Positions 1 to 50,769 of a stretch of DNA of 50,769 nucleotides are shown piece by piece; within the stretch, counting starts at the first letter, position 1, and each line of letters begins with the position of its first letter. The translations under genes and the position numbers were made by a program. The notes under the pieces were generated by a model. That model saw only the letters and a program-made list of their open reading frames with translations, did not search any database and was not told where the DNA came from. The stretch is taken from assembly GCA_017625835.1 (NCBI GenBank), contig JAGAKF010000079.1:1-50769 (forward strand), read 5' to 3'. Source of the DNA: Clostridia bacterium. GTDB lineage: Bacteria > Bacillota > Clostridia > Oscillospirales > Acutalibacteraceae.

Positions 1-45
1 AGGGATACTTCGTGAAAAGCTTGATTTTTCATAGTTTTTTGTAAA

Positions 46-150
46 AATATCCCCCAGTCACGACTTCGTCGTGCCAGCCCCCTTTAGGCAAGGGGGCCTG
101 ATATCTGCAACATTGAAGATCCCTACAAACCCGAATTTGTCGGGACAATA
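46..150. repeat. Intergenic hairpin repeat cluster (REP-like)
   Basis: Three short inverted repeats lie in a row without coding potential. CACGAC/GTCGTG has a TTC loop (59-73), GCCCCCTT/AAGGGGGC has a 5-nt loop (77-97), and CCCGA/TCGGG lies at 130-144. The compact stem-loop style resembles repetitive extragenic palindromes of clostridial genomes. That comparison is from general knowledge; only one copy is visible here. Confidence 0.5.
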
Positions 151-166
151 CATTAAAGACAAAATC

Positions 167-192
167 GCACCGCAGGTTTAAAACTGCGGTGC
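167..192 (-). terminator. Terminator of the PlsC-like gene
   Basis: A perfect 9-bp stem GCACCGCAG/CTGCGGTGC with an 8-nt loop lies just past the stop codon at 197. On the minus strand it is followed by a T-containing stretch. Confidence 0.75.
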
Positions 193-196
193 AATT

Positions 197-1498
197 TTAT
201 TGTTTTTCTCTTTTCTTTTTAGGGGCTTGTTCTTCAAGAATTTTATACATTTCTTCCGCTGCGAAAGCAAGCTTGGTTATTACGTTCTGCTTTGACGGAT
301 AGCAGAAGAATGAGTCGTGCTGAGTGGAAATATCAAAGCAGTCGATCGGTTCGATGTGGCAGTAGTCGTACTCGACGTGCAGGCTGTAAAGGCTTTTCGG
401 TGTTCGCTGCACTCTGTACGGCTCGCCGTTGTAGCTGCCTTCAAGCACAAAACCTTCTTCTGTATTGTGCCTTACCTTTGCATCGCCCATATAGTAATAT
501 TTGAGCGCACCCGGGAGGGTATAAACCCTTACATCGTCCTCGAAAGAATAGTTTCCGCTTTCGATTTCCTTGCGGACGTTTGCCCTTTCCCACTCAAACC
601 AATCGGGAATGTGCGGGAATTCCGTTTCACCGTCGAGAGCCTTTAGTTCGCCAAGCTCCGTCATTTCCCATTTCTTTCCGCACTCTTCGCAGAAAAGATG
701 TATTCCCTTGGAATTCATCTTTGATTCCGCCATACAGTGGGGACACTGGTAAAGCACCTTGTGAAGTCCCTCCGCGCGGAAATCTTCGGTAATGCGGATA
801 TTGTTGTCCTTCTGCCACTTGTATTCGTCATATTCCATTTCCTTGCGGATAACGGCATTGATTTCTTCAACGCTCATTTCGTCAACTTGTTCAGCAGTAA
901 GAATCTGCTTCATTGTTGCATAAAGCGGAACTTTTTTCTTTCGTCTGAAGTCCCAGAACGGAGCGCGAAGATAGTTTCCGTGGTGAAGAATAACAACGAC
1001 GGGAACCGCATTCTTTTTTGCGAGCTTACCGATAACCTCGGGAATTATCGACTGTGTGCCGATAGGTGAGTAACGCGCCTCAGGATAGATGCACAGCACG
1101 TCTTTGTATTCACGAAGTACCTTAGCGCACGAGCGAACCAGACTGATATCTGTTGTAAATTTTCTCTTGCAGATTGAGCCGATCTGTTCCATAACCCAAG
1201 GCTTGTGGTAATAACCTTCAAGGGTAGCGATTGTATGAACCCTGTGCGGGAATGTCGCCTTGTATTTGATCGGGAAGTCGATGAACTGCATATGGTTGCT
1301 AAGAAGCAGGTACGGCGGTTCAAGACCTTCCATATTGATTTTTTTAACCTTACTGCCTTTTTTTACGGTTAAAACAGCGAGGCAGGATGCGATATATAAA
1401 AGAGACGTGAAAAAGAAATTCTGTCTCTTGGGAAGCTTTGAAGTATCGTATTTTTTAACATCTGCGGGGTAATCAATGTAATCTTTGATATCGCTCAT
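197..1498 (-). CDS. PlsC-like 1-acyl-glycerol-3-phosphate acyltransferase with zinc ribbon
   Basis: The predicted protein has 433 residues. The acyltransferase signature HX4D is seen at H69-D74 in the context SNHMQFID, and a second block, YPEARYS (139-144), stands where PlsC proteins have FPEGTRS. Family members transfer an acyl chain to lysophosphatidic acid in membrane phospholipid synthesis. A hydrophobic stretch near residues 28-45 could anchor it. Unusually, residues 252-273 hold two CxxC pairs (CPHC, CEEC), a zinc-ribbon arrangement, in a C-terminal half of about 200 residues that most PlsC proteins lack. It is a single-gene unit with its own promoter (1529-1557) and terminator. The acyltransferase fold is fairly sure; the substrate is not. 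Confidence 0.75.
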   Translation of the reverse strand: MSDIKDYIDYPADVKKYDTSKLPKRQNFFFTSLLYIASCLAVLTVKKGSKVKKINMEGLEPPYLLLSNHMQFIDFPIKYKATFPHRVHTIATLEGYYHKPWVMEQIGSICKRKFTTDISLVRSCAKVLREYKDVLCIYPEARYSPIGTQSIIPEVIGKLAKKNAVPVVVILHHGNYLRAPFWDFRRKKKVPLYATMKQILTAEQVDEMSVEEINAVIRKEMEYDEYKWQKDNNIRITEDFRAEGLHKVLYQCPHCMAESKMNSKGIHLFCEECGKKWEMTELGELKALDGETEFPHIPDWFEWERANVRKEIESGNYSFEDDVRVYTLPGALKYYYMGDAKVRHNTEEGFVLEGSYNGEPYRVQRTPKSLYSLHVEYDYCHIEPIDCFDISTQHDSFFCYPSKQNVITKLAFAAEEMYKILEEQAPKKKREKQ

Positions 1499-1528
1499 TC
1501 AATCACTCCATAAATCAAAATCAAAGCA

Positions 1529-1557
1529 AGTTTATCATATTTTAAATTTTAATGCAA
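1529..1557 (-). promoter_or_regulatory. Sigma-A promoter of the PlsC-like gene
   Basis: Reading the minus strand: TTGCAT, 17-nt spacer, TAAACT, about 30 nt upstream of the ATG at 1498. Confidence 0.5.
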
Positions 1558-1580
1558 GTGTAAATAAAGGAATGCAAAAA

Positions 1581-1612
1581 ACGGAGATGACCGAAGCCAT
1601 CTCCGTTTGATT
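1581..1612 (-). terminator. Terminator of the EF-G-like gene
   Basis: Stem ACGGAGATG/CATCTCCGT (1581-1606) followed on the minus strand by a run of T, just beyond the stop at 1620. Confidence 0.8.
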
Positions 1613-1619
1613 TTGTATT

Positions 1620-3659
1620 TTATTCGTCGTCTTCGACCTTAGCTTCAGCGATAACCTTTTCTGCAACTGAAGCAGGAGCGTCTTCATAACGTGTGAAGTC
1701 GAATGTGTAGTAGCCTCTGCCTGCTGTAACTGAACGAAGAACTGTTGAGAAGTTGTTCATTTCAGCCATCGGAACTTCAGCAACAAGCTCCTGATACTTA
1801 GGCTCTTCTTCGGAAGCGCCCATACCGAGAACACGACCGCGACGCTTTGTAACGTCACCCATGATGTCGCCGAGGAATGCCTCAGGCATAACAGCCTTAA
1901 GAGTACCAACGGGCTCAAGGATTGTCGGATTTGCCTGCGGAACACCGTTCTTGAACGCGATGCTTGCAGCCATCTTGAATGCCATTTCAGATGAGTCAAC
2001 CGGATGGTAAGAACCGTCGTAAAGAACAGCCTTAAGACCAACCATCGGATAACCTGCCATAACGCCTCTCTTCATGCACTCGAGAAGTCCCTTTTCAACT
2101 GCGGGGAAGAAGTTCTTCGGAACTGAACCGCCGACAACTTCTGACTCGAATACAAGTCCTTCTTCTTCTGTGGGCTCAAAGCGGATCCAAACGTCACCGA
2201 ACTGTCCGTGACCGCCTGACTGTTTCTTATGACGTCCCTGAACCTGAACAGTCTTGCGGATTGCTTCTCTGTAAGCAACGCGGGGAACTGTAAGTTCAAC
2301 GTCAAGACCGAATTTACTTCTGAGCTTGGAAACGATGATGTCAAGGTGCTGCTCGCCGAGACCTGAAAGAACCTGCTCCTTGGTTTCTTTGTTCATTTCG
2401 AACTTGATTGTCGGATCTTCTTCAAGAAGACGGTTGATAGCAGAAACGATCTTTTCTTCGTCGCCCTTCTTGCAAGCCTTTACAGCCATTGAAAGGCAAG
2501 GTGTCGGGAATTTAACACCGCTGAGCTCGATAACGTTGTTAGCGGCGCAGATTGTGTCGCCTGTTTTAACGCAGTTAAGTTTTGTAACAACGCCGATGTC
2601 ACCTGCAGGGATGCACTTGCAGTCTTCCGACTTGTTGCCACGAACTGTGATAATCTTACCCATTCTTTCTGTTTCGCCTGTACGTGCGTTGTAAACAGGA
2701 GTTTCGGGAGTGATCTTACCGCTGCTTACCTTGAAGTAAGACATCTTACCAACGAACGGGTCAGCAACTGTCTTGAAGCAAAGAGCTGCAAGAGGTCCGT
2801 TTTCGTCACAGTCAACGTCCTTACCGCCTGCGTATGAAGCTGCGTCGGGAGCTGAGTATGCAAGTTCGTCCATAAGCATCTCAACGCCGTCCATTGTGTA
2901 GCCTGAGCAAGCGTATACGGGATAAACTGAAGATTCGTTAACGCCCTGGTTAAGAGCATCGATAATTTCTTTTCTTGTGAACTCTTCGCCTGCGAAGAAT
3001 TTTTCCATAAGGTCGTCGCTTGCAGTTGCAACAGCTTCTGTGAGGATGTCGAGCATTTCCATGATCTTCGGATCGTTCGGCATCGGGATTTCAGTAGCCT
3101 TGCCGTCCTTGTACTCAAAGCCCTTACGTGATGCAAGGTTAACGTAAGCCTTAACCTGACCGTCAACTATGTAAGGAACGATAACGGGACAAACAGCGCC
3201 GCCGTGAACTGCACGTACTTCTTCAAATGTTTTATAGAAGTCAGCGTGTTCCTTATCACAACGAGTGATAGCGAACATCTTACCTCTTTTCTTAGCTGCC
3301 TTGAATGCCTTTTCAGCACCAACGTCATATTTATGGCCTGCACCGAGAACGATGAGAACGCACTCAGATGCTGTGATACCTTCAGCCATTTCACCCTCAA
3401 AGTCGAAGAGACCCGGAGTGTCGATTATATTAAGCTTGCAGTCTTTCCACTCGATGGGAGCAAGAGCTGTTGCAACGGAAACGTGGCGTCTCTTCTCTTC
3501 GGGATCGAAGTCAAGAGCTGTGTTTCCTTCTTCAACACGACCCAATCTGTCTGTAAGACCTGCGATATAAAGCATAGCCTCTGCAAGAGTTGTTTTACCT
3601 CTTCCTGCATGACCTGCGAGAGCGACATTACGAATGTCTTTAGCGTTATAGTATTTCAA
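1620..3659 (-). CDS. EF-G-like translational GTPase (FusA paralogue)
   Basis: At 679 residues it has the full EF-G domain layout: GTPase domain at the N terminus, beta-barrel domain II, and domains III-V. Domain IV carries the conserved GGHGQFGDVW block. The P-loop is GHAGRGKTT (16-24) and switch II is DTPG (80-83). The guanine-specificity motif NKxD is replaced by TRCD (132-135), and the usual RGITI switch I reads RRHVSVATA. These departures, plus the length, place it with the EF-G-like paralogues (sometimes called EF-G2) rather than the housekeeping EF-G. Its role in translocation, recycling or stress is not settled by sequence. It is monocistronic, with its own promoter and terminator. Confidence 0.85.
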   Translation of the reverse strand: MKYYNAKDIRNVALAGHAGRGKTTLAEAMLYIAGLTDRLGRVEEGNTALDFDPEEKRRHVSVATALAPIEWKDCKLNIIDTPGLFDFEGEMAEGITASECVLIVLGAGHKYDVGAEKAFKAAKKRGKMFAITRCDKEHADFYKTFEEVRAVHGGAVCPVIVPYIVDGQVKAYVNLASRKGFEYKDGKATEIPMPNDPKIMEMLDILTEAVATASDDLMEKFFAGEEFTRKEIIDALNQGVNESSVYPVYACSGYTMDGVEMLMDELAYSAPDAASYAGGKDVDCDENGPLAALCFKTVADPFVGKMSYFKVSSGKITPETPVYNARTGETERMGKIITVRGNKSEDCKCIPAGDIGVVTKLNCVKTGDTICAANNVIELSGVKFPTPCLSMAVKACKKGDEEKIVSAINRLLEEDPTIKFEMNKETKEQVLSGLGEQHLDIIVSKLRSKFGLDVELTVPRVAYREAIRKTVQVQGRHKKQSGGHGQFGDVWIRFEPTEEEGLVFESEVVGGSVPKNFFPAVEKGLLECMKRGVMAGYPMVGLKAVLYDGSYHPVDSSEMAFKMAASIAFKNGVPQANPTILEPVGTLKAVMPEAFLGDIMGDVTKRRGRVLGMGASEEEPKYQELVAEVPMAEMNNFSTVLRSVTAGRGYYTFDFTRYEDAPASVAEKVIAEAKVEDDE

Positions 3660-3753
3660 AACAATTCCTCCTTGTTTATCATTGAGCGTCAGGTTGTATT
3701 TGCTGTGGTTTTTGTATTAAAAATCATCCTGCTTACCAACGCGTCATGCTGTT

Positions 3754-3782
3754 ACTATATCACATATCAACAGAAAAAACAA
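3754..3782 (-). promoter_or_regulatory. Extended -10 promoter of the EF-G-like gene
   Basis: Minus strand: TTGTTT, 17 nt, TATAGT, with TG one base upstream of the -10 (extended -10). It leaves a leader of about 90 nt before the ATG at 3659, in which no known riboswitch fold was recognised. Confidence 0.5.
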
Positions 3783-3834
3783 TAGAAATTGAAAAAATAT
3801 GTTCAAAATATTTAAAAAATCAACAAAAAATAAC

Positions 3835-3865
3835 GGCTGTGAGCATCGTAATGAAGCCCACAGCC
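3835..3865 (-). terminator. Terminator downstream of the LRR-dockerin gene
   Basis: Stem GGCTGTG/CACAGCC with a 17-nt loop, then GTTATTTTTTG on the minus strand, 55 nt past the stop at 3920. Confidence 0.65.
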
Positions 3866-3919
3866 ATGTGTTGTAAATTTTAAGTTGTACAATTTGTATA
3901 AAGTGCCGATTTTTACAGG

Positions 3920-6175
3920 TTATCTTACTATACCGTAGTCAAGCGTTGCGTCGGCATTCATAAGTTTAACAGAGATCTGAAGCATTGCAAGAGCATCGCC
4001 TGAATTGATTTTACCATCATGGTTGATGTCGCTTGCTTTTACCTTGCACGGATCTTCAATGAGGGCGGATTTAACTGCGTGCTGGAGTACTGCGAGAGCA
4101 TCGCCTGAATTGATCTGACCGTCACCTGTGCAATCGCCCATAACGATCATTTTGTATGCGTAGGTATTGTTCGCATTGGTAAGTGAAAAATCATTACCTG
4201 TTGCAACTTTTCCGGGAGCAACAACTTCCGTGAAGCTTTCTGTCGGGAAGTTTTCCATCATCGCAGTGATGTCCGGCTTGTTCTGATAAACGATTATATA
4301 CTTATTGATATGGTCAATTACAGACGGAATATCGAATGAGAAGAGGGGATAATCCTTGCTGTCGAAGGGCTCGAATGTGAACTTGTTGTGCTTTGCAAAT
4401 TCGTCAGCAGGAGAAACAATGTAGCCGCGTACAACAAAATCGGGTATTGCAACGAGCTCAGTTTCGCCTGTGGGCTTGCCTTCTGCGTCTTTCTTTTCAG
4501 CTGTTGTGAAGCCGAAAGCGTTTGCACCGATTTCTACGATATCCTTACCAAGCTCGATTGAAGCATACGGCTTGTTGGTACAGAAAACGTTTTTGCCGAT
4601 TTTTGTAATACCGTCTGATACGGTGATTGACTGGATATCATAATCTGCAAACGGAAGGTTTTCAATGTTGGCATCAGCAATTTCGCCTGTTCCACTGACT
4701 GTGAGGATCATTGTGTCCTTGTCGTAAGTCCAGGAAATTGTCTCGCTGAGCTTGCCTTCGGTAATGACAAATTTACCGAGAGAGTTGAATTTAACCTTAT
4801 TTTCGTCCGCATAAGTTTTTGCAACAGAGTTGTCGTAACCTGTGATGCTTGTGCCTTCACGGAGAGTCGGTTTGCCGCTCTTGTCGTAATAACCGATAGC
4901 TTTTTCGCCGATTTCCGCAATCTTCTCGTTAAAAGCAAAGTCAACGGCAGGTGCATTGTAGAAAGCGTAGTTGCCGATTCTTGTAATCTTTTCGTCAATT
5001 ACAATCTTTTCAAAAGGAATGAGGTTGTACTGAATGAAATCGGTGCTGCTGTAGTCAGCGGTTGAACCTTCACCCTTGATGTAAAGAGTCTTTTCTTCTT
5101 CGTTGTAATTCCATGTTACTTTTTCGCCGCAGGTGCCTTCTGTGATGTATCCGACAGCGTTAAGCTTGAAATTATGCTTATCAGCGTATTTTACGACAGT
5201 CTCAACGTTTGCATAACCGTTGATTGTGAAACCGATTACTTTAGAACCCCATCTGCCGTATCCGACAGCTTTTTCACCGATAACCGTTGTGGAAGCGGGG
5301 ATAGTGATTGATTTGAGCGATGAGCAACCGTAGAATGCGTTGTTTCCGATTTCGGTGAGCTTGCTCGGAAGATTAACGGTTTCAAGGGCCTGACAGCTGT
5401 AACAAACGTTAGCAGGAAGCTTTGTGATTGACTCGGGGAATGTTATTGTCGTAAGAGCACGACAACCTTCAAGGGCACTTTCCCTGATTGTTGTAAGAGT
5501 TGACGGGAAAGTGATTTCCTCGAGACTTTCGCAGCTGAAGAATGCACGTGTGCCGAGAGTTGTAAAACCTTCGGGAAGAGCAACCTTCTGAAGAGAGGTA
5601 CACTCGGAAAAAACTGATTCTTCAATGGATTTTAATGTATCAGGGAAAGCAATTGTTTCAAGAGAAGAGCATTTTGCAAAGGCGTTCTTGCCGATAGACT
5701 GTGTTTTTGCGCTTAATGTAACATTTTTGAGCGCCTTACAGCCGTAAAACATATTATCGCTGACTCTTATCACTTCTGTCGGGAGAGTTACGCTCTCAAG
5801 AGCCTCGCAACCCATGAATATTCCTTTACCAAGTACTGCAATGTTGTCAGGAATAACAACGGATTTAAGCTTGCTGCTGTAACAGAAAGCATAGTCACCG
5901 ATACCTGTTATATCCTTGCCGAAAACGATGCTTGTGTACTCAACATCTTTCCACGGATACTTAAGCTCGATGTCTCCTTTGTCGTTTGTGTAATCGTCGT
6001 AGTCGTAGATAGAACCTTCACCTTCGAAACTAAGCTCGCCTGTTTCAGGGTTGAAGCTCCATGTTACGTTTGAACCTTCGATTGCATTGCCTTCAGCGAA
6101 TGCCGTAACGAGACCGGACATAAGCGTAGCAAGAACAATACAGAAAGAAAGAAAAACAGAAATTGATTTTTTCAT
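3920..6175 (-). CDS. Secreted BspA-type leucine-rich-repeat protein with dockerin
   Basis: The protein has 751 residues. A signal peptide (1-28: basic MKK, hydrophobic core, AFA cleavage site) is followed by many repeats of the LRR_5/BspA type, recognisable from recurring cores such as IGNNAFYGCSSLKSI and IGENAFxxC. At the C terminus two dockerin type I half-sites can be read: GDCTGDGQINSGDALAVLQ and DINHDGKINSGDALAMLQ, each with the Ca-binding DxxxDG loop. Dockerins bind cohesins, so the protein is probably displayed on a cellulosome-like scaffold or the cell surface. BspA-type LRRs commonly mediate adhesion or protein binding. It is monocistronic behind a perfect consensus promoter. The binding partner is unknown. 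Confidence 0.85.
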   Translation of the reverse strand: MKKSISVFLSFCIVLATLMSGLVTAFAEGNAIEGSNVTWSFNPETGELSFEGEGSIYDYDDYTNDKGDIELKYPWKDVEYTSIVFGKDITGIGDYAFCYSSKLKSVVIPDNIAVLGKGIFMGCEALESVTLPTEVIRVSDNMFYGCKALKNVTLSAKTQSIGKNAFAKCSSLETIAFPDTLKSIEESVFSECTSLQKVALPEGFTTLGTRAFFSCESLEEITFPSTLTTIRESALEGCRALTTITFPESITKLPANVCYSCQALETVNLPSKLTEIGNNAFYGCSSLKSITIPASTTVIGEKAVGYGRWGSKVIGFTINGYANVETVVKYADKHNFKLNAVGYITEGTCGEKVTWNYNEEEKTLYIKGEGSTADYSSTDFIQYNLIPFEKIVIDEKITRIGNYAFYNAPAVDFAFNEKIAEIGEKAIGYYDKSGKPTLREGTSITGYDNSVAKTYADENKVKFNSLGKFVITEGKLSETISWTYDKDTMILTVSGTGEIADANIENLPFADYDIQSITVSDGITKIGKNVFCTNKPYASIELGKDIVEIGANAFGFTTAEKKDAEGKPTGETELVAIPDFVVRGYIVSPADEFAKHNKFTFEPFDSKDYPLFSFDIPSVIDHINKYIIVYQNKPDITAMMENFPTESFTEVVAPGKVATGNDFSLTNANNTYAYKMIVMGDCTGDGQINSGDALAVLQHAVKSALIEDPCKVKASDINHDGKINSGDALAMLQISVKLMNADATLDYGIVR

Positions 6176-6217
6176 TTCTACATCTCCTTTATCGTTATTA
6201 TACTATCAACCAATCTA

Positions 6218-6246
6218 ATTATATTTGATTTTAGCGCTTATGTCAA
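6218..6246 (-). promoter_or_regulatory. Consensus sigma-A promoter of the LRR-dockerin gene
   Basis: Minus strand: TTGACA, 17 nt, TATAAT, matching the consensus at all twelve positions. The -35 lies only 7 bp from the terminator of the upstream phage cassette. Confidence 0.85.
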
Positions 6247-6252
6247 CGGAAA

Positions 6253-6280
6253 AAAGAGGTCAGAATTTTCTGACCTCTTT
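6253..6280 (-). terminator. Terminator closing the phage head cassette
   Basis: A perfect inverted repeat of 13 bp (AAAGAGGTCAGAA and its complement) with a T-run on the minus strand, 5 nt beyond the last stop codon. It makes the eight-gene cassette a self-contained transcription unit. Confidence 0.85.
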
Positions 6281-6284
6281 TCTT

Positions 6285-7115
6285 TTACTTAAAGGCTATG
6301 TAATTGTAGGACATTCCGAGATCGTTTAATGCGAGCGTTGAACCGCCGGCTGTGCCTGACTGAGTTTTAAATCCATTTGTTGTAATAACAATTCCGGTAG
6401 TCGTGCTTTCAATAGCCATTGCCTGATATGTTTTGGCGGTTGAATTTGTAAAATTAACTCTTACGGCGGGGAAACCTGCGGCAAAAACAATGACAAAAGA
6501 AGGCTTGAAACCAACAGAAATTGATTGGGAAGACTCGCCGTCACCGAAATACGTTCCGGCAATGAACGGTTCGTTCCATTTAAGTTTGTCGGTTCCCGTA
6601 ACGTGAATCGTGGTGTTTCGGATGTGACTTCCGCAAAGCAACTCCTTGTCCAGGAAAGAAATAAAATTCTCGTCTGTACTTTCTGCGGGGCAGAAGTCCG
6701 CTTCCATAAGGAACCAGCCCGTCATAACAAGCGCATCGGTATCACGGTCGGATTTGATTTCTACACAGCCTGATTCAAGAATATTGAGGTTTGTACGGAA
6801 AGTCAGTGCATTTGCAATACGGGTGAAGATATCGTGGCAGGTCTGACCGCCCATTGAAAACGGAACGCAAATGCTCAGGTTGGCTTTGATTTTTGCAAGT
6901 CGACAGTACTCCTGACGTTCAAGAACACCGTCGTCATTGGCAACAAATTTGTCAACGATTTCAATATTGTCGATACCTACGGCAACAATTGACCTTCGCA
7001 GAGGCACGGCTTTGTTGACGGGAGGATATTCAACGAAAAACTTGATGTCTTTCATATCATCCTGCGAAGAAAGCCAGTCAACAATTCGTTGCGGCAAAGA
7101 AACTATACTGTCCAT
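6285..7115 (-). CDS. Phage tail-terminator/minor-structural protein fused to a beta-rich C-terminal domain
   Basis: The ATG at 7115 (276 residues) is preferred over the TTG one codon earlier because GGAGG lies 7 nt upstream. It overlaps the preceding TGA in TGATG. About 165 N-terminal residues look like a small head-tail or tail-terminator protein: they contain FVEYPPV and a central strand-rich region with TCHDIFTRIANAL. The last 90 residues are a Gly/Ser/Thr-rich beta domain ending SYNYIAFK, a style seen at the C-termini of Firmicute phage fibre or baseplate proteins. It is the last gene of the cassette, where a tail module would normally begin. The function is inferred from position, and the family assignment is uncertain. 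Confidence 0.5.
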   Translation of the reverse strand: MDSIVSLPQRIVDWLSSQDDMKDIKFFVEYPPVNKAVPLRRSIVAVGIDNIEIVDKFVANDDGVLERQEYCRLAKIKANLSICVPFSMGGQTCHDIFTRIANALTFRTNLNILESGCVEIKSDRDTDALVMTGWFLMEADFCPAESTDENFISFLDKELLCGSHIRNTTIHVTGTDKLKWNEPFIAGTYFGDGESSQSISVGFKPSFVIVFAAGFPAVRVNFTNSTAKTYQAMAIESTTTGIVITTNGFKTQSGTAGGSTLALNDLGMSYNYIAFK

Positions 7116-7450
7116 CAATCCACCTCCACAATTTCTCTGATGATTGCCCAGACATAAATAACTTCATTCTTGAAATAAACCTTTTCGCTTCGGTCTACGG
7201 TAAATTTCTGAGAGTTGGACTCAATCCACTGTTCGTTGTCAAGCTTACTTACATCGTGGTCAGGGGGGCCGATATAAAGGTAATGGCCCTGACTGTTAAA
7301 ACCGATAACGGTATTAACGCCATTGAGGTACATTTTGTTTTTGTATCTCAGTGGTTGGATGAAGCCGCCGAAAATCGGCGTACTCCATCCGTCTGAACCC
7401 TTGAAGGTGATTTCTTGTCCGTATTTTTCAAATAAAGCTGTTAAAGTCAT
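7115..7450 (-). CDS. Phage head-closure/minor capsid protein
   Basis: This is a 111-residue protein translated by an ATGA overlap with the gene before it and a TGATG overlap with the gene after it, so the three are translationally coupled. The motif GHYLYIGPPDHDVSKL resembles small head-completion proteins encoded just after the capsid and connector genes in PBSX-like phages. It has no signal peptide or membrane segment. In a head assembly line such a protein would seal the portal-connector complex. The assignment rests mainly on gene order. Confidence 0.5.
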   Translation of the reverse strand: MTLTALFEKYGQEITFKGSDGWSTPIFGGFIQPLRYKNKMYLNGVNTVIGFNSQGHYLYIGPPDHDVSKLDNEQWIESNSQKFTVDRSEKVYFKNEVIYVWAIIREIVEVD

Positions 7451-7842
7451 AGCATCACCTTTATCTTTACGTTTTCAAAAGCAAATCCGTTATCCTGACA
7501 AAGGGGGATCAGAACCTGAAGAGCTTCGTGATAGAGCTTTTCTGCTTTATCGAGGATTTTGGATGAATTACCCGTGCTGTTCTGCGTAATGCTTACGTCA
7601 CCGGCCTTGAAGCTTGTAATTCCGTCTGTTTCGGAAGAAGAACTTCTTTTAATAGAAAGCTTGTAGTAAGCTTTGGCTGCCGCTGCAGCAGAAATTCTGG
7701 CATCCGAACGGTCAGCATCTGCCTTGAGCATAGACTCAATTTCATTCAAAGAGGATTTGCAAAGAGCAAGGATTTTTTCTTCCTCTTCTTCTCCCCAGCA
7801 AGTAAGGTCAGAAAGGTAATCTTTAACTTCCCAGGCTGTCAT
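7447..7842 (-). CDS. Phage head-tail connector protein
   Basis: The predicted protein has 131 residues and is mostly helical: an acidic N-terminal third (WGEEEEEKILALCKSSLNEI), a run of alanines (AAAAAKAYYKLS), and a C-terminal helix. This fits the small helical adaptor (gp6/gp15-like) that docks on the portal. It begins 3 nt after the capsid stop codon, and its TGA overlaps the next ATG in ATGA. No enzymatic motif is seen. Position directly after the major capsid gene is the main support. Confidence 0.55.
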   Translation of the reverse strand: MTAWEVKDYLSDLTCWGEEEEEKILALCKSSLNEIESMLKADADRSDARISAAAAAKAYYKLSIKRSSSSETDGITSFKAGDVSITQNSTGNSSKILDKAEKLYHEALQVLIPLCQDNGFAFENVKIKVML

Positions 7843-7845
7843 TGA

Positions 7846-8904
7846 TTATTCACCCTCGATAACTCCGCCTGATTCGTCACCGGTGTTGAAGCCCTGCGGG
7901 GCAAGTGTTTTTACGCAACCCGGAAGAATTCTTGCGAAGCCTGTGATTGATGTGATAGCAATCTGCTCAAGCTGTCTGTCAACGAGCTTGCCGTAATCTG
8001 TTTCAATGTCGCCGACCTTAACCATTTCAAGTGCACAGTTCTTGTCAAGACCGATCATCATATCGGGATTTGTTACAAAGCTTGTGCTGATAAGGTTTGC
8101 GCCGAAAGGTGTGATGAGCTTGCCTGTACCGTGGAAATTAAGTCCTGCTGCAGCATCTCTGAACTCGTCCATCTTCAAAAGATTGTTTGTTGCATTTGTT
8201 GCAGCGAGGATTGTGTTAAGCTCGTACGGAGCAAAGCTTGACCAAAAGTCGATAAGGTCAGAATATGTGCATACTGATGACATCGGGATGAAAGCTTCTG
8301 CAGAATTGCCTGCATCCTTTGCATCACCGTTGAGCAAAACGTCAACAGCATCAGCCATAAGGCTCTGTGCGAGGTAAGCACCGATTCTCTTAAGAGCGAT
8401 CGAAACAATGTCAAGGCGCTGGAAACGAAGCACGTCGTATGATGTTGTAATCATTCTGCCGCGCTTCTTAAGGCGGATTGTTCTGTCGCTTACCGTGAAG
8501 TCTGCGTTAGCAAGAGTGTCACCCTCGGAAATGACGTTCATTGTTGCATTTTCAGAAGTCATCTGAAGGTCCATAACGCGATAGTCCATAGAGTCAATGT
8601 TTGTTGTTGTAGCTACGATGTCGGGGAGAAAGCTTGCTTCGTCCATACCGTAACGGACAGCACGTGAAACATATTCTGGGAAAAGAACAGCGGCATCGCT
8701 TGTCTGGAAAAATTTGCCGACGACGGAGCTGTCAGCGCCTGTGGGCTTGATATCAAAACGCTTGAGCTGTCTTTCGTAAGCATCAAGTCCTTCGAACTCA
8801 GTACCCTTATAATTCTCTGTCGGGTCAAGAGCTTCAAGTGTCTGTGTAAAAGAACGGCCTGTGCCGTACATACCTTTTTCAAGTCTTATATTATCAAAAC
8901 TCAT
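7846..8904 (-). CDS. Phage major capsid protein (HK97-fold type)
   Basis: The protein has 352 residues, within the size range of HK97-like capsid subunits. Its place between the protease gene and the connector gene is the canonical one. The N-terminal 75 residues are charged and could act as a scaffold-like region. The middle segment TIRLKKRGRMITTSYDVLRF resembles the conserved core of several Firmicute phage capsid proteins. The C-terminus is Gly/Glu-rich. GGAGG precedes the ATG. The reading frame is uninterrupted, with no sign of decay, and base composition is like the neighbouring host genes. Confidence 0.75.
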   Translation of the reverse strand: MSFDNIRLEKGMYGTGRSFTQTLEALDPTENYKGTEFEGLDAYERQLKRFDIKPTGADSSVVGKFFQTSDAAVLFPEYVSRAVRYGMDEASFLPDIVATTTNIDSMDYRVMDLQMTSENATMNVISEGDTLANADFTVSDRTIRLKKRGRMITTSYDVLRFQRLDIVSIALKRIGAYLAQSLMADAVDVLLNGDAKDAGNSAEAFIPMSSVCTYSDLIDFWSSFAPYELNTILAATNATNNLLKMDEFRDAAAGLNFHGTGKLITPFGANLISTSFVTNPDMMIGLDKNCALEMVKVGDIETDYGKLVDRQLEQIAITSITGFARILPGCVKTLAPQGFNTGDESGGVIEGE

Positions 8905-8916
8905 TTTAAGTCCTCC

Positions 8917-9882
8917 TTAAAATTTATATTCATTATTGTTTACTGTTTTTGTTTCCTTTTTTGCTTTAAGCTGCGGCGAAAGAGGAATAACTTCACCGGC
9001 TTTTGTTCTGAAAGCGTCCCTGAGCTTCATAAGCTCGCGTGTCTCAGTTTGCGCACACATTTTTTCAATACTCTCACCGTCAAGTGAGGGCACGCTTATC
9101 AATGCAAATTTCACAACTTCTTCCGTAAGGCTCTTTCTGAAAAGTCTGCCGTCTTCGGCATCTTTTTCAAGCGACGAAATATAATCGCAGATTTCACGCG
9201 ACTGCTGTCGTGTGAATTTTACACATTCACCGTTTTTGATGGCTTTGATAAGATCCTGTGTCTTTCTGAATTTGCTTTCATAGCCCTTAGTAACGCCTGC
9301 ATTGACCTGCGCGGGAATTGCGACGAAAGACCACTCGTAAGCGTCGGTAATGTCAGATAAAACACAGTGGCAGAGCTTGCCGTTGTATGTTTCACCCTTT
9401 ATATGACCGCAGTTGCCGTGGCGGATGTCGTTTCCGCAGACGGAACAGGTAAAGCTGTTTGCGGAACAGCTTACGCTTACTTCTTTCTTTATTCCTGCAT
9501 CAATCTCTGCGATAAGATCTGCGTTCTTATTTGTACGGGGCATATATGCCTTTGCCTTTACGCAGATATATTCGTCACCGAGAGAAGTGATTTTGCCGGG
9601 GATTTTTTCGCATTTTGCGGTAAAAATTCTTGCTGTCTGGTTGCCGCTACCGGGATTGTGGTCGAAAATTCCCGTAACGCCCACAAAAAGAACGGCCATT
9701 TTTTCAAGCGCCGCAATATCGAAGCGCTCACAGTCGCGGTCAACCTCGTTATCGCAAAGGATAACGTTGAAAGTGTAAACTTCCTCTGCTGAAAGTTCCT
9801 TGACGGTCAGCTTGTTGATAAGCTGTAATTCCTCATCAGTGACCGCGCAGGGAGAAACACTTGTTTTAAATTCTTTATTCAT
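8917..9882 (-). CDS. Phage prohead protease/scaffold with Cys-rich zinc knuckle
   Basis: The protein has 321 residues. The N-terminal half looks like a capsid-maturation serine protease: GIFDHN (71-76) supplies a candidate catalytic His (H75), and the strand EVSVSCS (134-140) a candidate Ser (S136). Between strands is an unusual cluster C146, C149, C158, H160, C171, C173 that could bind zinc. The C-terminal third, rich in charged helix, could be the scaffold segment that is removed during maturation. Its ATG overlaps the end of the portal gene by 8 nt. The order portal-protease-capsid is that of PBSX-like phages. Catalytic residues are proposed from motif style only. Confidence 0.6.
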   Translation of the reverse strand: MNKEFKTSVSPCAVTDEELQLINKLTVKELSAEEVYTFNVILCDNEVDRDCERFDIAALEKMAVLFVGVTGIFDHNPGSGNQTARIFTAKCEKIPGKITSLGDEYICVKAKAYMPRTNKNADLIAEIDAGIKKEVSVSCSANSFTCSVCGNDIRHGNCGHIKGETYNGKLCHCVLSDITDAYEWSFVAIPAQVNAGVTKGYESKFRKTQDLIKAIKNGECVKFTRQQSREICDYISSLEKDAEDGRLFRKSLTEEVVKFALISVPSLDGESIEKMCAQTETRELMKLRDAFRTKAGEVIPLSPQLKAKKETKTVNNNEYKF

Positions 9883-11017
9883 TGTTCTTTAACTCCTGTT
9901 CGATCCTTTTTGTCTGTGCTCTGTAAAGAGCCGCCTTTGAAAGTTCAACCTCATCCTGAAGCGTAATGTTGTTCCAGACAACCTCAGCAGTATCCTGAAT
10001 TCCGTTTGAAACAAGCCAGAAACGGCAGATCTTTTCGATTACGGGTGTAAGAATCCTTCTGTACGCTTCAAGCTCACTTGTCAGCACGTCGGCCTGCTGT
10101 GAAGACATTCTTTCCGTCGAAGACCAGCTTAAACCGAGCATAAACGGCGGAATACCTGTCTTTGCAACGATCTGCTCAAGCATCTGGCGAACGGGGACCT
10201 CACTGTCAAGAATCTGATTGTCCGCACCGATCGCCTTTATGCTTACGTCGCCAACGGCAACAAAGTCGCGTATCTGCTTGCCGGACTGCATAGCTTCGCT
10301 CCATTCGCGAGCGACCTGCTGCGCTCTGTCCTTGGCATACGCTCTGTCAACAACATCGTTCTGCGGCTTGTAGGTAACGGCAAAACGCACGTTGCCGACA
10401 CGCTCCCAGTTGATACCGATTGTATTGTAAATCTTCATAAGAATGTTGGTTACAAACGGAAGACCTTTCATAATTGAGTTTCCGCAAAGCTGACCTGCCT
10501 CAGGATTGAGGACGGAAAGGGTCACGAGCTGTGGATATGCAACGGGTGCGGTTTCGTAAAAATTCTTTACGCAAACAATGGCGGAAATGCCGTCATCACC
10601 ACGTTTGAGTTCAATGTCGTCAAGGTCAGCGTTGTAAAGTGCGGCAAATCTGCCGTTGGAATCCGTAACGATTTCGCCGACAGCGGTGCCGTAAGTAATA
10701 AGCTGTTCAAGATAGGTTGAAATAAAAGCCTCTATGCCTTGCTGATTTCCGCCGACGCAGATGTTTTTAAGAAAATGGTCGAGTGCTTTTGTGTTTGCTT
10801 CTTTTGAACACTCAATCTCGAAACCGCCCGTAAGACGGACAATTTTATGAATCGCCGCATCAAGCACGGGAACAGCCTCGCGCAATTCCCTGAAAAGTGA
10901 GTTCTGCGCAGTGGCAAGAGGTACATAGTTATCAAGACGGTCGAAAGGATTGTGTCGGTAAGTTTGGGGAACAGAAACTGCAGTTTTTGCAGAGGATAAT
11001 TTTTTGAAAATTCCCAC
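9875..11017 (-). CDS. Phage portal protein
   Basis: The predicted protein has 380 residues. The start is a GTG at 11017 with AGGAGA 6 nt upstream. Typical portal features are visible: an N-terminal part with an alternating alpha/beta clip-like region, and a long C-terminal helical segment with GIPPFMLGLS followed by SSQQADVLTSELEAYRRIL and then PVIEKICRFW, as in PBSX-family portals. The portal forms the dodecameric vertex through which DNA is packaged. It lies directly after the large terminase gene (39-nt gap) and overlaps the protease gene by 8 nt. The frame is intact. Confidence 0.8.
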   Translation of the reverse strand: MGIFKKLSSAKTAVSVPQTYRHNPFDRLDNYVPLATAQNSLFRELREAVPVLDAAIHKIVRLTGGFEIECSKEANTKALDHFLKNICVGGNQQGIEAFISTYLEQLITYGTAVGEIVTDSNGRFAALYNADLDDIELKRGDDGISAIVCVKNFYETAPVAYPQLVTLSVLNPEAGQLCGNSIMKGLPFVTNILMKIYNTIGINWERVGNVRFAVTYKPQNDVVDRAYAKDRAQQVAREWSEAMQSGKQIRDFVAVGDVSIKAIGADNQILDSEVPVRQMLEQIVAKTGIPPFMLGLSWSSTERMSSQQADVLTSELEAYRRILTPVIEKICRFWLVSNGIQDTAEVVWNNITLQDEVELSKAALYRAQTKRIEQELKNNE

Positions 11018-11056
11018 TTAAGCTCTCCTTTCATTTTTTAAAAGATGGGGAGTGTA

Positions 11057-12328
11057 TCAGCGTGATACACTCATTACGAAAAAGTCGTTGTCAGGTGCGT
11101 TTAGCGCCGTAGTGACGAAATATCTGATATCGTCCATGGCATGGTCATTTTCCTTGCGCGGTGCATCTCGGCCTGCTTTTTCGTCCCATTTGTAAAGAGA
11201 AAATTCTCTCAGCGTATCCTCACACTCGGGCGAGAAATAAATCAATTCCTGCTTGAGTGCATCGGATACCTGACGGATACCGTCGAGAACATCGTTCTTT
11301 GCGGGTATCACGGTGAATCGGCCTTTGCGGCGGATACATTGGATAAAACTTGCCGCCGACGGGTCAACGATAACTGCTTCGGGATTGAGACATCCTGCCA
11401 GCTTTTCAAGCTCAGCGTAATGCTCGATATCAGTGCGCTGTACACCCTCGGTGCGCGAATTATAATAGTATTCGCGAAGCCTGTACCATTTACCGTTATA
11501 TTCTCCCCACAGACCGAAAGAACAAGGGTTCACGGTGCCGTAGTCGCAGGAGATGTAATAACGGCTGATAAGACTCTCGTCGGAAAGCCTGCGCACATGA
11601 ATATCATTTGAAAACATCGGATAAACCGCACCTTGTGCGGCAACCCATTTTCCCTCAACAAAGCGCTGATAGAAAGCACCCGAATAAAGGCTTTCGTATC
11701 GTCTGATTATCGAGGGAGTCAGCGCAGGATTGTCGCGCATTGTAAAGTGAAGATAAAGACAGTTTTTCTCCGAAGCTTTCTTGATCCATTCGCGGTAAAA
11801 CCAGTGCATGGGATGTTCGGGGTTGCAGTTGAACCACATTTTTGAGCGATCCAACGAGCAACGCGCGATTGCCTGCTCAACGAATGAACGCGGCATAAGT
11901 GCTACCTCGTCAAGGAGTACACCCCCGAGGGTCATACCCTGAATAAGTGAAGCTGAGCCTTCGTCTTTTCCGCCGAAAAGATAGAAACGGTTCATTTTAT
12001 CCTTGTAGGTGATTTCAATAAAATTCTGCGAAGCCTTCATTTTCAAACCGAAGCCGAGGGAGGTAAGTATTGGTGTCAACGGTGTGATAACGTTGCGTTT
12101 AAGTGATGCTATTGTTTTGCCGCAGATTGCAAATGAAGTTTCGTTGAAATCATAGAAAGTCCACGCTACAAACGAAAGGGACATACAAACGGTCTTTCCC
12201 GAACGGACTGCGCCGTCACAGATGATTGCGTCGTAGCGATGTTTGTCGGAATTACGGCACCACCAGGTCAGCACATCAAGCTGTTTAGGCGAAAATTCGG
12301 AAAAAACTGTAAGTGCGTTGTTACTCAT
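11057..12328 (-). CDS. Phage terminase large subunit (PBSX type)
   Basis: The protein has 423 residues. The ATPase domain shows Walker A GAVRSGKT (39-46) and Walker B LGGVLLDE (D140, E141). The C-terminal RNase-H-like nuclease has its expected acids at D262 (SCDYGTVNP), D321 (VIVDPS) and in HAMDDIRYF near residue 400. All catalytic residues of both domains are therefore present. The enzyme cuts concatemeric DNA and drives it into the prohead. Its ATG lies 8 nt inside the end of the small-subunit gene, so the two are coupled. This is the best-supported phage gene of the cassette. Confidence 0.92.
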   Translation of the reverse strand: MSNNALTVFSEFSPKQLDVLTWWCRNSDKHRYDAIICDGAVRSGKTVCMSLSFVAWTFYDFNETSFAICGKTIASLKRNVITPLTPILTSLGFGLKMKASQNFIEITYKDKMNRFYLFGGKDEGSASLIQGMTLGGVLLDEVALMPRSFVEQAIARCSLDRSKMWFNCNPEHPMHWFYREWIKKASEKNCLYLHFTMRDNPALTPSIIRRYESLYSGAFYQRFVEGKWVAAQGAVYPMFSNDIHVRRLSDESLISRYYISCDYGTVNPCSFGLWGEYNGKWYRLREYYYNSRTEGVQRTDIEHYAELEKLAGCLNPEAVIVDPSAASFIQCIRRKGRFTVIPAKNDVLDGIRQVSDALKQELIYFSPECEDTLREFSLYKWDEKAGRDAPRKENDHAMDDIRYFVTTALNAPDNDFFVMSVSR

Positions 12329-12806
12329 CTTCGTTTCCCCTTAATGCGGCAGCGCTCTTTTCAAGAGCAAGATAAAAGGGAAGGGCAGAGTCATCGCTCT
12401 GGCCTGAGCTTAACGCCTCGAGATGTTCGAGAGCTTTCAGACGGTCGAAGAATTTGATCTCAATTCCGCCGCCCTTAGGCTTTTTGATCTCACTTACGTT
12501 AAAAAGCTCAAGGCTTTCAAGCTCATACTTGTCCGGTCGCTCATCGTAATAAACGAGCTTGAGCGCATCGGCAACTGAACCGAAAGCCAGCTGACGGTAA
12601 CCCGAAATAACCTCCTCTGCGCTGACAAGCCGTGTGCGGTCAATCCGTTCAATCTCCTTGCGGATTTCTTCGCGCGACATAAGCTTGGCGGCGCTCCTGT
12701 GAGTCAGTATTCCGTAACCCGCCTTCGCGGCAGCGTTACGCGCATTTCTTGATTCTGAGTAATAAGTACAGAACAGTTTTTCCTTTTCTTTGAGTGCCAT
12801 TTGCAT
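12321..12806 (-). CDS. Phage terminase small subunit
   Basis: The protein has 161 residues. The N-terminal region matches the terminase small-subunit helix-turn-helix pattern (LKEKEKLFCTYYSESRNA, then AAAKAGYG), which recognises packaging DNA. The C-terminal half is charged, as expected for the oligomerisation and large-subunit contact region. The ATG at 12806 has AAGGAG upstream; a second ATG two codons later is possible. It is the first gene of the cassette and is preceded by a leader of hairpins rather than by an integrase or repressor gene. Confidence 0.85.
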   Translation of the reverse strand: MQMALKEKEKLFCTYYSESRNARNAAAKAGYGILTHRSAAKLMSREEIRKEIERIDRTRLVSAEEVISGYRQLAFGSVADALKLVYYDERPDKYELESLELFNVSEIKKPKGGGIEIKFFDRLKALEHLEALSSGQSDDSALPFYLALEKSAAALRGNEDE

Positions 12807-13047
12807 TTCCTTTCTCCTTGGGTTTCTGAGAAAATCCTCTCACCCTTAGCGCAAAAAAATACAGGTTATACCCCGAAAAGGTTATAACCTGTGCGTTATT
12901 TGCAAAAAAATATTTTTTTGTGATATTTTACAAAAACAAAATAAAAAATTTTTATATTTTAAAAATGAGTATTTGATATGAAAAAATGAGAAAAACGGAG
13001 AAAAAACGAGCTTGTAAAAGTTAAATTAAAAAATTGCAAAAAAGGTA
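12807..13047. promoter_or_regulatory. AT-rich divergent intergenic region between phage cassette and rplM
   Basis: About 240 bp of very A/T-rich DNA. It holds the leader hairpins of the cassette (separate entry), a repeated 11-mer GCAAAAAAATA at 12851 and 12902, and homopolymer tracts. No convincing minus-strand promoter for the cassette could be picked out, and no attachment-like repeat was seen. Confidence 0.5.
12854..12891 (-). promoter_or_regulatory. Terminator-like leader hairpin upstream of the phage cassette
   Basis: Arms CAGGTTATA (12862-12870) and TATAACCTG (12883-12891) form a perfect 9-bp stem with a 12-nt loop. On the minus strand it is followed by TATTTTTTTG, as in an intrinsic terminator. 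It stands about 50 nt before the small terminase start. GGTTATAACC (12880-12889) is itself a palindrome and GGTTATA is repeated directly, so an operator role is also possible. Confidence 0.5.
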
Positions 13048-13076
13048 TTGACTTCTTTTTGGGGTTATGGTAAACT
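13048..13076 (+). promoter_or_regulatory. Promoter of rplM-rpsI
   Basis: TTGACT, 17 nt, TAAACT. The leader would be about 28 nt, with GGAGG at 13099-13103; it is too short for an L13 autoregulatory leader. Confidence 0.75.
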
Positions 13077-13110
13077 ATCCGAGCATTAAAAATTATTTGG
13101 AGGTAAGTTT

Positions 13111-13539
13111 ATGTCAACTTATATGCCTAAGGCGAACGACATCGTTCGTAAGTGGTATGTGCTTGACGCAGCAGGCAAGCCGCTCGGTCGCGTAGCAACA
13201 GTAGCAGCTGATCTTCTCCGCGGTAAGCATAAGCCCACATTCGCACCGCACGCAGATTGCGGCGACCATGTAATCGTTATCAACGCAGAAAAAGCTATTC
13301 TTACAGGCAACAAGCTCAACCAGAAGATGTACTACCATCACACAGGTTATGTTGGCCACATGAAGGAAGTTAAGTACAGCACTCTTATGCGTACAAAGCC
13401 GACTTTCGCAATGGAAAAGGCTATCAAGGGTATGATCCCCGACACAACAATCGGCCGTGAAGCTCTTACAAGACTTCGTGTATATGCTGGTGCAGAGCAC
13501 AAGCATGCAGCACAGAAGCCTGAAGAGTGGGCATTTTAA
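13111..13539 (+). CDS. rplM: 50S ribosomal protein L13
   Basis: The protein has 142 residues, the normal length for bacterial L13, with the family landmarks WYVLDAAGKPLGRVAT near the N-terminus, GDHVIVINAEK in the middle and KGMIPDTTIGREALTRLRVY near the C-terminus. It binds 23S rRNA early in 50S assembly. It is the first gene of the classical rplM-rpsI operon, 18 nt from rpsI, and the ATG has a strong GGAGG site. Confidence 0.98.
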   Translation: MSTYMPKANDIVRKWYVLDAAGKPLGRVATVAADLLRGKHKPTFAPHADCGDHVIVINAEKAILTGNKLNQKMYYHHTGYVGHMKEVKYSTLMRTKPTFAMEKAIKGMIPDTTIGREALTRLRVYAGAEHKHAAQKPEEWAF

Positions 13540-13557
13540 TGAAGGGAGGCAAATATA

Positions 13558-13956
13558 ATGTACGATTCAATTCCGTATTTCTATGGTACAGGCCGTAGGA
13601 AGAAGTCTGTTGCACGTGTTCGTGTATATGCAGGTACAGGTAAAGTTACAATCAACGACAGAGATATCGACGATTATTTCGGTCTTGAAACACTTAAGCT
13701 CATCGTTCGTCAGCCTCTCGAGTTGACAGGCACAACTGAAAAGTTTGACATCGTATGCCGTGTAAACGGTGGTGGCGTAACAGGTCAGGCTGGTGCTATC
13801 CGTCATGGTCTTTCAAGAGCTCTCCTTCAGTATGACGAGGCTCTTCGTCCGGCACTTAAGAAGGCTGGTTTCCTTACTCGTGACCCGAGAATGAAGGAAA
13901 GAAAGAAGTACGGTCTCAAGGGCGCACGTCGTGCTCCGCAGTTCTCAAAGAGATAA
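13558..13956 (+). CDS. rpsI: 30S ribosomal protein S9
   Basis: The protein has 132 residues with the S9 signature [19 protein letters not shown] and the basic C-terminal tail ending in APQFSKR, which reaches the P-site tRNA in the ribosome. The gene is complete. Its last 17 bp (13940-13956) are also found, identical, at 15995-16011: an integrated element has used the rpsI 3' end as its attachment site and restored the reading frame. Confidence 0.98.
13940..13956 (+). repeat. attL: attachment core at the rpsI 3' end
   Basis: The 17-bp sequence AGTTCTCAAAGAGATAA covers the end and stop codon of rpsI and recurs exactly at 15995-16011. Bases on either side do not match, so this is the core. A tyrosine-recombinase relic lies just inside. 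Confidence 0.8.
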
Positions 13957-13972
13957 AGTTTTCTCAAATTAC

Positions 13973-14006
13973 AAGGTCTTGGAGATTTTCTCCGAGACCT
14001 TTTTTA
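13973..14006 (+). terminator. Terminator just inside the rpsI island
   Basis: Stem AAGGTCTTGGAG/CTCCGAGACCTT with one G-T pair, then TTTTTA. It is now the first terminator after rpsI. A second one, probably the ancestral operon terminator, lies beyond attR at 16042. Confidence 0.8.
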
Positions 14007-14115
14007 TTCGCTTGTGAAAGCGACTGAATACACATAAATGCATGTCACAACGTACCATTATGTGGACCAAAAAAAGAAGCCGGAACAAATCCGGCTTTTA
14101 AAATAATTTTTATTA

Positions 14116-14262
14116 TCATTTTAATTTGTTCAGTTCTTTCAAAAGAGAATCAATAAACGGTTTTGTATATGTATCAATACCCACATCACCGGTTGAATGA
14201 CCTTGTATTTTACTGCGTTTAACCTGGTTTAGATTCTGGTCAGACCAACGTGTTGAAAAAGT
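14116..14262 (-). pseudogene. C-terminal relic of a tyrosine recombinase (integrase)
   Basis: Translating the minus strand to the stop at 14116-14118 gives a fragment ending GHSTGDVGIDTYTKP, then FIDSLLKELNKLK. The spacing from the GH pair to the Tyr (GHx9Y) equals that of the catalytic GH...Y block of phage-type integrases. No start codon or upstream catalytic Arg box is present, so it is a truncated remnant. Its place next to attL, pointing outward to the attachment site, is where integrase genes of such elements usually sit. The similarity is judged by eye over about 30 residues. Confidence 0.5.
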
Positions 14263-14459
14263 TACTCGAACATCATGGGGAAGATGCTTTGCTTACTGAA
14301 CTTGAAAAACAAATCTCCGAAAAACTGTCAGGCGAAGAAAAGGATTTATTTCTGAAATACACAGACAAGTATATTGAATTTACCACCAGAAGTCTTACCG
14401 ATGCTTTTGTTTCCGGTTTTCGTTTAGGCGCAAAATTTACACACGACACATTCATATAA
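14250..14459 (+). CDS. Small DUF6809-like protein, probably 5'-truncated
   Basis: The predicted protein has 69 residues and is helical, with a charged stretch (ELEKQISEKLSGEEKDLF) and the ending AFVSGFRLGAKF, similar to the C-terminal two thirds of DUF6809 proteins found in mobile elements of Clostridia. The usual N-terminal segment is missing and no ribosome site is seen before the ATG, so it is probably a remnant. It overlaps the integrase relic on the other strand. The family match is from memory of its motif. Confidence 0.4.
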   Translation: MLKKLLEHHGEDALLTELEKQISEKLSGEEKDLFLKYTDKYIEFTTRSLTDAFVSGFRLGAKFTHDTFI

Positions 14460-14498
14460 AAATCCCTTCCTCCTTTCATTTGAGGGTCATGACATATC

Positions 14499-14527
14499 AA
14501 GCTCCGCAGAGTTTTCCTGCGGAGCTT
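14499..14527 (+). terminator. Hairpin after the DUF6809-like relic
   Basis: Perfect 11-bp stem AAGCTCCGCAG/CTGCGGAGCTT with a 7-nt loop followed by GTGTGTTTT. A probable terminator, although the T-run is interrupted. Confidence 0.55.
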
Positions 14528-14550
14528 GTGTGTTTTCGGTATGCAACCTG

Positions 14551-14578
14551 TTGCAACGAGAAAGATTTGTGATATAAT
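14551..14578 (+). promoter_or_regulatory. Promoter of the sialidase-fold gene
   Basis: TTGCAA, 16 nt, TATAAT with upstream TGTGA (extended -10), 36 nt before the ATG at 14615. Confidence 0.65.
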
Positions 14579-14614
14579 GTGATTATTATAATTCAACGAT
14601 GGGATTGAGATAAA

Positions 14615-15796
14615 ATGGTTCTTTTTCGTTTTTTGCTTGCGTTGCTGACGGTTTTTGGAACGCTGTTTCCGAGTGCAGGTCTGAATTTTGAATATAAGCA
14701 TCTTCCGATTGAGTTTGAGATTGAGTCCGTGAGTGACATATATGTTCCTGCGGATAACAACGCAAACGTGGTTGAATATCCCTCAATCATAAAACTTCGC
14801 CATCAGAAGAACGAAGCTGATAACGGCAAGTTGCTCGCAACGTTTGAGAAGTGGGGCGACACTTATCCCATATACGAGAGCAACGATGATGCTGAAACGT
14901 GGCAATACGTCTGCACGGTGAAAGACAACCTTAACGAAGGCTACTGGAACGAATGGATGCCGTTCCTTTATGAGTTGCCTGCGGATATCGGCGATTTTGA
15001 AAAGGGCACGGTCATTCTTGCTGCAACGTCAATATACGGCGAAGGCGTTACGGACAGCACGATAACTCTTTATTCAAGCAACGATGCGGGCAAATCGTTC
15101 AACGCTTTCTGCAACGTTGACAGAGCAGGCGGAATTGAATGGGGAGTATGGGAGCCATATTTGATTTATGAGGAAGAAACAGGCAGACTTTTCTGTTTCT
15201 ATTCTGACGATTCAGACCCCGAGCATTCGCAGAAGCTTGTTTATAAATACACAACCGACCTTGTTAACTGGAGCGAGAAGTTTGAGTGCGTTGCCTGCTC
15301 CGATTCTTCACTCAGACCCGGTATGGTTTCAATTGCTAAAATGGGCAACGGCGAATATTTAATGGTTTACGAGATGGTCGGTATTTTTATGAATCCGATT
15401 TATTGCAAGAGAACGACTTCTCTTGATGATTGGGGAGACGTTTCGGATTACGGCAAGATAGTTTCCGCAGGCGGCAAAACTTTCGGCTCGTCTCCGTGCG
15501 TTGCGTGGTCACCCGTCGGCGGTGAATGCGGAACACTTATTGTTACAGGTCGACACGCTATCAGAGGCGAAAGCGATACGGGTGCGGATATGTTCATCAG
15601 CTTCGATTACGGCAAAACCTTTGCTCCGATTGATAATCCCATTCCGTATCAGACCGATGAACCTTTCGTAAAATGCGGTTACAGTCCCTCACTCTTTTTC
15701 TCGGAGGACGGAACAACGCTTTACTACATCAACAACCCTCCGTGTTATGAATCAACTTATAAGATAACGGTTGCAAAAATCAGAATTTCGGATTGA
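14615..15796 (+). CDS. Secreted sialidase-fold (BNR/Asp-box) glycosidase-like protein
   Basis: The protein has 393 residues. The N-terminus has a signal-peptide-like hydrophobic core (residues 2-20). Asp-box motifs of the six-bladed sialidase propeller can be read: SNDDAETW, SNDAGKSF and SFDYGKTF. The fold is shared by sialidases and by exo-arabinanase-type enzymes such as GH93; the exact substrate cannot be called. The usual FRIP motif and arginine triad of true sialidases were not recognised, so another exo-glycosidase, or a binding-only protein, is possible. It is the only intact gene of the rpsI-inserted element and is most simply read as its cargo. Confidence 0.6.
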   Translation: MVLFRFLLALLTVFGTLFPSAGLNFEYKHLPIEFEIESVSDIYVPADNNANVVEYPSIIKLRHQKNEADNGKLLATFEKWGDTYPIYESNDDAETWQYVCTVKDNLNEGYWNEWMPFLYELPADIGDFEKGTVILAATSIYGEGVTDSTITLYSSNDAGKSFNAFCNVDRAGGIEWGVWEPYLIYEEETGRLFCFYSDDSDPEHSQKLVYKYTTDLVNWSEKFECVACSDSSLRPGMVSIAKMGNGEYLMVYEMVGIFMNPIYCKRTTSLDDWGDVSDYGKIVSAGGKTFGSSPCVAWSPVGGECGTLIVTGRHAIRGESDTGADMFISFDYGKTFAPIDNPIPYQTDEPFVKCGYSPSLFFSEDGTTLYYINNPPCYESTYKITVAKIRISD

Positions 15797-15994
15797 CTCC
15801 TCTGCTGAAAATGTCAATATTTTGTCAACAAGTCAGGATATTTGAGCTTTTTCGGGGTCGGTTACAAACTGCGGCAAGTTACGGCAAATGCCTTTTTATT
15901 GACTTTTTGCCCGTTTGTCAATGTCAATCTGAGTGATTTGTCGAATTACGGCAGGTTATGACAAGCAAAAACAAGGTAACTACAGACACCCTCA
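15797..15994. promoter_or_regulatory. Non-coding attR-proximal segment with repeated motifs
   Basis: No open frame is seen. TGTCAA occurs at 15812, 15823, 15916 and 15922, and TTACGGCA at 15879 and 15946. Clusters of short direct repeats beside an attachment core resemble integrase or excisionase arm-type binding sites; the role is inferred. Confidence 0.4.
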
Positions 15995-16011
15995 AGTTCT
16001 CAAAGAGATAA
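15995..16011 (+). repeat. attR: duplicated rpsI end
   Basis: Exact 17-bp copy of the rpsI 3' end (13940-13956), 2.05 kb downstream and outside any gene. It marks the far edge of the element. Confidence 0.8.
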
Positions 16012-16041
16012 TCTGTCCCGAATGGGTTTTATCTTACAATC

Positions 16042-16075
16042 AAAGCTCGTTGGCTTCGGTCAACGAGCTTTTTGT
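16042..16075 (+). terminator. Probable ancestral rplM-rpsI terminator
   Basis: Perfect 11-bp stem AAAGCTCGTTG/CAACGAGCTTT with an 8-nt loop followed by TTG. It lies 30 nt beyond attR with no gene before it, as expected if the element separated rpsI from its own terminator. Confidence 0.75.
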
Positions 16076-16103
16076 TTACTTTAATTCTAGTTTGTGATAA
16101 TAT
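16075..16103 (+). promoter_or_regulatory. Promoter of the small membrane protein gene
   Basis: TTTACT, 17 nt, TAATAT, with TG one base upstream of the -10. GGAGG follows before the ATG at 16133. Confidence 0.5.
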
Positions 16104-16132
16104 ATTAATATCAACCTGACGGAGGTGTTTTT

Positions 16133-16462
16133 ATGGTAGGTACAGTTGTCCCGATTTTAGTAGGACTTTTGTTGATTGTTCTCGGAATAGTCAATATGAC
16201 CGGAAATGTTTCGACGTTGCACTCTTATCACAGACAAAGAGTAACTGAGGAAAACAGAAAACCTTTCGGTAAAATGGTAGGATTAGGTACTTTGATTGCC
16301 GGGTTGGGAATTGTAGCGGTAGGTGTAACGATATTCCTTGCCGAAAAATTACAGAACGAAGTGTTTGTAACTTTAGGAATTGTTTTGCTCCCGACTTTTC
16401 TTATTCCGGGCATAGTGCTTATGGTTATTGCAATGAAAAAATATAACGGTGGAATATTTTGA
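16133..16462 (+). CDS. Small membrane protein of unknown function (DUF3784-like)
   Basis: The protein has 109 residues with three predicted membrane segments (about 4-24, 49-69 and 78-100). The polar loop after the first segment contains LHSYHRQRVTEENRKPFGK. This loop, with its SYHR and PFGK residues, resembles a family of small Firmicute membrane proteins (DUF3784-like). ACGGAGGTG precedes the ATG. It is a single-gene unit with its own promoter and terminator. No function can be given. Confidence 0.65.
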   Translation: MVGTVVPILVGLLLIVLGIVNMTGNVSTLHSYHRQRVTEENRKPFGKMVGLGTLIAGLGIVAVGVTIFLAEKLQNEVFVTLGIVLLPTFLIPGIVLMVIAMKKYNGGIF

Positions 16463-16469
16463 AATATGC

Positions 16470-16520
16470 AAAAAGAAAGAACAGAAAACTTTTACGATTC
16501 TGCTCTTTCTTTTAATTTTT
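16470..16520 (+). terminator. Terminator of the small membrane protein gene
   Basis: A long imperfect stem formed by AAAAGAAAGAACAGAA and TTCTGCTCTTTCTTTT (one unpaired base), followed by AATTTTTC. Confidence 0.7.
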
Positions 16521-16522
16521 CA

Positions 16523-16551
16523 TTTACTATTTTTGTCACAAATGATATTAT
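16523..16551 (+). promoter_or_regulatory. Promoter of the ZIP transporter gene
   Basis: TTTACT, 17 nt, TATTAT, about 36 nt before the ATG at 16588. No clear Zur-type palindrome was seen. Confidence 0.4.
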
Positions 16552-16587
16552 AGACATATACTAATAGCAGAGCCAAGGGGGATTTTT

Positions 16588-17343
16588 ATGCAGATGGTGC
16601 TTCTGACTGCGCTCGGTGTCGGAGGAGCGACGATAATCGGTTCAATAATCGGTTTCATCTTTAAAAAGATTTCTCATAAATTCAGCGATATCGTGCTTTC
16701 TTTTGCAGCAGGTGTTATGCTTGCGGCGGCGGTGCTCGGCCTCGTTGTGCCGTCACTTGAGTACGGCGGAAAGTACGCAATCGTAGTAACCGTTGCGGGA
16801 ATTTTCGCGGGTGCACTGTGCCTCAATCTTGTGGATAAGCTTGTCCCGCATATGCATAAACTCGCAGGCGGAGACCCTGAAGAACACTCGACAAATGCAA
16901 AACGCGACAAGGTACTTCTTTTCGTAATGGCGATTGCAATTCATAATCTACCCGAAGGTATTGCCGCAGGTGTCGGCTTCGGCTCGGGCAATACAAACGA
17001 AGCTTTACTCATTGCAGGGGGAATTGCTCTGCAGAATATACCCGAAGGTATGGTTATCATCGGACCGATGCTTTCGGCAGGAATTTCAGCGAAAAGAACG
17101 TTTATCTGTGCGATGGCGACGGGACTCGTCGAGGTTGTCGGAACTCTTTTAGGATATTTCGCTGTCAGCGTTGCATCTGCAATTCTGCCGTTTGCTCTTG
17201 CCTTTGCAGGCGGAACGATGCTCTACGTAATCAGCGATGAAATGATACCCGAAACTCATGCTCACGGCAGCCAGCGCGGTGCAACGTACGCCCTCCTCGT
17301 CGGCTTCTGCCTGATGCTCGTTTCCGATTTCTTGTTGGGATAA
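16588..17343 (+). CDS. ZIP-family metal transporter
   Basis: The protein has 251 residues and about eight hydrophobic segments. The metal-site signatures of ZIP proteins are in helices IV and V: HNLPEGIAAG and QNIPEGMVIIGP. A His-containing loop (PHMHKLAGGDPEEHS) lies between helices III and IV. Family members such as ZupT import zinc or related divalent cations into the cytoplasm. AGGGGG lies upstream of the ATG. The gene stands alone between two terminators. Confidence 0.9.
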   Translation: MQMVLLTALGVGGATIIGSIIGFIFKKISHKFSDIVLSFAAGVMLAAAVLGLVVPSLEYGGKYAIVVTVAGIFAGALCLNLVDKLVPHMHKLAGGDPEEHSTNAKRDKVLLFVMAIAIHNLPEGIAAGVGFGSGNTNEALLIAGGIALQNIPEGMVIIGPMLSAGISAKRTFICAMATGLVEVVGTLLGYFAVSVASAILPFALAFAGGTMLYVISDEMIPETHAHGSQRGATYALLVGFCLMLVSDFLLG

Positions 17344-17356
17344 AAACTAAAAAATT

Positions 17357-17390
17357 ATGCCCGATGCACACAATGCATCGGGCATTTTGT
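17357..17390. terminator. Bidirectional terminator between the ZIP transporter and oadB2
   Basis: Perfect stem ATGCCCGATGCA/TGCATCGGGCAT (17357-17385) followed by TTTTG on the plus strand and a T-rich stretch on the minus strand. It serves the convergent genes ending at 17343 and 17395. Confidence 0.85.
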
Positions 17391-17394
17391 TGTT

Positions 17395-18585
17395 TTAATT
17401 CTGGAACATAAGAAGCAGGAAACCTGCAGCAACGGCTGAGCCGATAACGCCTGCGACGTTGGGACCCATAGCGTGCATAAGAAGGAAGTTCGTCGGGTTG
17501 TATTTGCGTCCCTCATTCTGTGCAACACGTGCAGCCATAGGAACGGCTGAAACGCCTGCTGCGCCGATAAGCGGATTGATCTTGCCTTTTGTGACAACGT
17601 AGAGCACTTTGCCGAGGAGCACACCGCCAACGGTTGAGAAGATAAATGCTGTCAGACCCAATGCAACAATGCCGAGAGTCTGTGGCTTAAGGAAGCTTTC
17701 GCCGTTTGCTGTGGCGCCGACTGTTACACCGAGAAGGATAACAACAATGTTGTTCATCGCATTCTGCGCTGTGTCTGAAAGCCTGTCAACAACACCACAT
17801 TCACGGAAAAGGTTGCCGAGCATAAGCATACCGAGAAGCGGCACAACTGACGGAAGAATGAGCGCAATAAGTACAAGAACAACCACAGGGAAAACAATTT
17901 TCTCTGTCTTTGATACTTTGCGAAGCTGGGTCATTTTAACTTCGCGTTCTTTCTTCGTCGTAAGAAGCTTCATAATAGGTGGCTGAATAAGCGGAATAAG
18001 CGCCATATATGAGTATGCCGCAAGAGCAATCGGTGCAAGGAGATGGGAAGCAAGCTTGCCTGTTAACCAGATAGCTGTAGGGCCATCTGCACCGCCGATG
18101 ATTGAAATTGCTGCTGCTTCCTGCGGAGTGAAGCCGAGGATGATAGCAATTATAAATGCGACATAAATACCGAGCTGAGCAGCCGCACCGAGAAGAAGGC
18201 TTATCGGATTGGAAAGAAGCGGTCCGAAATCGGTCATAGCACCAACACCAAGGAAAATAAGACATGGGAAGATACTTGACTTAACGCCCGCGTAAAGGAT
18301 TCTGAGAACGCCTGAATCGTACCAGTGACTGCCTGCGACTGCTGTTGCAGGGTCACCGCCGAATGCCTGTGAAAGCGTAAGGTCATCCATAATGCCTGAA
18401 CCCGGAAGGTTTGCAAGCAAGATGCCGAATGCAATCGGCACGAGCAACAACGGCTCGAATTTTTTTGCAATGGCAAGGAAAAGGAAAACAAAGGAAACAC
18501 CGATCATAACGCCGTTTTGCCACGTCAGAAGAGTGAAACCGGAAGATTCCCATAAACCTGCCAGGAGGTTTGTAATCAATTCCAT
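17395..18585 (-). CDS. oadB: Na+-translocating decarboxylase beta subunit, second copy
   Basis: The protein has 396 residues and is polytopic. Key blocks of OadB are present: GGADGPTAIW, holding the Asp needed for Na+ binding in the family, and NFLLMHAMGPNVAGVIGSA with the conserved Asn and Ser of the C-terminal helix. The subunit decarboxylates carboxybiotin and exports Na+. It closes the second membrane module (gamma, biotin carrier, beta), 14 nt after the biotin carrier gene. It is distinct from the 367-residue copy at 19618. Substrate of the complex (oxaloacetate, methylmalonyl-CoA or another) cannot be told from this subunit. Confidence 0.9.
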   Translation of the reverse strand: MELITNLLAGLWESSGFTLLTWQNGVMIGVSFVFLFLAIAKKFEPLLLVPIAFGILLANLPGSGIMDDLTLSQAFGGDPATAVAGSHWYDSGVLRILYAGVKSSIFPCLIFLGVGAMTDFGPLLSNPISLLLGAAAQLGIYVAFIIAIILGFTPQEAAAISIIGGADGPTAIWLTGKLASHLLAPIALAAYSYMALIPLIQPPIMKLLTTKKEREVKMTQLRKVSKTEKIVFPVVVLVLIALILPSVVPLLGMLMLGNLFRECGVVDRLSDTAQNAMNNIVVILLGVTVGATANGESFLKPQTLGIVALGLTAFIFSTVGGVLLGKVLYVVTKGKINPLIGAAGVSAVPMAARVAQNEGRKYNPTNFLLMHAMGPNVAGVIGSAVAAGFLLLMFQN

Positions 18586-18599
18586 AAGTTTACCTCCGC

Positions 18600-18971
18600 T
18601 TAAATAATGATAAGAGTCTGGTCTGTGTCAACAGTTGAGCCTTTTGTAACGAGAATCTGCTTAACTGTACCGTCGCAGGGAGCAACAATGTCGTTTTCCA
18701 TTTTCATAGCTTCAAGCACAATAAGAACTTCACCTGCACGGACAGCCTGTCCGTTTGTAACGTTGATTGAAAGAATTGTGCCGGGCATCGGTGAAGCAAC
18801 GGTTGTACCCTCTGCAGATGCTGCAGGAGCAACGGGTGCGGGTGATGCCGCAGGAGCAGCAACAGGAGCAGCAACTATGGGGGCTACCTCTGTTACAGCC
18901 TTGAGAGCGACAGAACACTCGTCAACCTCGATTTCATATTTTTTATTATTTAACATTACTTCGTATTTCAT
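18600..18971 (-). CDS. Biotin carboxyl carrier protein, second module
   Basis: The ATG at 18971 (123 residues) is chosen: GGAGG lies 9 nt upstream, and it starts 1 nt after the gamma-subunit stop. A longer frame would run into the gamma gene. The N-terminal KYEVMLNNKKYEIEVDE is followed by an Ala/Pro-rich linker and the biotinyl domain with EAMKMEN, whose central Lys is the biotinylation site. It shuttles the carboxyl group from the alpha to the beta subunit. Confidence 0.92.
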   Translation of the reverse strand: MKYEVMLNNKKYEIEVDECSVALKAVTEVAPIVAAPVAAPAASPAPVAPAASAEGTTVASPMPGTILSINVTNGQAVRAGEVLIVLEAMKMENDIVAPCDGTVKQILVTKGSTVDTDQTLIII

Positions 18972-18972
18972 T

Positions 18973-19377
18973 TTATTCATCCTCCACCAATCTGATTGAT
19001 CTGAAAGCAAGTCTGTTAAGCGGAATTTCAGTCTTATAGCTGACAAGTGCCATCAACATCGCAGCAGTTGCCTCGTCAACTCCTATGAGCTCAAGCTCAC
19101 CCTGAGACTCGTTGTCGGGCAGAGAGACTCCGACTTTCTGCGGTGCAGTTTCTTTTTTGTCCGAATCACCGACAGGTATGATTTCAACGGTAGCTTTTTT
19201 CTCGATTAAAGAGAAAATAAATGCAATGAGTCTGATAAACAAGGCGATCATTGCAAGGACAAGGAGCACCGTCATAAAACCGACAATCGCTACCAGCAAT
19301 GCCTTCGGAAGATCCATAGCGTCAAATGAACCGTAAATGTCAGTAAAAATACCGAGCACATGCGGAGTAAATTTCAT
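18973..19377 (-). CDS. oadG: Decarboxylase gamma subunit (OadG-like), second module
   Basis: The protein has 134 residues. One strong membrane helix (about 27-55) is followed by a charged linker and a small C-terminal domain containing ELIGVDEATAAMLMALVS and PLNRLAFRSI. The same pattern occurs in the first-module gamma subunit. In this family gamma anchors and assembles the complex. GAGGAGG lies upstream of the ATG, and the gene follows the hairpin at 19412-19443 that separates the two modules. Confidence 0.85.
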   Translation of the reverse strand: MKFTPHVLGIFTDIYGSFDAMDLPKALLVAIVGFMTVLLVLAMIALFIRLIAFIFSLIEKKATVEIIPVGDSDKKETAPQKVGVSLPDNESQGELELIGVDEATAAMLMALVSYKTEIPLNRLAFRSIRLVEDE

Positions 19378-19411
19378 TGATAAACCTCCTCAGAAATGGT
19401 TATTTTTCAAC

Positions 19412-19443
19412 AAGAGCAACCTGTTTTTCAGCAGGTTGCTCTT
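19412..19443 (-). promoter_or_regulatory. Intercistronic hairpin between the two decarboxylase modules
   Basis: Perfect 12-bp stem AAGAGCAACCTG/CAGGTTGCTCTT. On the minus strand no proper T-run follows (GTTGAAAAAT), so it may be a processing or partial-termination site that tunes the two modules rather than a full terminator. Confidence 0.55.
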
Positions 19444-19447
19444 TGCA

Positions 19448-19600
19448 TCAGTCTTTATTCTTCTTGTTTTTCTTCTCAGGAATGTTGTTAAGTGCGTTAA
19501 CAACGAGAACGATAAGAGCTGTTACGACGAAGATGCCGAGCATGCCTTTACCCATGTAGGGAAGCGCATTGAGAAATGCATTGAAATCAATTGTAAACAT
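19448..19600 (-). CDS. 50-residue membrane protein between decarboxylase modules
   Basis: A short ORF starts at ATG 19600 with GGGAGG about 9 nt upstream, 17 nt after oadB1. It begins MFTIDFNAFLNALPYMGKGM, then has one hydrophobic helix (IFVVTALIVLVVNAL) and a strongly basic tail (EKKNKKNKD). Tiny membrane proteins of this type occur in clostridial decarboxylase operons and may stabilise the membrane complex; that role is inferred. The ribosome site, spacing and coding-like composition support a real gene. Confidence 0.7.
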   Translation of the reverse strand: MFTIDFNAFLNALPYMGKGMLGIFVVTALIVLVVNALNNIPEKKNKKNKD

Positions 19601-19617
19601 TATAACTACCTCCCTGT

Positions 19618-20721
19618 TTATCTGAAGAATGTAAGGATAAGACCACCTGCGATAACTGAAGCGATCTGTCCTGAAACGTTAACACCGATTGAGTGCATAA
19701 GAAGGAAGTTCTGATTGTCTTCCTCAAGACCCATCTTGTGAACAACACGAGCTGACATCGGGAATGCTGAAATACCTGCAGCACCGATCATCGGGTTGAT
19801 CTTCTTCTTTGAGAAGATGTTCATAATCTTTGCGAGCATAACGCCTGCGAATGTGTCGAAGATGAAAGCGAAAAGACCAAGAGCGATGATGAGCAATGTG
19901 TCAACAGTAAGGAACTCTTCAGCTCTCATACGTGCTGCAATTGTGATGCCGAGGAAGATTGTAACAAGGTTTGCAAGAACCTTCTGTGCTGTTTCTGAAA
20001 GTGAGTTAAGAACGCCACATTCACGGATAAGGTTACCGAACATAAGGAAACCGATAAGAGCAACAGCATCGGGAGCAACAAGACCTACGATGATTGTAAC
20101 AACGATCGGGAAAAGGATCTTTGTAAGCTTTGAAGGAGCCTTACCTGCTGTGTTATCCATACGGATAAGACGCTCTTTCTTTGTTGTGCAAAGCTTGATG
20201 ATCGGCGGCTGTACGAGAGGAACGAGTGCCATATATGAATAAGCGGCAACCATGATCGCACCGATGTACTTTGAACCGAGCTCCATTGAAACTGCGATAG
20301 CTGTCGGGCCGTCAGCAGCACCGATAATACCGATTGAAGCAGCGTCTCTGATATCGAAACCTAAAAGTGATGCAAGGCAGAGTGTAAAGAAAATACCGAA
20401 CTGAGCCGCTGCACCGAAAAGCATAAGCTTGGGGTTGGTAAGAAGGGGAGTAAAGTCAATCATCGCACCGATACCGATGAAAAGAATAAGGGGCATCAGC
20501 TCGCCGAATTCGTTGTCGATACCGACTCTGAACATAACGTCGATGATATGTTTAGCACCCGAGTTGGGAAGGTTGATAAGGATTGCGCCGAATCCCATGG
20601 GGAGAAGAAGTGAGGGTTCCATTTCCTTTTTGATAGCAAGGAAAATAAGGATACCGCCGATAATCCACATCGCTACCTGGGGGAAGGTGACGGTGGTAAA
20701 GTTTTCAAGTAAAACGCCCAT
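19618..20721 (-). CDS. oadB: Na+-translocating decarboxylase beta subunit, first copy
   Basis: The protein has 367 residues and is polytopic. GAADGPTAIAV keeps the family's functional Asp. The C-terminal block NFLLMHSIGVNVSGQIAS keeps the conserved Asn and Ser, though GPNVAG is changed to GVNVSG relative to the second copy. The N-terminus is shorter by about 30 residues. It couples carboxybiotin decarboxylation to Na+ export. It belongs to the module directly behind oadA and is followed after 17 nt by the 50-residue membrane protein. Confidence 0.9.
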   Translation of the reverse strand: MGVLLENFTTVTFPQVAMWIIGGILIFLAIKKEMEPSLLLPMGFGAILINLPNSGAKHIIDVMFRVGIDNEFGELMPLILFIGIGAMIDFTPLLTNPKLMLFGAAAQFGIFFTLCLASLLGFDIRDAASIGIIGAADGPTAIAVSMELGSKYIGAIMVAAYSYMALVPLVQPPIIKLCTTKKERLIRMDNTAGKAPSKLTKILFPIVVTIIVGLVAPDAVALIGFLMFGNLIRECGVLNSLSETAQKVLANLVTIFLGITIAARMRAEEFLTVDTLLIIALGLFAFIFDTFAGVMLAKIMNIFSKKKINPMIGAAGISAFPMSARVVHKMGLEEDNQNFLLMHSIGVNVSGQIASVIAGGLILTFFR

Positions 20722-20737
20722 TAATTACACCTCCGAC

Positions 20738-21124
20738 TCAGATAACAAGGAGAACATCGTCAGTGTTGACTGTTGCACCCTTTGTTGTAACGATCTGCTT
20801 AACAGTGCCGTCGCAAGGAGCTGTGATATCGTTTTCCATTTTCATAGCCTCAAGAACGATGAGAACATCGCCTGCTTTGACTGCCTGGCCTGCTGAAACG
20901 TTGATGTTAACGATTGAACCGGGCATCGGAGCAACAATTTTTGTGCCCTCAGCTGAAACTGCCTGAGCAACGGGAGCTGCTACCGGTACAGGTGCTGCTG
21001 CGGGAGCAGGAGTTGCAACAGGTGCAGGAGCGTAAACTGCATCAGAAACGTTTGTTACAACTGCTTCTGTCTCGTTTACTTCAACTTCATAATTTTTACC
21101 GTTTAATGTAACTACATATTTCAT
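20738..21124 (-). CDS. Biotin carboxyl carrier protein, first module
   Basis: The protein has 128 residues. KYVVTLNGKNYEVEVNE at the N-terminus leads to a linker of alternating Ala, Pro and Val and then the biotinyl domain with EAMKMEN (biotin on the second Lys-type position of AMKM). It starts 1 nt after the gamma stop codon, the same junction as in the second module. It carries the carboxyl group from OadA to OadB. Confidence 0.93.
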   Translation of the reverse strand: MKYVVTLNGKNYEVEVNETEAVVTNVSDAVYAPAPVATPAPAAAPVPVAAPVAQAVSAEGTKIVAPMPGSIVNINVSAGQAVKAGDVLIVLEAMKMENDITAPCDGTVKQIVTTKGATVNTDDVLLVI

Positions 21125-21125
21125 T

Positions 21126-21461
21126 TTATTTGTCCTCCATCAGAGTGATTGATTTAAACTCAAGTCTGTTAAGCGGGATTCCACTCTTGTTTGAAACGAT
21201 AGCCATAATAACAGCGGCTGTCTTTTCGTCTGTGCCGACAAGCTCAAGGTTACCTGAAGAAACACCGGGAACAGAAGTCTGGGGTGCAGCAGGTTTTGAC
21301 GCGGGAGCAACAGAGGGTGTTGGAGTTTCCTCAGCTTTTTTAGAACCGTTGATTGCTTTTGAGATGTAAACATAGATGATTAACAAAACAGCAATTACAG
21401 CAACGACGATTGCAGGAAACGGAGGTGTTGCAATTTTCTCAAGAATTTCTGAAAAATTCAT
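21126..21461 (-). CDS. oadG: Decarboxylase gamma subunit (OadG-like), first module
   Basis: The protein has 111 residues. One membrane helix (about 15-36) is followed by a Pro/Ala-rich linker and the C-terminal block ELVGTDEKTAAVIMAIVS, then IPLNRLEFKSI, which parallels the second-module gamma protein. The family role is to anchor the alpha subunit to the membrane. It follows oadA by 12 nt. Confidence 0.85.
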   Translation of the reverse strand: MNFSEILEKIATPPFPAIVVAVIAVLLIIYVYISKAINGSKKAEETPTPSVAPASKPAAPQTSVPGVSSGNLELVGTDEKTAAVIMAIVSNKSGIPLNRLEFKSITLMEDK

Positions 21462-21473
21462 TTCTGCTCCTCC

Positions 21474-22850
21474 TTAGATTTCCTTGATTGTATATGTGAA
21501 TGTGTTTCTTTCTAATTCGTCACGCTTTTCGAAGAAAGCCTCAGCCTGCATCGGGAAAGCGATGTATGAAAGAACGTCTTCGTCGCTCTTTGCCTTGCTG
21601 CCGAGTTCAGCCTTTGTAGCTTCAAAAGCAGGAGCAAGAGTGTCAGCGAATCTGCCTTCGATCGGCTTTTCGTCGCCGAGTACCTGCTTGAGAAGATCAG
21701 GATTGATTTCTGCAGGAGCCTTGCCGTATTCGCCCTTAAGGTAGCTGCGAACGTCCTTTGAAACGTTCTTGTACTTACCGAAGAGAACGTTCTGTGTTGC
21801 CTGAACGCCAACCATTTGGCTCATCGGAGTAACAAGCGGCGGATAACCCATATCCTTACGTACTCTCGGAACTTCCTGAAGAACTTCCTCAAACTTGTCC
21901 ATCTTGTTCTGAGCTGTAAGCTGAGCAACGAGGTTGGAAAGCATACCGCCGGGAACCTGATATCCGAGTGCGTCTGTATCAGTTGCAAGAACAACGGGGT
22001 TGAGAAGACCTGATTCAAGAGCCTTTGCACGAACGGGCTTGAAGAAATCGTTGATGTTCTTAAGAACGTCTGTATTGAGCCCCGTTTCGTAACCCTGCTG
22101 AGTAAGAACATAGTTCATTGTCTCTGTTGCGAACTGTGATGTACCGCCTGACATACAGGAAATTGCTGTGTCGATAACGTCAACGCCTGCCTCAGCTGCC
22201 TTCTGAAGAGTCATAGCAGCAAGACCTGTTGTTGAATGAGTGTGAAGGATGATCGGAAGCTTTGTGTTTTCCTTAAGTGCCTTCACAAGGTCATATGCCT
22301 CTTTCGGGCTCATGATGCCTGCCATATCCTTGATACAGATTGAGTGAACACCCATAGCCTCCATATCCTTAGCAAGCTTGATGTATGATTCAATGTTGTG
22401 AACGGGGCTCAATGTGAAGCAGATTGTACCTGATGCGTGAGCGCCGCACTTGATTGTTTCTTTAACTGCAACTTCGATGTTGCGGACGTCGTTGAGTGCA
22501 TCGAAAATTCTGATGATGTCAATGCCGTTTTCAACGCTCTTCTGGATAAACTTTTTAACTACGTCGTCGGGATAGTGCTTGTAGCCGAGGAGGTTCTGAC
22601 CTCTGAGAAGCATCTGAAGCTTTGTGTTCGGGCAAGCCTTACGGATTTTACGAAGTCTCTCCCAGGGATCTTCATTAAGGTAACGTAAGCAAGAGTCAAA
22701 TGTAGCTCCGCCCCAACACTCGAGTGAGTAATATCCTGCCTTATCAAGTTCAGCAAGAACGGGAGCAAAATCATCAAAAGACATTCTTGTAGCAATGAGT
22801 GACTGCTGAGCGTCACGAAGCACTGTTTCGGTAAATTTAATCTTTTTCAT
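21474..22850 (-). CDS. oadA: Oxaloacetate/acyl-CoA decarboxylase alpha subunit (carboxyltransferase)
   Basis: The protein has 458 residues and is a TIM-barrel carboxyltransferase. Visible metal and catalytic elements are TVLRDAQQS near the N-terminus, the Lys-containing CIKDMAGI (the carbamylated-Lys position of the family), and LHTHSTTG with the metal-binding histidines. The biotin domain is absent and supplied by the separate carrier protein. It transfers CO2 from the 2-oxo acid to biotin; oxaloacetate is the likely donor, by similarity of the domain to OadA and transcarboxylase 5S. It is the only alpha gene of the locus, although two membrane modules follow. It starts 44 nt after glyQS without a clear terminator between. 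Confidence 0.92.
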   Translation of the reverse strand: MKKIKFTETVLRDAQQSLIATRMSFDDFAPVLAELDKAGYYSLECWGGATFDSCLRYLNEDPWERLRKIRKACPNTKLQMLLRGQNLLGYKHYPDDVVKKFIQKSVENGIDIIRIFDALNDVRNIEVAVKETIKCGAHASGTICFTLSPVHNIESYIKLAKDMEAMGVHSICIKDMAGIMSPKEAYDLVKALKENTKLPIILHTHSTTGLAAMTLQKAAEAGVDVIDTAISCMSGGTSQFATETMNYVLTQQGYETGLNTDVLKNINDFFKPVRAKALESGLLNPVVLATDTDALGYQVPGGMLSNLVAQLTAQNKMDKFEEVLQEVPRVRKDMGYPPLVTPMSQMVGVQATQNVLFGKYKNVSKDVRSYLKGEYGKAPAEINPDLLKQVLGDEKPIEGRFADTLAPAFEATKAELGSKAKSDEDVLSYIAFPMQAEAFFEKRDELERNTFTYTIKEI

Positions 22851-22894
22851 AACGACTGCCTTTCTTTATAATTAATGATTTTATTTTATACTAA

Positions 22895-24277
22895 TTAAAA
22901 TGCGAGTTTTTCTTCGATATATTCACAAAGCTTATCAATAGCGATACGCTCCTGTGCCATTGTGTCGCGGTCACGGATTGTTACGCAACCGTCTTCAACT
23001 GAATCGAAGTCGTATGTGATGCAGAACGGTGTACCGATTTCGTCCTGACGGCGGTAACGCTTACCGATTGAACCTGCATCGTCAAACTCAACCATAAACT
23101 TCTTTGAAAGCATTGCGTAAACTTCCTCAGCCTGCTCGTTGAGCTTCTTTGAAAGGGGAAGAACCGCAGCCTTGATCGGTGCAAGAGCAGGGTGGAAACG
23201 AAGCACAACTCTTGTGTCGCCCTTCTCTTCGTCAACAACCTCTTCGTCGTAAGCGTCGCAAAGGAACGCAAGAGTTACGCGGTCAGCACCGAGTGACGGT
23301 TCGATAACGTACGGAAGGTACTTCTCGTTAGTTGTCTGGTCAAAATACTCAAGACTCTTGCTTGATGTGTTCTGATGCTGAGTAAGGTCGAAGTCTGTTC
23401 TTGAAGCAACGCCCCAGAGCTCGCCCCAACCGAAGGGGAAGAGGAACTCAAAGTCTGTTGTTGCATTTGAATAGTGTGAAAGCTCTTCCTGCTCGTGGTC
23501 ACGAAGACGAAGGTTTTCGTCCTTGATGCCGAGTGAAAGAAGCCACTTGTGACAGTAGTCTTTCCAGTAAGCAAACCATTCAAGCTCTGTGCCGGGCTTG
23601 CAGAAGAACTCGAGCTCCATCTGCTCAAATTCACGTGTACGGAAAATGAAGTTACCCGGTGTGATTTCGTTACGGAAGGATTTACCGATCTGGCAAACAC
23701 CGAACGGAACCTTACGGCGTGTTGTACGCTGAACGTTCTGGAAGTTTACGAAAATTCCCTGTGCTGTTTCGGGACGAAGATAAATTTCGTTCTTTGCGTC
23801 CTCTGTAACACCCTGGAATGTTTTGAACATAAGGTTGAACTTACGGATGTCTGTAAAGTTTGAAGAACCGCAATCGGGGCAGACAATACCATTTTCGGCA
23901 ATGTACTTGCTCATTTCGTCAAAGCTCCAGCCTGCAGGATTAACGCCTGTATCCTCGATGAGCTTGTCAGCTCTGTGACGTGTCTTACAATCCTTACAGT
24001 CCATAAGAGGATCGGAGAAACCGCCGACGTGACCTGAAGCAACCCAGATCTGCGGATTCATAAGGATAGCAGAATCAAGACCTACGTTGTACGGATTTTC
24101 CTGAACGAATTTCTGCCACCATGCGCGCTTGACGTTGTTCTTGAATTCAACGCCGAGAGGGCCGAAGTCCCAGGAGTTAGAAAGTCCGCCGTAGATTTCG
24201 CTGCCGGGGTAAACAAAGCCTCTGCCTTTGCAAAGGGCAACGATTTTTTCCATTGTTTTTTCTGTGTTGGAAAGCAT
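22895..24277 (-). CDS. glyQS: Glycyl-tRNA synthetase, dimeric type
   Basis: The protein has 460 residues, the length of bacterial homodimeric class II GlyRS. Class II motifs are visible: [12 protein letters not shown] (motif 2 region), [20 protein letters not shown], and the C-terminal motif 3 block [11 protein letters not shown] zinc-type set CKDCK...CPDCGSSNF is inserted near residues 96-140. It charges tRNA-Gly. The leader is only about 44 nt from the predicted start site, so there is no room for the T-box often found before this gene. Confidence 0.97.
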
Positions 24278-24327
24278 AAAACCAATTCTCCCTCATTATA
24301 TATTAAGTCAATATTTAACTATTATAG

Positions 24328-24356
24328 ATTATACTTAAAATTACAAAAACTGTCAA
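24328..24356 (-). promoter_or_regulatory. Consensus promoter of glyQS
   Basis: Minus strand: TTGACA, 17 nt, TATAAT, a full consensus match, about 50 nt upstream of the ATG. Confidence 0.85.
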
Positions 24357-24431
24357 TAAACAAAGTATATGAATAACGGAATATTCCGATTAATTTTTGT
24401 GGTGAAATTGTTATTATTTTGTCAAATTAAT

Positions 24432-24461
24432 CAAAAAAACAGCACCTCCCGAAGAAGGTGC
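24432..24461 (-). terminator. Terminator of the membrane-protein pair
   Basis: Stem GCACCT/AGGTGC with an 8-nt loop, then TG and seven T on the minus strand, just past the stop at 24469. Confidence 0.85.
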
Positions 24462-24468
24462 CGTTAAA

Positions 24469-25371
24469 TCATATAAGCATGAGCAGGATAGCTGCAAAAA
24501 AGAGATATTTGTGATTGCAAAAATCTTTCTTTACCGAATCTGTAATCTCTTCGCTTTCTGCACAGCAAAGAACCAAGAATAAGTTCAAAGCAATCCAACC
24601 GAGAGAAAAGTTTATCCAACCTGAGTCTGCGGTCAGGCAAACTGTAGCAATAAGATTAATAAGCAATCCGACTACAATGACGGGCTTTGCATGGAATTTG
24701 TTTTTAAACAGTTTTATAACAAGATAAACTGAAAGGATCAGAAAACCGAGAGTGTTTTTAAAATATGAAAATAAGTAACTGATATTTTCAGGCGGTCTGG
24801 TTGCTTTAGTGAGGTTCAGGTAAAGGCATATTCCGAAAACAGCAATACCCGTTGCCAAAGATGCAAAAAGAAGATTTTTCGGGGAAAGTAAACTTTCTTT
24901 TTTCTTGCTTTTGGTTTTCTTTTCTTTAACGTCGGTTAACATTTTAAGCTTTACTGCAGAAAAGCTTAAAAGAATTATGCTGTAATAAATCGCGATTTGC
25001 ACATTAAGGACACACAGCAAAGGCGCAGCAATGATTGAGTAAAGCACTTTGCTTTTGTCTGTCAAAGTGAAAACAGCGGCAAGGAACACTGCTATGCCTG
25101 CACAAGCCAGAATCTGACGGACGGTTTCGTGTTCTCTGTAAAAGAGCTGATAAAAAGTCTGAAAACTGAGAAAGAAAACTAAAAAAGCGGTAGCGGTTTT
25201 CTCTTTGATTTTTTCACCGTCAAGAATTTTATCCGCAAAGAAAATAACGATTCCCGAAAAGGCGAAGAAGACGAGCAATAACGGATATGCTTTCTGGAGA
25301 GTTAAAACAACCGAAAATACTGCAAACCCGAGGATTGCCAATATTCTGTTTTTTATGTTGATGTCCGTCAA
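24469..25371 (-). CDS. Polytopic membrane protein of unknown function, TTG start
   Basis: The TTG at 25371 (300 residues) is chosen: GGGGGTG lies 5 nt upstream and the codon overlaps the TGA of the preceding gene in TTGA, so it is translationally coupled. About eight hydrophobic segments are seen, with a basic cytoplasmic loop KEKKTKSKKKESLL in the middle. No enzymatic motif was recognised. The gene shares an operon with the 399-residue membrane protein upstream, and both may belong to a surface-polymer pathway; that is a guess. Confidence 0.6.
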   Translation of the reverse strand: MTDINIKNRILAILGFAVFSVVLTLQKAYPLLLVFFAFSGIVIFFADKILDGEKIKEKTATAFLVFFLSFQTFYQLFYREHETVRQILACAGIAVFLAAVFTLTDKSKVLYSIIAAPLLCVLNVQIAIYYSIILLSFSAVKLKMLTDVKEKKTKSKKKESLLSPKNLLFASLATGIAVFGICLYLNLTKATRPPENISYLFSYFKNTLGFLILSVYLVIKLFKNKFHAKPVIVVGLLINLIATVCLTADSGWINFSLGWIALNLFLVLCCAESEEITDSVKKDFCNHKYLFFAAILLMLI

Positions 25372-26567
25372 AACTTCACCCCCGTAAGAACAATGCCTGC
25401 AATGCACAAGCCTATGATTGCAAACAGAGCTTTATTTTTCTTAAGGGTTATTCTGCCGTCGTTATAAGCTTCGCTGAAAGCTGTGTCGTTTTCGCTGACG
25501 AAGAACAACAGCGTGAAGATAACGGACAGAAGGAAATGTAACGAAAATCTGTCAGGGTCAGTTGACAAAAGAAGGTTGATAAGCATACACAAAATCGGAG
25601 CAAAGGAGCAGAAATAAATGAATTTTTTCAGCGGCGTTTCTGCTTTTTTAAAAGCTTTTGCAATCAGATACACAAACGGAATTGATGTAAGAAGATTGCT
25701 TACGATAAAGAAGCAGAGCATTTTGACTGCTGACTGATCTCCGTGTATGTAGTGCTCGAAATTGTATTTAATGTAACCGAGGAATCCGTGATAGTTTTCT
25801 ACCTGAGGTGTCTCCCAGAAAAAGACTGAGCGTAGATAATATTCGTCGAAATTGTTTGCAGGAGCTTCCAGTCTTCCGCGTGCAAATTCAACCATCTGTT
25901 CAGAGGTCATTTTCATTGTGCTGTCGCCCAGCATAAGGAAATAAATAGTTGCAAATCCGACAACAACGGCGCAGACTGCAATGTAAATAAAGTTAGAAAC
26001 GTTCGGTTTTTTCACAAACTGATAAAAAACAGCAATTGCCATAAGCGGAAGATACGTTGTTGCGAAAAGGTCGTAAAGGCACATCGAAACAACGCAAAAA
26101 ACAGGAACAAGCCAACGAAGACCTTTCTTGTTCACAAAATACAAAGAGCCTAAAATAAAAAACATCAGGAAAAGATCCAAAGTGCCGAGATAACGTAAAA
26201 AAGCAAGCGCGGCAGGAGAAGCTACCATAAACAGTGCATATATGCCGATAGCCTTATAATTTGTTCTTTTCAGATAATTGTTAACCGTCAGACTGAAAAG
26301 GAAACAAACAACGGTATAAATAATTAGAAGTGAATACAGCAACGCGTCAACACTTAGCTTTTCACCGAAGAAAAGGGAGTATATTGCCCCTATAAGAAGA
26401 CGTGAGCTGAAACCGCAGTCGTAGTTTATTACGTAAAGAGGGTAGTAATAGTTATCAATGTAATGTATGTTTTCTTTCTGTACGAGATATGCAAAAGAAA
26501 CGTACATAAGCACACCGAAGGTAACGAAGAATATTTTGTTTTCTTTGATTTTGTTCAAAATCTTCAT
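25368..26567 (-). CDS. Polytopic membrane protein of unknown function
   Basis: The protein has 399 residues and about nine to ten hydrophobic segments. After the first helix an extracytoplasmic-type loop contains HYIDNYYYPLYVINYDCGFS, followed by SRLLIGA. Asp/Arg residues in such a first loop are common in membrane glycosyltransferases of the GT-C type, but no diagnostic motif was confirmed. GGAGG lies before the ATG. It is the first gene of a two-gene operon. Confidence 0.55.
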   Translation of the reverse strand: MKILNKIKENKIFFVTFGVLMYVSFAYLVQKENIHYIDNYYYPLYVINYDCGFSSRLLIGAIYSLFFGEKLSVDALLYSLLIIYTVVCFLFSLTVNNYLKRTNYKAIGIYALFMVASPAALAFLRYLGTLDLFLMFFILGSLYFVNKKGLRWLVPVFCVVSMCLYDLFATTYLPLMAIAVFYQFVKKPNVSNFIYIAVCAVVVGFATIYFLMLGDSTMKMTSEQMVEFARGRLEAPANNFDEYYLRSVFFWETPQVENYHGFLGYIKYNFEHYIHGDQSAVKMLCFFIVSNLLTSIPFVYLIAKAFKKAETPLKKFIYFCSFAPILCMLINLLLSTDPDRFSLHFLLSVIFTLLFFVSENDTAFSEAYNDGRITLKKNKALFAIIGLCIAGIVLTGVKF

Positions 26568-26594
26568 AAGCCACCTCCGAAAATTGATATCATC

Positions 26595-26623
26595 ATTATA
26601 CTATAACGTTTCTGAAAAGTAAA
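26595..26623 (-). promoter_or_regulatory. Promoter of the membrane-protein pair
   Basis: Minus strand: TTTACT, 17 nt, TATAAT, 28 nt upstream of the ATG at 26567. Confidence 0.55.
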
Positions 26624-26628
26624 CACAA

Positions 26629-26655
26629 AAGGAGTGCATCACTGATGCACTCCTT
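26629..26655 (-). terminator. Terminator of the YabE-like gene
   Basis: Perfect 13-bp stem AAGGAGTGCATCA/TGATGCACTCCTT with a single-base centre, then TTTGTGTTT on the minus strand. Confidence 0.8.
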
Positions 26656-26659
26656 GAAA

Positions 26660-27925
26660 TCAGAGAATATAAATTGTAACCGTTCTTCTGCCGAAAGCGT
26701 ACATTGAAGACTCGTTCGGGAAGTAAAGGTCGCAAAGTGTTGCGCGGCTGCCAGTCCACTTTGTGAATCCGCCCGTATCCTCGGCTGAAGCATAACCGTA
26801 GATATACTTGCCGTCGTTTGAAACGATCCACATCTTTGTTCCGTAAGGAATCTGCTTGGGGTTAACAGCGATGTAACCCGGTCTTACTCTCTTACCTGTT
26901 GCAGTGTGTGTACCGCAGTTGTAAGCAGAAGCTGTACCGACGATCTTCTTCTTGTAAGAAACAGGAATATTTCCGTCAAGCTGAAGTGTTGAAGGCGGTG
27001 TAAGAGTAGAAATTGTCTTTCTGCCGTTTGCAAGAACGTAACCGCTGCCTGTTGAAGCGCCTGCACGCTTCTTTGTGCCGACGATCTTAACTTCATCAAC
27101 GGGAGCCTTGTCGATTACTGAGCTTGTTGCAACAGACTCGGTAAGAACACCGTCAACATATTTTTCCTGATATGTGATTGTCTGAACGCCCTTAACGCCC
27201 TTTGTCTCGATCTTTGCCTGGTCAGTGTACATTGCACCTGACTTCTTTGTAACAGTCTTGTAATTCATTTCAACTGTTTCTGTTTTCATCTCGTAGCTTA
27301 CTCTAGTGATCTTGATAAGCATATCAGCTTCAAGAACTGTGTCAAGAGGCTTTGAAATAACGTCGTTATCGTCGATTGTAAGGATGGCCTTGTCGAGAGC
27401 GTCGCTTACTGTACCGCTTGCAAGACGAACTGTCTTTGTTTCGCCGTCAGCAACGATTTTGATATCAAATGCACGTGAAATGAGGATTGACGGATTGTCT
27501 GAAATCTGATCTTCAAGAGAGCAGTTGAGAACGTCACCCTCTGCAATTACAATTCCGTTCTGCTCAAGAGCCTGAGCAACTGTACCCTTACCCTCATAGC
27601 TGACAGGATCAGCACCATTGTCCGCAACAGTGAAGACGTGTGACTTGTGAAGTCTGATAACTGAGCCTGCACCGTTTGAAAACTCTGAAAGGTCAAGTGT
27701 GTCGTTTTCTTCAACTGTAACGCCGACCTGAGCGAGGATCTCTTCCGCAGTGTCACGCATTGTAACAACTCGTGTTGTTTCACCGTCAATTTCAAGAGTA
27801 ACTGTGTTTGAATTTGCAGCTGCGGCATAGATTGTTGCAGAGCAGAGGATTGCAATTACAACAAGCATAATAAGCTTTGCTTTTGATTTAAGCAGTGCTT
27901 TGCCGAACTTTTCAATCGTATTCAT
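26660..27925 (-). CDS. YabE/RpfB-like cell-wall protein (DUF348, G5, 3D domains)
   Basis: The protein has 421 residues. A membrane-anchor or signal helix (about 17-37) is followed by DUF348 repeats (first around TVTLEIDGETTRVVTMRD), a G5 domain (about 212-290, with MKTETVEMNYKTV) and a C-terminal 3D domain. The 3D domain shows its Asp residues in ASAEDTGGF and ATLCDLYF, plus GTKMWIVSNDG. Proteins of this layout act on peptidoglycan, with a lytic-transglycosylase-like barrel, and are linked to growth resumption in Gram-positives. It is monocistronic behind a full-consensus promoter, divergent from lepA. Confidence 0.88.
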   Translation of the reverse strand: MNTIEKFGKALLKSKAKLIMLVVIAILCSATIYAAAANSNTVTLEIDGETTRVVTMRDTAEEILAQVGVTVEENDTLDLSEFSNGAGSVIRLHKSHVFTVADNGADPVSYEGKGTVAQALEQNGIVIAEGDVLNCSLEDQISDNPSILISRAFDIKIVADGETKTVRLASGTVSDALDKAILTIDDNDVISKPLDTVLEADMLIKITRVSYEMKTETVEMNYKTVTKKSGAMYTDQAKIETKGVKGVQTITYQEKYVDGVLTESVATSSVIDKAPVDEVKIVGTKKRAGASTGSGYVLANGRKTISTLTPPSTLQLDGNIPVSYKKKIVGTASAYNCGTHTATGKRVRPGYIAVNPKQIPYGTKMWIVSNDGKYIYGYASAEDTGGFTKWTGSRATLCDLYFPNESSMYAFGRRTVTIYIL

Positions 27926-28018
27926 TCTAAATAAAACTCCTTTTCTTTACGCTGTAAAACAGCTTTGGCGCGGAAATAAAACGAAAAATAAGAATTAAAA
28001 ATTGCGCCGACCTTGCAC

Positions 28019-28047
28019 ATTATAGGTAAGTGGGGTGGCTTTGTCAA
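28019..28047 (-). promoter_or_regulatory. Consensus promoter of the YabE-like gene
   Basis: Minus strand: TTGACA, 17 nt, TATAAT, a full match. The leader is about 85 nt and contains GGCGC/GCGCC and a small GCTGT/ACAGC stem; it is too short for a ydaO-type riboswitch. Confidence 0.85.
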
Positions 28048-28164
28048 ATTTTTAAAACACATTTTTTTGTGCATTTTGCTTACTTTTTCGGCACTAAAAG
28101 AACATTTGAAAAGAATTAATTTCTTAAAAAGAAAATTAAAAGAGAAAGCTTTGTGCAAAATGCA

Positions 28165-28209
28165 AAAAGTTACAAAAAGTTACAAACCGATAAAATATTT
28201 GTAACTTTT
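28165..28209. promoter_or_regulatory. GTTACAAA direct and inverted repeats in the yabE-lepA intergenic region
   Basis: AAAAGTTACAAA (28175-28186) and its exact complement (28198-28209) form a 12-bp inverted repeat with an 11-nt loop. A further AAAAGTTAC (28166-28174) lies 10 bp upstream in direct orientation. It could be an operator or a structured RNA element. It sits upstream of both divergent promoters. Confidence 0.5.
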
Positions 28210-28251
28210 GTTATATCATACGCATTTTACCTTTATTTTATGATAAACTGA

Positions 28252-28280
28252 TTGAAGTATTTGGGAGTCTGTGATATAAT
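28252..28280 (+). promoter_or_regulatory. Promoter of lepA
   Basis: TTGAAG, 17 nt, TATAAT with upstream TGTGA, 33 nt before the TTG start. Confidence 0.7.
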
Positions 28281-28313
28281 AATTCGGTATAATTCATTCA
28301 CTGAGGTGATAAT

Positions 28314-30125
28314 TTGGCAGCTAAAAAAGAAAACATACGAAATTTTTCGATAATTGCTCATATTGACCATGGTAAGTCCACGCTTGCTGACCGTTTGCTG
28401 GAAAAAACAGAGTCAGTCGCAATCCGAGATATGACAGAGCAGTTGCTTGATGATATGGACCTTGAAAAGGAGAGAGGTATTACAATCAAGGCTCACGCTG
28501 TAAAGCTTAACTATAAAGCTAAGGACGGCGAAGAATACGAGCTTAACCTGATTGATACTCCGGGTCACGTTGACTTCAACTATGAAGTTTCACGTTCACT
28601 TGCGGCTTGTGAGGGCGCGGTGCTTATCGTCGACGCTTCGCAGGGTGTTGAGGCTCAGACTCTTGCTAACACATATCTTGCTCTTGACCACGACCTTGAG
28701 ATCGTTCCTGTAATTAATAAGATCGATCTCCCTGCTGCTGACCCCGAAAGAGTAGCTGCTGAGGTTGAGGATGTAATCGGTCTTGAGTGTATGGATGCTC
28801 CGCGTGTTTCGGCAAAAACAGGTGAAAATATTGAAGCAGTGCTTGAAAAGATTGTTTCCGATATTCCTGCTCCTCTTGATTCTGACGATTCTAAACCGCT
28901 TCGTGCGCTTGTCTTTGACTCGTTATATGATAACTACAAGGGTGTTATTGTTTATGTCCGTGTTGTTGACGGCAAGATCAAGGCAGGCGATACAATGCGG
29001 ATGATGGCAACGGGTGCAGAGTTTACCGTTGTCGATGTCGGTTATATGAGAGCGACAGCTATGGAGTCCGCAAAGGAGCTTACTTCAGGTGAGGTTGGTT
29101 ACATTACAGCTTCGATCAAAACTGTCGGCGATGCACGTGTCGGTGACACGGTTACAACGGCTGAATATCCTGCGACGGAACCGCTTCCCGGTTACCGTAA
29201 GGTAAATCCGATGGTATTCTGTGGTGTTTATCCTGCGGATGGTGCCGACTACGAAAATCTCAGAGAGGCTCTTGAAAAACTTCAGCTCAACGATGCCGCA
29301 CTTTCTTATGAACCTGAAACATCAGGTGCACTCGGCTTCGGCTTCAGATGCGGTTTCCTTGGCCTTCTTCATCTCGAAATTATCCAGGAACGCCTTGAAA
29401 GAGAGTACGATCTCGACCTTGTAACAACAATTCCGAGCGTTGTTTATAAGATACATCTTACGGACGGTACGGTTCTTGAAATCGACAACCCGACAAACTA
29501 TCCTGATCCTGCATACATCGACTTCAGCGAAGAACCGATCACAAAGGCAAATATCTATGCTCCTAACGAGTATGTCGGCGCAATTATGGACCTTTGTCAG
29601 GAACGTCGCGGTATTTTCAAGGATATGACTTATGTCACACCTGACCGTGTTGATATTGCTTACGAGCTTCCGCTTAACGAAATTATCTATGACTTTTTCG
29701 ATGTCCTTAAATCAAGGACAAAGGGTTACGCCTCGTTTGACTACGAAATCAAGGGCTATGAGCGTTCAGACCTTGTTAAGCTCGATGTTCTTCTTAACGG
29801 CGACGGTGTCGATGCTCTTTCATTTATAATTCATTCCGATAAGGCATACGGCAGAGCAAGAAAAATTGCCGAAAAACTTAAGGAGCATATTCCGAGACAG
29901 ATGTTTGAAATCCCTGTTCAGATTGCAATCGGCGGAAAAGTTATCGCCCGTGAAACAATCAAGGCGATGAGAAAAGACGTTCTTGCTAAATGCTACGGCG
30001 GTGACATTACTCGAAAGAAGAAGCTTCTTGAAAAGCAGAAGGAAGGTAAAAAACGTATGCGCCACTTCGGTACGGTTGAAGTTCCGCAGGAAGCGTTTAT
30101 GGCTGTCCTCAAGCTTGACGAATAA
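28314..30125 (+). CDS. lepA: Elongation factor 4 (LepA)
   Basis: The protein has 603 residues, standard for LepA. It starts at a TTG with GAGGTG 5 nt upstream. GTPase motifs are complete: [23 protein letters not shown] and NKIDLP. The LepA C-terminal domain is present (KMRHFG-type ending, seen as [17 protein letters not shown]). It back-translocates stalled ribosomes. It is followed by a terminator and then hemW, the order common in Firmicutes. Confidence 0.98.
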
Positions 30126-30134
30126 ATTATTAAG

Positions 30135-30162
30135 GACGGCGAGTGGTAAACTTGCCGTCTTT
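30135..30162 (+). terminator. Terminator between lepA and hemW
   Basis: Stem GACGGC/GCCGTC, extended by AGT/ACT, then TTTTATTTG. Read-through into hemW (15 nt further) is likely, since no separate promoter is evident. Confidence 0.65.
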
Positions 30163-30176
30163 TATTTGGTGATATT

Positions 30177-31277
30177 ATGAAAAAAATCGGTTTATACATT
30201 CATATACCGTTCTGTAAATCAAAATGTCCGTACTGCGATTTCTATTCAATGCGGTCGGATGCAATCGGCTATGACGATTATACCGCCTGTGTGCTTGAAA
30301 GTATGGAATCCTGGCAGGACAAGCTGAACGTAAGAGCTGACACACTCTACTTCGGCGGTGGAACGCCATCGCTCATCGGCGGAAAAAATATCGCTCTAAT
30401 TGTCCGCAGGGCGAAGGCTCTATTCGGTGTTGACGGTGAAATAACAGTTGAGTGTAACCCTTCGGCTATTGAAGAAGGATTTTTTGAAACCGTTTCAAAA
30501 GCAGGAGTGAACCGCATTTCTTTGGGAATGCAGTCCGCTGTCGATTCCGAACGCAGAAAACTCGGCAGAACGGCAGACAGGGATTGCATATTAGAATGTA
30601 TAAAAGAAGCGCGGAATGCAGGTATTGAAAATATTACTCTTGACGTAATGCTCGGTGTTCCCGACCAGACGCTTGAAAGCCTGAAAGAAACGGTCAGTTT
30701 CTGCCTTGAAAGCGGTGTTCCGCATATAAGTGCGTATATGCTCAAGCTTGAAGAGGGGACATACTATTATAATAATGCAGAAAAGCTGAATCTTCCCGAC
30801 GAAGATTTAACTGCTGATATGTACAGCTTCCTTTCAGAACAGCTTACTGCAAACGGGTTTGAACATTACGAAATATCAAACTTCGCAAAACCGGGATACG
30901 AGGGAAAACACAACCTGAAATACTGGAACTGTGAAGAATATCTCGGTATAGGTCCGTCGGCACATTCGTTTATCGGCGGAAAACGATTCTATTACCCGAG
31001 GGATATTGATTCCTTCCGTTTGGGAAATGCCCCCGAAGCTGACGGTGACGGCGGCGATGAGGAAGAGTACATAATGCTTCGTCTGCGCCTTGCAGAGGGA
31101 TTGATTTTTTCTTCATATTATGAAAAATATCAGAAAAACCTGCCCGAAAGAATAATTGAAAAAGCGAGGTTCTTTGAAAAGCAAGGACTTATGAAAGTTA
31201 CGGATACTTCGATTGCTTTTACGAGAGAAGGCTTCCTATTGTCAAACACTATAATTTCTGAGCTGATTTACGTTTAA
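30177..31277 (+). CDS. hemW: Heme chaperone HemW (radical SAM)
   Basis: The protein has 366 residues. The radical-SAM cluster motif CKSKCPYC (C13, C17, C20) is followed by D-F, as in HemW, where coproporphyrinogen dehydrogenase HemN has a further Cys. FGGGTPSLI (SAM-binding) and GxGPSAHSF follow, as in the family. HemW inserts heme into target proteins. The ATG overlaps the end of the lepA terminator's T-stretch. The neighbour lepA supports the call. Confidence 0.93.
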   Translation: MKKIGLYIHIPFCKSKCPYCDFYSMRSDAIGYDDYTACVLESMESWQDKLNVRADTLYFGGGTPSLIGGKNIALIVRRAKALFGVDGEITVECNPSAIEEGFFETVSKAGVNRISLGMQSAVDSERRKLGRTADRDCILECIKEARNAGIENITLDVMLGVPDQTLESLKETVSFCLESGVPHISAYMLKLEEGTYYYNNAEKLNLPDEDLTADMYSFLSEQLTANGFEHYEISNFAKPGYEGKHNLKYWNCEEYLGIGPSAHSFIGGKRFYYPRDIDSFRLGNAPEADGDGGDEEEYIMLRLRLAEGLIFSSYYEKYQKNLPERIIEKARFFEKQGLMKVTDTSIAFTREGFLLSNTIISELIYV

Positions 31278-31302
31278 TCTGCACAAAATTCAGTTTGATA
31301 TA

Positions 31303-31331
31303 TTGTATTTCATTATTCGATGTGTTAGAAT
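31303..31331 (+). promoter_or_regulatory. Promoter of the epimerase-oxidoreductase operon
   Basis: TTGTAT, 17 nt, TAGAAT, 30 nt before the ATG at 31361; AGGGAGG precedes the start. Confidence 0.5.
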
Positions 31332-31360
31332 AATCTAAACTACCATAGGGAGGTATTGTT

Positions 31361-32191
31361 ATGAGTTTTCCTGTTGCATTGCAGCTGTATTCCGTTCGTG
31401 ACGCCATGGCGGAAGACTTTGCAGGCACAATCAAAAAAGTAAAAGAAATGGGCTATGACGGCGTTGAATTCGCAGGTCTTTTCGATCAGAAGCCTGCCGA
31501 TATCAAAGCTTTGCTCACTGAAGTCGGCCTTACTCCGATTTCTGCTCACGTAGCTTATGACGAGCTTGCTGCTGACCCCGAAAAGGTTATTGCAGATTAC
31601 GCTGAAATCGGCTGTAAGTATATTGCAATTCCTTACGCTGTTGAAGAAAGACGTCCCGGTGCGGAACTCTTTGATGACACAGTTGAAGGTATCAGAAAGT
31701 TTGCACAGATCGGTAAAAAGTACGGAATTACATTCCTTTATCATAACCACGATTTTGAGTTCATCAAGGTTGGCGACGTTTACGGTCTCGATCTTCTTTA
31801 CAGCACACTTTCAGCTGACGAGCTTCAGACAGAGCTTGACACTTGCTGGGTAAATGTCGGCGGTGAAGAACCTGCAAAGTATGTTGAGAAGTATGCAGGC
31901 AGAGCACCCGTTGTTCACCTTAAGGACTTCTATATGAGCGGTAAGGGCAAACCGGCAAAGCTTTATCAGCTTATCGGTATTGACGACGGCGCTCAGGATG
32001 CAGAGGAAGAAGAAGCATTCGGCTTCCGTCCCTGCGGCTACGGTGTTCAGGATTTCCCTGCAATTCTCGAAGCTTGTAAGAAAGCGGGAACAGGATGGGT
32101 TGTTGTTGAACAGGATCAGCCGTCATTAGGCAAATCACCCGTTGAGTGTGCTCAGATGAGCATTGATTATATCAAAGAAATTAATAAATAA
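31361..32191 (+). CDS. Sugar phosphate isomerase/epimerase (TIM barrel)
   Basis: The protein has 276 residues of the AP-endonuclease-2/xylose-isomerase-like barrel. Landmarks are ALQLYSVRDAMAEDF at the N-terminus, GYDGVEFAG, the metal-site strand YHNHDFEF, and LDTCWVNVGG, followed by HLKDFY. Enzymes of this type act on sugar or inositol intermediates (IolE/IolI-like, hydroxypyruvate-isomerase-like); the substrate is not known. It is 12 nt ahead of a Gfo/Idh/MocA oxidoreductase gene, and the two probably act in sequence (oxidation, isomerisation). Confidence 0.85.
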   Translation: MSFPVALQLYSVRDAMAEDFAGTIKKVKEMGYDGVEFAGLFDQKPADIKALLTEVGLTPISAHVAYDELAADPEKVIADYAEIGCKYIAIPYAVEERRPGAELFDDTVEGIRKFAQIGKKYGITFLYHNHDFEFIKVGDVYGLDLLYSTLSADELQTELDTCWVNVGGEEPAKYVEKYAGRAPVVHLKDFYMSGKGKPAKLYQLIGIDDGAQDAEEEEAFGFRPCGYGVQDFPAILEACKKAGTGWVVVEQDQPSLGKSPVECAQMSIDYIKEINK

Positions 32192-32203
32192 GGAGTTTTT
32201 AAT

Positions 32204-33358
32204 ATGTCAGATTCAGTTTTAAATCAATTCACACAGTCTGTTGAAGAAGAAAAAGTAGACACAGGCAGACGCTTTAAGGTTGGTATCATCGGTACAGGTT
32301 GGATCGCTGAGTCTCACCTTGAGAGCTACCTCGAAATGGACGATGTTGATATCGTTGCAATGGCAGACCTTATCCCGGGGAAGGCTGAAAAGTTTGCAAA
32401 GAGATACAACAAAGACGGCAGACTTGATAACGTTCGTTTCTATCCGAGCCACAAGGAACTCCTTGATGCTGAAACAGAACTTGATGCAGTAAGCGTTTGT
32501 ACATACAATATGACTCATGCTGAATGTTCAGTATATGCTCTTAAGAAGGGCGTAAACGTTCTTCTCGAAAAGCCGATGTGCGTTACAACTGAAGAAGCAG
32601 TTGAAATCATGAAGGCTGAAAAGGAAAGCGGAAAGATTATTTCAATCGGCTTCCAGCCCCGTGGCGATGAGAATATGAAGATGGTAAGAAAGATAGTTCA
32701 GTCAGGCGAGCTTGGCGAGATCTATTACATTCAGACAGGCGGCGGACGCAGACGCGGTGTGCCGAACGGTACATTCATCGAGAAGTCAACAGCAGGTATC
32801 GGCGCTATGGGCGACATCGGTTGCTATTCACTTGACGTTGTTCTTAACGCTATCGACTATCCGAAGCCGCTCACAGTTTCAGGTTATACATCAGGTTTCT
32901 TCGGCTCAAACCCGAAGTACAACAACCCTGCAGATGCAGCACGCTTCAATGTTGAAGACTTTGCAGCAGCATTTGTTCGTCTTGAAGGCGGCATCATCCT
33001 TGACTTCCGTATTTCATGGGCTATGCATCCTGACACACCGGGTGACACAATCATCTTCGGTAAGGAAGGCGCACTCAGAATTCCGTCAACAGACTGCTGG
33101 AACGGTTCAATGTCAGGTCCGATGACAATCTACCACGACGTAGCAGGTGAGCAGGTTGAAACAGTTGTTCCCCTCATCGAGAACAAGGGTAAGGGCCTCT
33201 TCTATAAGAAGTGCCGTTCATTCCTTGAGGCTATCGCAAACGGTGATCCGGCTCCGATCCCGACAAGCCAGATTCTCTACAACCAGGCAATTATTGACCA
33301 CATTGTTAAGTCAGCAGAGCTTGGCAAGGAAATCGAAGTTGTTATCCCTGAAATCTAA
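32204..33358 (+). CDS. Gfo/Idh/MocA-family oxidoreductase
   Basis: The protein has 384 residues. The Rossmann motif GIIGTGWIAESH is near residue 28, and the signature EKP is intact in LLEKPMCVT. A C-terminal alpha/beta domain with GDIGCYSLDVVL, typical of the dimer-forming half, follows. These enzymes use NAD(P) to oxidise or reduce sugars, inositols or glycosides. The N-terminus has about 25 extra polar residues. GGAG precedes the ATG. It is the second gene of the operon and is followed by a strong terminator. Confidence 0.88.
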   Translation: MSDSVLNQFTQSVEEEKVDTGRRFKVGIIGTGWIAESHLESYLEMDDVDIVAMADLIPGKAEKFAKRYNKDGRLDNVRFYPSHKELLDAETELDAVSVCTYNMTHAECSVYALKKGVNVLLEKPMCVTTEEAVEIMKAEKESGKIISIGFQPRGDENMKMVRKIVQSGELGEIYYIQTGGGRRRGVPNGTFIEKSTAGIGAMGDIGCYSLDVVLNAIDYPKPLTVSGYTSGFFGSNPKYNNPADAARFNVEDFAAAFVRLEGGIILDFRISWAMHPDTPGDTIIFGKEGALRIPSTDCWNGSMSGPMTIYHDVAGEQVETVVPLIENKGKGLFYKKCRSFLEAIANGDPAPIPTSQILYNQAIIDHIVKSAELGKEIEVVIPEI

Positions 33359-33369
33359 AATAATAATTA

Positions 33370-33403
33370 AAACCGTTGGAGCTTCGGCTTCAACGGTTTT
33401 TTT
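33370..33403 (+). terminator. Terminator of the epimerase-oxidoreductase operon
   Basis: Perfect 9-bp stem AAACCGTTG/CAACGGTTT with a 12-nt loop, then TTTTG. Confidence 0.85.
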
Positions 33404-33410
33404 GTAAAAG

Positions 33411-33437
33411 AAAAAGGAGTGGTTTTTCCACTCCTTT
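33411..33437 (-). terminator. Terminator of the zinc-ribbon membrane protein gene
   Basis: Perfect stem AAAGGAGTGG/CCACTCCTTT, loop of five, then TTCTTTT on the minus strand. Confidence 0.85.
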
Positions 33438-33447
33438 GGTTATTTGA

Positions 33448-34308
33448 TTATTTCTTTGCTTTTGCTTTTTCGTTTTCTTTAACGTACTTGTCGTTAAGCT
33501 CGCGCATCTCGTCTTTGATTGCTTCAACAGCTGCAAGGTCATATTTCTTTACGCCGAATTTTTCAACGAACTCTTCATAAGGAATGCTGTCGATGTAGCA
33601 CTGCTTGTACTTAACGTTGATGCCCTTAACCTTGATGATTACATTGATTGCAATAACAAGAACAAAAGCTGCGATAACACAGTATGCACCGAAACTTACG
33701 CCACCTTCAACAAGACCGGGAAGAACAGGTGTGATGCCTGAAATGAACATATTGTAGCAAACAATTGAAGCAACTGTTGCAATAATGCCGAGGCTTGAAA
33801 GGATGATGTTTCTGATAAAGCCCTTCGGTGAGCTTGAAAGGATGCTCAGTACGAGGCTGAGAAGCGCACACAAAGCAGCAACAACGATTGTAACCGCAGA
33901 AACTGCAAGGCAGATGAAAGCTTTGCCGAGAAGCGGTGAACCGAACATTCCGAACAAACCGTCAAAGTCCATTACAGAAACTTTGTTGTAAATTTCAAGA
34001 GCATTGAAAGTAACATTGTCGTCAAAGAAAGGTCCTACTGTATGGAGCGTTGCCAAAGGAAGGAAAAGAGTTCCGACAACAAGAAGAATGAGAACAAGAC
34101 GAACGATTGAAAGGGGAGTGCCGATTGTTGCGTTCTTTAATCTGTCAATTCTTTTCTGTGTTTTTGCATGCTCAAGTTCAGCGTTGATTGCGTCAACTTC
34201 GAGTCTTTCTTCGATTTTATAGTAGAGGAGATTTACTCCACAACTCGGACAATTAGGTTTAATGTTTGTGAGGCCGAGTTTCTTACCGCACTTAGGGCAA
34301 CTTGCCAT
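33448..34308 (-). CDS. Zinc-ribbon membrane protein of unknown function
   Basis: The protein has 286 residues. The N-terminal zinc ribbon has C4-C7 (CPKC) and C20-C23 (CPSC). A charged coiled-coil-like stretch (about 30-58) and four hydrophobic segments follow (about 65-85, 130-155, 165-190, 200-225), then a charged C-terminal tail rich in Lys and Glu. It is monocistronic. Membrane proteins with an N-terminal ribbon are common in gut Clostridia but have no agreed function. Confidence 0.65.
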   Translation of the reverse strand: MASCPKCGKKLGLTNIKPNCPSCGVNLLYYKIEERLEVDAINAELEHAKTQKRIDRLKNATIGTPLSIVRLVLILLVVGTLFLPLATLHTVGPFFDDNVTFNALEIYNKVSVMDFDGLFGMFGSPLLGKAFICLAVSAVTIVVAALCALLSLVLSILSSSPKGFIRNIILSSLGIIATVASIVCYNMFISGITPVLPGLVEGGVSFGAYCVIAAFVLVIAINVIIKVKGINVKYKQCYIDSIPYEEFVEKFGVKKYDLAAVEAIKDEMRELNDKYVKENEKAKAKK

Positions 34309-34338
34309 AAAGGATTCCTCCCATCTATTGATACAGAC

Positions 34339-34367
34339 ATTTTAACATATATTTTCTTATAAATCAA
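34339..34367 (-). promoter_or_regulatory. Promoter of the zinc-ribbon membrane protein gene
   Basis: Minus strand: TTGATT, 17 nt, TAAAAT; GGGAGG precedes the ATG at 34308. Confidence 0.55.
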
Positions 34368-34403
34368 GAACCTTTTAACTAATTTGCATATTAAATGCAA
34401 TTT

Positions 34404-35132
34404 TTATATGAATCCGCCGTCGATTCCGAGCACCTGACCGGTGATGAAACTGTTGCTTTCGTCAGCGAAGAATAGTGCTGCTTTGGCAATTTCGTCAGGA
34501 GTGCCGATTCTTCCGACAGGAGTTTCTTCTTTAAGAGCCTGCATCGTTTCCTCGTCAAAGCTGCTGTTCATCGGGGTATCTATAACTCCCGGTGCAATGC
34601 AGTTAACTGTAATTCCCGAGGGTGCAACCTCGCGCGCAAGAGCCTTTGTAAGGCCGATAACTGCAGCCTTTGAAGCCGAATAATGAACCTCACACGATGC
34701 GCCGACGACGCCCCACATTGAAGAAATGTTTATGATTCTTCCGTGCTTGTTATGTATCATAAAAGGCAAAGCGCACTGACAGCAGTTGAAAACGCTTTTA
34801 ACGTTGCAGTCAAACATTCTGTCAAAATCTTCAAGCGTGATGTCGGTAAAAAGCTTTTGCTGTGCGATGCCCGCGTTGTTGACGAGCACATCAACTCCGC
34901 CGAAAGCTTCTTTCGCTTTTTCAAAAAGAAATTGTGCTTCTTCGGGCTTGGAAACATCCGCTTTCACGGCAATGGCACTGTGTCCTTTTTTCGTGAGAGA
35001 TTCGCAGAGAGCAGCTGCTTCGGATTCGCTTGTGTTGTAGTTGATAACAACGTTGTACCCTGAATCAGCAAAAAGCGCAGCTGTTGCTGCGCCTATACCT
35101 CTTGCTGAACCTGTAATCAATACAGTTTTCAT
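34404..35132 (-). CDS. Short-chain dehydrogenase/reductase (FabG-like)
   Basis: The protein has 242 residues. The cofactor motif TGSARGIG lies at 7-14, NNAG in the middle, and the catalytic Ser in ISSMWG with YSASK (Tyr and Lys). The Arg after the Gly-rich loop suggests NADPH. The closest well-known relatives are 3-oxoacyl-ACP reductases, but the gene is alone and not in a fatty-acid cluster, so another ketone substrate is possible. Its ATG overlaps the stop of the lipoprotein gene by one base (TAATG). Confidence 0.85.
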   Translation of the reverse strand: MKTVLITGSARGIGAATAALFADSGYNVVINYNTSESEAAALCESLTKKGHSAIAVKADVSKPEEAQFLFEKAKEAFGGVDVLVNNAGIAQQKLFTDITLEDFDRMFDCNVKSVFNCCQCALPFMIHNKHGRIINISSMWGVVGASCEVHYSASKAAVIGLTKALAREVAPSGITVNCIAPGVIDTPMNSSFDEETMQALKEETPVGRIGTPDEIAKAALFFADESNSFITGQVLGIDGGFI

Positions 35133-36001
35133 TACTGTGCTCCACCGCCCATAGCTGCCAATGCTTTTTCGTCAAGCTTTGTGTAGCCTGTAAGGTCGAA
35201 GATTGAATTGTCAACCGTATCCTTGAATTCCTTGATTTCACAGATTGAAACTGTGTCGCCGTCAACAACTTCCTGACGAACCCACTTTTTGCCTTCGAAA
35301 TAGTATTTTGTTACAACACCGTCGTCTGTTTTGTACTCTTCGCAGGTATATGTTTTGCCACCGTCTTTAACGGTTGTTGTCTTAACGTATTTCTGGTCTT
35401 CGCCTGCCTGAGGAGTCATAATGTCTCCCATACCCATAGCGTCAGAATCAGTTTCCATATACATCTTCATACCTGAGTAGTTGAATGCAACGTATGTTTT
35501 GCCGTCCTTGTTGATAACCTTGGAATCAATTCCGTTGAGTGAAAGAGAAGCGCCGAACTTTTCACCGTCCATTGTAACTGTTGTCGGGATTTCTGCGCTC
35601 TCACCAAGGACTGTCATAGTCATAGTGAACTTCTTGTCATTGATTGTCTTTTTGATGATATCATCGCGAAGTGTAGTCTTCTGTACTTTTGTGCCTTCGT
35701 CAAGAAGATCATCTTTTGAAGCGTTGGGGTTAAAGTCTGCAAAATCGTCGGGGTTTACTGCTGCAGTGCCGTTTGAAGGTTTGGTTGTGCCTTCACCTTT
35801 GGTTGTGCTTGCAGTTGTTGAATTTCCGTCCTTCTCAGAAGGTTCGACGGGCTGTGTTTGTTTAACGCCGTCTTCATTTGTTACAACTTCACCTTTAGCA
35901 TCTGTTACATACTCAAAGTTTTCGTCTTCCTTGTCACCGCAAGCGGCAAAGGAAACAAGAATAATCATCATTGAAAGAATAATACATAAAGCTTTTTTCA
36001 T
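35132..36001 (-). CDS. Putative lipoprotein
   Basis: The protein has 289 residues. The signal sequence ends in a lipobox (SFAAC, Cys at 21), so it is predicted to be a membrane-anchored lipoprotein. A low-complexity Ser/Thr/Glu linker (about 45-100) leads to a beta-rich domain with repeated strands such as GKTYVAFNYSGMKMY and KTYTCEEYKTDDG. This resembles lipoproteins with a LolA/LppX-like half-barrel, but the resemblance is loose. It shares an operon with the SDR gene. Confidence 0.65.
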   Translation of the reverse strand: MKKALCIILSMMIILVSFAACGDKEDENFEYVTDAKGEVVTNEDGVKQTQPVEPSEKDGNSTTASTTKGEGTTKPSNGTAAVNPDDFADFNPNASKDDLLDEGTKVQKTTLRDDIIKKTINDKKFTMTMTVLGESAEIPTTVTMDGEKFGASLSLNGIDSKVINKDGKTYVAFNYSGMKMYMETDSDAMGMGDIMTPQAGEDQKYVKTTTVKDGGKTYTCEEYKTDDGVVTKYYFEGKKWVRQEVVDGDTVSICEIKEFKDTVDNSIFDLTGYTKLDEKALAAMGGGAQ

Positions 36002-36035
36002 TACTGATAACCTCCGTTGGTTTGTTACACATATA

Positions 36036-36064
36036 GATTACATTATTTGCCGAGTAAAATCAAG
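36036..36064 (-). promoter_or_regulatory. Promoter of the lipoprotein-SDR operon
   Basis: Minus strand: TTGATT, 17 nt, TAATCT; GGAGG precedes the ATG at 36001. Confidence 0.45.
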
Positions 36065-36100
36065 TGAAATATTTGTAAACAATTTATTAGCTGTCTGTTA

Positions 36101-36128
36101 TTGACATTATCGTGTTTAGGATTATAAT
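36101..36128 (+). promoter_or_regulatory. Promoter of the AlkP-superfamily gene
   Basis: TTGACA, 16 nt, TATAAT, 18 nt before the ATG at 36147. Confidence 0.75.
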
Positions 36129-36146
36129 TTTTACGAGGTGATTTTA

Positions 36147-36935
36147 ATGCAGGATGTTTTTTGTCCGTTGAAATTAACAGGTATATCTGCTTCTTTGTGC
36201 AGGGCTTTGAATTTCGAAGCACCGAAAGAAGCGGAAAAATCGGTAGAAGTTCTTGATAAGCTTACGGAAAACAAGAATATTGACAGGATATTTATGTATA
36301 ATCCCGATGCGGTTGCACTCTGGATTTTTGAAAAATACACGGATCTTTTTGCTCCCGTTATGCTCAACAGCGATATTACTCTTCCGTTGCAGACGGTTAT
36401 GCCGAGCGTAACACCCGTTTGCTTCGGCACAATGTATACTGGTGCAGAACCTTCGGTGCACGGAATTCAGTCGTATACTAAACCCGTAATTAAAATTGAT
36501 ACGGTTTTTGATGTGCTTATCCGCAACGGAAAGAAACCGTGCATTGTTTCAACGGGTAACGACAGTATGTCGAAAATTTTCCTTGAAAGGGAAATGGATT
36601 ACTTTATAGTTGAAACTCCCGACGAAGCAAACGAAAAAGCACTTGAACTCATAAAAGAGGACAAGTACGACCTCATCTGTGTTTATAACGGAAACTACGA
36701 CGGCAGAATGCACCGTGTAGGTCCCGAAGGCGAGGAAGCAATCGATGCCCTGAAGCATAATGTGAATGCTTACGAAACCTTTGCAAAGGCAATAAAAGAA
36801 AACTGGACTGAGCATAAAACCCTTCTCGGTTTTGCGCCTGACCACGGATGCCACGAAATTGACGGTGGCGCAGGAAGCCACGGACTGATGATGCCAGAGG
36901 ATATGAACATCGTGCATTTTTACAGCGTTATATAA
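36147..36935 (+). CDS. Alkaline-phosphatase-superfamily phosphodiesterase/hydrolase
   Basis: The ATG at 36147 (262 residues) is preferred to the GTG at 36138, because GAGGTG lies 6 nt before it and the GTG is part of that ribosome site. Metal and nucleophile elements of the superfamily can be read in order: MYNPDAVALW (Asp), PSVTPVCFGTMYTG (Thr nucleophile), YDGRMHRVGP (Asp and His), APDHGCH (Asp and His) and AGSHG (His). The set is complete, although the protein is shorter than most members. A soluble nucleotide or phospho-sugar hydrolase is likely; the substrate is unknown. Confidence 0.75.
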   Translation: MQDVFCPLKLTGISASLCRALNFEAPKEAEKSVEVLDKLTENKNIDRIFMYNPDAVALWIFEKYTDLFAPVMLNSDITLPLQTVMPSVTPVCFGTMYTGAEPSVHGIQSYTKPVIKIDTVFDVLIRNGKKPCIVSTGNDSMSKIFLEREMDYFIVETPDEANEKALELIKEDKYDLICVYNGNYDGRMHRVGPEGEEAIDALKHNVNAYETFAKAIKENWTEHKTLLGFAPDHGCHEIDGGAGSHGLMMPEDMNIVHFYSVI

Positions 36936-36940
36936 AACGA

Positions 36941-36976
36941 ACTCCCGAAAGCTTAAAGCGATCGGGAGTGTTTTTT
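36941..36976. terminator. Bidirectional terminator
   Basis: Stem ACTCCCGA/TCGGGAGT followed by TTTTTTT on the plus strand; it lies between convergent genes ending at 36935 and 36976. Confidence 0.8.
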
Positions 36977-38046
36977 TAAAACTTTATAACCTCATTCTTT
37001 TCGGCTGATTCAAACATTGCTTCAACAACCTTGATAAGGCGCCTCTGCTGGTCGTGTGTGACCAACTGTTCTGCCTTGCCCTCAAGAGCATCGCAAAGAT
37101 TGTTGTAAAGTCTGCTTTCGTCGCTGAAAGAAACTTTTTCGACGTAGGGGAGGGGATACTTTTTGATTGTTTCGTCGGTTCTGGGTGCCATTGTCTTTGT
37201 AAGGCCGACGCCAGCCTGAATCGGCACTGCATCTCTGTTTTCCCAGTCGGAAACCTTAACGATTTCACCGTTATAATCCCAGTCTGTGATAACGGCAGTT
37301 CCGTTTTCACCCTGCATATACCAGCGGGGAAGGTCGATAAAATTGCTTGTGCCGACGTAAAGGTGAACTGTGAGGTTGCCCTCGTATCTGAGTTCGCAGC
37401 TGAATCCGTCGTCAACTTCGTCGTTGGTTATGTTTGTAATCTGATTGTAAACGGAAAGAAGCTTCTTGTCATCAAAAAGCATAAGAATCTGGTCAAGGGT
37501 ATGTATGCCCCAGTCAAGGATCATTCCGCCACCCTGAGCTTTTTTCTGTCTCCAGTCACCGGGGATACCTCTTGAACCGCAGACACGTGATTCAATATTG
37601 AACAGTCTGCCGAGAGTGTTTTCTTCGTAAATCTTCTTGATCGTGAGGTAGTCAGGGTCGAAACGTCTGTTCTGATGAACAGTGAAGAGCTTGCCTGTTC
37701 GTTCGCTTGCGGCAATCATTTCTTCAAGCATTTCGCTGGACATCGTAACGGGTTTTTCGCTCATTACGTTTTTGCCTGCTTCCATTGCCTGAATTGCAAT
37801 TTCCCTGTGAAGGTCGTTGGGAGTTGCAACAACGATGAAATCAATTCTTTCGTCAGCAAGAAGTTCTTCTCTTGACGAGAAAACGTGAATTCCGTTTTCC
37901 TTTGCAAGTTCACATCTTTCTTCTTTGATGTCATAGATGCCGACGAGCTCCATTCTCTCGCTCATATCGCGCATCATTTTTTCAGTATGCCATTTACCCA
38001 TACCGCCGTAACCGATGACGGCAGTACCGATTTTTCCGTTTATCAT
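36976..38046 (-). CDS. Gfo/Idh/MocA-family oxidoreductase
   Basis: The protein has 356 residues with the nucleotide-binding motif VIGYGGMGKWH, intact EKP in MSEKPVTMS, and the C-terminal helix-turn DWGIHTLDQILML typical of the family. It is the last of three minus-strand genes (two TIM-barrel isomerases, then this gene), the same pairing of functions as at 31.3-33.4 kb, suggesting a second pathway of the same type for a different sugar. No substrate can be given. Confidence 0.87.
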   Translation of the reverse strand: MINGKIGTAVIGYGGMGKWHTEKMMRDMSERMELVGIYDIKEERCELAKENGIHVFSSREELLADERIDFIVVATPNDLHREIAIQAMEAGKNVMSEKPVTMSSEMLEEMIAASERTGKLFTVHQNRRFDPDYLTIKKIYEENTLGRLFNIESRVCGSRGIPGDWRQKKAQGGGMILDWGIHTLDQILMLFDDKKLLSVYNQITNITNDEVDDGFSCELRYEGNLTVHLYVGTSNFIDLPRWYMQGENGTAVITDWDYNGEIVKVSDWENRDAVPIQAGVGLTKTMAPRTDETIKKYPLPYVEKVSFSDESRLYNNLCDALEGKAEQLVTHDQQRRLIKVVEAMFESAEKNEVIKF

Positions 38047-38099
38047 TTTATAATGCCTCTTTTCTTAACTTTTGCCGTAAGGCATGGATGAATTATGGT

Positions 38100-39065
38100 T
38101 TATGCCCACCACATTTCAGTGGTTGCTTCTGTAATAAGTACGTTTTTGAGAGTGTTGACAGCTTTTGTAAGACCTTCGTTCTGGCTCATAAGGCTGTCTT
38201 CGTGCTCAATGCTGATTGCGTAATCGTAGCCGACAAGACGGAGATTGCTGATGATATCCTTCCAGTAAACCTCGTCGTTACCGTAGCCGACGCTTCTGAA
38301 AATCCAAGAACGGTTGATTTCATCACCGTACGGCTTTGTATCGAGAACACCGTTAACAGCAGTGTTGTATTTGTCGATCTTTGTATCCTTTGCGTGGAAA
38401 TGGAAAATAGCGTCGCCGAGCTTGCGGATACAAGCAACGGGATCCATACCCTGCCAGATAAGGTGGCTCGGGTCAAAGTTTGCACCGATTTCGGGGCCCA
38501 CTGCTTCGCGAAGGCGAAGCAGGCTGTCGCAGTTATATACGCAGAAACCGGGGTGAAGCTCAAGAGCAATCTTGTTAACGCCGTGAGCCTTTGCAAATTC
38601 AACAAGATCTTTCCAGTAGGGGATAAGAACCTCGTTCCACTGCCATTCAAGAATTTCGCTGAAATCGTCAGGCCAGGGGCAGGTTACCCAGTTTGGATAT
38701 TTTGCGCCTTCCCAGTCACCGGGACAGCCTGAGAATGTATTGATCTGATGAAGACCAAGCTTTTCAGCAAGGAGAATTGTGTTGCGGATTGTCTTGTCAT
38801 ATTCAGCTGCAATTTTCTTGTTCGGATGGACAGGGTTGCCGTGGCAGCTGAGCGCACTGATCTGCATATCGTATTTTGCGATAGTTGCCTTGAATTCCTC
38901 GAGCTTTGCCTCGTCGCCAAGAAGCTCTTCAGGATTTGCGTGTGCATTTCCGGGGTAACCGCCGCAACCGATTTCAACCATCTCTATGCCGAGAGATTTG
39001 AAATATTTAAGTGCTTCGTCAAGCGGTAAATTCTGAAGCAAACAAGTAAAAACACCAAGTTTCAT
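38100..39065 (-). CDS. Sugar phosphate isomerase/epimerase (TIM barrel)
   Basis: The protein has 321 residues, longer than the other two isomerases of the window. Landmarks are LPLDEALKYF and EIGCGGYPGNAH near the N-terminus, FDPSHLIWQGMD in the middle, FHFHAKDT and SIEHEDSLM (metal-type Glu/His). This is a divergent member of the xylose-isomerase-like barrel. GGAG precedes the ATG. It follows the 240-residue isomerase by 17 nt. Confidence 0.82.
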   Translation of the reverse strand: MKLGVFTCLLQNLPLDEALKYFKSLGIEMVEIGCGGYPGNAHANPEELLGDEAKLEEFKATIAKYDMQISALSCHGNPVHPNKKIAAEYDKTIRNTILLAEKLGLHQINTFSGCPGDWEGAKYPNWVTCPWPDDFSEILEWQWNEVLIPYWKDLVEFAKAHGVNKIALELHPGFCVYNCDSLLRLREAVGPEIGANFDPSHLIWQGMDPVACIRKLGDAIFHFHAKDTKIDKYNTAVNGVLDTKPYGDEINRSWIFRSVGYGNDEVYWKDIISNLRLVGYDYAISIEHEDSLMSQNEGLTKAVNTLKNVLITEATTEMWWA

Positions 39066-39082
39066 TTTAAAACTCTCCTTTA

Positions 39083-39805
39083 TTATAAGTTTTCTTTAAA
39101 GAATTTCATACTGCGTGCAATGTCCTCAACGCCTGTCGGAACGGGCTCGTCATTTTCAAGAACAAGCCATTCCATATCAACTTCCTTGGCAGCCTTGAAA
39201 ACTGAAAGAAGGTCGTTTTCACCTTCACCGAGAGCCATAGGCTTGCGGTTGATACCGTCCTTGATGTGAAGAAGAATGATTTTGTCTGCATTGTCCTTGA
39301 TGTAATTATAGTTGTCAGCACCGCCGCAGAAGCTCCAGTATGTGTCAAGCTCGAGGTAAGCACCATCAGCAATGCAATCCATACAGAGTCTGTCACCGAA
39401 TTTAATTTCAAACTCTTCTGTGTGGTTATGATAGTAGAACTTGATTCCCTCTTTTTCGCCGATCTTGTTTGCATATGAGAATGTATCAACAAGTGCCTTG
39501 ACGTCTTCTTCGGTGCTGTGCGGAGCTCCGCCTGTACCGACGTACTTAAGGCCGAGGATTTTTGCAATGCGGATTGTTTCTTCGATTGTCTCGGGTGCAA
39601 ACTGGTCAACGCCGATATGGCAGCCGACAGCTGTAAGTCCGAGCTCGTCAAGCTTAGCCTTGATTGCTTCGGGTTCGCAACCGCCAAAGCCTGCAAACTC
39701 AACGCCCTCAAATCCGATTTCCTTTACTTTCTCAAGGATCTGAAGAAATTCTTCTGCATTTTTGTAGTCGTCTCTTAATGTGTAAAGCTGAACTGCAAGT
39801 TTCAT
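39083..39805 (-). CDS. Sugar phosphate isomerase/epimerase (TIM barrel)
   Basis: The protein has 240 residues. It shares the plan of the 31361 gene: AVQLYTLRDDYKNAEEF at the N-terminus, FEGVEFAGF, YYHNHTEEF for the metal site, LELDTYWSFCGG and LLHIKDG. It is the first gene of the three-gene operon 39805-36976. Sequence relation to the 276-residue isomerase suggests divergence from a common ancestor. Confidence 0.85.
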   Translation of the reverse strand: MKLAVQLYTLRDDYKNAEEFLQILEKVKEIGFEGVEFAGFGGCEPEAIKAKLDELGLTAVGCHIGVDQFAPETIEETIRIAKILGLKYVGTGGAPHSTEEDVKALVDTFSYANKIGEKEGIKFYYHNHTEEFEIKFGDRLCMDCIADGAYLELDTYWSFCGGADNYNYIKDNADKIILLHIKDGINRKPMALGEGENDLLSVFKAAKEVDMEWLVLENDEPVPTGVEDIARSMKFFKENL

Positions 39806-39844
39806 TATGTATAACCTCCTGAAGGATTTTTCCTTATCAAATGA

Positions 39845-39873
39845 ATTCTACAACAAAGAAAAAATCATTTCAA
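39845..39873 (-). promoter_or_regulatory. Promoter of the isomerase-isomerase-oxidoreductase operon
   Basis: Minus strand: TTGAAA, 17 nt, TAGAAT; GGAGG precedes the ATG at 39805. Confidence 0.5.
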
Positions 39874-39954
39874 CACTTTAATGCAAAAAAGTGGGTTTTT
39901 CTTGAAAAATTTTTTCGTTTCAATTCATAAATAATATACCAAAGCATAACAGAA

Positions 39955-40096
39955 AGTTCATATCTCTGTAACATTTCGGGATTAAAATCTAACTGTACTC
40001 AACGAGAGAGCCGCAACTCTTGTTAGTACATACCCCTCCTCAATAAACCCCTCAATTATTGGAAAAAGAAGTCGAGCAATCGGCTTCTTTTTTCTT
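39955..40096 (+). ncRNA. Possible small RNA ending in an intrinsic terminator
   Basis: Between the divergent isomerase operon and spoIIQ there are 394 bp without a gene. A strong plus-strand terminator (stem AAGAAGTCGA/TCGGCTTCTT, 40065-40088, then TTTTTTC) has no gene in front of it, so a short transcript may end here. No promoter of good quality and no known RNA family were recognised. Confidence 0.3.
40065..40096 (+). terminator. Orphan intrinsic terminator upstream of the SpoIIQ-like gene
   Basis: 10-bp stem AAGAAGTCGA/TCGGCTTCTT with G-T pairing, followed by TTTTTTC. Confidence 0.75.
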
Positions 40097-40140
40097 TTGT
40101 TTTGCTTTGATGTAAATTTAAAATCTGAATTTTCACAAGT

Positions 40141-40169
40141 GCATAAATATGTTTTTTATGCCAAAACTA
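40141..40169 (+). promoter_or_regulatory. Sigma-F-like promoter of the SpoIIQ-like gene
   Basis: GCATA, 14-nt spacer, GCCAAAACTA. This fits the sigma-F pattern GYATA / GGNNANAHTR at all but one fixed base, with a spacer one shorter than usual. No sigma-A promoter of similar quality is present. It matches forespore expression of spoIIQ in model spore formers. Confidence 0.5.
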
Positions 40170-40199
40170 TACCTGACGAAATGATAAGGAGAATTATTT

Positions 40200-40922
40200 A
40201 TGGAAAAATCATCAGGTAAGGATAAATTCAGATGGATTCAGACCAAGGCTTTTTACGGTGTTGTCTTTGCGCTTCTGCTTGCAATTACGGGAATTGCCAC
40301 AGCGATTTACAATGTTGCAAAAGTAAAAGACATTTTGCCTGAATCAGGAGGAAAGGAACCTGAAACCTTTTACAGTGTTCCCGACTTCACAACGGGAAAA
40401 ACACAGCATCAGGCAAATGCGAACGTAACGGATGTTCCAGACAACAGGGACGAAACAAAAACAACGGTCAATGACCTTAACCGCCCGTATTCGGGATACT
40501 ACCTTCTTCCGCTTAACAGTAAGGTGGCAAAGGAATACAGCAACGGAGATATGGTCTATTCAAAAACTATGGACGACTGGCGTACCCACAACGGAATCGA
40601 CATCAGCGGAAACGTTGGTGACAATGCAATAGCCGTTCAGGACGGAACGGTGCTTGAAGTAACAAGCGACGAGCTGTGGGGAGAAATTGTCGTCATTCAG
40701 CACGGCAACGGACTCAAAGCAAAGTATTGCGGAGTCAAGGCAACCGTAAAAGCAGACGAAAAAATTGAACAGGGACAGGTTATCGGAACAGTTGTTGCAA
40801 TTCCGCTTGAGGAAAGCGATGGAATTCACGTTCACCTTGAAACTGAAGTTGACGGAAAAACTGTCGATCCGATCAAGGCCCTTAACCTGCTCGGTGAGGC
40901 AACCGATAACCCCGAAGAATAA
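40200..40922 (+). CDS. spoIIQ: SpoIIQ-like M23 (LytM) peptidase
   Basis: The protein has 240 residues. An N-terminal cytoplasmic stub and one membrane helix (18-40) are followed by a linker and a LytM domain (about 98-235). The zinc-site residues are present: H130 and D134 in THNGIDIS, and H210-V-H212. This single-pass M23 layout and length match SpoIIQ, the forespore protein that pairs with SpoIIIAH around the engulfing forespore. In clostridial versions the active site is usually intact, as here, whereas it is degenerate in Bacillus. A vegetative M23 peptidase is the alternative. The sigma-F-like promoter supports the sporulation role. Confidence 0.7.
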   Translation: MEKSSGKDKFRWIQTKAFYGVVFALLLAITGIATAIYNVAKVKDILPESGGKEPETFYSVPDFTTGKTQHQANANVTDVPDNRDETKTTVNDLNRPYSGYYLLPLNSKVAKEYSNGDMVYSKTMDDWRTHNGIDISGNVGDNAIAVQDGTVLEVTSDELWGEIVVIQHGNGLKAKYCGVKATVKADEKIEQGQVIGTVVAIPLEESDGIHVHLETEVDGKTVDPIKALNLLGEATDNPEE

Positions 40923-40926
40923 AAAT

Positions 40927-40960
40927 ATCCCCGCGGATTGATTGTTTCCGCGGGGATCGC
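40927..40960. terminator. Terminator between convergent spoIIQ-like and GH92 genes
   Basis: Perfect 11-bp stem ATCCCCGCGGA/TCCGCGGGGAT; on the minus strand it is followed by ATTTTTAT. Confidence 0.85.
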
Positions 40961-40964
40961 TGTT

Positions 40965-42935
40965 TTAAATTTCTTTGCCGAGAATTTTTGCACTCTTAAC
41001 GAGTTTCTTGATTCGGATGTACTCATTCTTGCCGGGGCAGATGTCGTAAATTCCGAGTGTTCCGAGGATGTACCAGGATGCCGTTGCGCCGTTGTCTTCG
41101 TCGCCCGGGAAACCGTCATCTTCGAAACTGAATGCTTCCTTACAAAGCTTTTCTACCCAGTATTCAGTCTTTTCTTTTTCACCGAGTTCAGCGTAAATAT
41201 ACGGTAAATGGAAGCTCGGCTGGTTGGAAATTGCACACTGACCGAAGTCAACTGCAGCCATTTCGGTCATTTCGTGGATTTCGCAGTCGTAAGCGCCTAC
41301 ATTATAATAGGGAGGTGTTGCAAACAATTCGTCCATTTTTTCGATCAGCTTGTCTTTACCGCCGTAAAGCTCTGCCAGACCGAGAAAATCGTGAGGAACG
41401 GCAAATGAATTCTGCCAGGCACTTCCTTCGGTGTAGTCTCCGCCCCAATCAAACGGGTCGAAGCCGTCTTCGAAGCTTCCGTCAAGCTTTCTGCCGCGCA
41501 TAAAGCCTGACTCCTTGTCGAAGAGCTTTTCGTAGTTTTTGCTGCGTGCCATATATTCATCGATAAGCTCGTCTCTGCCAAGAACCTTTGCAACCTGCGC
41601 GATGCAGAAATCACCGTATGCGGAGTCAAGTGTGAGATTTACGTTGTTTCCGAACAAGTCCTTCGGAACGTATCCGAGCTTGCAGTAGTAGCTTGCGCCC
41701 TCTCTGCCGTAGTCCTCGTCGTCGGAATCGTTGTTCGCGTGGTGAAGCATACCTTCAAGAGCTGTTTCAAGCAGTTCACCGCTGATGATACCCTTAACAG
41801 CAGCGTCAGCAATTATAGCATCAAGAAGCGTGCTGGGCATACAGCCTCTTTCACCGATTGACGGCCAACGCGGCAACCAGCCGCCGTCAGTGTAGTCAAC
41901 GATAAATCCTTCAAGCATTTCAGCGTATTCTTCCCTGCCGATAAGCGCAAGAAGCGGGAATTCCGAACGGTAAGTGTCCCAGAATCCGTTGTCGGTGTAG
42001 CGGACACCTTCGCGGATTTTACCGTCTGACGGACTGTAATGAAGCTTCTTTCCGTCTTTGTCGATTTCGTAAGCCTTGTGCGGAAAAAGTCCCGTTCTGT
42101 ACATACACGAATAGAAAGTTTTCATCTGTCTTTCATCGTCAGTTTCAATTTCGATTCGTGAAAGATATTCTTCCCAGAGTGCTTCGGCTTCAGCCTGAAC
42201 TTCCCCGAAGGTTTTGCTGAGGCTGTCCTGATTCATGTTTTCAAAAGCCTGCTCAAAGCTTATGTATGAGCTTGAAACGTCAGCTGTGACAACCTTGTCC
42301 GCAAAAGCAATGTGCACGCAAGCGTCTTTACCTTCGTTTCCGCCTTCGTCGAAACGTGTATTTGTTTTGTCGATCGGCTTATCAAATTTAATAATAAGAT
42401 ATGTTTTGAAGTCAACTGCCGTACCGCCACTTTTGCCGTTTGTCCAGGCCTTTACACAGTTGTTTTCAAAGTCAATTTCGTAGCCGTAATCGCCCTTGAT
42501 CGGATAAATCGTGAAAAACGGTGTTCTTGCTTCGGGGTAGGTGAGGCGGATTTTACAACCTCTTACGCAGGGCGTAAGCTCAAAGTCTGTTTTTGAACGG
42601 AGAAAACGGACTTTCATATAATCGGGGCGCATAACAGCCTCTTCGGGTCTGAAACCTGACCAACCGCGGCTGAAATCGTCAAAAATCTTATCGGTCTGCG
42701 GAGTGAAAAGGAATGTGCCGTAATCGTTAATCCACGGGCTCGGCTGATGCGTAAGGCGGATACCCTCGATGAATCTGTGGTCGGGGTAATAGTACCAACC
42801 ACCCTCGTATTTCGTCTGTGCCGAAAATCCGCACATTGCGAACGGAAGCTGAACGAGAGGGAGTGTGTTGCCGTTGGAATAGCGGTGGACGGACTTTGTT
42901 CCCTGCTTTATATTTACAAAAGGAATATATTTCAT
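40965..42935 (-). CDS. GH92-family alpha-mannosidase-like protein
   Basis: The ATG at 42935 (656 residues) has AGGAG 7 nt upstream; a longer frame starting at 42998 would run across the predicted promoter. Family blocks are visible: WDTYRSEFPLLALIG, DYTDGGWLPRWPS, NQPSFHLPYIYAE and GDEDNGATASWYILGTLG, followed by YDICPG. GH92 enzymes are Ca2+-dependent exo-alpha-mannosidases with mostly alpha-1,2 or alpha-1,3 specificity. No signal peptide is seen, so it is predicted to act in the cytoplasm on imported manno-oligosaccharides, which is unusual because many GH92 enzymes are exported. Linkage specificity is not determined. Confidence 0.85.
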   Translation of the reverse strand: MKYIPFVNIKQGTKSVHRYSNGNTLPLVQLPFAMCGFSAQTKYEGGWYYYPDHRFIEGIRLTHQPSPWINDYGTFLFTPQTDKIFDDFSRGWSGFRPEEAVMRPDYMKVRFLRSKTDFELTPCVRGCKIRLTYPEARTPFFTIYPIKGDYGYEIDFENNCVKAWTNGKSGGTAVDFKTYLIIKFDKPIDKTNTRFDEGGNEGKDACVHIAFADKVVTADVSSSYISFEQAFENMNQDSLSKTFGEVQAEAEALWEEYLSRIEIETDDERQMKTFYSCMYRTGLFPHKAYEIDKDGKKLHYSPSDGKIREGVRYTDNGFWDTYRSEFPLLALIGREEYAEMLEGFIVDYTDGGWLPRWPSIGERGCMPSTLLDAIIADAAVKGIISGELLETALEGMLHHANNDSDDEDYGREGASYYCKLGYVPKDLFGNNVNLTLDSAYGDFCIAQVAKVLGRDELIDEYMARSKNYEKLFDKESGFMRGRKLDGSFEDGFDPFDWGGDYTEGSAWQNSFAVPHDFLGLAELYGGKDKLIEKMDELFATPPYYNVGAYDCEIHEMTEMAAVDFGQCAISNQPSFHLPYIYAELGEKEKTEYWVEKLCKEAFSFEDDGFPGDEDNGATASWYILGTLGIYDICPGKNEYIRIKKLVKSAKILGKEI

Positions 42936-42964
42936 AAGCTGACTCCTTTGAATGATTTTAAGTA

Positions 42965-42993
42965 ATTTTATCATATGCGAAAAATAAACGCAA
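42965..42993 (-). promoter_or_regulatory. Promoter of the GH92 gene
   Basis: Minus strand: TTGCGT, 17 nt, TAAAAT, 30 nt before the ATG at 42935. Confidence 0.45.
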
Positions 42994-43016
42994 GACATTT
43001 AGTGTTTATTGATGTA

Positions 43017-43045
43017 TTGACTTTTGAAAGTGTTACAGTTATAAT
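43017..43045 (+). promoter_or_regulatory. Promoter of the small secreted protein gene
   Basis: TTGACT, 17 nt, TATAAT, 40 nt before the ATG at 43085. Confidence 0.75.
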
Positions 43046-43084
43046 TTTATAAACGGAAAAATTTGATTCAGGAGGATATTGAAA

Positions 43085-43660
43085 ATGAAAACAATGAAAA
43101 AAGCACTTGCAATTTTCCTTGCAACAGTTATGGTTCTTGGTGTTATGTCAGTTTCAGCTTTCGCTTTTGACATCACAACGGTAGTCGGAACACCCATTGA
43201 AACAGTCGGAATTACTGTTGAAGCACCGATTGCAGGTTATTATGCAGACGGCCTTCATTCAGTTGAAGCTCCGTCATACGAGATTGTTGATCTTACATGG
43301 ACAGATGCTGAAACAGACGAAATTCTCTATTCAACAAATGAGGACGTTGCAATCGTTGACAAGGTATACGAGGAGTACTCAATCTATACCGTAACAGCTT
43401 CTGTTTACGCAGCTGATGGTTATGTTTTCCCTTTGAATACTGATGCGATTACTGTTGAAATCAACGGTCGTGAGGCTAAGGTAGAAAAAGTTACCGAATT
43501 AGGAAAAGTTATTGTTGTTTCCTGTGATTTCGTATGCGAAGCAGGTGATCCCGATGACATCGGCGGAACAAACATTTCATTTGACCAGATACTCAGTTTG
43601 CTTAAAACAGTTGTTCAGACTTTCTTCCGTCTTATCGGATCACTTCTCGGATTTGAATAA
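43085..43660 (+). CDS. Secreted protein of unknown function
   Basis: The ATG at 43085 (191 residues) has GGAGG 9 nt upstream; the TTG at 43079 is too close to the ribosome site. A signal peptide (about 1-26, ending SAFA) precedes a beta-rich, acidic domain of about 120 residues with conserved-looking aromatic positions (YADGLHSVEAPSYEIVD, then LTWTD). The C-terminus forms a hydrophobic amphipathic helix (FDQILSLLKTVVQTFFRLIG). The C-terminal helix could anchor it or drive assembly. No family was recognised. Confidence 0.6.
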   Translation: MKTMKKALAIFLATVMVLGVMSVSAFAFDITTVVGTPIETVGITVEAPIAGYYADGLHSVEAPSYEIVDLTWTDAETDEILYSTNEDVAIVDKVYEEYSIYTVTASVYAADGYVFPLNTDAITVEINGREAKVEKVTELGKVIVVSCDFVCEAGDPDDIGGTNISFDQILSLLKTVVQTFFRLIGSLLGFE

Positions 43661-43670
43661 TTGAATCAAT

Positions 43671-43709
43671 ATAACTGTCCTGCAGAAAAGCAGGGCAGTT
43701 ATTTTTTTG
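43671..43709 (+). terminator. Terminator of the small secreted protein gene
   Basis: Stem ATAACTGTCCTGC/GCAGGGCAGTTAT with one G-T pair, then TTTTTTT. Confidence 0.85.
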
Positions 43710-43716
43710 AAAATCC

Positions 43717-43745
43717 TTGAAAAAGAATATGGTATATTATATAAT
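43717..43745 (+). promoter_or_regulatory. Promoter of rarA
   Basis: TTGAAA, 17 nt, TATAAT. It lies downstream of the in-frame ATG at 43707, which therefore cannot be the start, and it fixes the TTG at 43776. Confidence 0.75.
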
Positions 43746-43775
43746 TCTCTTACGAATTTAAAGGAGGTGGGTATC

Positions 43776-45047
43776 TTGTCAACGCCACTTGCACAGCTCA
43801 TAAGACCGCAGACTCTTGACGATGTCGTCGGTCAGAAGCATCTTATCGGCGAGAATATGCCGCTGAGGAATATAATTGAATCAGGAAACCTGCCGAATAT
43901 GATTTTCTACGGCCCGTCAGGTATAGGCAAAACGACTGTTGCTTCGATCATCGCGAAGGCGACAAACCGTAAGCTTTGCAAGCTCAACGGAACGACAGCA
44001 GGAACGGCAGATATCAAAGCCGTCGTTGCTCAGCTCGACACTTTCGAAGCACAGAACGGAATTCTTCTTTACCTTGACGAGATTCAGTATTTCAACAAAA
44101 AGCAGCAACAGGTTCTGCTTGAATATATCGAGGTCGGTTCAATAACGCTCATCGCATCTACAACGGAGAATCCGTACTTCTACGTTTACAATGCAATTCT
44201 CAGCCGTTCGACGGTTTTTGAATTCAAGGCTGTAACTCCCGAAGAGATTGAACCTGCCGTTAAGCGCGCGTTCAGCTTCCTTGAAGAAAAGAACGGTGTG
44301 AAAATTAATGTCGGTGACGACGTTGTGAAACATATTTCAACAGCATGCGGCGGCGATGTCCGCAAGGCGATGAACTCCGTTGAGCTCTGCACTCTGTCTA
44401 CAAGACCTGAAGCCGACGGAACGCTTAATGTAACGATTGAAACGGCGAAAAGTCTTACACAAAAAAGCGCAATGAAATATGACCGTGATGGTGACGAGCA
44501 TTACGATATCGTTTCGGCTTATCAGAAGTCGATGCGAGGTTCAGACCCCGATGCTGCGCTTCATTACCTTGCCCGTCTCCTTGATGCAGGCGATCTTCCG
44601 TCAGCTTGTCGCAGGCTTATGGTCTGCGCGGCCGAGGACGTCGGACTTGCGTATCCGATGATTCTTCCGATTGTAAAGTCCGCTGTCGATATGGCGATGA
44701 TGGTCGGTCTTCCCGAAGCAAGGATTCCGCTTGCAGATGCGGTGATTATGGTTTGTAATGCACCTAAGTCCAATTCTGGCGAAGCTGCGATTGATGCGGC
44801 ACTTGCCGATATCCGCAGAGGTAAAAGCGGACCGATTCCCCGGCAACTTCAGAATATGCACTTTGACGGCGAGGATAACAAAAACAAGGGTCAGTTTTAT
44901 GTTTACCCTCACGAATATGAGAATCACTGGGTAGCTCAGCAATACCTGCCAGATGTCCTGAAAAACGCAAAGTATTACGTTCCCGGTGACAACAAAACCG
45001 AACAGGCATATAAAGAGTATTGGGATAAAGTAAAGAATAAAAAGTAA
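43776..45047 (+). CDS. rarA: Replication-associated recombination protein A (RarA/MgsA)
   Basis: The start is a TTG at 43776 with AAGGAGGTG 6 nt upstream, giving 423 residues. AAA+ motifs: GPSGIGKTT (Walker A), YLDEIQYFNKKQQQ (Walker B, with the DEI-x-F-N form of this family) and LIASTTENPYF (sensor 1). The C-terminal RarA domain with DEHYDIVSAYQKSMRGSDPD and YPHEYENHW follows. It acts at stalled replication forks and interacts with SSB in the model organisms. A tRNA gene follows 28 nt downstream. Confidence 0.95.
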   Translation: MSTPLAQLIRPQTLDDVVGQKHLIGENMPLRNIIESGNLPNMIFYGPSGIGKTTVASIIAKATNRKLCKLNGTTAGTADIKAVVAQLDTFEAQNGILLYLDEIQYFNKKQQQVLLEYIEVGSITLIASTTENPYFYVYNAILSRSTVFEFKAVTPEEIEPAVKRAFSFLEEKNGVKINVGDDVVKHISTACGGDVRKAMNSVELCTLSTRPEADGTLNVTIETAKSLTQKSAMKYDRDGDEHYDIVSAYQKSMRGSDPDAALHYLARLLDAGDLPSACRRLMVCAAEDVGLAYPMILPIVKSAVDMAMMVGLPEARIPLADAVIMVCNAPKSNSGEAAIDAALADIRRGKSGPIPRQLQNMHFDGEDNKNKGQFYVYPHEYENHWVAQQYLPDVLKNAKYYVPGDNKTEQAYKEYWDKVKNKK

Positions 45048-45052
45048 TCATT

Positions 45053-45070
45053 GCAACGCATATGCGTTGC
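45053..45070 (+). repeat. 18-bp perfect palindrome between rarA and the tRNA
   Basis: GCAACGCATATGCGTTGC is an uninterrupted palindrome 5 nt after the rarA stop and 5 nt before the tRNA. It could fold as a hairpin on a rarA-tRNA co-transcript and mark a processing or termination point. Confidence 0.5.
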
Positions 45071-45075
45071 TTTAC

Positions 45076-45151
45076 GGGCCTGTAGCTCAGTTGGGAGAGT
45101 ACTGCATTCGCATTGCAGGTGTCGTGAGTTCAACTCTCATCAGGTCCACCA
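45076..45151 (+). tRNA. tRNA-Ala (CGC)
   Basis: Seventy-six nt that fold into a full cloverleaf: acceptor GGGCCTG/CAGGTCC (one G-T), D-arm GCTC/GAGT, anticodon stem CTGCA/TGCAG with loop TTCGCAT (anticodon CGC), variable GTGTC, T-arm GTGAG/CTCAT with loop TTCAACT, discriminator A and an encoded CCA. CGC decodes GCG alanine codons. No promoter of its own was seen, so it may be transcribed with rarA. Confidence 0.93.
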
Positions 45152-45158
45152 GATAAAA

Positions 45159-45197
45159 AACACAGCATCGTCATTTTTGACAATGCTGTGTTTTTTT
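45159..45197. terminator. Terminator after the tRNA and GH36 gene
   Basis: Stem AACACAGCATCGTC/GACAATGCTGTGTT with one mismatch, flanked by T-runs in both directions. It serves the tRNA on plus and the gene ending at 45207 on minus. Confidence 0.85.
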
Positions 45198-45206
45198 GTA
45201 TACAAT

Positions 45207-47276
45207 TTATTTCGCTGAGAACATTATAATAAACGCTTTTTCGCCTTCGGGAAGATTGAGTGTGATACCCTTTGTCATAAGTTCGTCACCCGTTATTTCA
45301 GATACGTTTTCGGGTGAGTCGTAGTCGTATACTCTGTATACGGTTTCTGCTGACAGACCGTTGAGCTTAACCGTGTATTCGCTGTCTGTAACGTCTGCGC
45401 GCTTGTAAACGAGTGCCATTCCGCTCTGTGCCGAATAGTCGGAATATTGCATCGCAAGCATTCTGTCCGAATAATAGCTGCCCGACGAAAGCGGATAGTA
45501 GTATCCGTTCATCATAGAGCGCTGGTTGATGTATTCTCCGTAATGCTCGCCGTGGATTGTTCCGAAAGTTTCAAGGCTCATAGGCATAATTGAGCTTCTT
45601 GCGGCATATTCGGATTCGCTGTAAGCAACCGTTCCCGAAAGAGGAAGCCAGAAAGAAAGCCCGAAAGTCTGGAACTGTGTTGCTTCAAGTATGTTTTCGT
45701 GAGGGTTACAGTTGTAGTCACTACGCCATACGGGAACACTGCGTCGTGTCATTTCAAGATCAAGTCTTCTGCCGCCTGAGGCACAGTTGTCAATGATAAG
45801 GCCTTCAACGTTTTCGCACAGACCGTCAAGATATCTGTAAAGATTTGTGACGTAATGGTTTTCCGTTATACCTGTTCTTTTTCCGTAATATTTCTTATCT
45901 GCCTGATTCCAGAAAACGTCGGGCGAGAAGTTGAAATCCTGTCTGTAAACGGAAACACCGTTCTCCTTAAGGAAAGTTGAAATATAATCAATCAGGTAAT
46001 CAGTTGCCGCATCGTTCGCAAGGTTCCACATAATGTTGTCGTTTTCTTCAATTTCGATAAGCCACTTATCGTTTTCCTTGCCTTTCTCGTAGAAGAGTGA
46101 ATCCTTGCACACTCGCTCAGGCTCAAACCAGAGAACAAGACCGCAGCCTTTTGTTGCGGCAAAGTCGGAAACCTCACCGATGCCGTTCGGAAAACGCTCG
46201 GGATTTGCGACCCATGAGCCGACCGAATCGTGCCAACCCTCGTTGTATTTGTACCATCCTGCATCCATCCAGAAATAATCAACCTTGCCGTAAACTTCTT
46301 CACCGTAGCCGTCTGCTGCGGCAAAAAGTTCTTCTGCCGTCTGCGTGTGCATAGGACCTGAAAATTCCAGCATCGTCATTGTGTCGGGAATGTTTCCGGG
46401 GTAAACACAATTACTGATCCAGTCACGGAAGGTGTTGAAGCCCTTAAGCGGATTCCCGTTTTCGTAAAAGCTTATTGAAACAAGAGGGGAACGGATTTCT
46501 TCGTTCGGAAGAAGATATGCTTTTAACTTTTCCTGTTTTACCTTAATGTTTACCCGACCTGCAACGGCATTGATATCGGCCTTCCAAAGACCGGTCCAAC
46601 CAACACCGAGAACGATGCCTGTATCTTTACCGCTGATGTTGAAATACGGAAGATAAGTGTCGGTTGCTCTGCCGTCTTCGCTGGTAAATGAAGAGGGGAA
46701 AGCAGTAAGGTTTTTCTGCATCAGTGCAAAATCGTACGGCTCGTCTTTACTGCCTTTTGAATAATAAAGCTTAGCTTTCTTCAGTTTAAAGTCAGTATCT
46801 GCGGCATAAAAATCGCTGATTACAGGAGAATTTTCTTCGCCTTTGTTAGCAATGTAAACTGTCCATTCACAAGTTGCATTTTCTTCATAAATGGTGGCTT
46901 CGACTGTTGCCTCGAGGGAATTTGACTTGTGTTCAAGCGTTATATAAACGGTTTTACCTCCATTGTAAACAGCACCTGTTTCACTTTCTTCGCCTACGGA
47001 GATGTTCCAATCCTCAATGTTTTTGTTCAACGTTTTTCCGCCGACTTTAAAGTTGTACGGCAATTCTTCAATATCTCCCTTAAGAAGAATGTTTTCGTCA
47101 AACCAATCACGACACATCTGCTTTTCGCTTTCGCTGATTTTTGTTTCTTCGGCAGATATGTTTTCAAAAGTAATGTCGCTGTTATATTTGTTTTCGGGTA
47201 TTCTTTCAAGCTGGGTGAAAAATGCACCGAAAAAAGTGGCGATTGTCAAAAATATTGATGTGATAGACTTAACCAT
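45207..47276 (-). CDS. Secreted GH36-type alpha-galactosidase
   Basis: The protein has 689 residues. An N-terminal signal-like helix (about 4-22) suggests export. An N-terminal beta-sandwich precedes the TIM barrel with GH36 landmarks: WMDAGWY, VLWFEPERV, SVYRQDFNFSP (the Asp nucleophile position), IDNCASGGRRLDLE, and RSD with FQTFGLSFW further on. GH36 enzymes hydrolyse terminal alpha-1,6-galactose from raffinose-type sugars and galactomannans, or act as transglycosylases. It is a single-gene unit behind a good promoter. Some GH36 members act on alpha-N-acetylgalactosaminides, which cannot be ruled out. Confidence 0.85.
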   Translation of the reverse strand: MVKSITSIFLTIATFFGAFFTQLERIPENKYNSDITFENISAEETKISESEKQMCRDWFDENILLKGDIEELPYNFKVGGKTLNKNIEDWNISVGEESETGAVYNGGKTVYITLEHKSNSLEATVEATIYEENATCEWTVYIANKGEENSPVISDFYAADTDFKLKKAKLYYSKGSKDEPYDFALMQKNLTAFPSSFTSEDGRATDTYLPYFNISGKDTGIVLGVGWTGLWKADINAVAGRVNIKVKQEKLKAYLLPNEEIRSPLVSISFYENGNPLKGFNTFRDWISNCVYPGNIPDTMTMLEFSGPMHTQTAEELFAAADGYGEEVYGKVDYFWMDAGWYKYNEGWHDSVGSWVANPERFPNGIGEVSDFAATKGCGLVLWFEPERVCKDSLFYEKGKENDKWLIEIEENDNIMWNLANDAATDYLIDYISTFLKENGVSVYRQDFNFSPDVFWNQADKKYYGKRTGITENHYVTNLYRYLDGLCENVEGLIIDNCASGGRRLDLEMTRRSVPVWRSDYNCNPHENILEATQFQTFGLSFWLPLSGTVAYSESEYAARSSIMPMSLETFGTIHGEHYGEYINQRSMMNGYYYPLSSGSYYSDRMLAMQYSDYSAQSGMALVYKRADVTDSEYTVKLNGLSAETVYRVYDYDSPENVSEITGDELMTKGITLNLPEGEKAFIIMFSAK

Positions 47277-47311
47277 AATTCAATCTCCTCCTTCACAGGA
47301 TTATATATACC

Positions 47312-47339
47312 ATTATAAATCTTTGAAACTTTTTGTCAA
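47312..47339 (-). promoter_or_regulatory. Promoter of the GH36 gene
   Basis: Minus strand: TTGACA, 16 nt, TATAAT; GGAGGAG precedes the ATG at 47276. Confidence 0.75.
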
Positions 47340-47401
47340 CAACACCCTGACTGCAACGCTATTTTTTATTAAAATTTGTTTGCTATTTTTCTGTTTGAAT
47401 A

Positions 47402-47430
47402 TTGAACTTTATTTTTCATTGTGCTACAAT
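47402..47430 (+). promoter_or_regulatory. Promoter of the GNAT-oxidoreductase fusion gene
   Basis: TTGAAC, 17 nt, TACAAT, 26 nt before the ATG at 47456. Confidence 0.6.
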
Positions 47431-47455
47431 TCCTTCTTGAAAGGCGGTGGCTATT

Positions 47456-49297
47456 ATGGCACAGTTAAAAATGTATTGGCTGGCAGGTACACCTATCGCA
47501 GACCTTGCCTTGCCGGAAGAATATAAGGTTTCAAGATACAACGGTACAGCCGAAGACAGAAAAGCTTGGGTTGACTGTTGCAAGAACGGTCTTGTTGGCG
47601 ATGAACCGTTCGAGGAAATTTTCCAGGACAGAATCATCGAGCACGACTTCACAAATCCTGACACAGACACATATTTCATCGATTTTGAGGGTGAACACAT
47701 CGGAACAATCACTGCAGTACATCACACGGACGTAAACTGCGGCGAGGTACATATGGTTGGCCTCAAAACTGAGTTCAGAGGTAAAGGCCTCGGCAAACAC
47801 CTCAATAATATCGCTCTCAAGGACCTCGAAGCACGCGGCGTTGATTATATCTATCTCACCACAGACGAGTGGCGTAAGGGCGCTGTGAAGAGCTATCTTT
47901 CATCAGGCTTCAAGCCCGTTGAATATGACGAGGGAATGCAGAAGCGCTGGGAAGCAATCCTTACAGAGTACGATATCGACAGCATCGATATGGTAAACGA
48001 AGATTGCTCATTCTACAAAACAATTTATAAGGCTCCGAAAATCAAGATCGGTGTTGTCGGTGCAGGCCGTGGCAAGACAATGATTAACTACTGCGTTAAC
48101 TCAAAGAATGCCGAGCTTGTTGCTGTTTGTGACAACCACAAGCCGACTCTTGACTTCGCAAAGGAAAGCTACGGCAACGATACAATCGTATTCTACGATG
48201 ACCTTGAAGATTTCCTCAAGCACGATATGGATGCTGTTGTTCTTGCAAACTTCGCAACAGAGCACACACCGCTTGCAATCCGTTGTATGGAAAGCGGCCT
48301 CGACGTTATCAGTGAGGTTCTTCCCGTTCAGACAATGAAGGAAGCTGTTGAGCTCATCGAAACAGTTGAAAGAACAGGCAGAGTTTATGCTTATGCTGAA
48401 AACTACTGCTATATGGGCGCACCGAAGAAGATGCGTGAGCTTTACAGATCAGGCGTTCTCGGCGAGTTCGAATACGGCGAAGGCGAGTATATGCACAACT
48501 GCGAGTCAATCTGGCACGACATTACAAGAGGTCTCCCCGAGCATTGGCGTAACAATATGCACGCTTGCTATTATTGCACACACTCAATCGGTCCGCTTAT
48601 TCATATCACAGGTATGCGTCCCGTTAAGGTTTCAGGCTTTGAGGTTGCACTCAATGCACGTATGACACGTATGGGCGCAAAAGCAGGCCCGATCGGTATG
48701 GAAGTTATCACACTTGAAAACGGTGCAGTTCTCAAGTCAATCCACGGTGTAGGTTGCTCCAAGGATTCAATCTGGTATTCAATCTACGGCTCAAAGGGAC
48801 GTATGGAAAGCTTCCGTGAGGATAACGACCGCCACGGTGTTAACCACCTTTATGTAAACTGCGACGAAAATGAGGGCGACAACAAGTCCGAGGCAGTAGA
48901 AGTAAGCACAGAGGACAGCCTTTCAAAGCTTGCTGAGGAAGCAGGACACGGCGGTTCAGACTTCTACACAATGTACAACTTCGTTGAAAAGCTCCGCGGC
49001 AGAGAAGATATGGACGTTATCGACGTTTACGAAGCAATGGATATGTTCCTCCCGGGTATGTTCGCTTACTATTCTGTTCTTGAAGGCGGCAAGCCGATGG
49101 ATATCCCGAACCTCCGCGATCCCGAGGAGCGCGCAAAGTGGAAGGATGACACACGCTGCACAGATCCGAATGTAGCAGGTGATATGCTCATCCCGAGCTA
49201 TTCAAAGGGTAACCCCGACTTCCCTGATTCAACATACGAAAGAGTCAGAAAGATGTACGAGGAAAAGCTCGCAGAAAGACAGAATAAGAAAGACTAA
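47456..49297 (+). CDS. GNAT acetyltransferase-Gfo/Idh/MocA oxidoreductase fusion
   Basis: The ATG at 47456 (613 residues) has AAAGGCGG 8 nt upstream; the in-frame GTG three codons earlier belongs to that site. Residues 1-190 are a GNAT domain with the acetyl-CoA loop RGKGLG (108-113) and SGFKPVEYDEGM near its end. Residues 197-610 are a Gfo/Idh/MocA-like domain with GVVGAGRG (199-206). The usual EKP is replaced by SEVLP (286-290), so the catalytic Lys is missing. The second half has NMHACYYCTHSIGPLIHI, where the His may act in its place. One protein could acetylate and oxidise or epimerise a sugar, or the second domain may only bind the substrate. Confidence 0.8.
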   Translation: MAQLKMYWLAGTPIADLALPEEYKVSRYNGTAEDRKAWVDCCKNGLVGDEPFEEIFQDRIIEHDFTNPDTDTYFIDFEGEHIGTITAVHHTDVNCGEVHMVGLKTEFRGKGLGKHLNNIALKDLEARGVDYIYLTTDEWRKGAVKSYLSSGFKPVEYDEGMQKRWEAILTEYDIDSIDMVNEDCSFYKTIYKAPKIKIGVVGAGRGKTMINYCVNSKNAELVAVCDNHKPTLDFAKESYGNDTIVFYDDLEDFLKHDMDAVVLANFATEHTPLAIRCMESGLDVISEVLPVQTMKEAVELIETVERTGRVYAYAENYCYMGAPKKMRELYRSGVLGEFEYGEGEYMHNCESIWHDITRGLPEHWRNNMHACYYCTHSIGPLIHITGMRPVKVSGFEVALNARMTRMGAKAGPIGMEVITLENGAVLKSIHGVGCSKDSIWYSIYGSKGRMESFREDNDRHGVNHLYVNCDENEGDNKSEAVEVSTEDSLSKLAEEAGHGGSDFYTMYNFVEKLRGREDMDVIDVYEAMDMFLPGMFAYYSVLEGGKPMDIPNLRDPEERAKWKDDTRCTDPNVAGDMLIPSYSKGNPDFPDSTYERVRKMYEEKLAERQNKKD

Positions 49298-49301
49298 AAT
49301 T

Positions 49302-49337
49302 AAAAATCATCGGCTTTTTTTAAGTCGATGATTTTTT
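49302..49337. terminator. Bidirectional terminator between the fusion gene and the XRE gene
   Basis: Stem AAAAATCATCG/CGATGATTTTT with T-runs both ways; it overlaps the stop codon of the XRE gene at 49320. Confidence 0.8.
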
Positions 49338-49547
49338 GCTGTTATTTTGATTTAACCCTAAAATGTAGTCAGCCGAAACATTATAAAACTTGCAAAGTTC
49401 AACGAGATGTCTTATTGGCATTTCGTTGATTCCTTTTTCATATCTGGAATAAACCTGCTGTGTGGTATTCAGCACGTCTGCGATTTCTTTTTGAGTATAG
49501 TCGTTGTCCTCACGCAGATCCCTGATAATTTCATAATACTTTTTCAA
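49320..49547 (-). CDS. XRE-family HTH transcriptional regulator
   Basis: A TTG start at 49547 with GAGGTGG 5 nt upstream gives 75 residues; an ATG at 49574 would extend it by nine but lies before the ribosome site. A complete Cro/C1-type helix-turn-helix is seen (LREDNDYTQKEIADVLNTTQ, then SRYEKGINEMPIRHLVELCK), followed by FYNVSADYILGL, the usual end of the domain. No sensor domain follows. Two palindromic operators just upstream suggest it controls the divergent promoter and itself. Confidence 0.88.
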   Translation of the reverse strand: MKKYYEIIRDLREDNDYTQKEIADVLNTTQQVYSRYEKGINEMPIRHLVELCKFYNVSADYILGLNQNNSKKSST

Positions 49548-49573
49548 GTTTACCACCTCAAAAAAATAGTACA

Positions 49574-49618
49574 ATACATCATTTGTGGTGTATTGACTTT
49601 ACACTATTTGTGGTGTAT
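49574..49618. promoter_or_regulatory. Two 20-bp palindromic operators flanking the divergent promoter
   Basis: The sites lie at 49574-49593 and 49599-49618. Both have the core ATTTGTGGTGTAT (49581-49593 and 49606-49618) and are imperfect palindromes with TACA/TGTA arms, 25 bp apart. The second covers the -10 of the plus-strand promoter. Confidence 0.65.
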
Positions 49619-49621
49619 AAT
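49593..49621 (+). promoter_or_regulatory. Operator-controlled promoter facing away from the XRE gene
   Basis: TTGACT, 17 nt, TATAAT. Overlap with the two operators indicates repression by the adjacent XRE protein. Its transcript would first meet the hairpin and T-run at 49681-49720. Confidence 0.75.
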
Positions 49622-49627
49622 TGTTTA

Positions 49628-49720
49628 TGAAATATACTTAGCTGCAGTTCGTGCAGAAGATATTTTTTGAACGCAAGAGACAATCGTAAAGAAGAAATCA
49701 AAAACGATTGCATTGTTTTT
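49628..49720 (+). ncRNA. Short structured transcript under XRE control (candidate)
   Basis: About 95 nt from the predicted start at 49628 to a terminator. It holds no ORF over four codons, a CTGCA/TGCAG stem-loop (49642-49656) and a terminal stem CAATCGT/ACGATTG. It could be a regulatory RNA, a leader of the downstream secreted-protein gene, or the relic of a lost gene. Confidence 0.4.
49681..49720 (+). terminator. Terminator of the short transcript
   Basis: Perfect 7-bp stem CAATCGT/ACGATTG, then CATTGTTTTTATTTT. Confidence 0.6.
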
Positions 49721-49741
49721 ATTTTCGGTATTTATAATTAC

Positions 49742-49770
49742 TTGTTTTATGACTGAATTAGCGGTAAAAT
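49742..49770 (+). promoter_or_regulatory. Promoter of the terminal secreted-protein gene
   Basis: TTGTTT, 17 nt, TAAAAT, about 34 nt before the ATG at 49804. Confidence 0.45.
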
Positions 49771-49803
49771 AAAAATGCAAATATTTGAATGGAGGAATTT
49801 ATT

Positions 49804-50541
49804 ATGACAAGATTTCTTAGTATGCTTTTCTCAATTTTCATGTTCTTTTTCTCTTGGCTTATACCTGCTGAAACACCGGGTGAGAAGCCGTTTGACCCAC
49901 ACATTATTGAAATAAACGGTATTACATATCAGAATGGTTTTGTTCCGCAGGACATGCATTTTAACAAAAAATATGATGTTGACACAGTAAAACCTGTGTA
50001 CAGTCAGTTTGCTTTGCCGGAAGCTATCAATTATTATCCTTTTGAGGATAATTGGATTGTCAGAGGCGAAAGTACAACATGGGGAACGAGTGCTCAAAGT
50101 GTTGTATATTGTCCCGTTGATGAATGGGAAGAGCTCCACTCATATTATGCAGACCCCAATAATTATAATTATTGTTTTACAGTTCAGATTGATTTCGGAA
50201 ATAATACAAAATACGAAATTCCGGATGTTGATATGGAAATGTTTGAGAGAATAATTCAGTTTGATAAAGATAATGGTTACGGAACAAACAGCTCGAACAA
50301 AGCTGAAACTATCACGCTTCCGATTAGTCATGATGATAATGTTAGATTCTATCAATATAGCAAAGACGGAATGTTTTATAATCATACTACGGAGTTTACG
50401 GTATACGAAGGTCATGTATATTATTATAGATATTCCAATATGGCTGTAGGTCAGGATGAAGTAGCCATTCTTCCTGAAGAAATGGAAAACTATATTCTTT
50501 CATTACTTGAAGAAAATGATTTGTGTGGATATTTTGAATAA
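49804..50541 (+). CDS. Secreted protein of unknown function
   Basis: The ATG at 49804 (245 residues) has GGAGG upstream; an earlier in-frame ATG at 49789 lies before that site. The N-terminus has a hydrophobic core (MLFSIFMFFFSWLIPAETPG) that may be a signal peptide. The rest is rich in Asp, Asn and Tyr with a beta-like pattern and no known motif. Base composition is more A/T-rich than most neighbours, which fits a recently acquired or fast-evolving gene. The adjacent XRE locus may be related. Confidence 0.55.
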   Translation: MTRFLSMLFSIFMFFFSWLIPAETPGEKPFDPHIIEINGITYQNGFVPQDMHFNKKYDVDTVKPVYSQFALPEAINYYPFEDNWIVRGESTTWGTSAQSVVYCPVDEWEELHSYYADPNNYNYCFTVQIDFGNNTKYEIPDVDMEMFERIIQFDKDNGYGTNSSNKAETITLPISHDDNVRFYQYSKDGMFYNHTTEFTVYEGHVYYYRYSNMAVGQDEVAILPEEMENYILSLLEENDLCGYFE

Positions 50542-50568
50542 TTTTTTCCAAAGTCTTATAAGCAAGCT

Positions 50569-50597
50569 CGACCTCACCTCGCGTGAGGTCGTTTTTA
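50569..50597 (+). terminator. Terminator of the terminal secreted-protein gene
   Basis: Perfect 9-bp stem CGACCTCAC/GTGAGGTCG followed by TTTTT. Confidence 0.85.
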
Positions 50598-50632
50598 TTA
50601 TAAAATTTGTTTATTAAATTCGGATTTGTTGA

Positions 50633-50721
50633 GCAAAGGCGATGCCTTTGCAATGATGCATCCGCTGTGCGGATATGATGAATGATGTTCGCTACGCGAA
50701 TGATGTGTTTGCATTGCAAAC
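50633..50721. repeat. Array of four short hairpins with 3-nt loops joined by ATGATG spacers
   Basis: The four stems are GCAAAGGC-GAT-GCCTTTGC (50633-50651), ATCCGC-TGT-GCGGAT (50660-50674), TTCGC-TAC-GCGAA (50688-50700) and GTTTGC-ATT-GCAAAC (50707-50721). Every loop is exactly three nt, and spacers contain ATGATG or TGATG. No gene is present; the array continues the intergenic end of the window. Confidence 0.75.
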
Positions 50722-50769
50722 ATTAAGGGTCTGCGACGCTAAAATATAACACCTCGACTTTGATAGTGC

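Follow-up and report, generated by a model that had tools for sequence, protein, structure and literature searches.

The eight-gene block described here is probably a domesticated phage head, a vertically inherited and selected GTA-like element that would have lost its whole tail. It is not a decaying prophage and most likely not a mobile satellite. The block lies in a 50,769-nt stretch of DNA (contig JAGAKF010000079.1 of assembly GCA_017625835.1, from a Clostridia bacterium of the Acutalibacteraceae), which was analysed as a whole and is referred to as the window. In the window's genus and in four sister genera, the locus no longer has a baseplate, and the reading frame of the tail terminator runs on into what was a fibre tip. 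A preliminary description had listed a gene-transfer-like particle among the possible identities of the block, and this proposal is now supported by the gene evidence, as a GTA-like element.

Gene content of the cassette

The cassette of eight head and packaging genes is real and intact, as first described; all eight frames are open in the window, and the genes and their leader are read from the minus strand. The leader (12805..12900) consists of a strong hairpin, a T-run, the element CTAAGGGTGAGAGG with a small hairpin, and a ribosome-binding site. Its fold has an MFE of -28.1 kcal/mol (z -3.30), and nothing in Rfam matched it with E < 1.1. The core pattern of the leader is found exactly at terS in 8 of the 18 genomes examined from the genus, with variants observed in others. 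Used as a regulon probe in these 18 genomes, the core gave 19 sites (the reversed pattern gave none), of which 8 were at terS, 8 within coding sequence and 3 elsewhere, all in genome G017; 7 of the 8 coding-sequence sites look by eye like one pyruvate oxidoreductase gene. A GTA regulon driven by the leader core was rejected, as none was found among these sites.

The cassette begins with terS (12321..12806), encoding a small terminase subunit of 161 aa (PF03592, 62 bits; phrog_2606), and terL (11057..12328), encoding a large terminase subunit of the PBSX family (423 aa; TIGR01547, 206.8 bits; PF03237). The TerL residues that we take to be the Walker A, Walker B and late acidic motifs are invariant across 17 aligned sequences. 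The portal protein (9875..11017; 380 aa, GTG start) matched phrog_30703 with 458 bits and PF04860 with 27.1 bits, below cut-off. The protein that follows (8917..9882; 321 aa, with a Cys cluster) belongs to phrog_16951, a group of unknown function, and matched no PDB fold (best E 0.13); we named it a probable prohead protease because of its gene position and its His75 and Ser136 pair, which is invariant in 9 aligned sequences. The major capsid protein (7846..8904; 352 aa) matched PF25209 (42.5 bits) and phrog_3922 (273 bits), and its profile had no match among PDB sequences at E 0.01. Two connectors follow: a head-tail adaptor (7447..7842; 131 aa; phrog_541, E 5.4e-5) and a second protein (7115..7450; 111 aa), stopper-like by position and kept between adaptor and terminator in relatives, which had no match in the protein-family collections searched. 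The last gene (6285..7118) encodes the fusion protein, with a tail terminator (residues 1-150) followed by a former fibre segment and tip (about 150-277), and a terminator-like palindrome of 13 pairs (6252..6281) ends the cassette. Host genes flank the block on both sides. Upstream (13111..13956, plus strand) are two genes that are presumably rplM and rpsI, recognised from sequence rather than by family search, and downstream (1620..6175, minus strand) an LRR_5/dockerin protein and an EF-G-like GTPase; both flanks are common to related species.

Tail loss among relatives

The two parts of the fusion protein evolve at different rates, with a median dN of 0.57 for the tip versus 0.094 for the terminator domain (45 pairs). 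On rpoB, the fusion group has 59% support, and 14 of its 15 members group with 100%; the cassette tree does not recover the group yet does not reject it (AU p 0.176). The searched literature, with preprints excluded and few subscription papers included, gave no description of this lineage or of a terminator-tip fusion.

Among 80 named loci, 23 are of the fusion type (24 with the window) and 32 retain a baseplate; the remainder comprises 10 with head and terminator in which baseplate and fibre are missing, 5 with head plus hub, a type found in Ruminococcus-labelled genomes, and 10 cut by contig ends. A profile check found a sheath in none of the 80 and a tube-like gene in five, all of the baseplate type, and neither tube nor sheath in the 10 head and terminator loci. 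In the other 27 baseplate-type loci, 89-123 nt separate the terminator from the next gene, which is therefore too close to leave room for a tube gene. Twenty further family loci include 10 with a tube-like gene and one with a sheath, and we withdrew the statement that baseplate-type relatives are without sheath or tube, given these profile matches (tube in 5/32 and 10/20, sheath in 1/20). In another family (f14), 8 of 10 loci have a sheath and 9 a tube. Loci of genus g106 did not match the portal and capsid profiles of the lineage. Fusion and baseplate states both occur next to the host gene mgtE, which 17 of the 143 compared loci carry 1.1-1.7 kb upstream of terL. The gene content of these relatives indicates a stepwise loss of the tail. 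It is an even call whether a particle lineage spans several families of one order, in which the sheath, then the tube and then the baseplate would have been lost on the chromosome and the fibre tip finally fused to the tail terminator, giving an inherited gene-transfer particle.

The preliminary description had held that tail, lysis or integrase genes beside the block in most relatives would make it an ordinary prophage remnant. The tail part of this expectation stood in some relatives, as baseplate genes adjoin the same head block in the 32 loci, all outside the genus. The rest did not: we found no integrase among the 30 larger ORFs of the window or 19 flank proteins of relatives, and no recognised lysis gene among the same flank proteins (Pfam) or elsewhere at the loci scanned. 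The baseplate-bearing relatives therefore show the origin of the cassette rather than ordinary prophage status.

As judged from its description, the nearest published system in kind would be FpGTA of Faecalibacterium. Borodovich et al. (2026; PMC12946183) report FpGTA in all twelve Faecalibacterium genomes examined, particles with about 9 kb of DNA in capsids lacking identifiable tails and, in some strains only, a second operon for baseplate, fibre, holin and endolysin. Their paper also supplies the GTA definition behind our criteria, namely head and packaging genes in the chromosome and no replication genes. The cassette fits this definition, as it consists of phage-derived genes in a host chromosome, with no autonomous replication genes in the cluster. 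Like the FpGTA head operon, it is a chromosomal operon of gut Clostridia with genes for TerS, TerL, portal, another head protein and capsid. It differs in its joined terminator and tip and in its lack of a baseplate gene: none of 20 fusion-type genomes had Baseplate_J, against 3 positives among 14 controls.

The separate baseplate and lysis operon of FpGTA would suit heads that are completed in trans by a tail or baseplate encoded elsewhere, in a second operon of that kind or in a resident prophage. So would the tape-measure gene found elsewhere in 4 of 22 fusion-type genomes and genome G051, where cassette and baseplate J are on separate contigs; there the cassette runs near a contig end, and the separation may be only a contig break. 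We nevertheless consider completion in trans unlikely. Besides the Baseplate_J result, a sheath is present in just 2 of the 22 fusion-type genomes (one below cut-off), which with the tape-measure count argues against a constant tail elsewhere, and the terminator, the part that meets a tail, now bears a fused tip domain. One fusion-type genome outside the Baseplate_J test (G020) has a weak baseplate J match on the same contig as a sheath and a tape measure, and this contig is probably prophage.

Inheritance and selection

Comparison of the same locus in relatives, as had been proposed, recovered capsid and TerL genes in all 18 genomes of the genus, TerL in single copy in 18 and capsid in 17. 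The terminator-fibre fusion is present in 18 of 18 and baseplate J, searched with the lineage's own profile, in none, which bears out the initial reading of the cassette as tailless; as 13 of the 18 genomes are <90% complete or >5% contaminated (the window's own genome is 77% complete), absences among them are not final. Eight species have common flanks: rplM stands at one end of the cassette, and the LRR gene, the EF-G-like gene and a third gene stand at the opposite end. Within the genus, the cassette is found at more than one chromosomal site. Over 35 of the 46 genomes with a capsid gene, the tree of TerL, portal and capsid agreed with that of rpoB (Mantel r 0.80, p 1e-4); the two trees have 21 of 32 splits in common and one strong conflict. 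The other 11 genomes (G001, G003, G004, G006, G007, G011, G017, G030, G050, G056 and G073) were excluded for missing or fragmented rpoB or for split or unfetched cassettes, and G066, with TerL only, was likewise outside the comparison. As judged from these trees, the cassette is inherited vertically with its host, as expected of a GTA.

In ten close pairs, NG86 dN/dS was 0.04-0.06 for TerL and 0.04-0.12 for capsid, next to 0.02-0.05 (8 pairs) for the flanking EF-G-like gene. Medians over the eight cassette genes were 0.06-0.16 (pairs with dS 0.1-1.5) and the highest single value, from an adaptor pair, was 0.47, in comparisons where dS was frequently >1; the fusion gene gave no dS in 4 of the 10 close pairs and dS >1.5 in the rest. 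These ratios (about 0.05 for TerL) indicate that the cassette is under strong purifying selection, another property expected of a GTA, and they agree with the earlier view that it is kept by selection rather than decaying. They also make improbable a protein-only, DNA-free compartment resembling encapsulins, one form of the capsid compartment suggested earlier. Taillessness would fit such a compartment, as would the 10 named loci reduced to head and terminator, but TerL evolves about as slowly as the flanking housekeeping genes with its motifs kept, and portal and TerS are retained under purifying selection as well.

A helper-dependent packaging island had been suggested earlier, and the compactness of the head module, which has a leader and a terminator of its own, would fit a PICI-like satellite that packages itself. 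We regard this as very improbable in view of the vertical tree, the conserved chromosomal flanks and the mostly single-copy occurrence. No bracketing repeats were found around the cassette, and an integrase at the locus, the criterion for a PICI, was absent from the genes scanned. The capsid-forming satellites known as cf-PICIs have head genes without tail genes, carry integrase, replication and regulatory genes, and are mobile; the cassette resembles them in its tailless head and differs in its vertical inheritance and lack of an integrase in the genes scanned. At the baseplate-type locus of Eubacterium coprostanoligenes (L070), DnaB_2-type and DnaC-like replication genes stand directly upstream of the cassette and may be of host or phage origin.

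Comparison with other particles

The cassette is related to PBSX of Bacillus subtilis through the family of its TerL and through the PBSX-like order of head and baseplate genes in relatives. It differs in having neither the contractile tail nor the baseplate by which PBSX is recognised. PBSX also carries a sheath, a tube, a long tape measure, lysis genes and a repressor, none of which was found in the cassette, and RcGTA of Rhodobacter capsulatus (PDB 6tba) has a tail, unlike the present cassette. A particle for competition or defence, with an adhesin-bearing head that targets other cells or infecting phages instead of moving host DNA, is highly improbable: the fast evolution of the tip would suit it, as would the account of PBSX in PMC12946183 as a tailocin whose DNA is not injected, but nothing in the PADLOC defence library matched the cassette, and PBSX works via a tail that is absent here. 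The least credible explanation is an ordinary prophage remnant in slow decay, which would account for the missing tail, lysis and integration genes but not for the open frames of the window, the low dN/dS or the rpoB congruence across genera. Frameshifts in sister strains had been named as a further sign of such a remnant; one deletion only was found, in 1 of 16 complete cassettes of the genus (G010), where it joins portal and protease in frame and is either real or an assembly fault. With this exception, the broken frames and relaxed selection expected of a remnant do not appear.

In phage collections, the capsid matched five records, all of them scaffolds from human faeces in Mexico and without annotation. 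One of these, MT835508, appears to be a piece of host chromosome that was deposited as phage, because the cassette stands between apparent rnf and ribosomal-protein genes (by eye). The record may come from a VLP study from Mexico (PMC8361208) and could be packaged host DNA or contamination; we give it no weight as evidence. A scan of IMG/VR, in which at least 80 loci were kept, served for comparison only.

Proposed mechanism and implications

If the cassette is a GTA-like element, capsid, portal and protease would assemble a head, as their homologs do, and TerS and TerL, with conserved motifs under selection, would cut double-stranded DNA and pump it in. The cargo would be fragments of the host chromosome, because the locus yielded neither a replicon nor a mobility gene. 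Homology and fold suggest that adaptor, stopper and terminator ring close the neck. The ring would bear the fused tip domains, which descend from the fibre of the lost baseplate; the fast-evolving tip may bind other cells or a surface, and the DNA would exit via the neck without a tail tube. With a binding-type tip fused directly to the neck, the particle may be a minimal carrier of DNA that the cell retains for its own purposes.

PMC12946183 also reports GTA-type packaging in relatives among the gut Clostridia: Ruminococcus callidus packages 4.6 kb fragments, with no operon named, and Gemmiger short fragments, for which no operon was found. The cassette provides candidate genes for this short-fragment packaging. 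Were it a GTA, it would show that a phage head can be retained under vertical selection even as every part of the tail is removed, and whether Gram-positive cells can receive DNA without a tail would become a testable question. Should the reading as an inherited particle be true, no simpler DNA-delivery head would be known: a single ring would serve for both receptor binding and DNA exit, without a tail. Its relatives would form a natural domestication series from contractile tail through tube plus baseplate, baseplate only and fused tip to bare head.

Organization of the head and packaging cassette

The cassette comprises eight open genes on the minus strand of the window (6285-12806), a single contig from a MAG of 2.09 Mb that is 77% complete. 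The genes overlap or stand close together and encode the small and large terminase subunits (TerS and TerL), a portal, a protease-like protein, the capsid, two connectors and a fusion protein. Pfam, PHROGs and NCBIfam searches placed the terminase small subunit, a PBSX-family TerL, the portal, the major head protein and an adaptor, and returned no match for the second connector. The sole family match of the protease-like protein was an uncharacterised PHROG, and its structure model matched none of the solved structures; its His/Ser pair is invariant in nine aligned sequences. A palindromic terminator closes the cassette and a terminator-like leader hairpin (12805-12900) opens it, 5' of terS. 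This leader, also present upstream of terS in relatives, continues after the hairpin with a short conserved element before the terS start, which carries a small hairpin whose arms covary in several relatives; it is possibly an attenuator. One relative (G017) has three extra copies of the leader element; the ORF that follows one of them contains a phage C-terminal domain (L268).

We found no direct repeats flanking the cassette and, by Pfam, no phage or integrase families among 30 larger ORFs elsewhere in the window, eight of which had no match and one of which is an M23 peptidase 27 kb from the cassette. Directly downstream lies a gene for a BspA-type leucine-rich repeat (LRR) protein with a dockerin domain (3920-6175), which evolves faster than its neighbours. 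The 19 proteins scanned in the flanks of relatives included neither integrases nor products of recognised lysis genes; apart from one without a match, they belong mostly to metabolic and transport families. Immediately upstream of the Eubacterium coprostanoligenes cassette are DnaB_2-type and DnaC-like genes of host or phage origin.

Distribution, inheritance and selection

The capsid protein is present in 46 of 98 relatives: all 18 genomes of the genus, 25 of the 42 remaining in the family and 3 of 38 from other families of the order. It is single-copy in 17 genus members and occurs twice in G004, where the second copy (G004:C152:2332-3324) is divergent (54% identity). The TerL profile matched once in each of the 18 genus genomes and in 99 of 394 genomes across the order (E 1e-20), part of the distant matches being other phage terminases. 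Scanning named genomes for TerL confirmed at least 590 stretches, from which 80 cassette loci were kept. Searched against a phage collection, the capsid matched five records, all unannotated faecal scaffolds, and TerL matched 1299 (top identity 64%). One human faecal record, named ‘Bacteriophage sp.’ (MT835508.1), carries a head-plus-terminator cassette (18953-25072) between apparent rnf and ribosomal-protein genes; it resembles a bacterial chromosome and looks like packaged host DNA or contamination. Another genome (G193) has a head module (L156, 8705-18615) with a distant PBSX-like TerL, in which neither capsid nor portal gave a match to the lineage's; it adjoins, by eye, pyruvate kinase-like and phosphoglucomutase-like genes.

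Trees were compared for the 35 capsid-bearing genomes (of 46) that yielded rpoB as well as TerL, portal and capsid. Distances in the concatenated head tree correlated with those in the rpoB tree (Mantel r 0.80, p 1e-4), and the two have 21 of 32 splits in common, with one well-supported conflict among three very close species. In eight species, including the window's, the cassette lies between rplM and a set of three other genes (the LRR gene, an EF-G-like gene and one more), and four further genus members carry it at another, common chromosomal place. The mgtE gene, upstream of the cassette in G001, precedes terL by 1.1-1.7 kb in 17 of the 143 loci compared (some genomes counted twice). These 17 comprise 12 loci of the fusion type, in which terminator and former fibre tip form one ORF, four that retain baseplate genes (L090, L096, L230 and L235) and one cut by a contig end. 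Because mgtE lies upstream of both types, the architecture most likely changed at a single chromosomal site, with a few relocations afterwards.

Pairwise dN/dS (NG86) in ten close pairs was 0.04-0.06 for TerL, 0.04-0.09 for the portal, 0.04-0.12 for the capsid, 0.05-0.13 for the protease (nine pairs defined) and 0.04-0.11 for the fusion gene (six defined, all with dS above 1.5); in eight pairs, the flanking EF-G-like and LRR genes gave 0.02-0.05 and 0.11-0.23. For pairs with dS of 0.1-1.5, the median was 0.04 for the EF-G-like gene and ranged from 0.06 to 0.16 across the eight cassette genes, each represented by 2 to 58 pairs. The ATPase motifs of TerL and its late acidic residues do not vary across 17 diverse sequences. 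The full set of eight genes was recognised, by profile or as ORFs, in 15 of 16 complete genus cassettes. In G010 (L178, oriented 7141-8167), the protease is joined to the N-terminal part of the portal by an in-frame deletion at a short common motif, reflecting either a real loss or an assembly collapse.

Stepwise loss of the tail

In another family of the order (f14), the same head genes are followed by a sheath in eight of ten fetched loci and a tube-like protein in nine, then mostly by a baseplate; in the loci read, the tape-measure position holds small proteins only. A PHROG sheath match was seen in those tested (L155 and two virome loci). Among the 80 named loci, 32 have head, terminator and baseplate set; none of these has a sheath, five have a tube-like gene and 27 have no space for one. 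E. coprostanoligenes ATCC 51222 exemplifies the latter, with a separate terminator followed by Gpu-like, hub, spike, gp25-like, baseplate J, gpI-like and fibre genes (some assigned by order alone). Baseplate genes are absent from 23 further named loci and the window, where a single ORF begins with the terminator and ends with the fibre tip (fibre start undetected in two of the 23); the fusion occurs in 18 of 18 genus genomes. Ten named loci end their tail genes at the terminator, five end after the hub and ten are cut by contig ends. Two intermediates were also seen: L246 (G049) has head, terminator and tube-like gene without baseplate, and L248 (G052), in the window's family, keeps sheath, tube and baseplate. 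The 15 fusion genomes included in the rpoB tree cluster together there with support of 59, and 14 of them with support of 100; the head tree neither recovers nor rejects the grouping of all 15 (AU p 0.176).

No constant set of tail genes was found elsewhere in fusion-type genomes. Baseplate_J was found in none of 20, versus 3 of 14 control genomes, and the lineage's own baseplate J profile in none of 18 genus genomes; the fusion-type G020 has a weak baseplate J match on the contig of its sheath and tape measure. Tape measures occur in 4 of 22 genomes (G003, G008, G017 and G020) and sheaths in two (G020 and, below cut-off, G003). Since these sheaths share contigs with tape measures, they probably belong to prophages. 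The preliminary description of a tailless head maintained by selection is well supported, as is the vertical inheritance of that head.

Comparison with gene transfer agents

Published work on Faecalibacterium links two gene transfer agent clusters, one for the head (FpGTA I) and one for baseplate, fibre and lysis (FpGTA II), to 40 nm capsids that contain about 9 kb of DNA and lack identifiable tails (PMC12946183). The same paper reports packaging of 4.6 kb pieces in Ruminococcus callidus and names no operon for it (PMC12946183). The head-plus-hub cassette is a candidate source of this packaging. Three of its five loci (L099, L103, L105, L109 and L079) are labelled Ruminococcus, four have capsid and protease order swapped, and host-type genes come next in the two read (L105 and L079).

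We found no description of the terminator-tip fusion with baseplate loss in the literature searched. Judged from its genes, the cassette is most likely a gene transfer agent. By homology, its products would assemble a head, into which, as their conservation suggests, DNA would be packaged; given the absence of any replicon in the cluster, that DNA would come from the host chromosome. The terminator ring would then close the neck and display the tips, which may bring the particle into contact with another cell.
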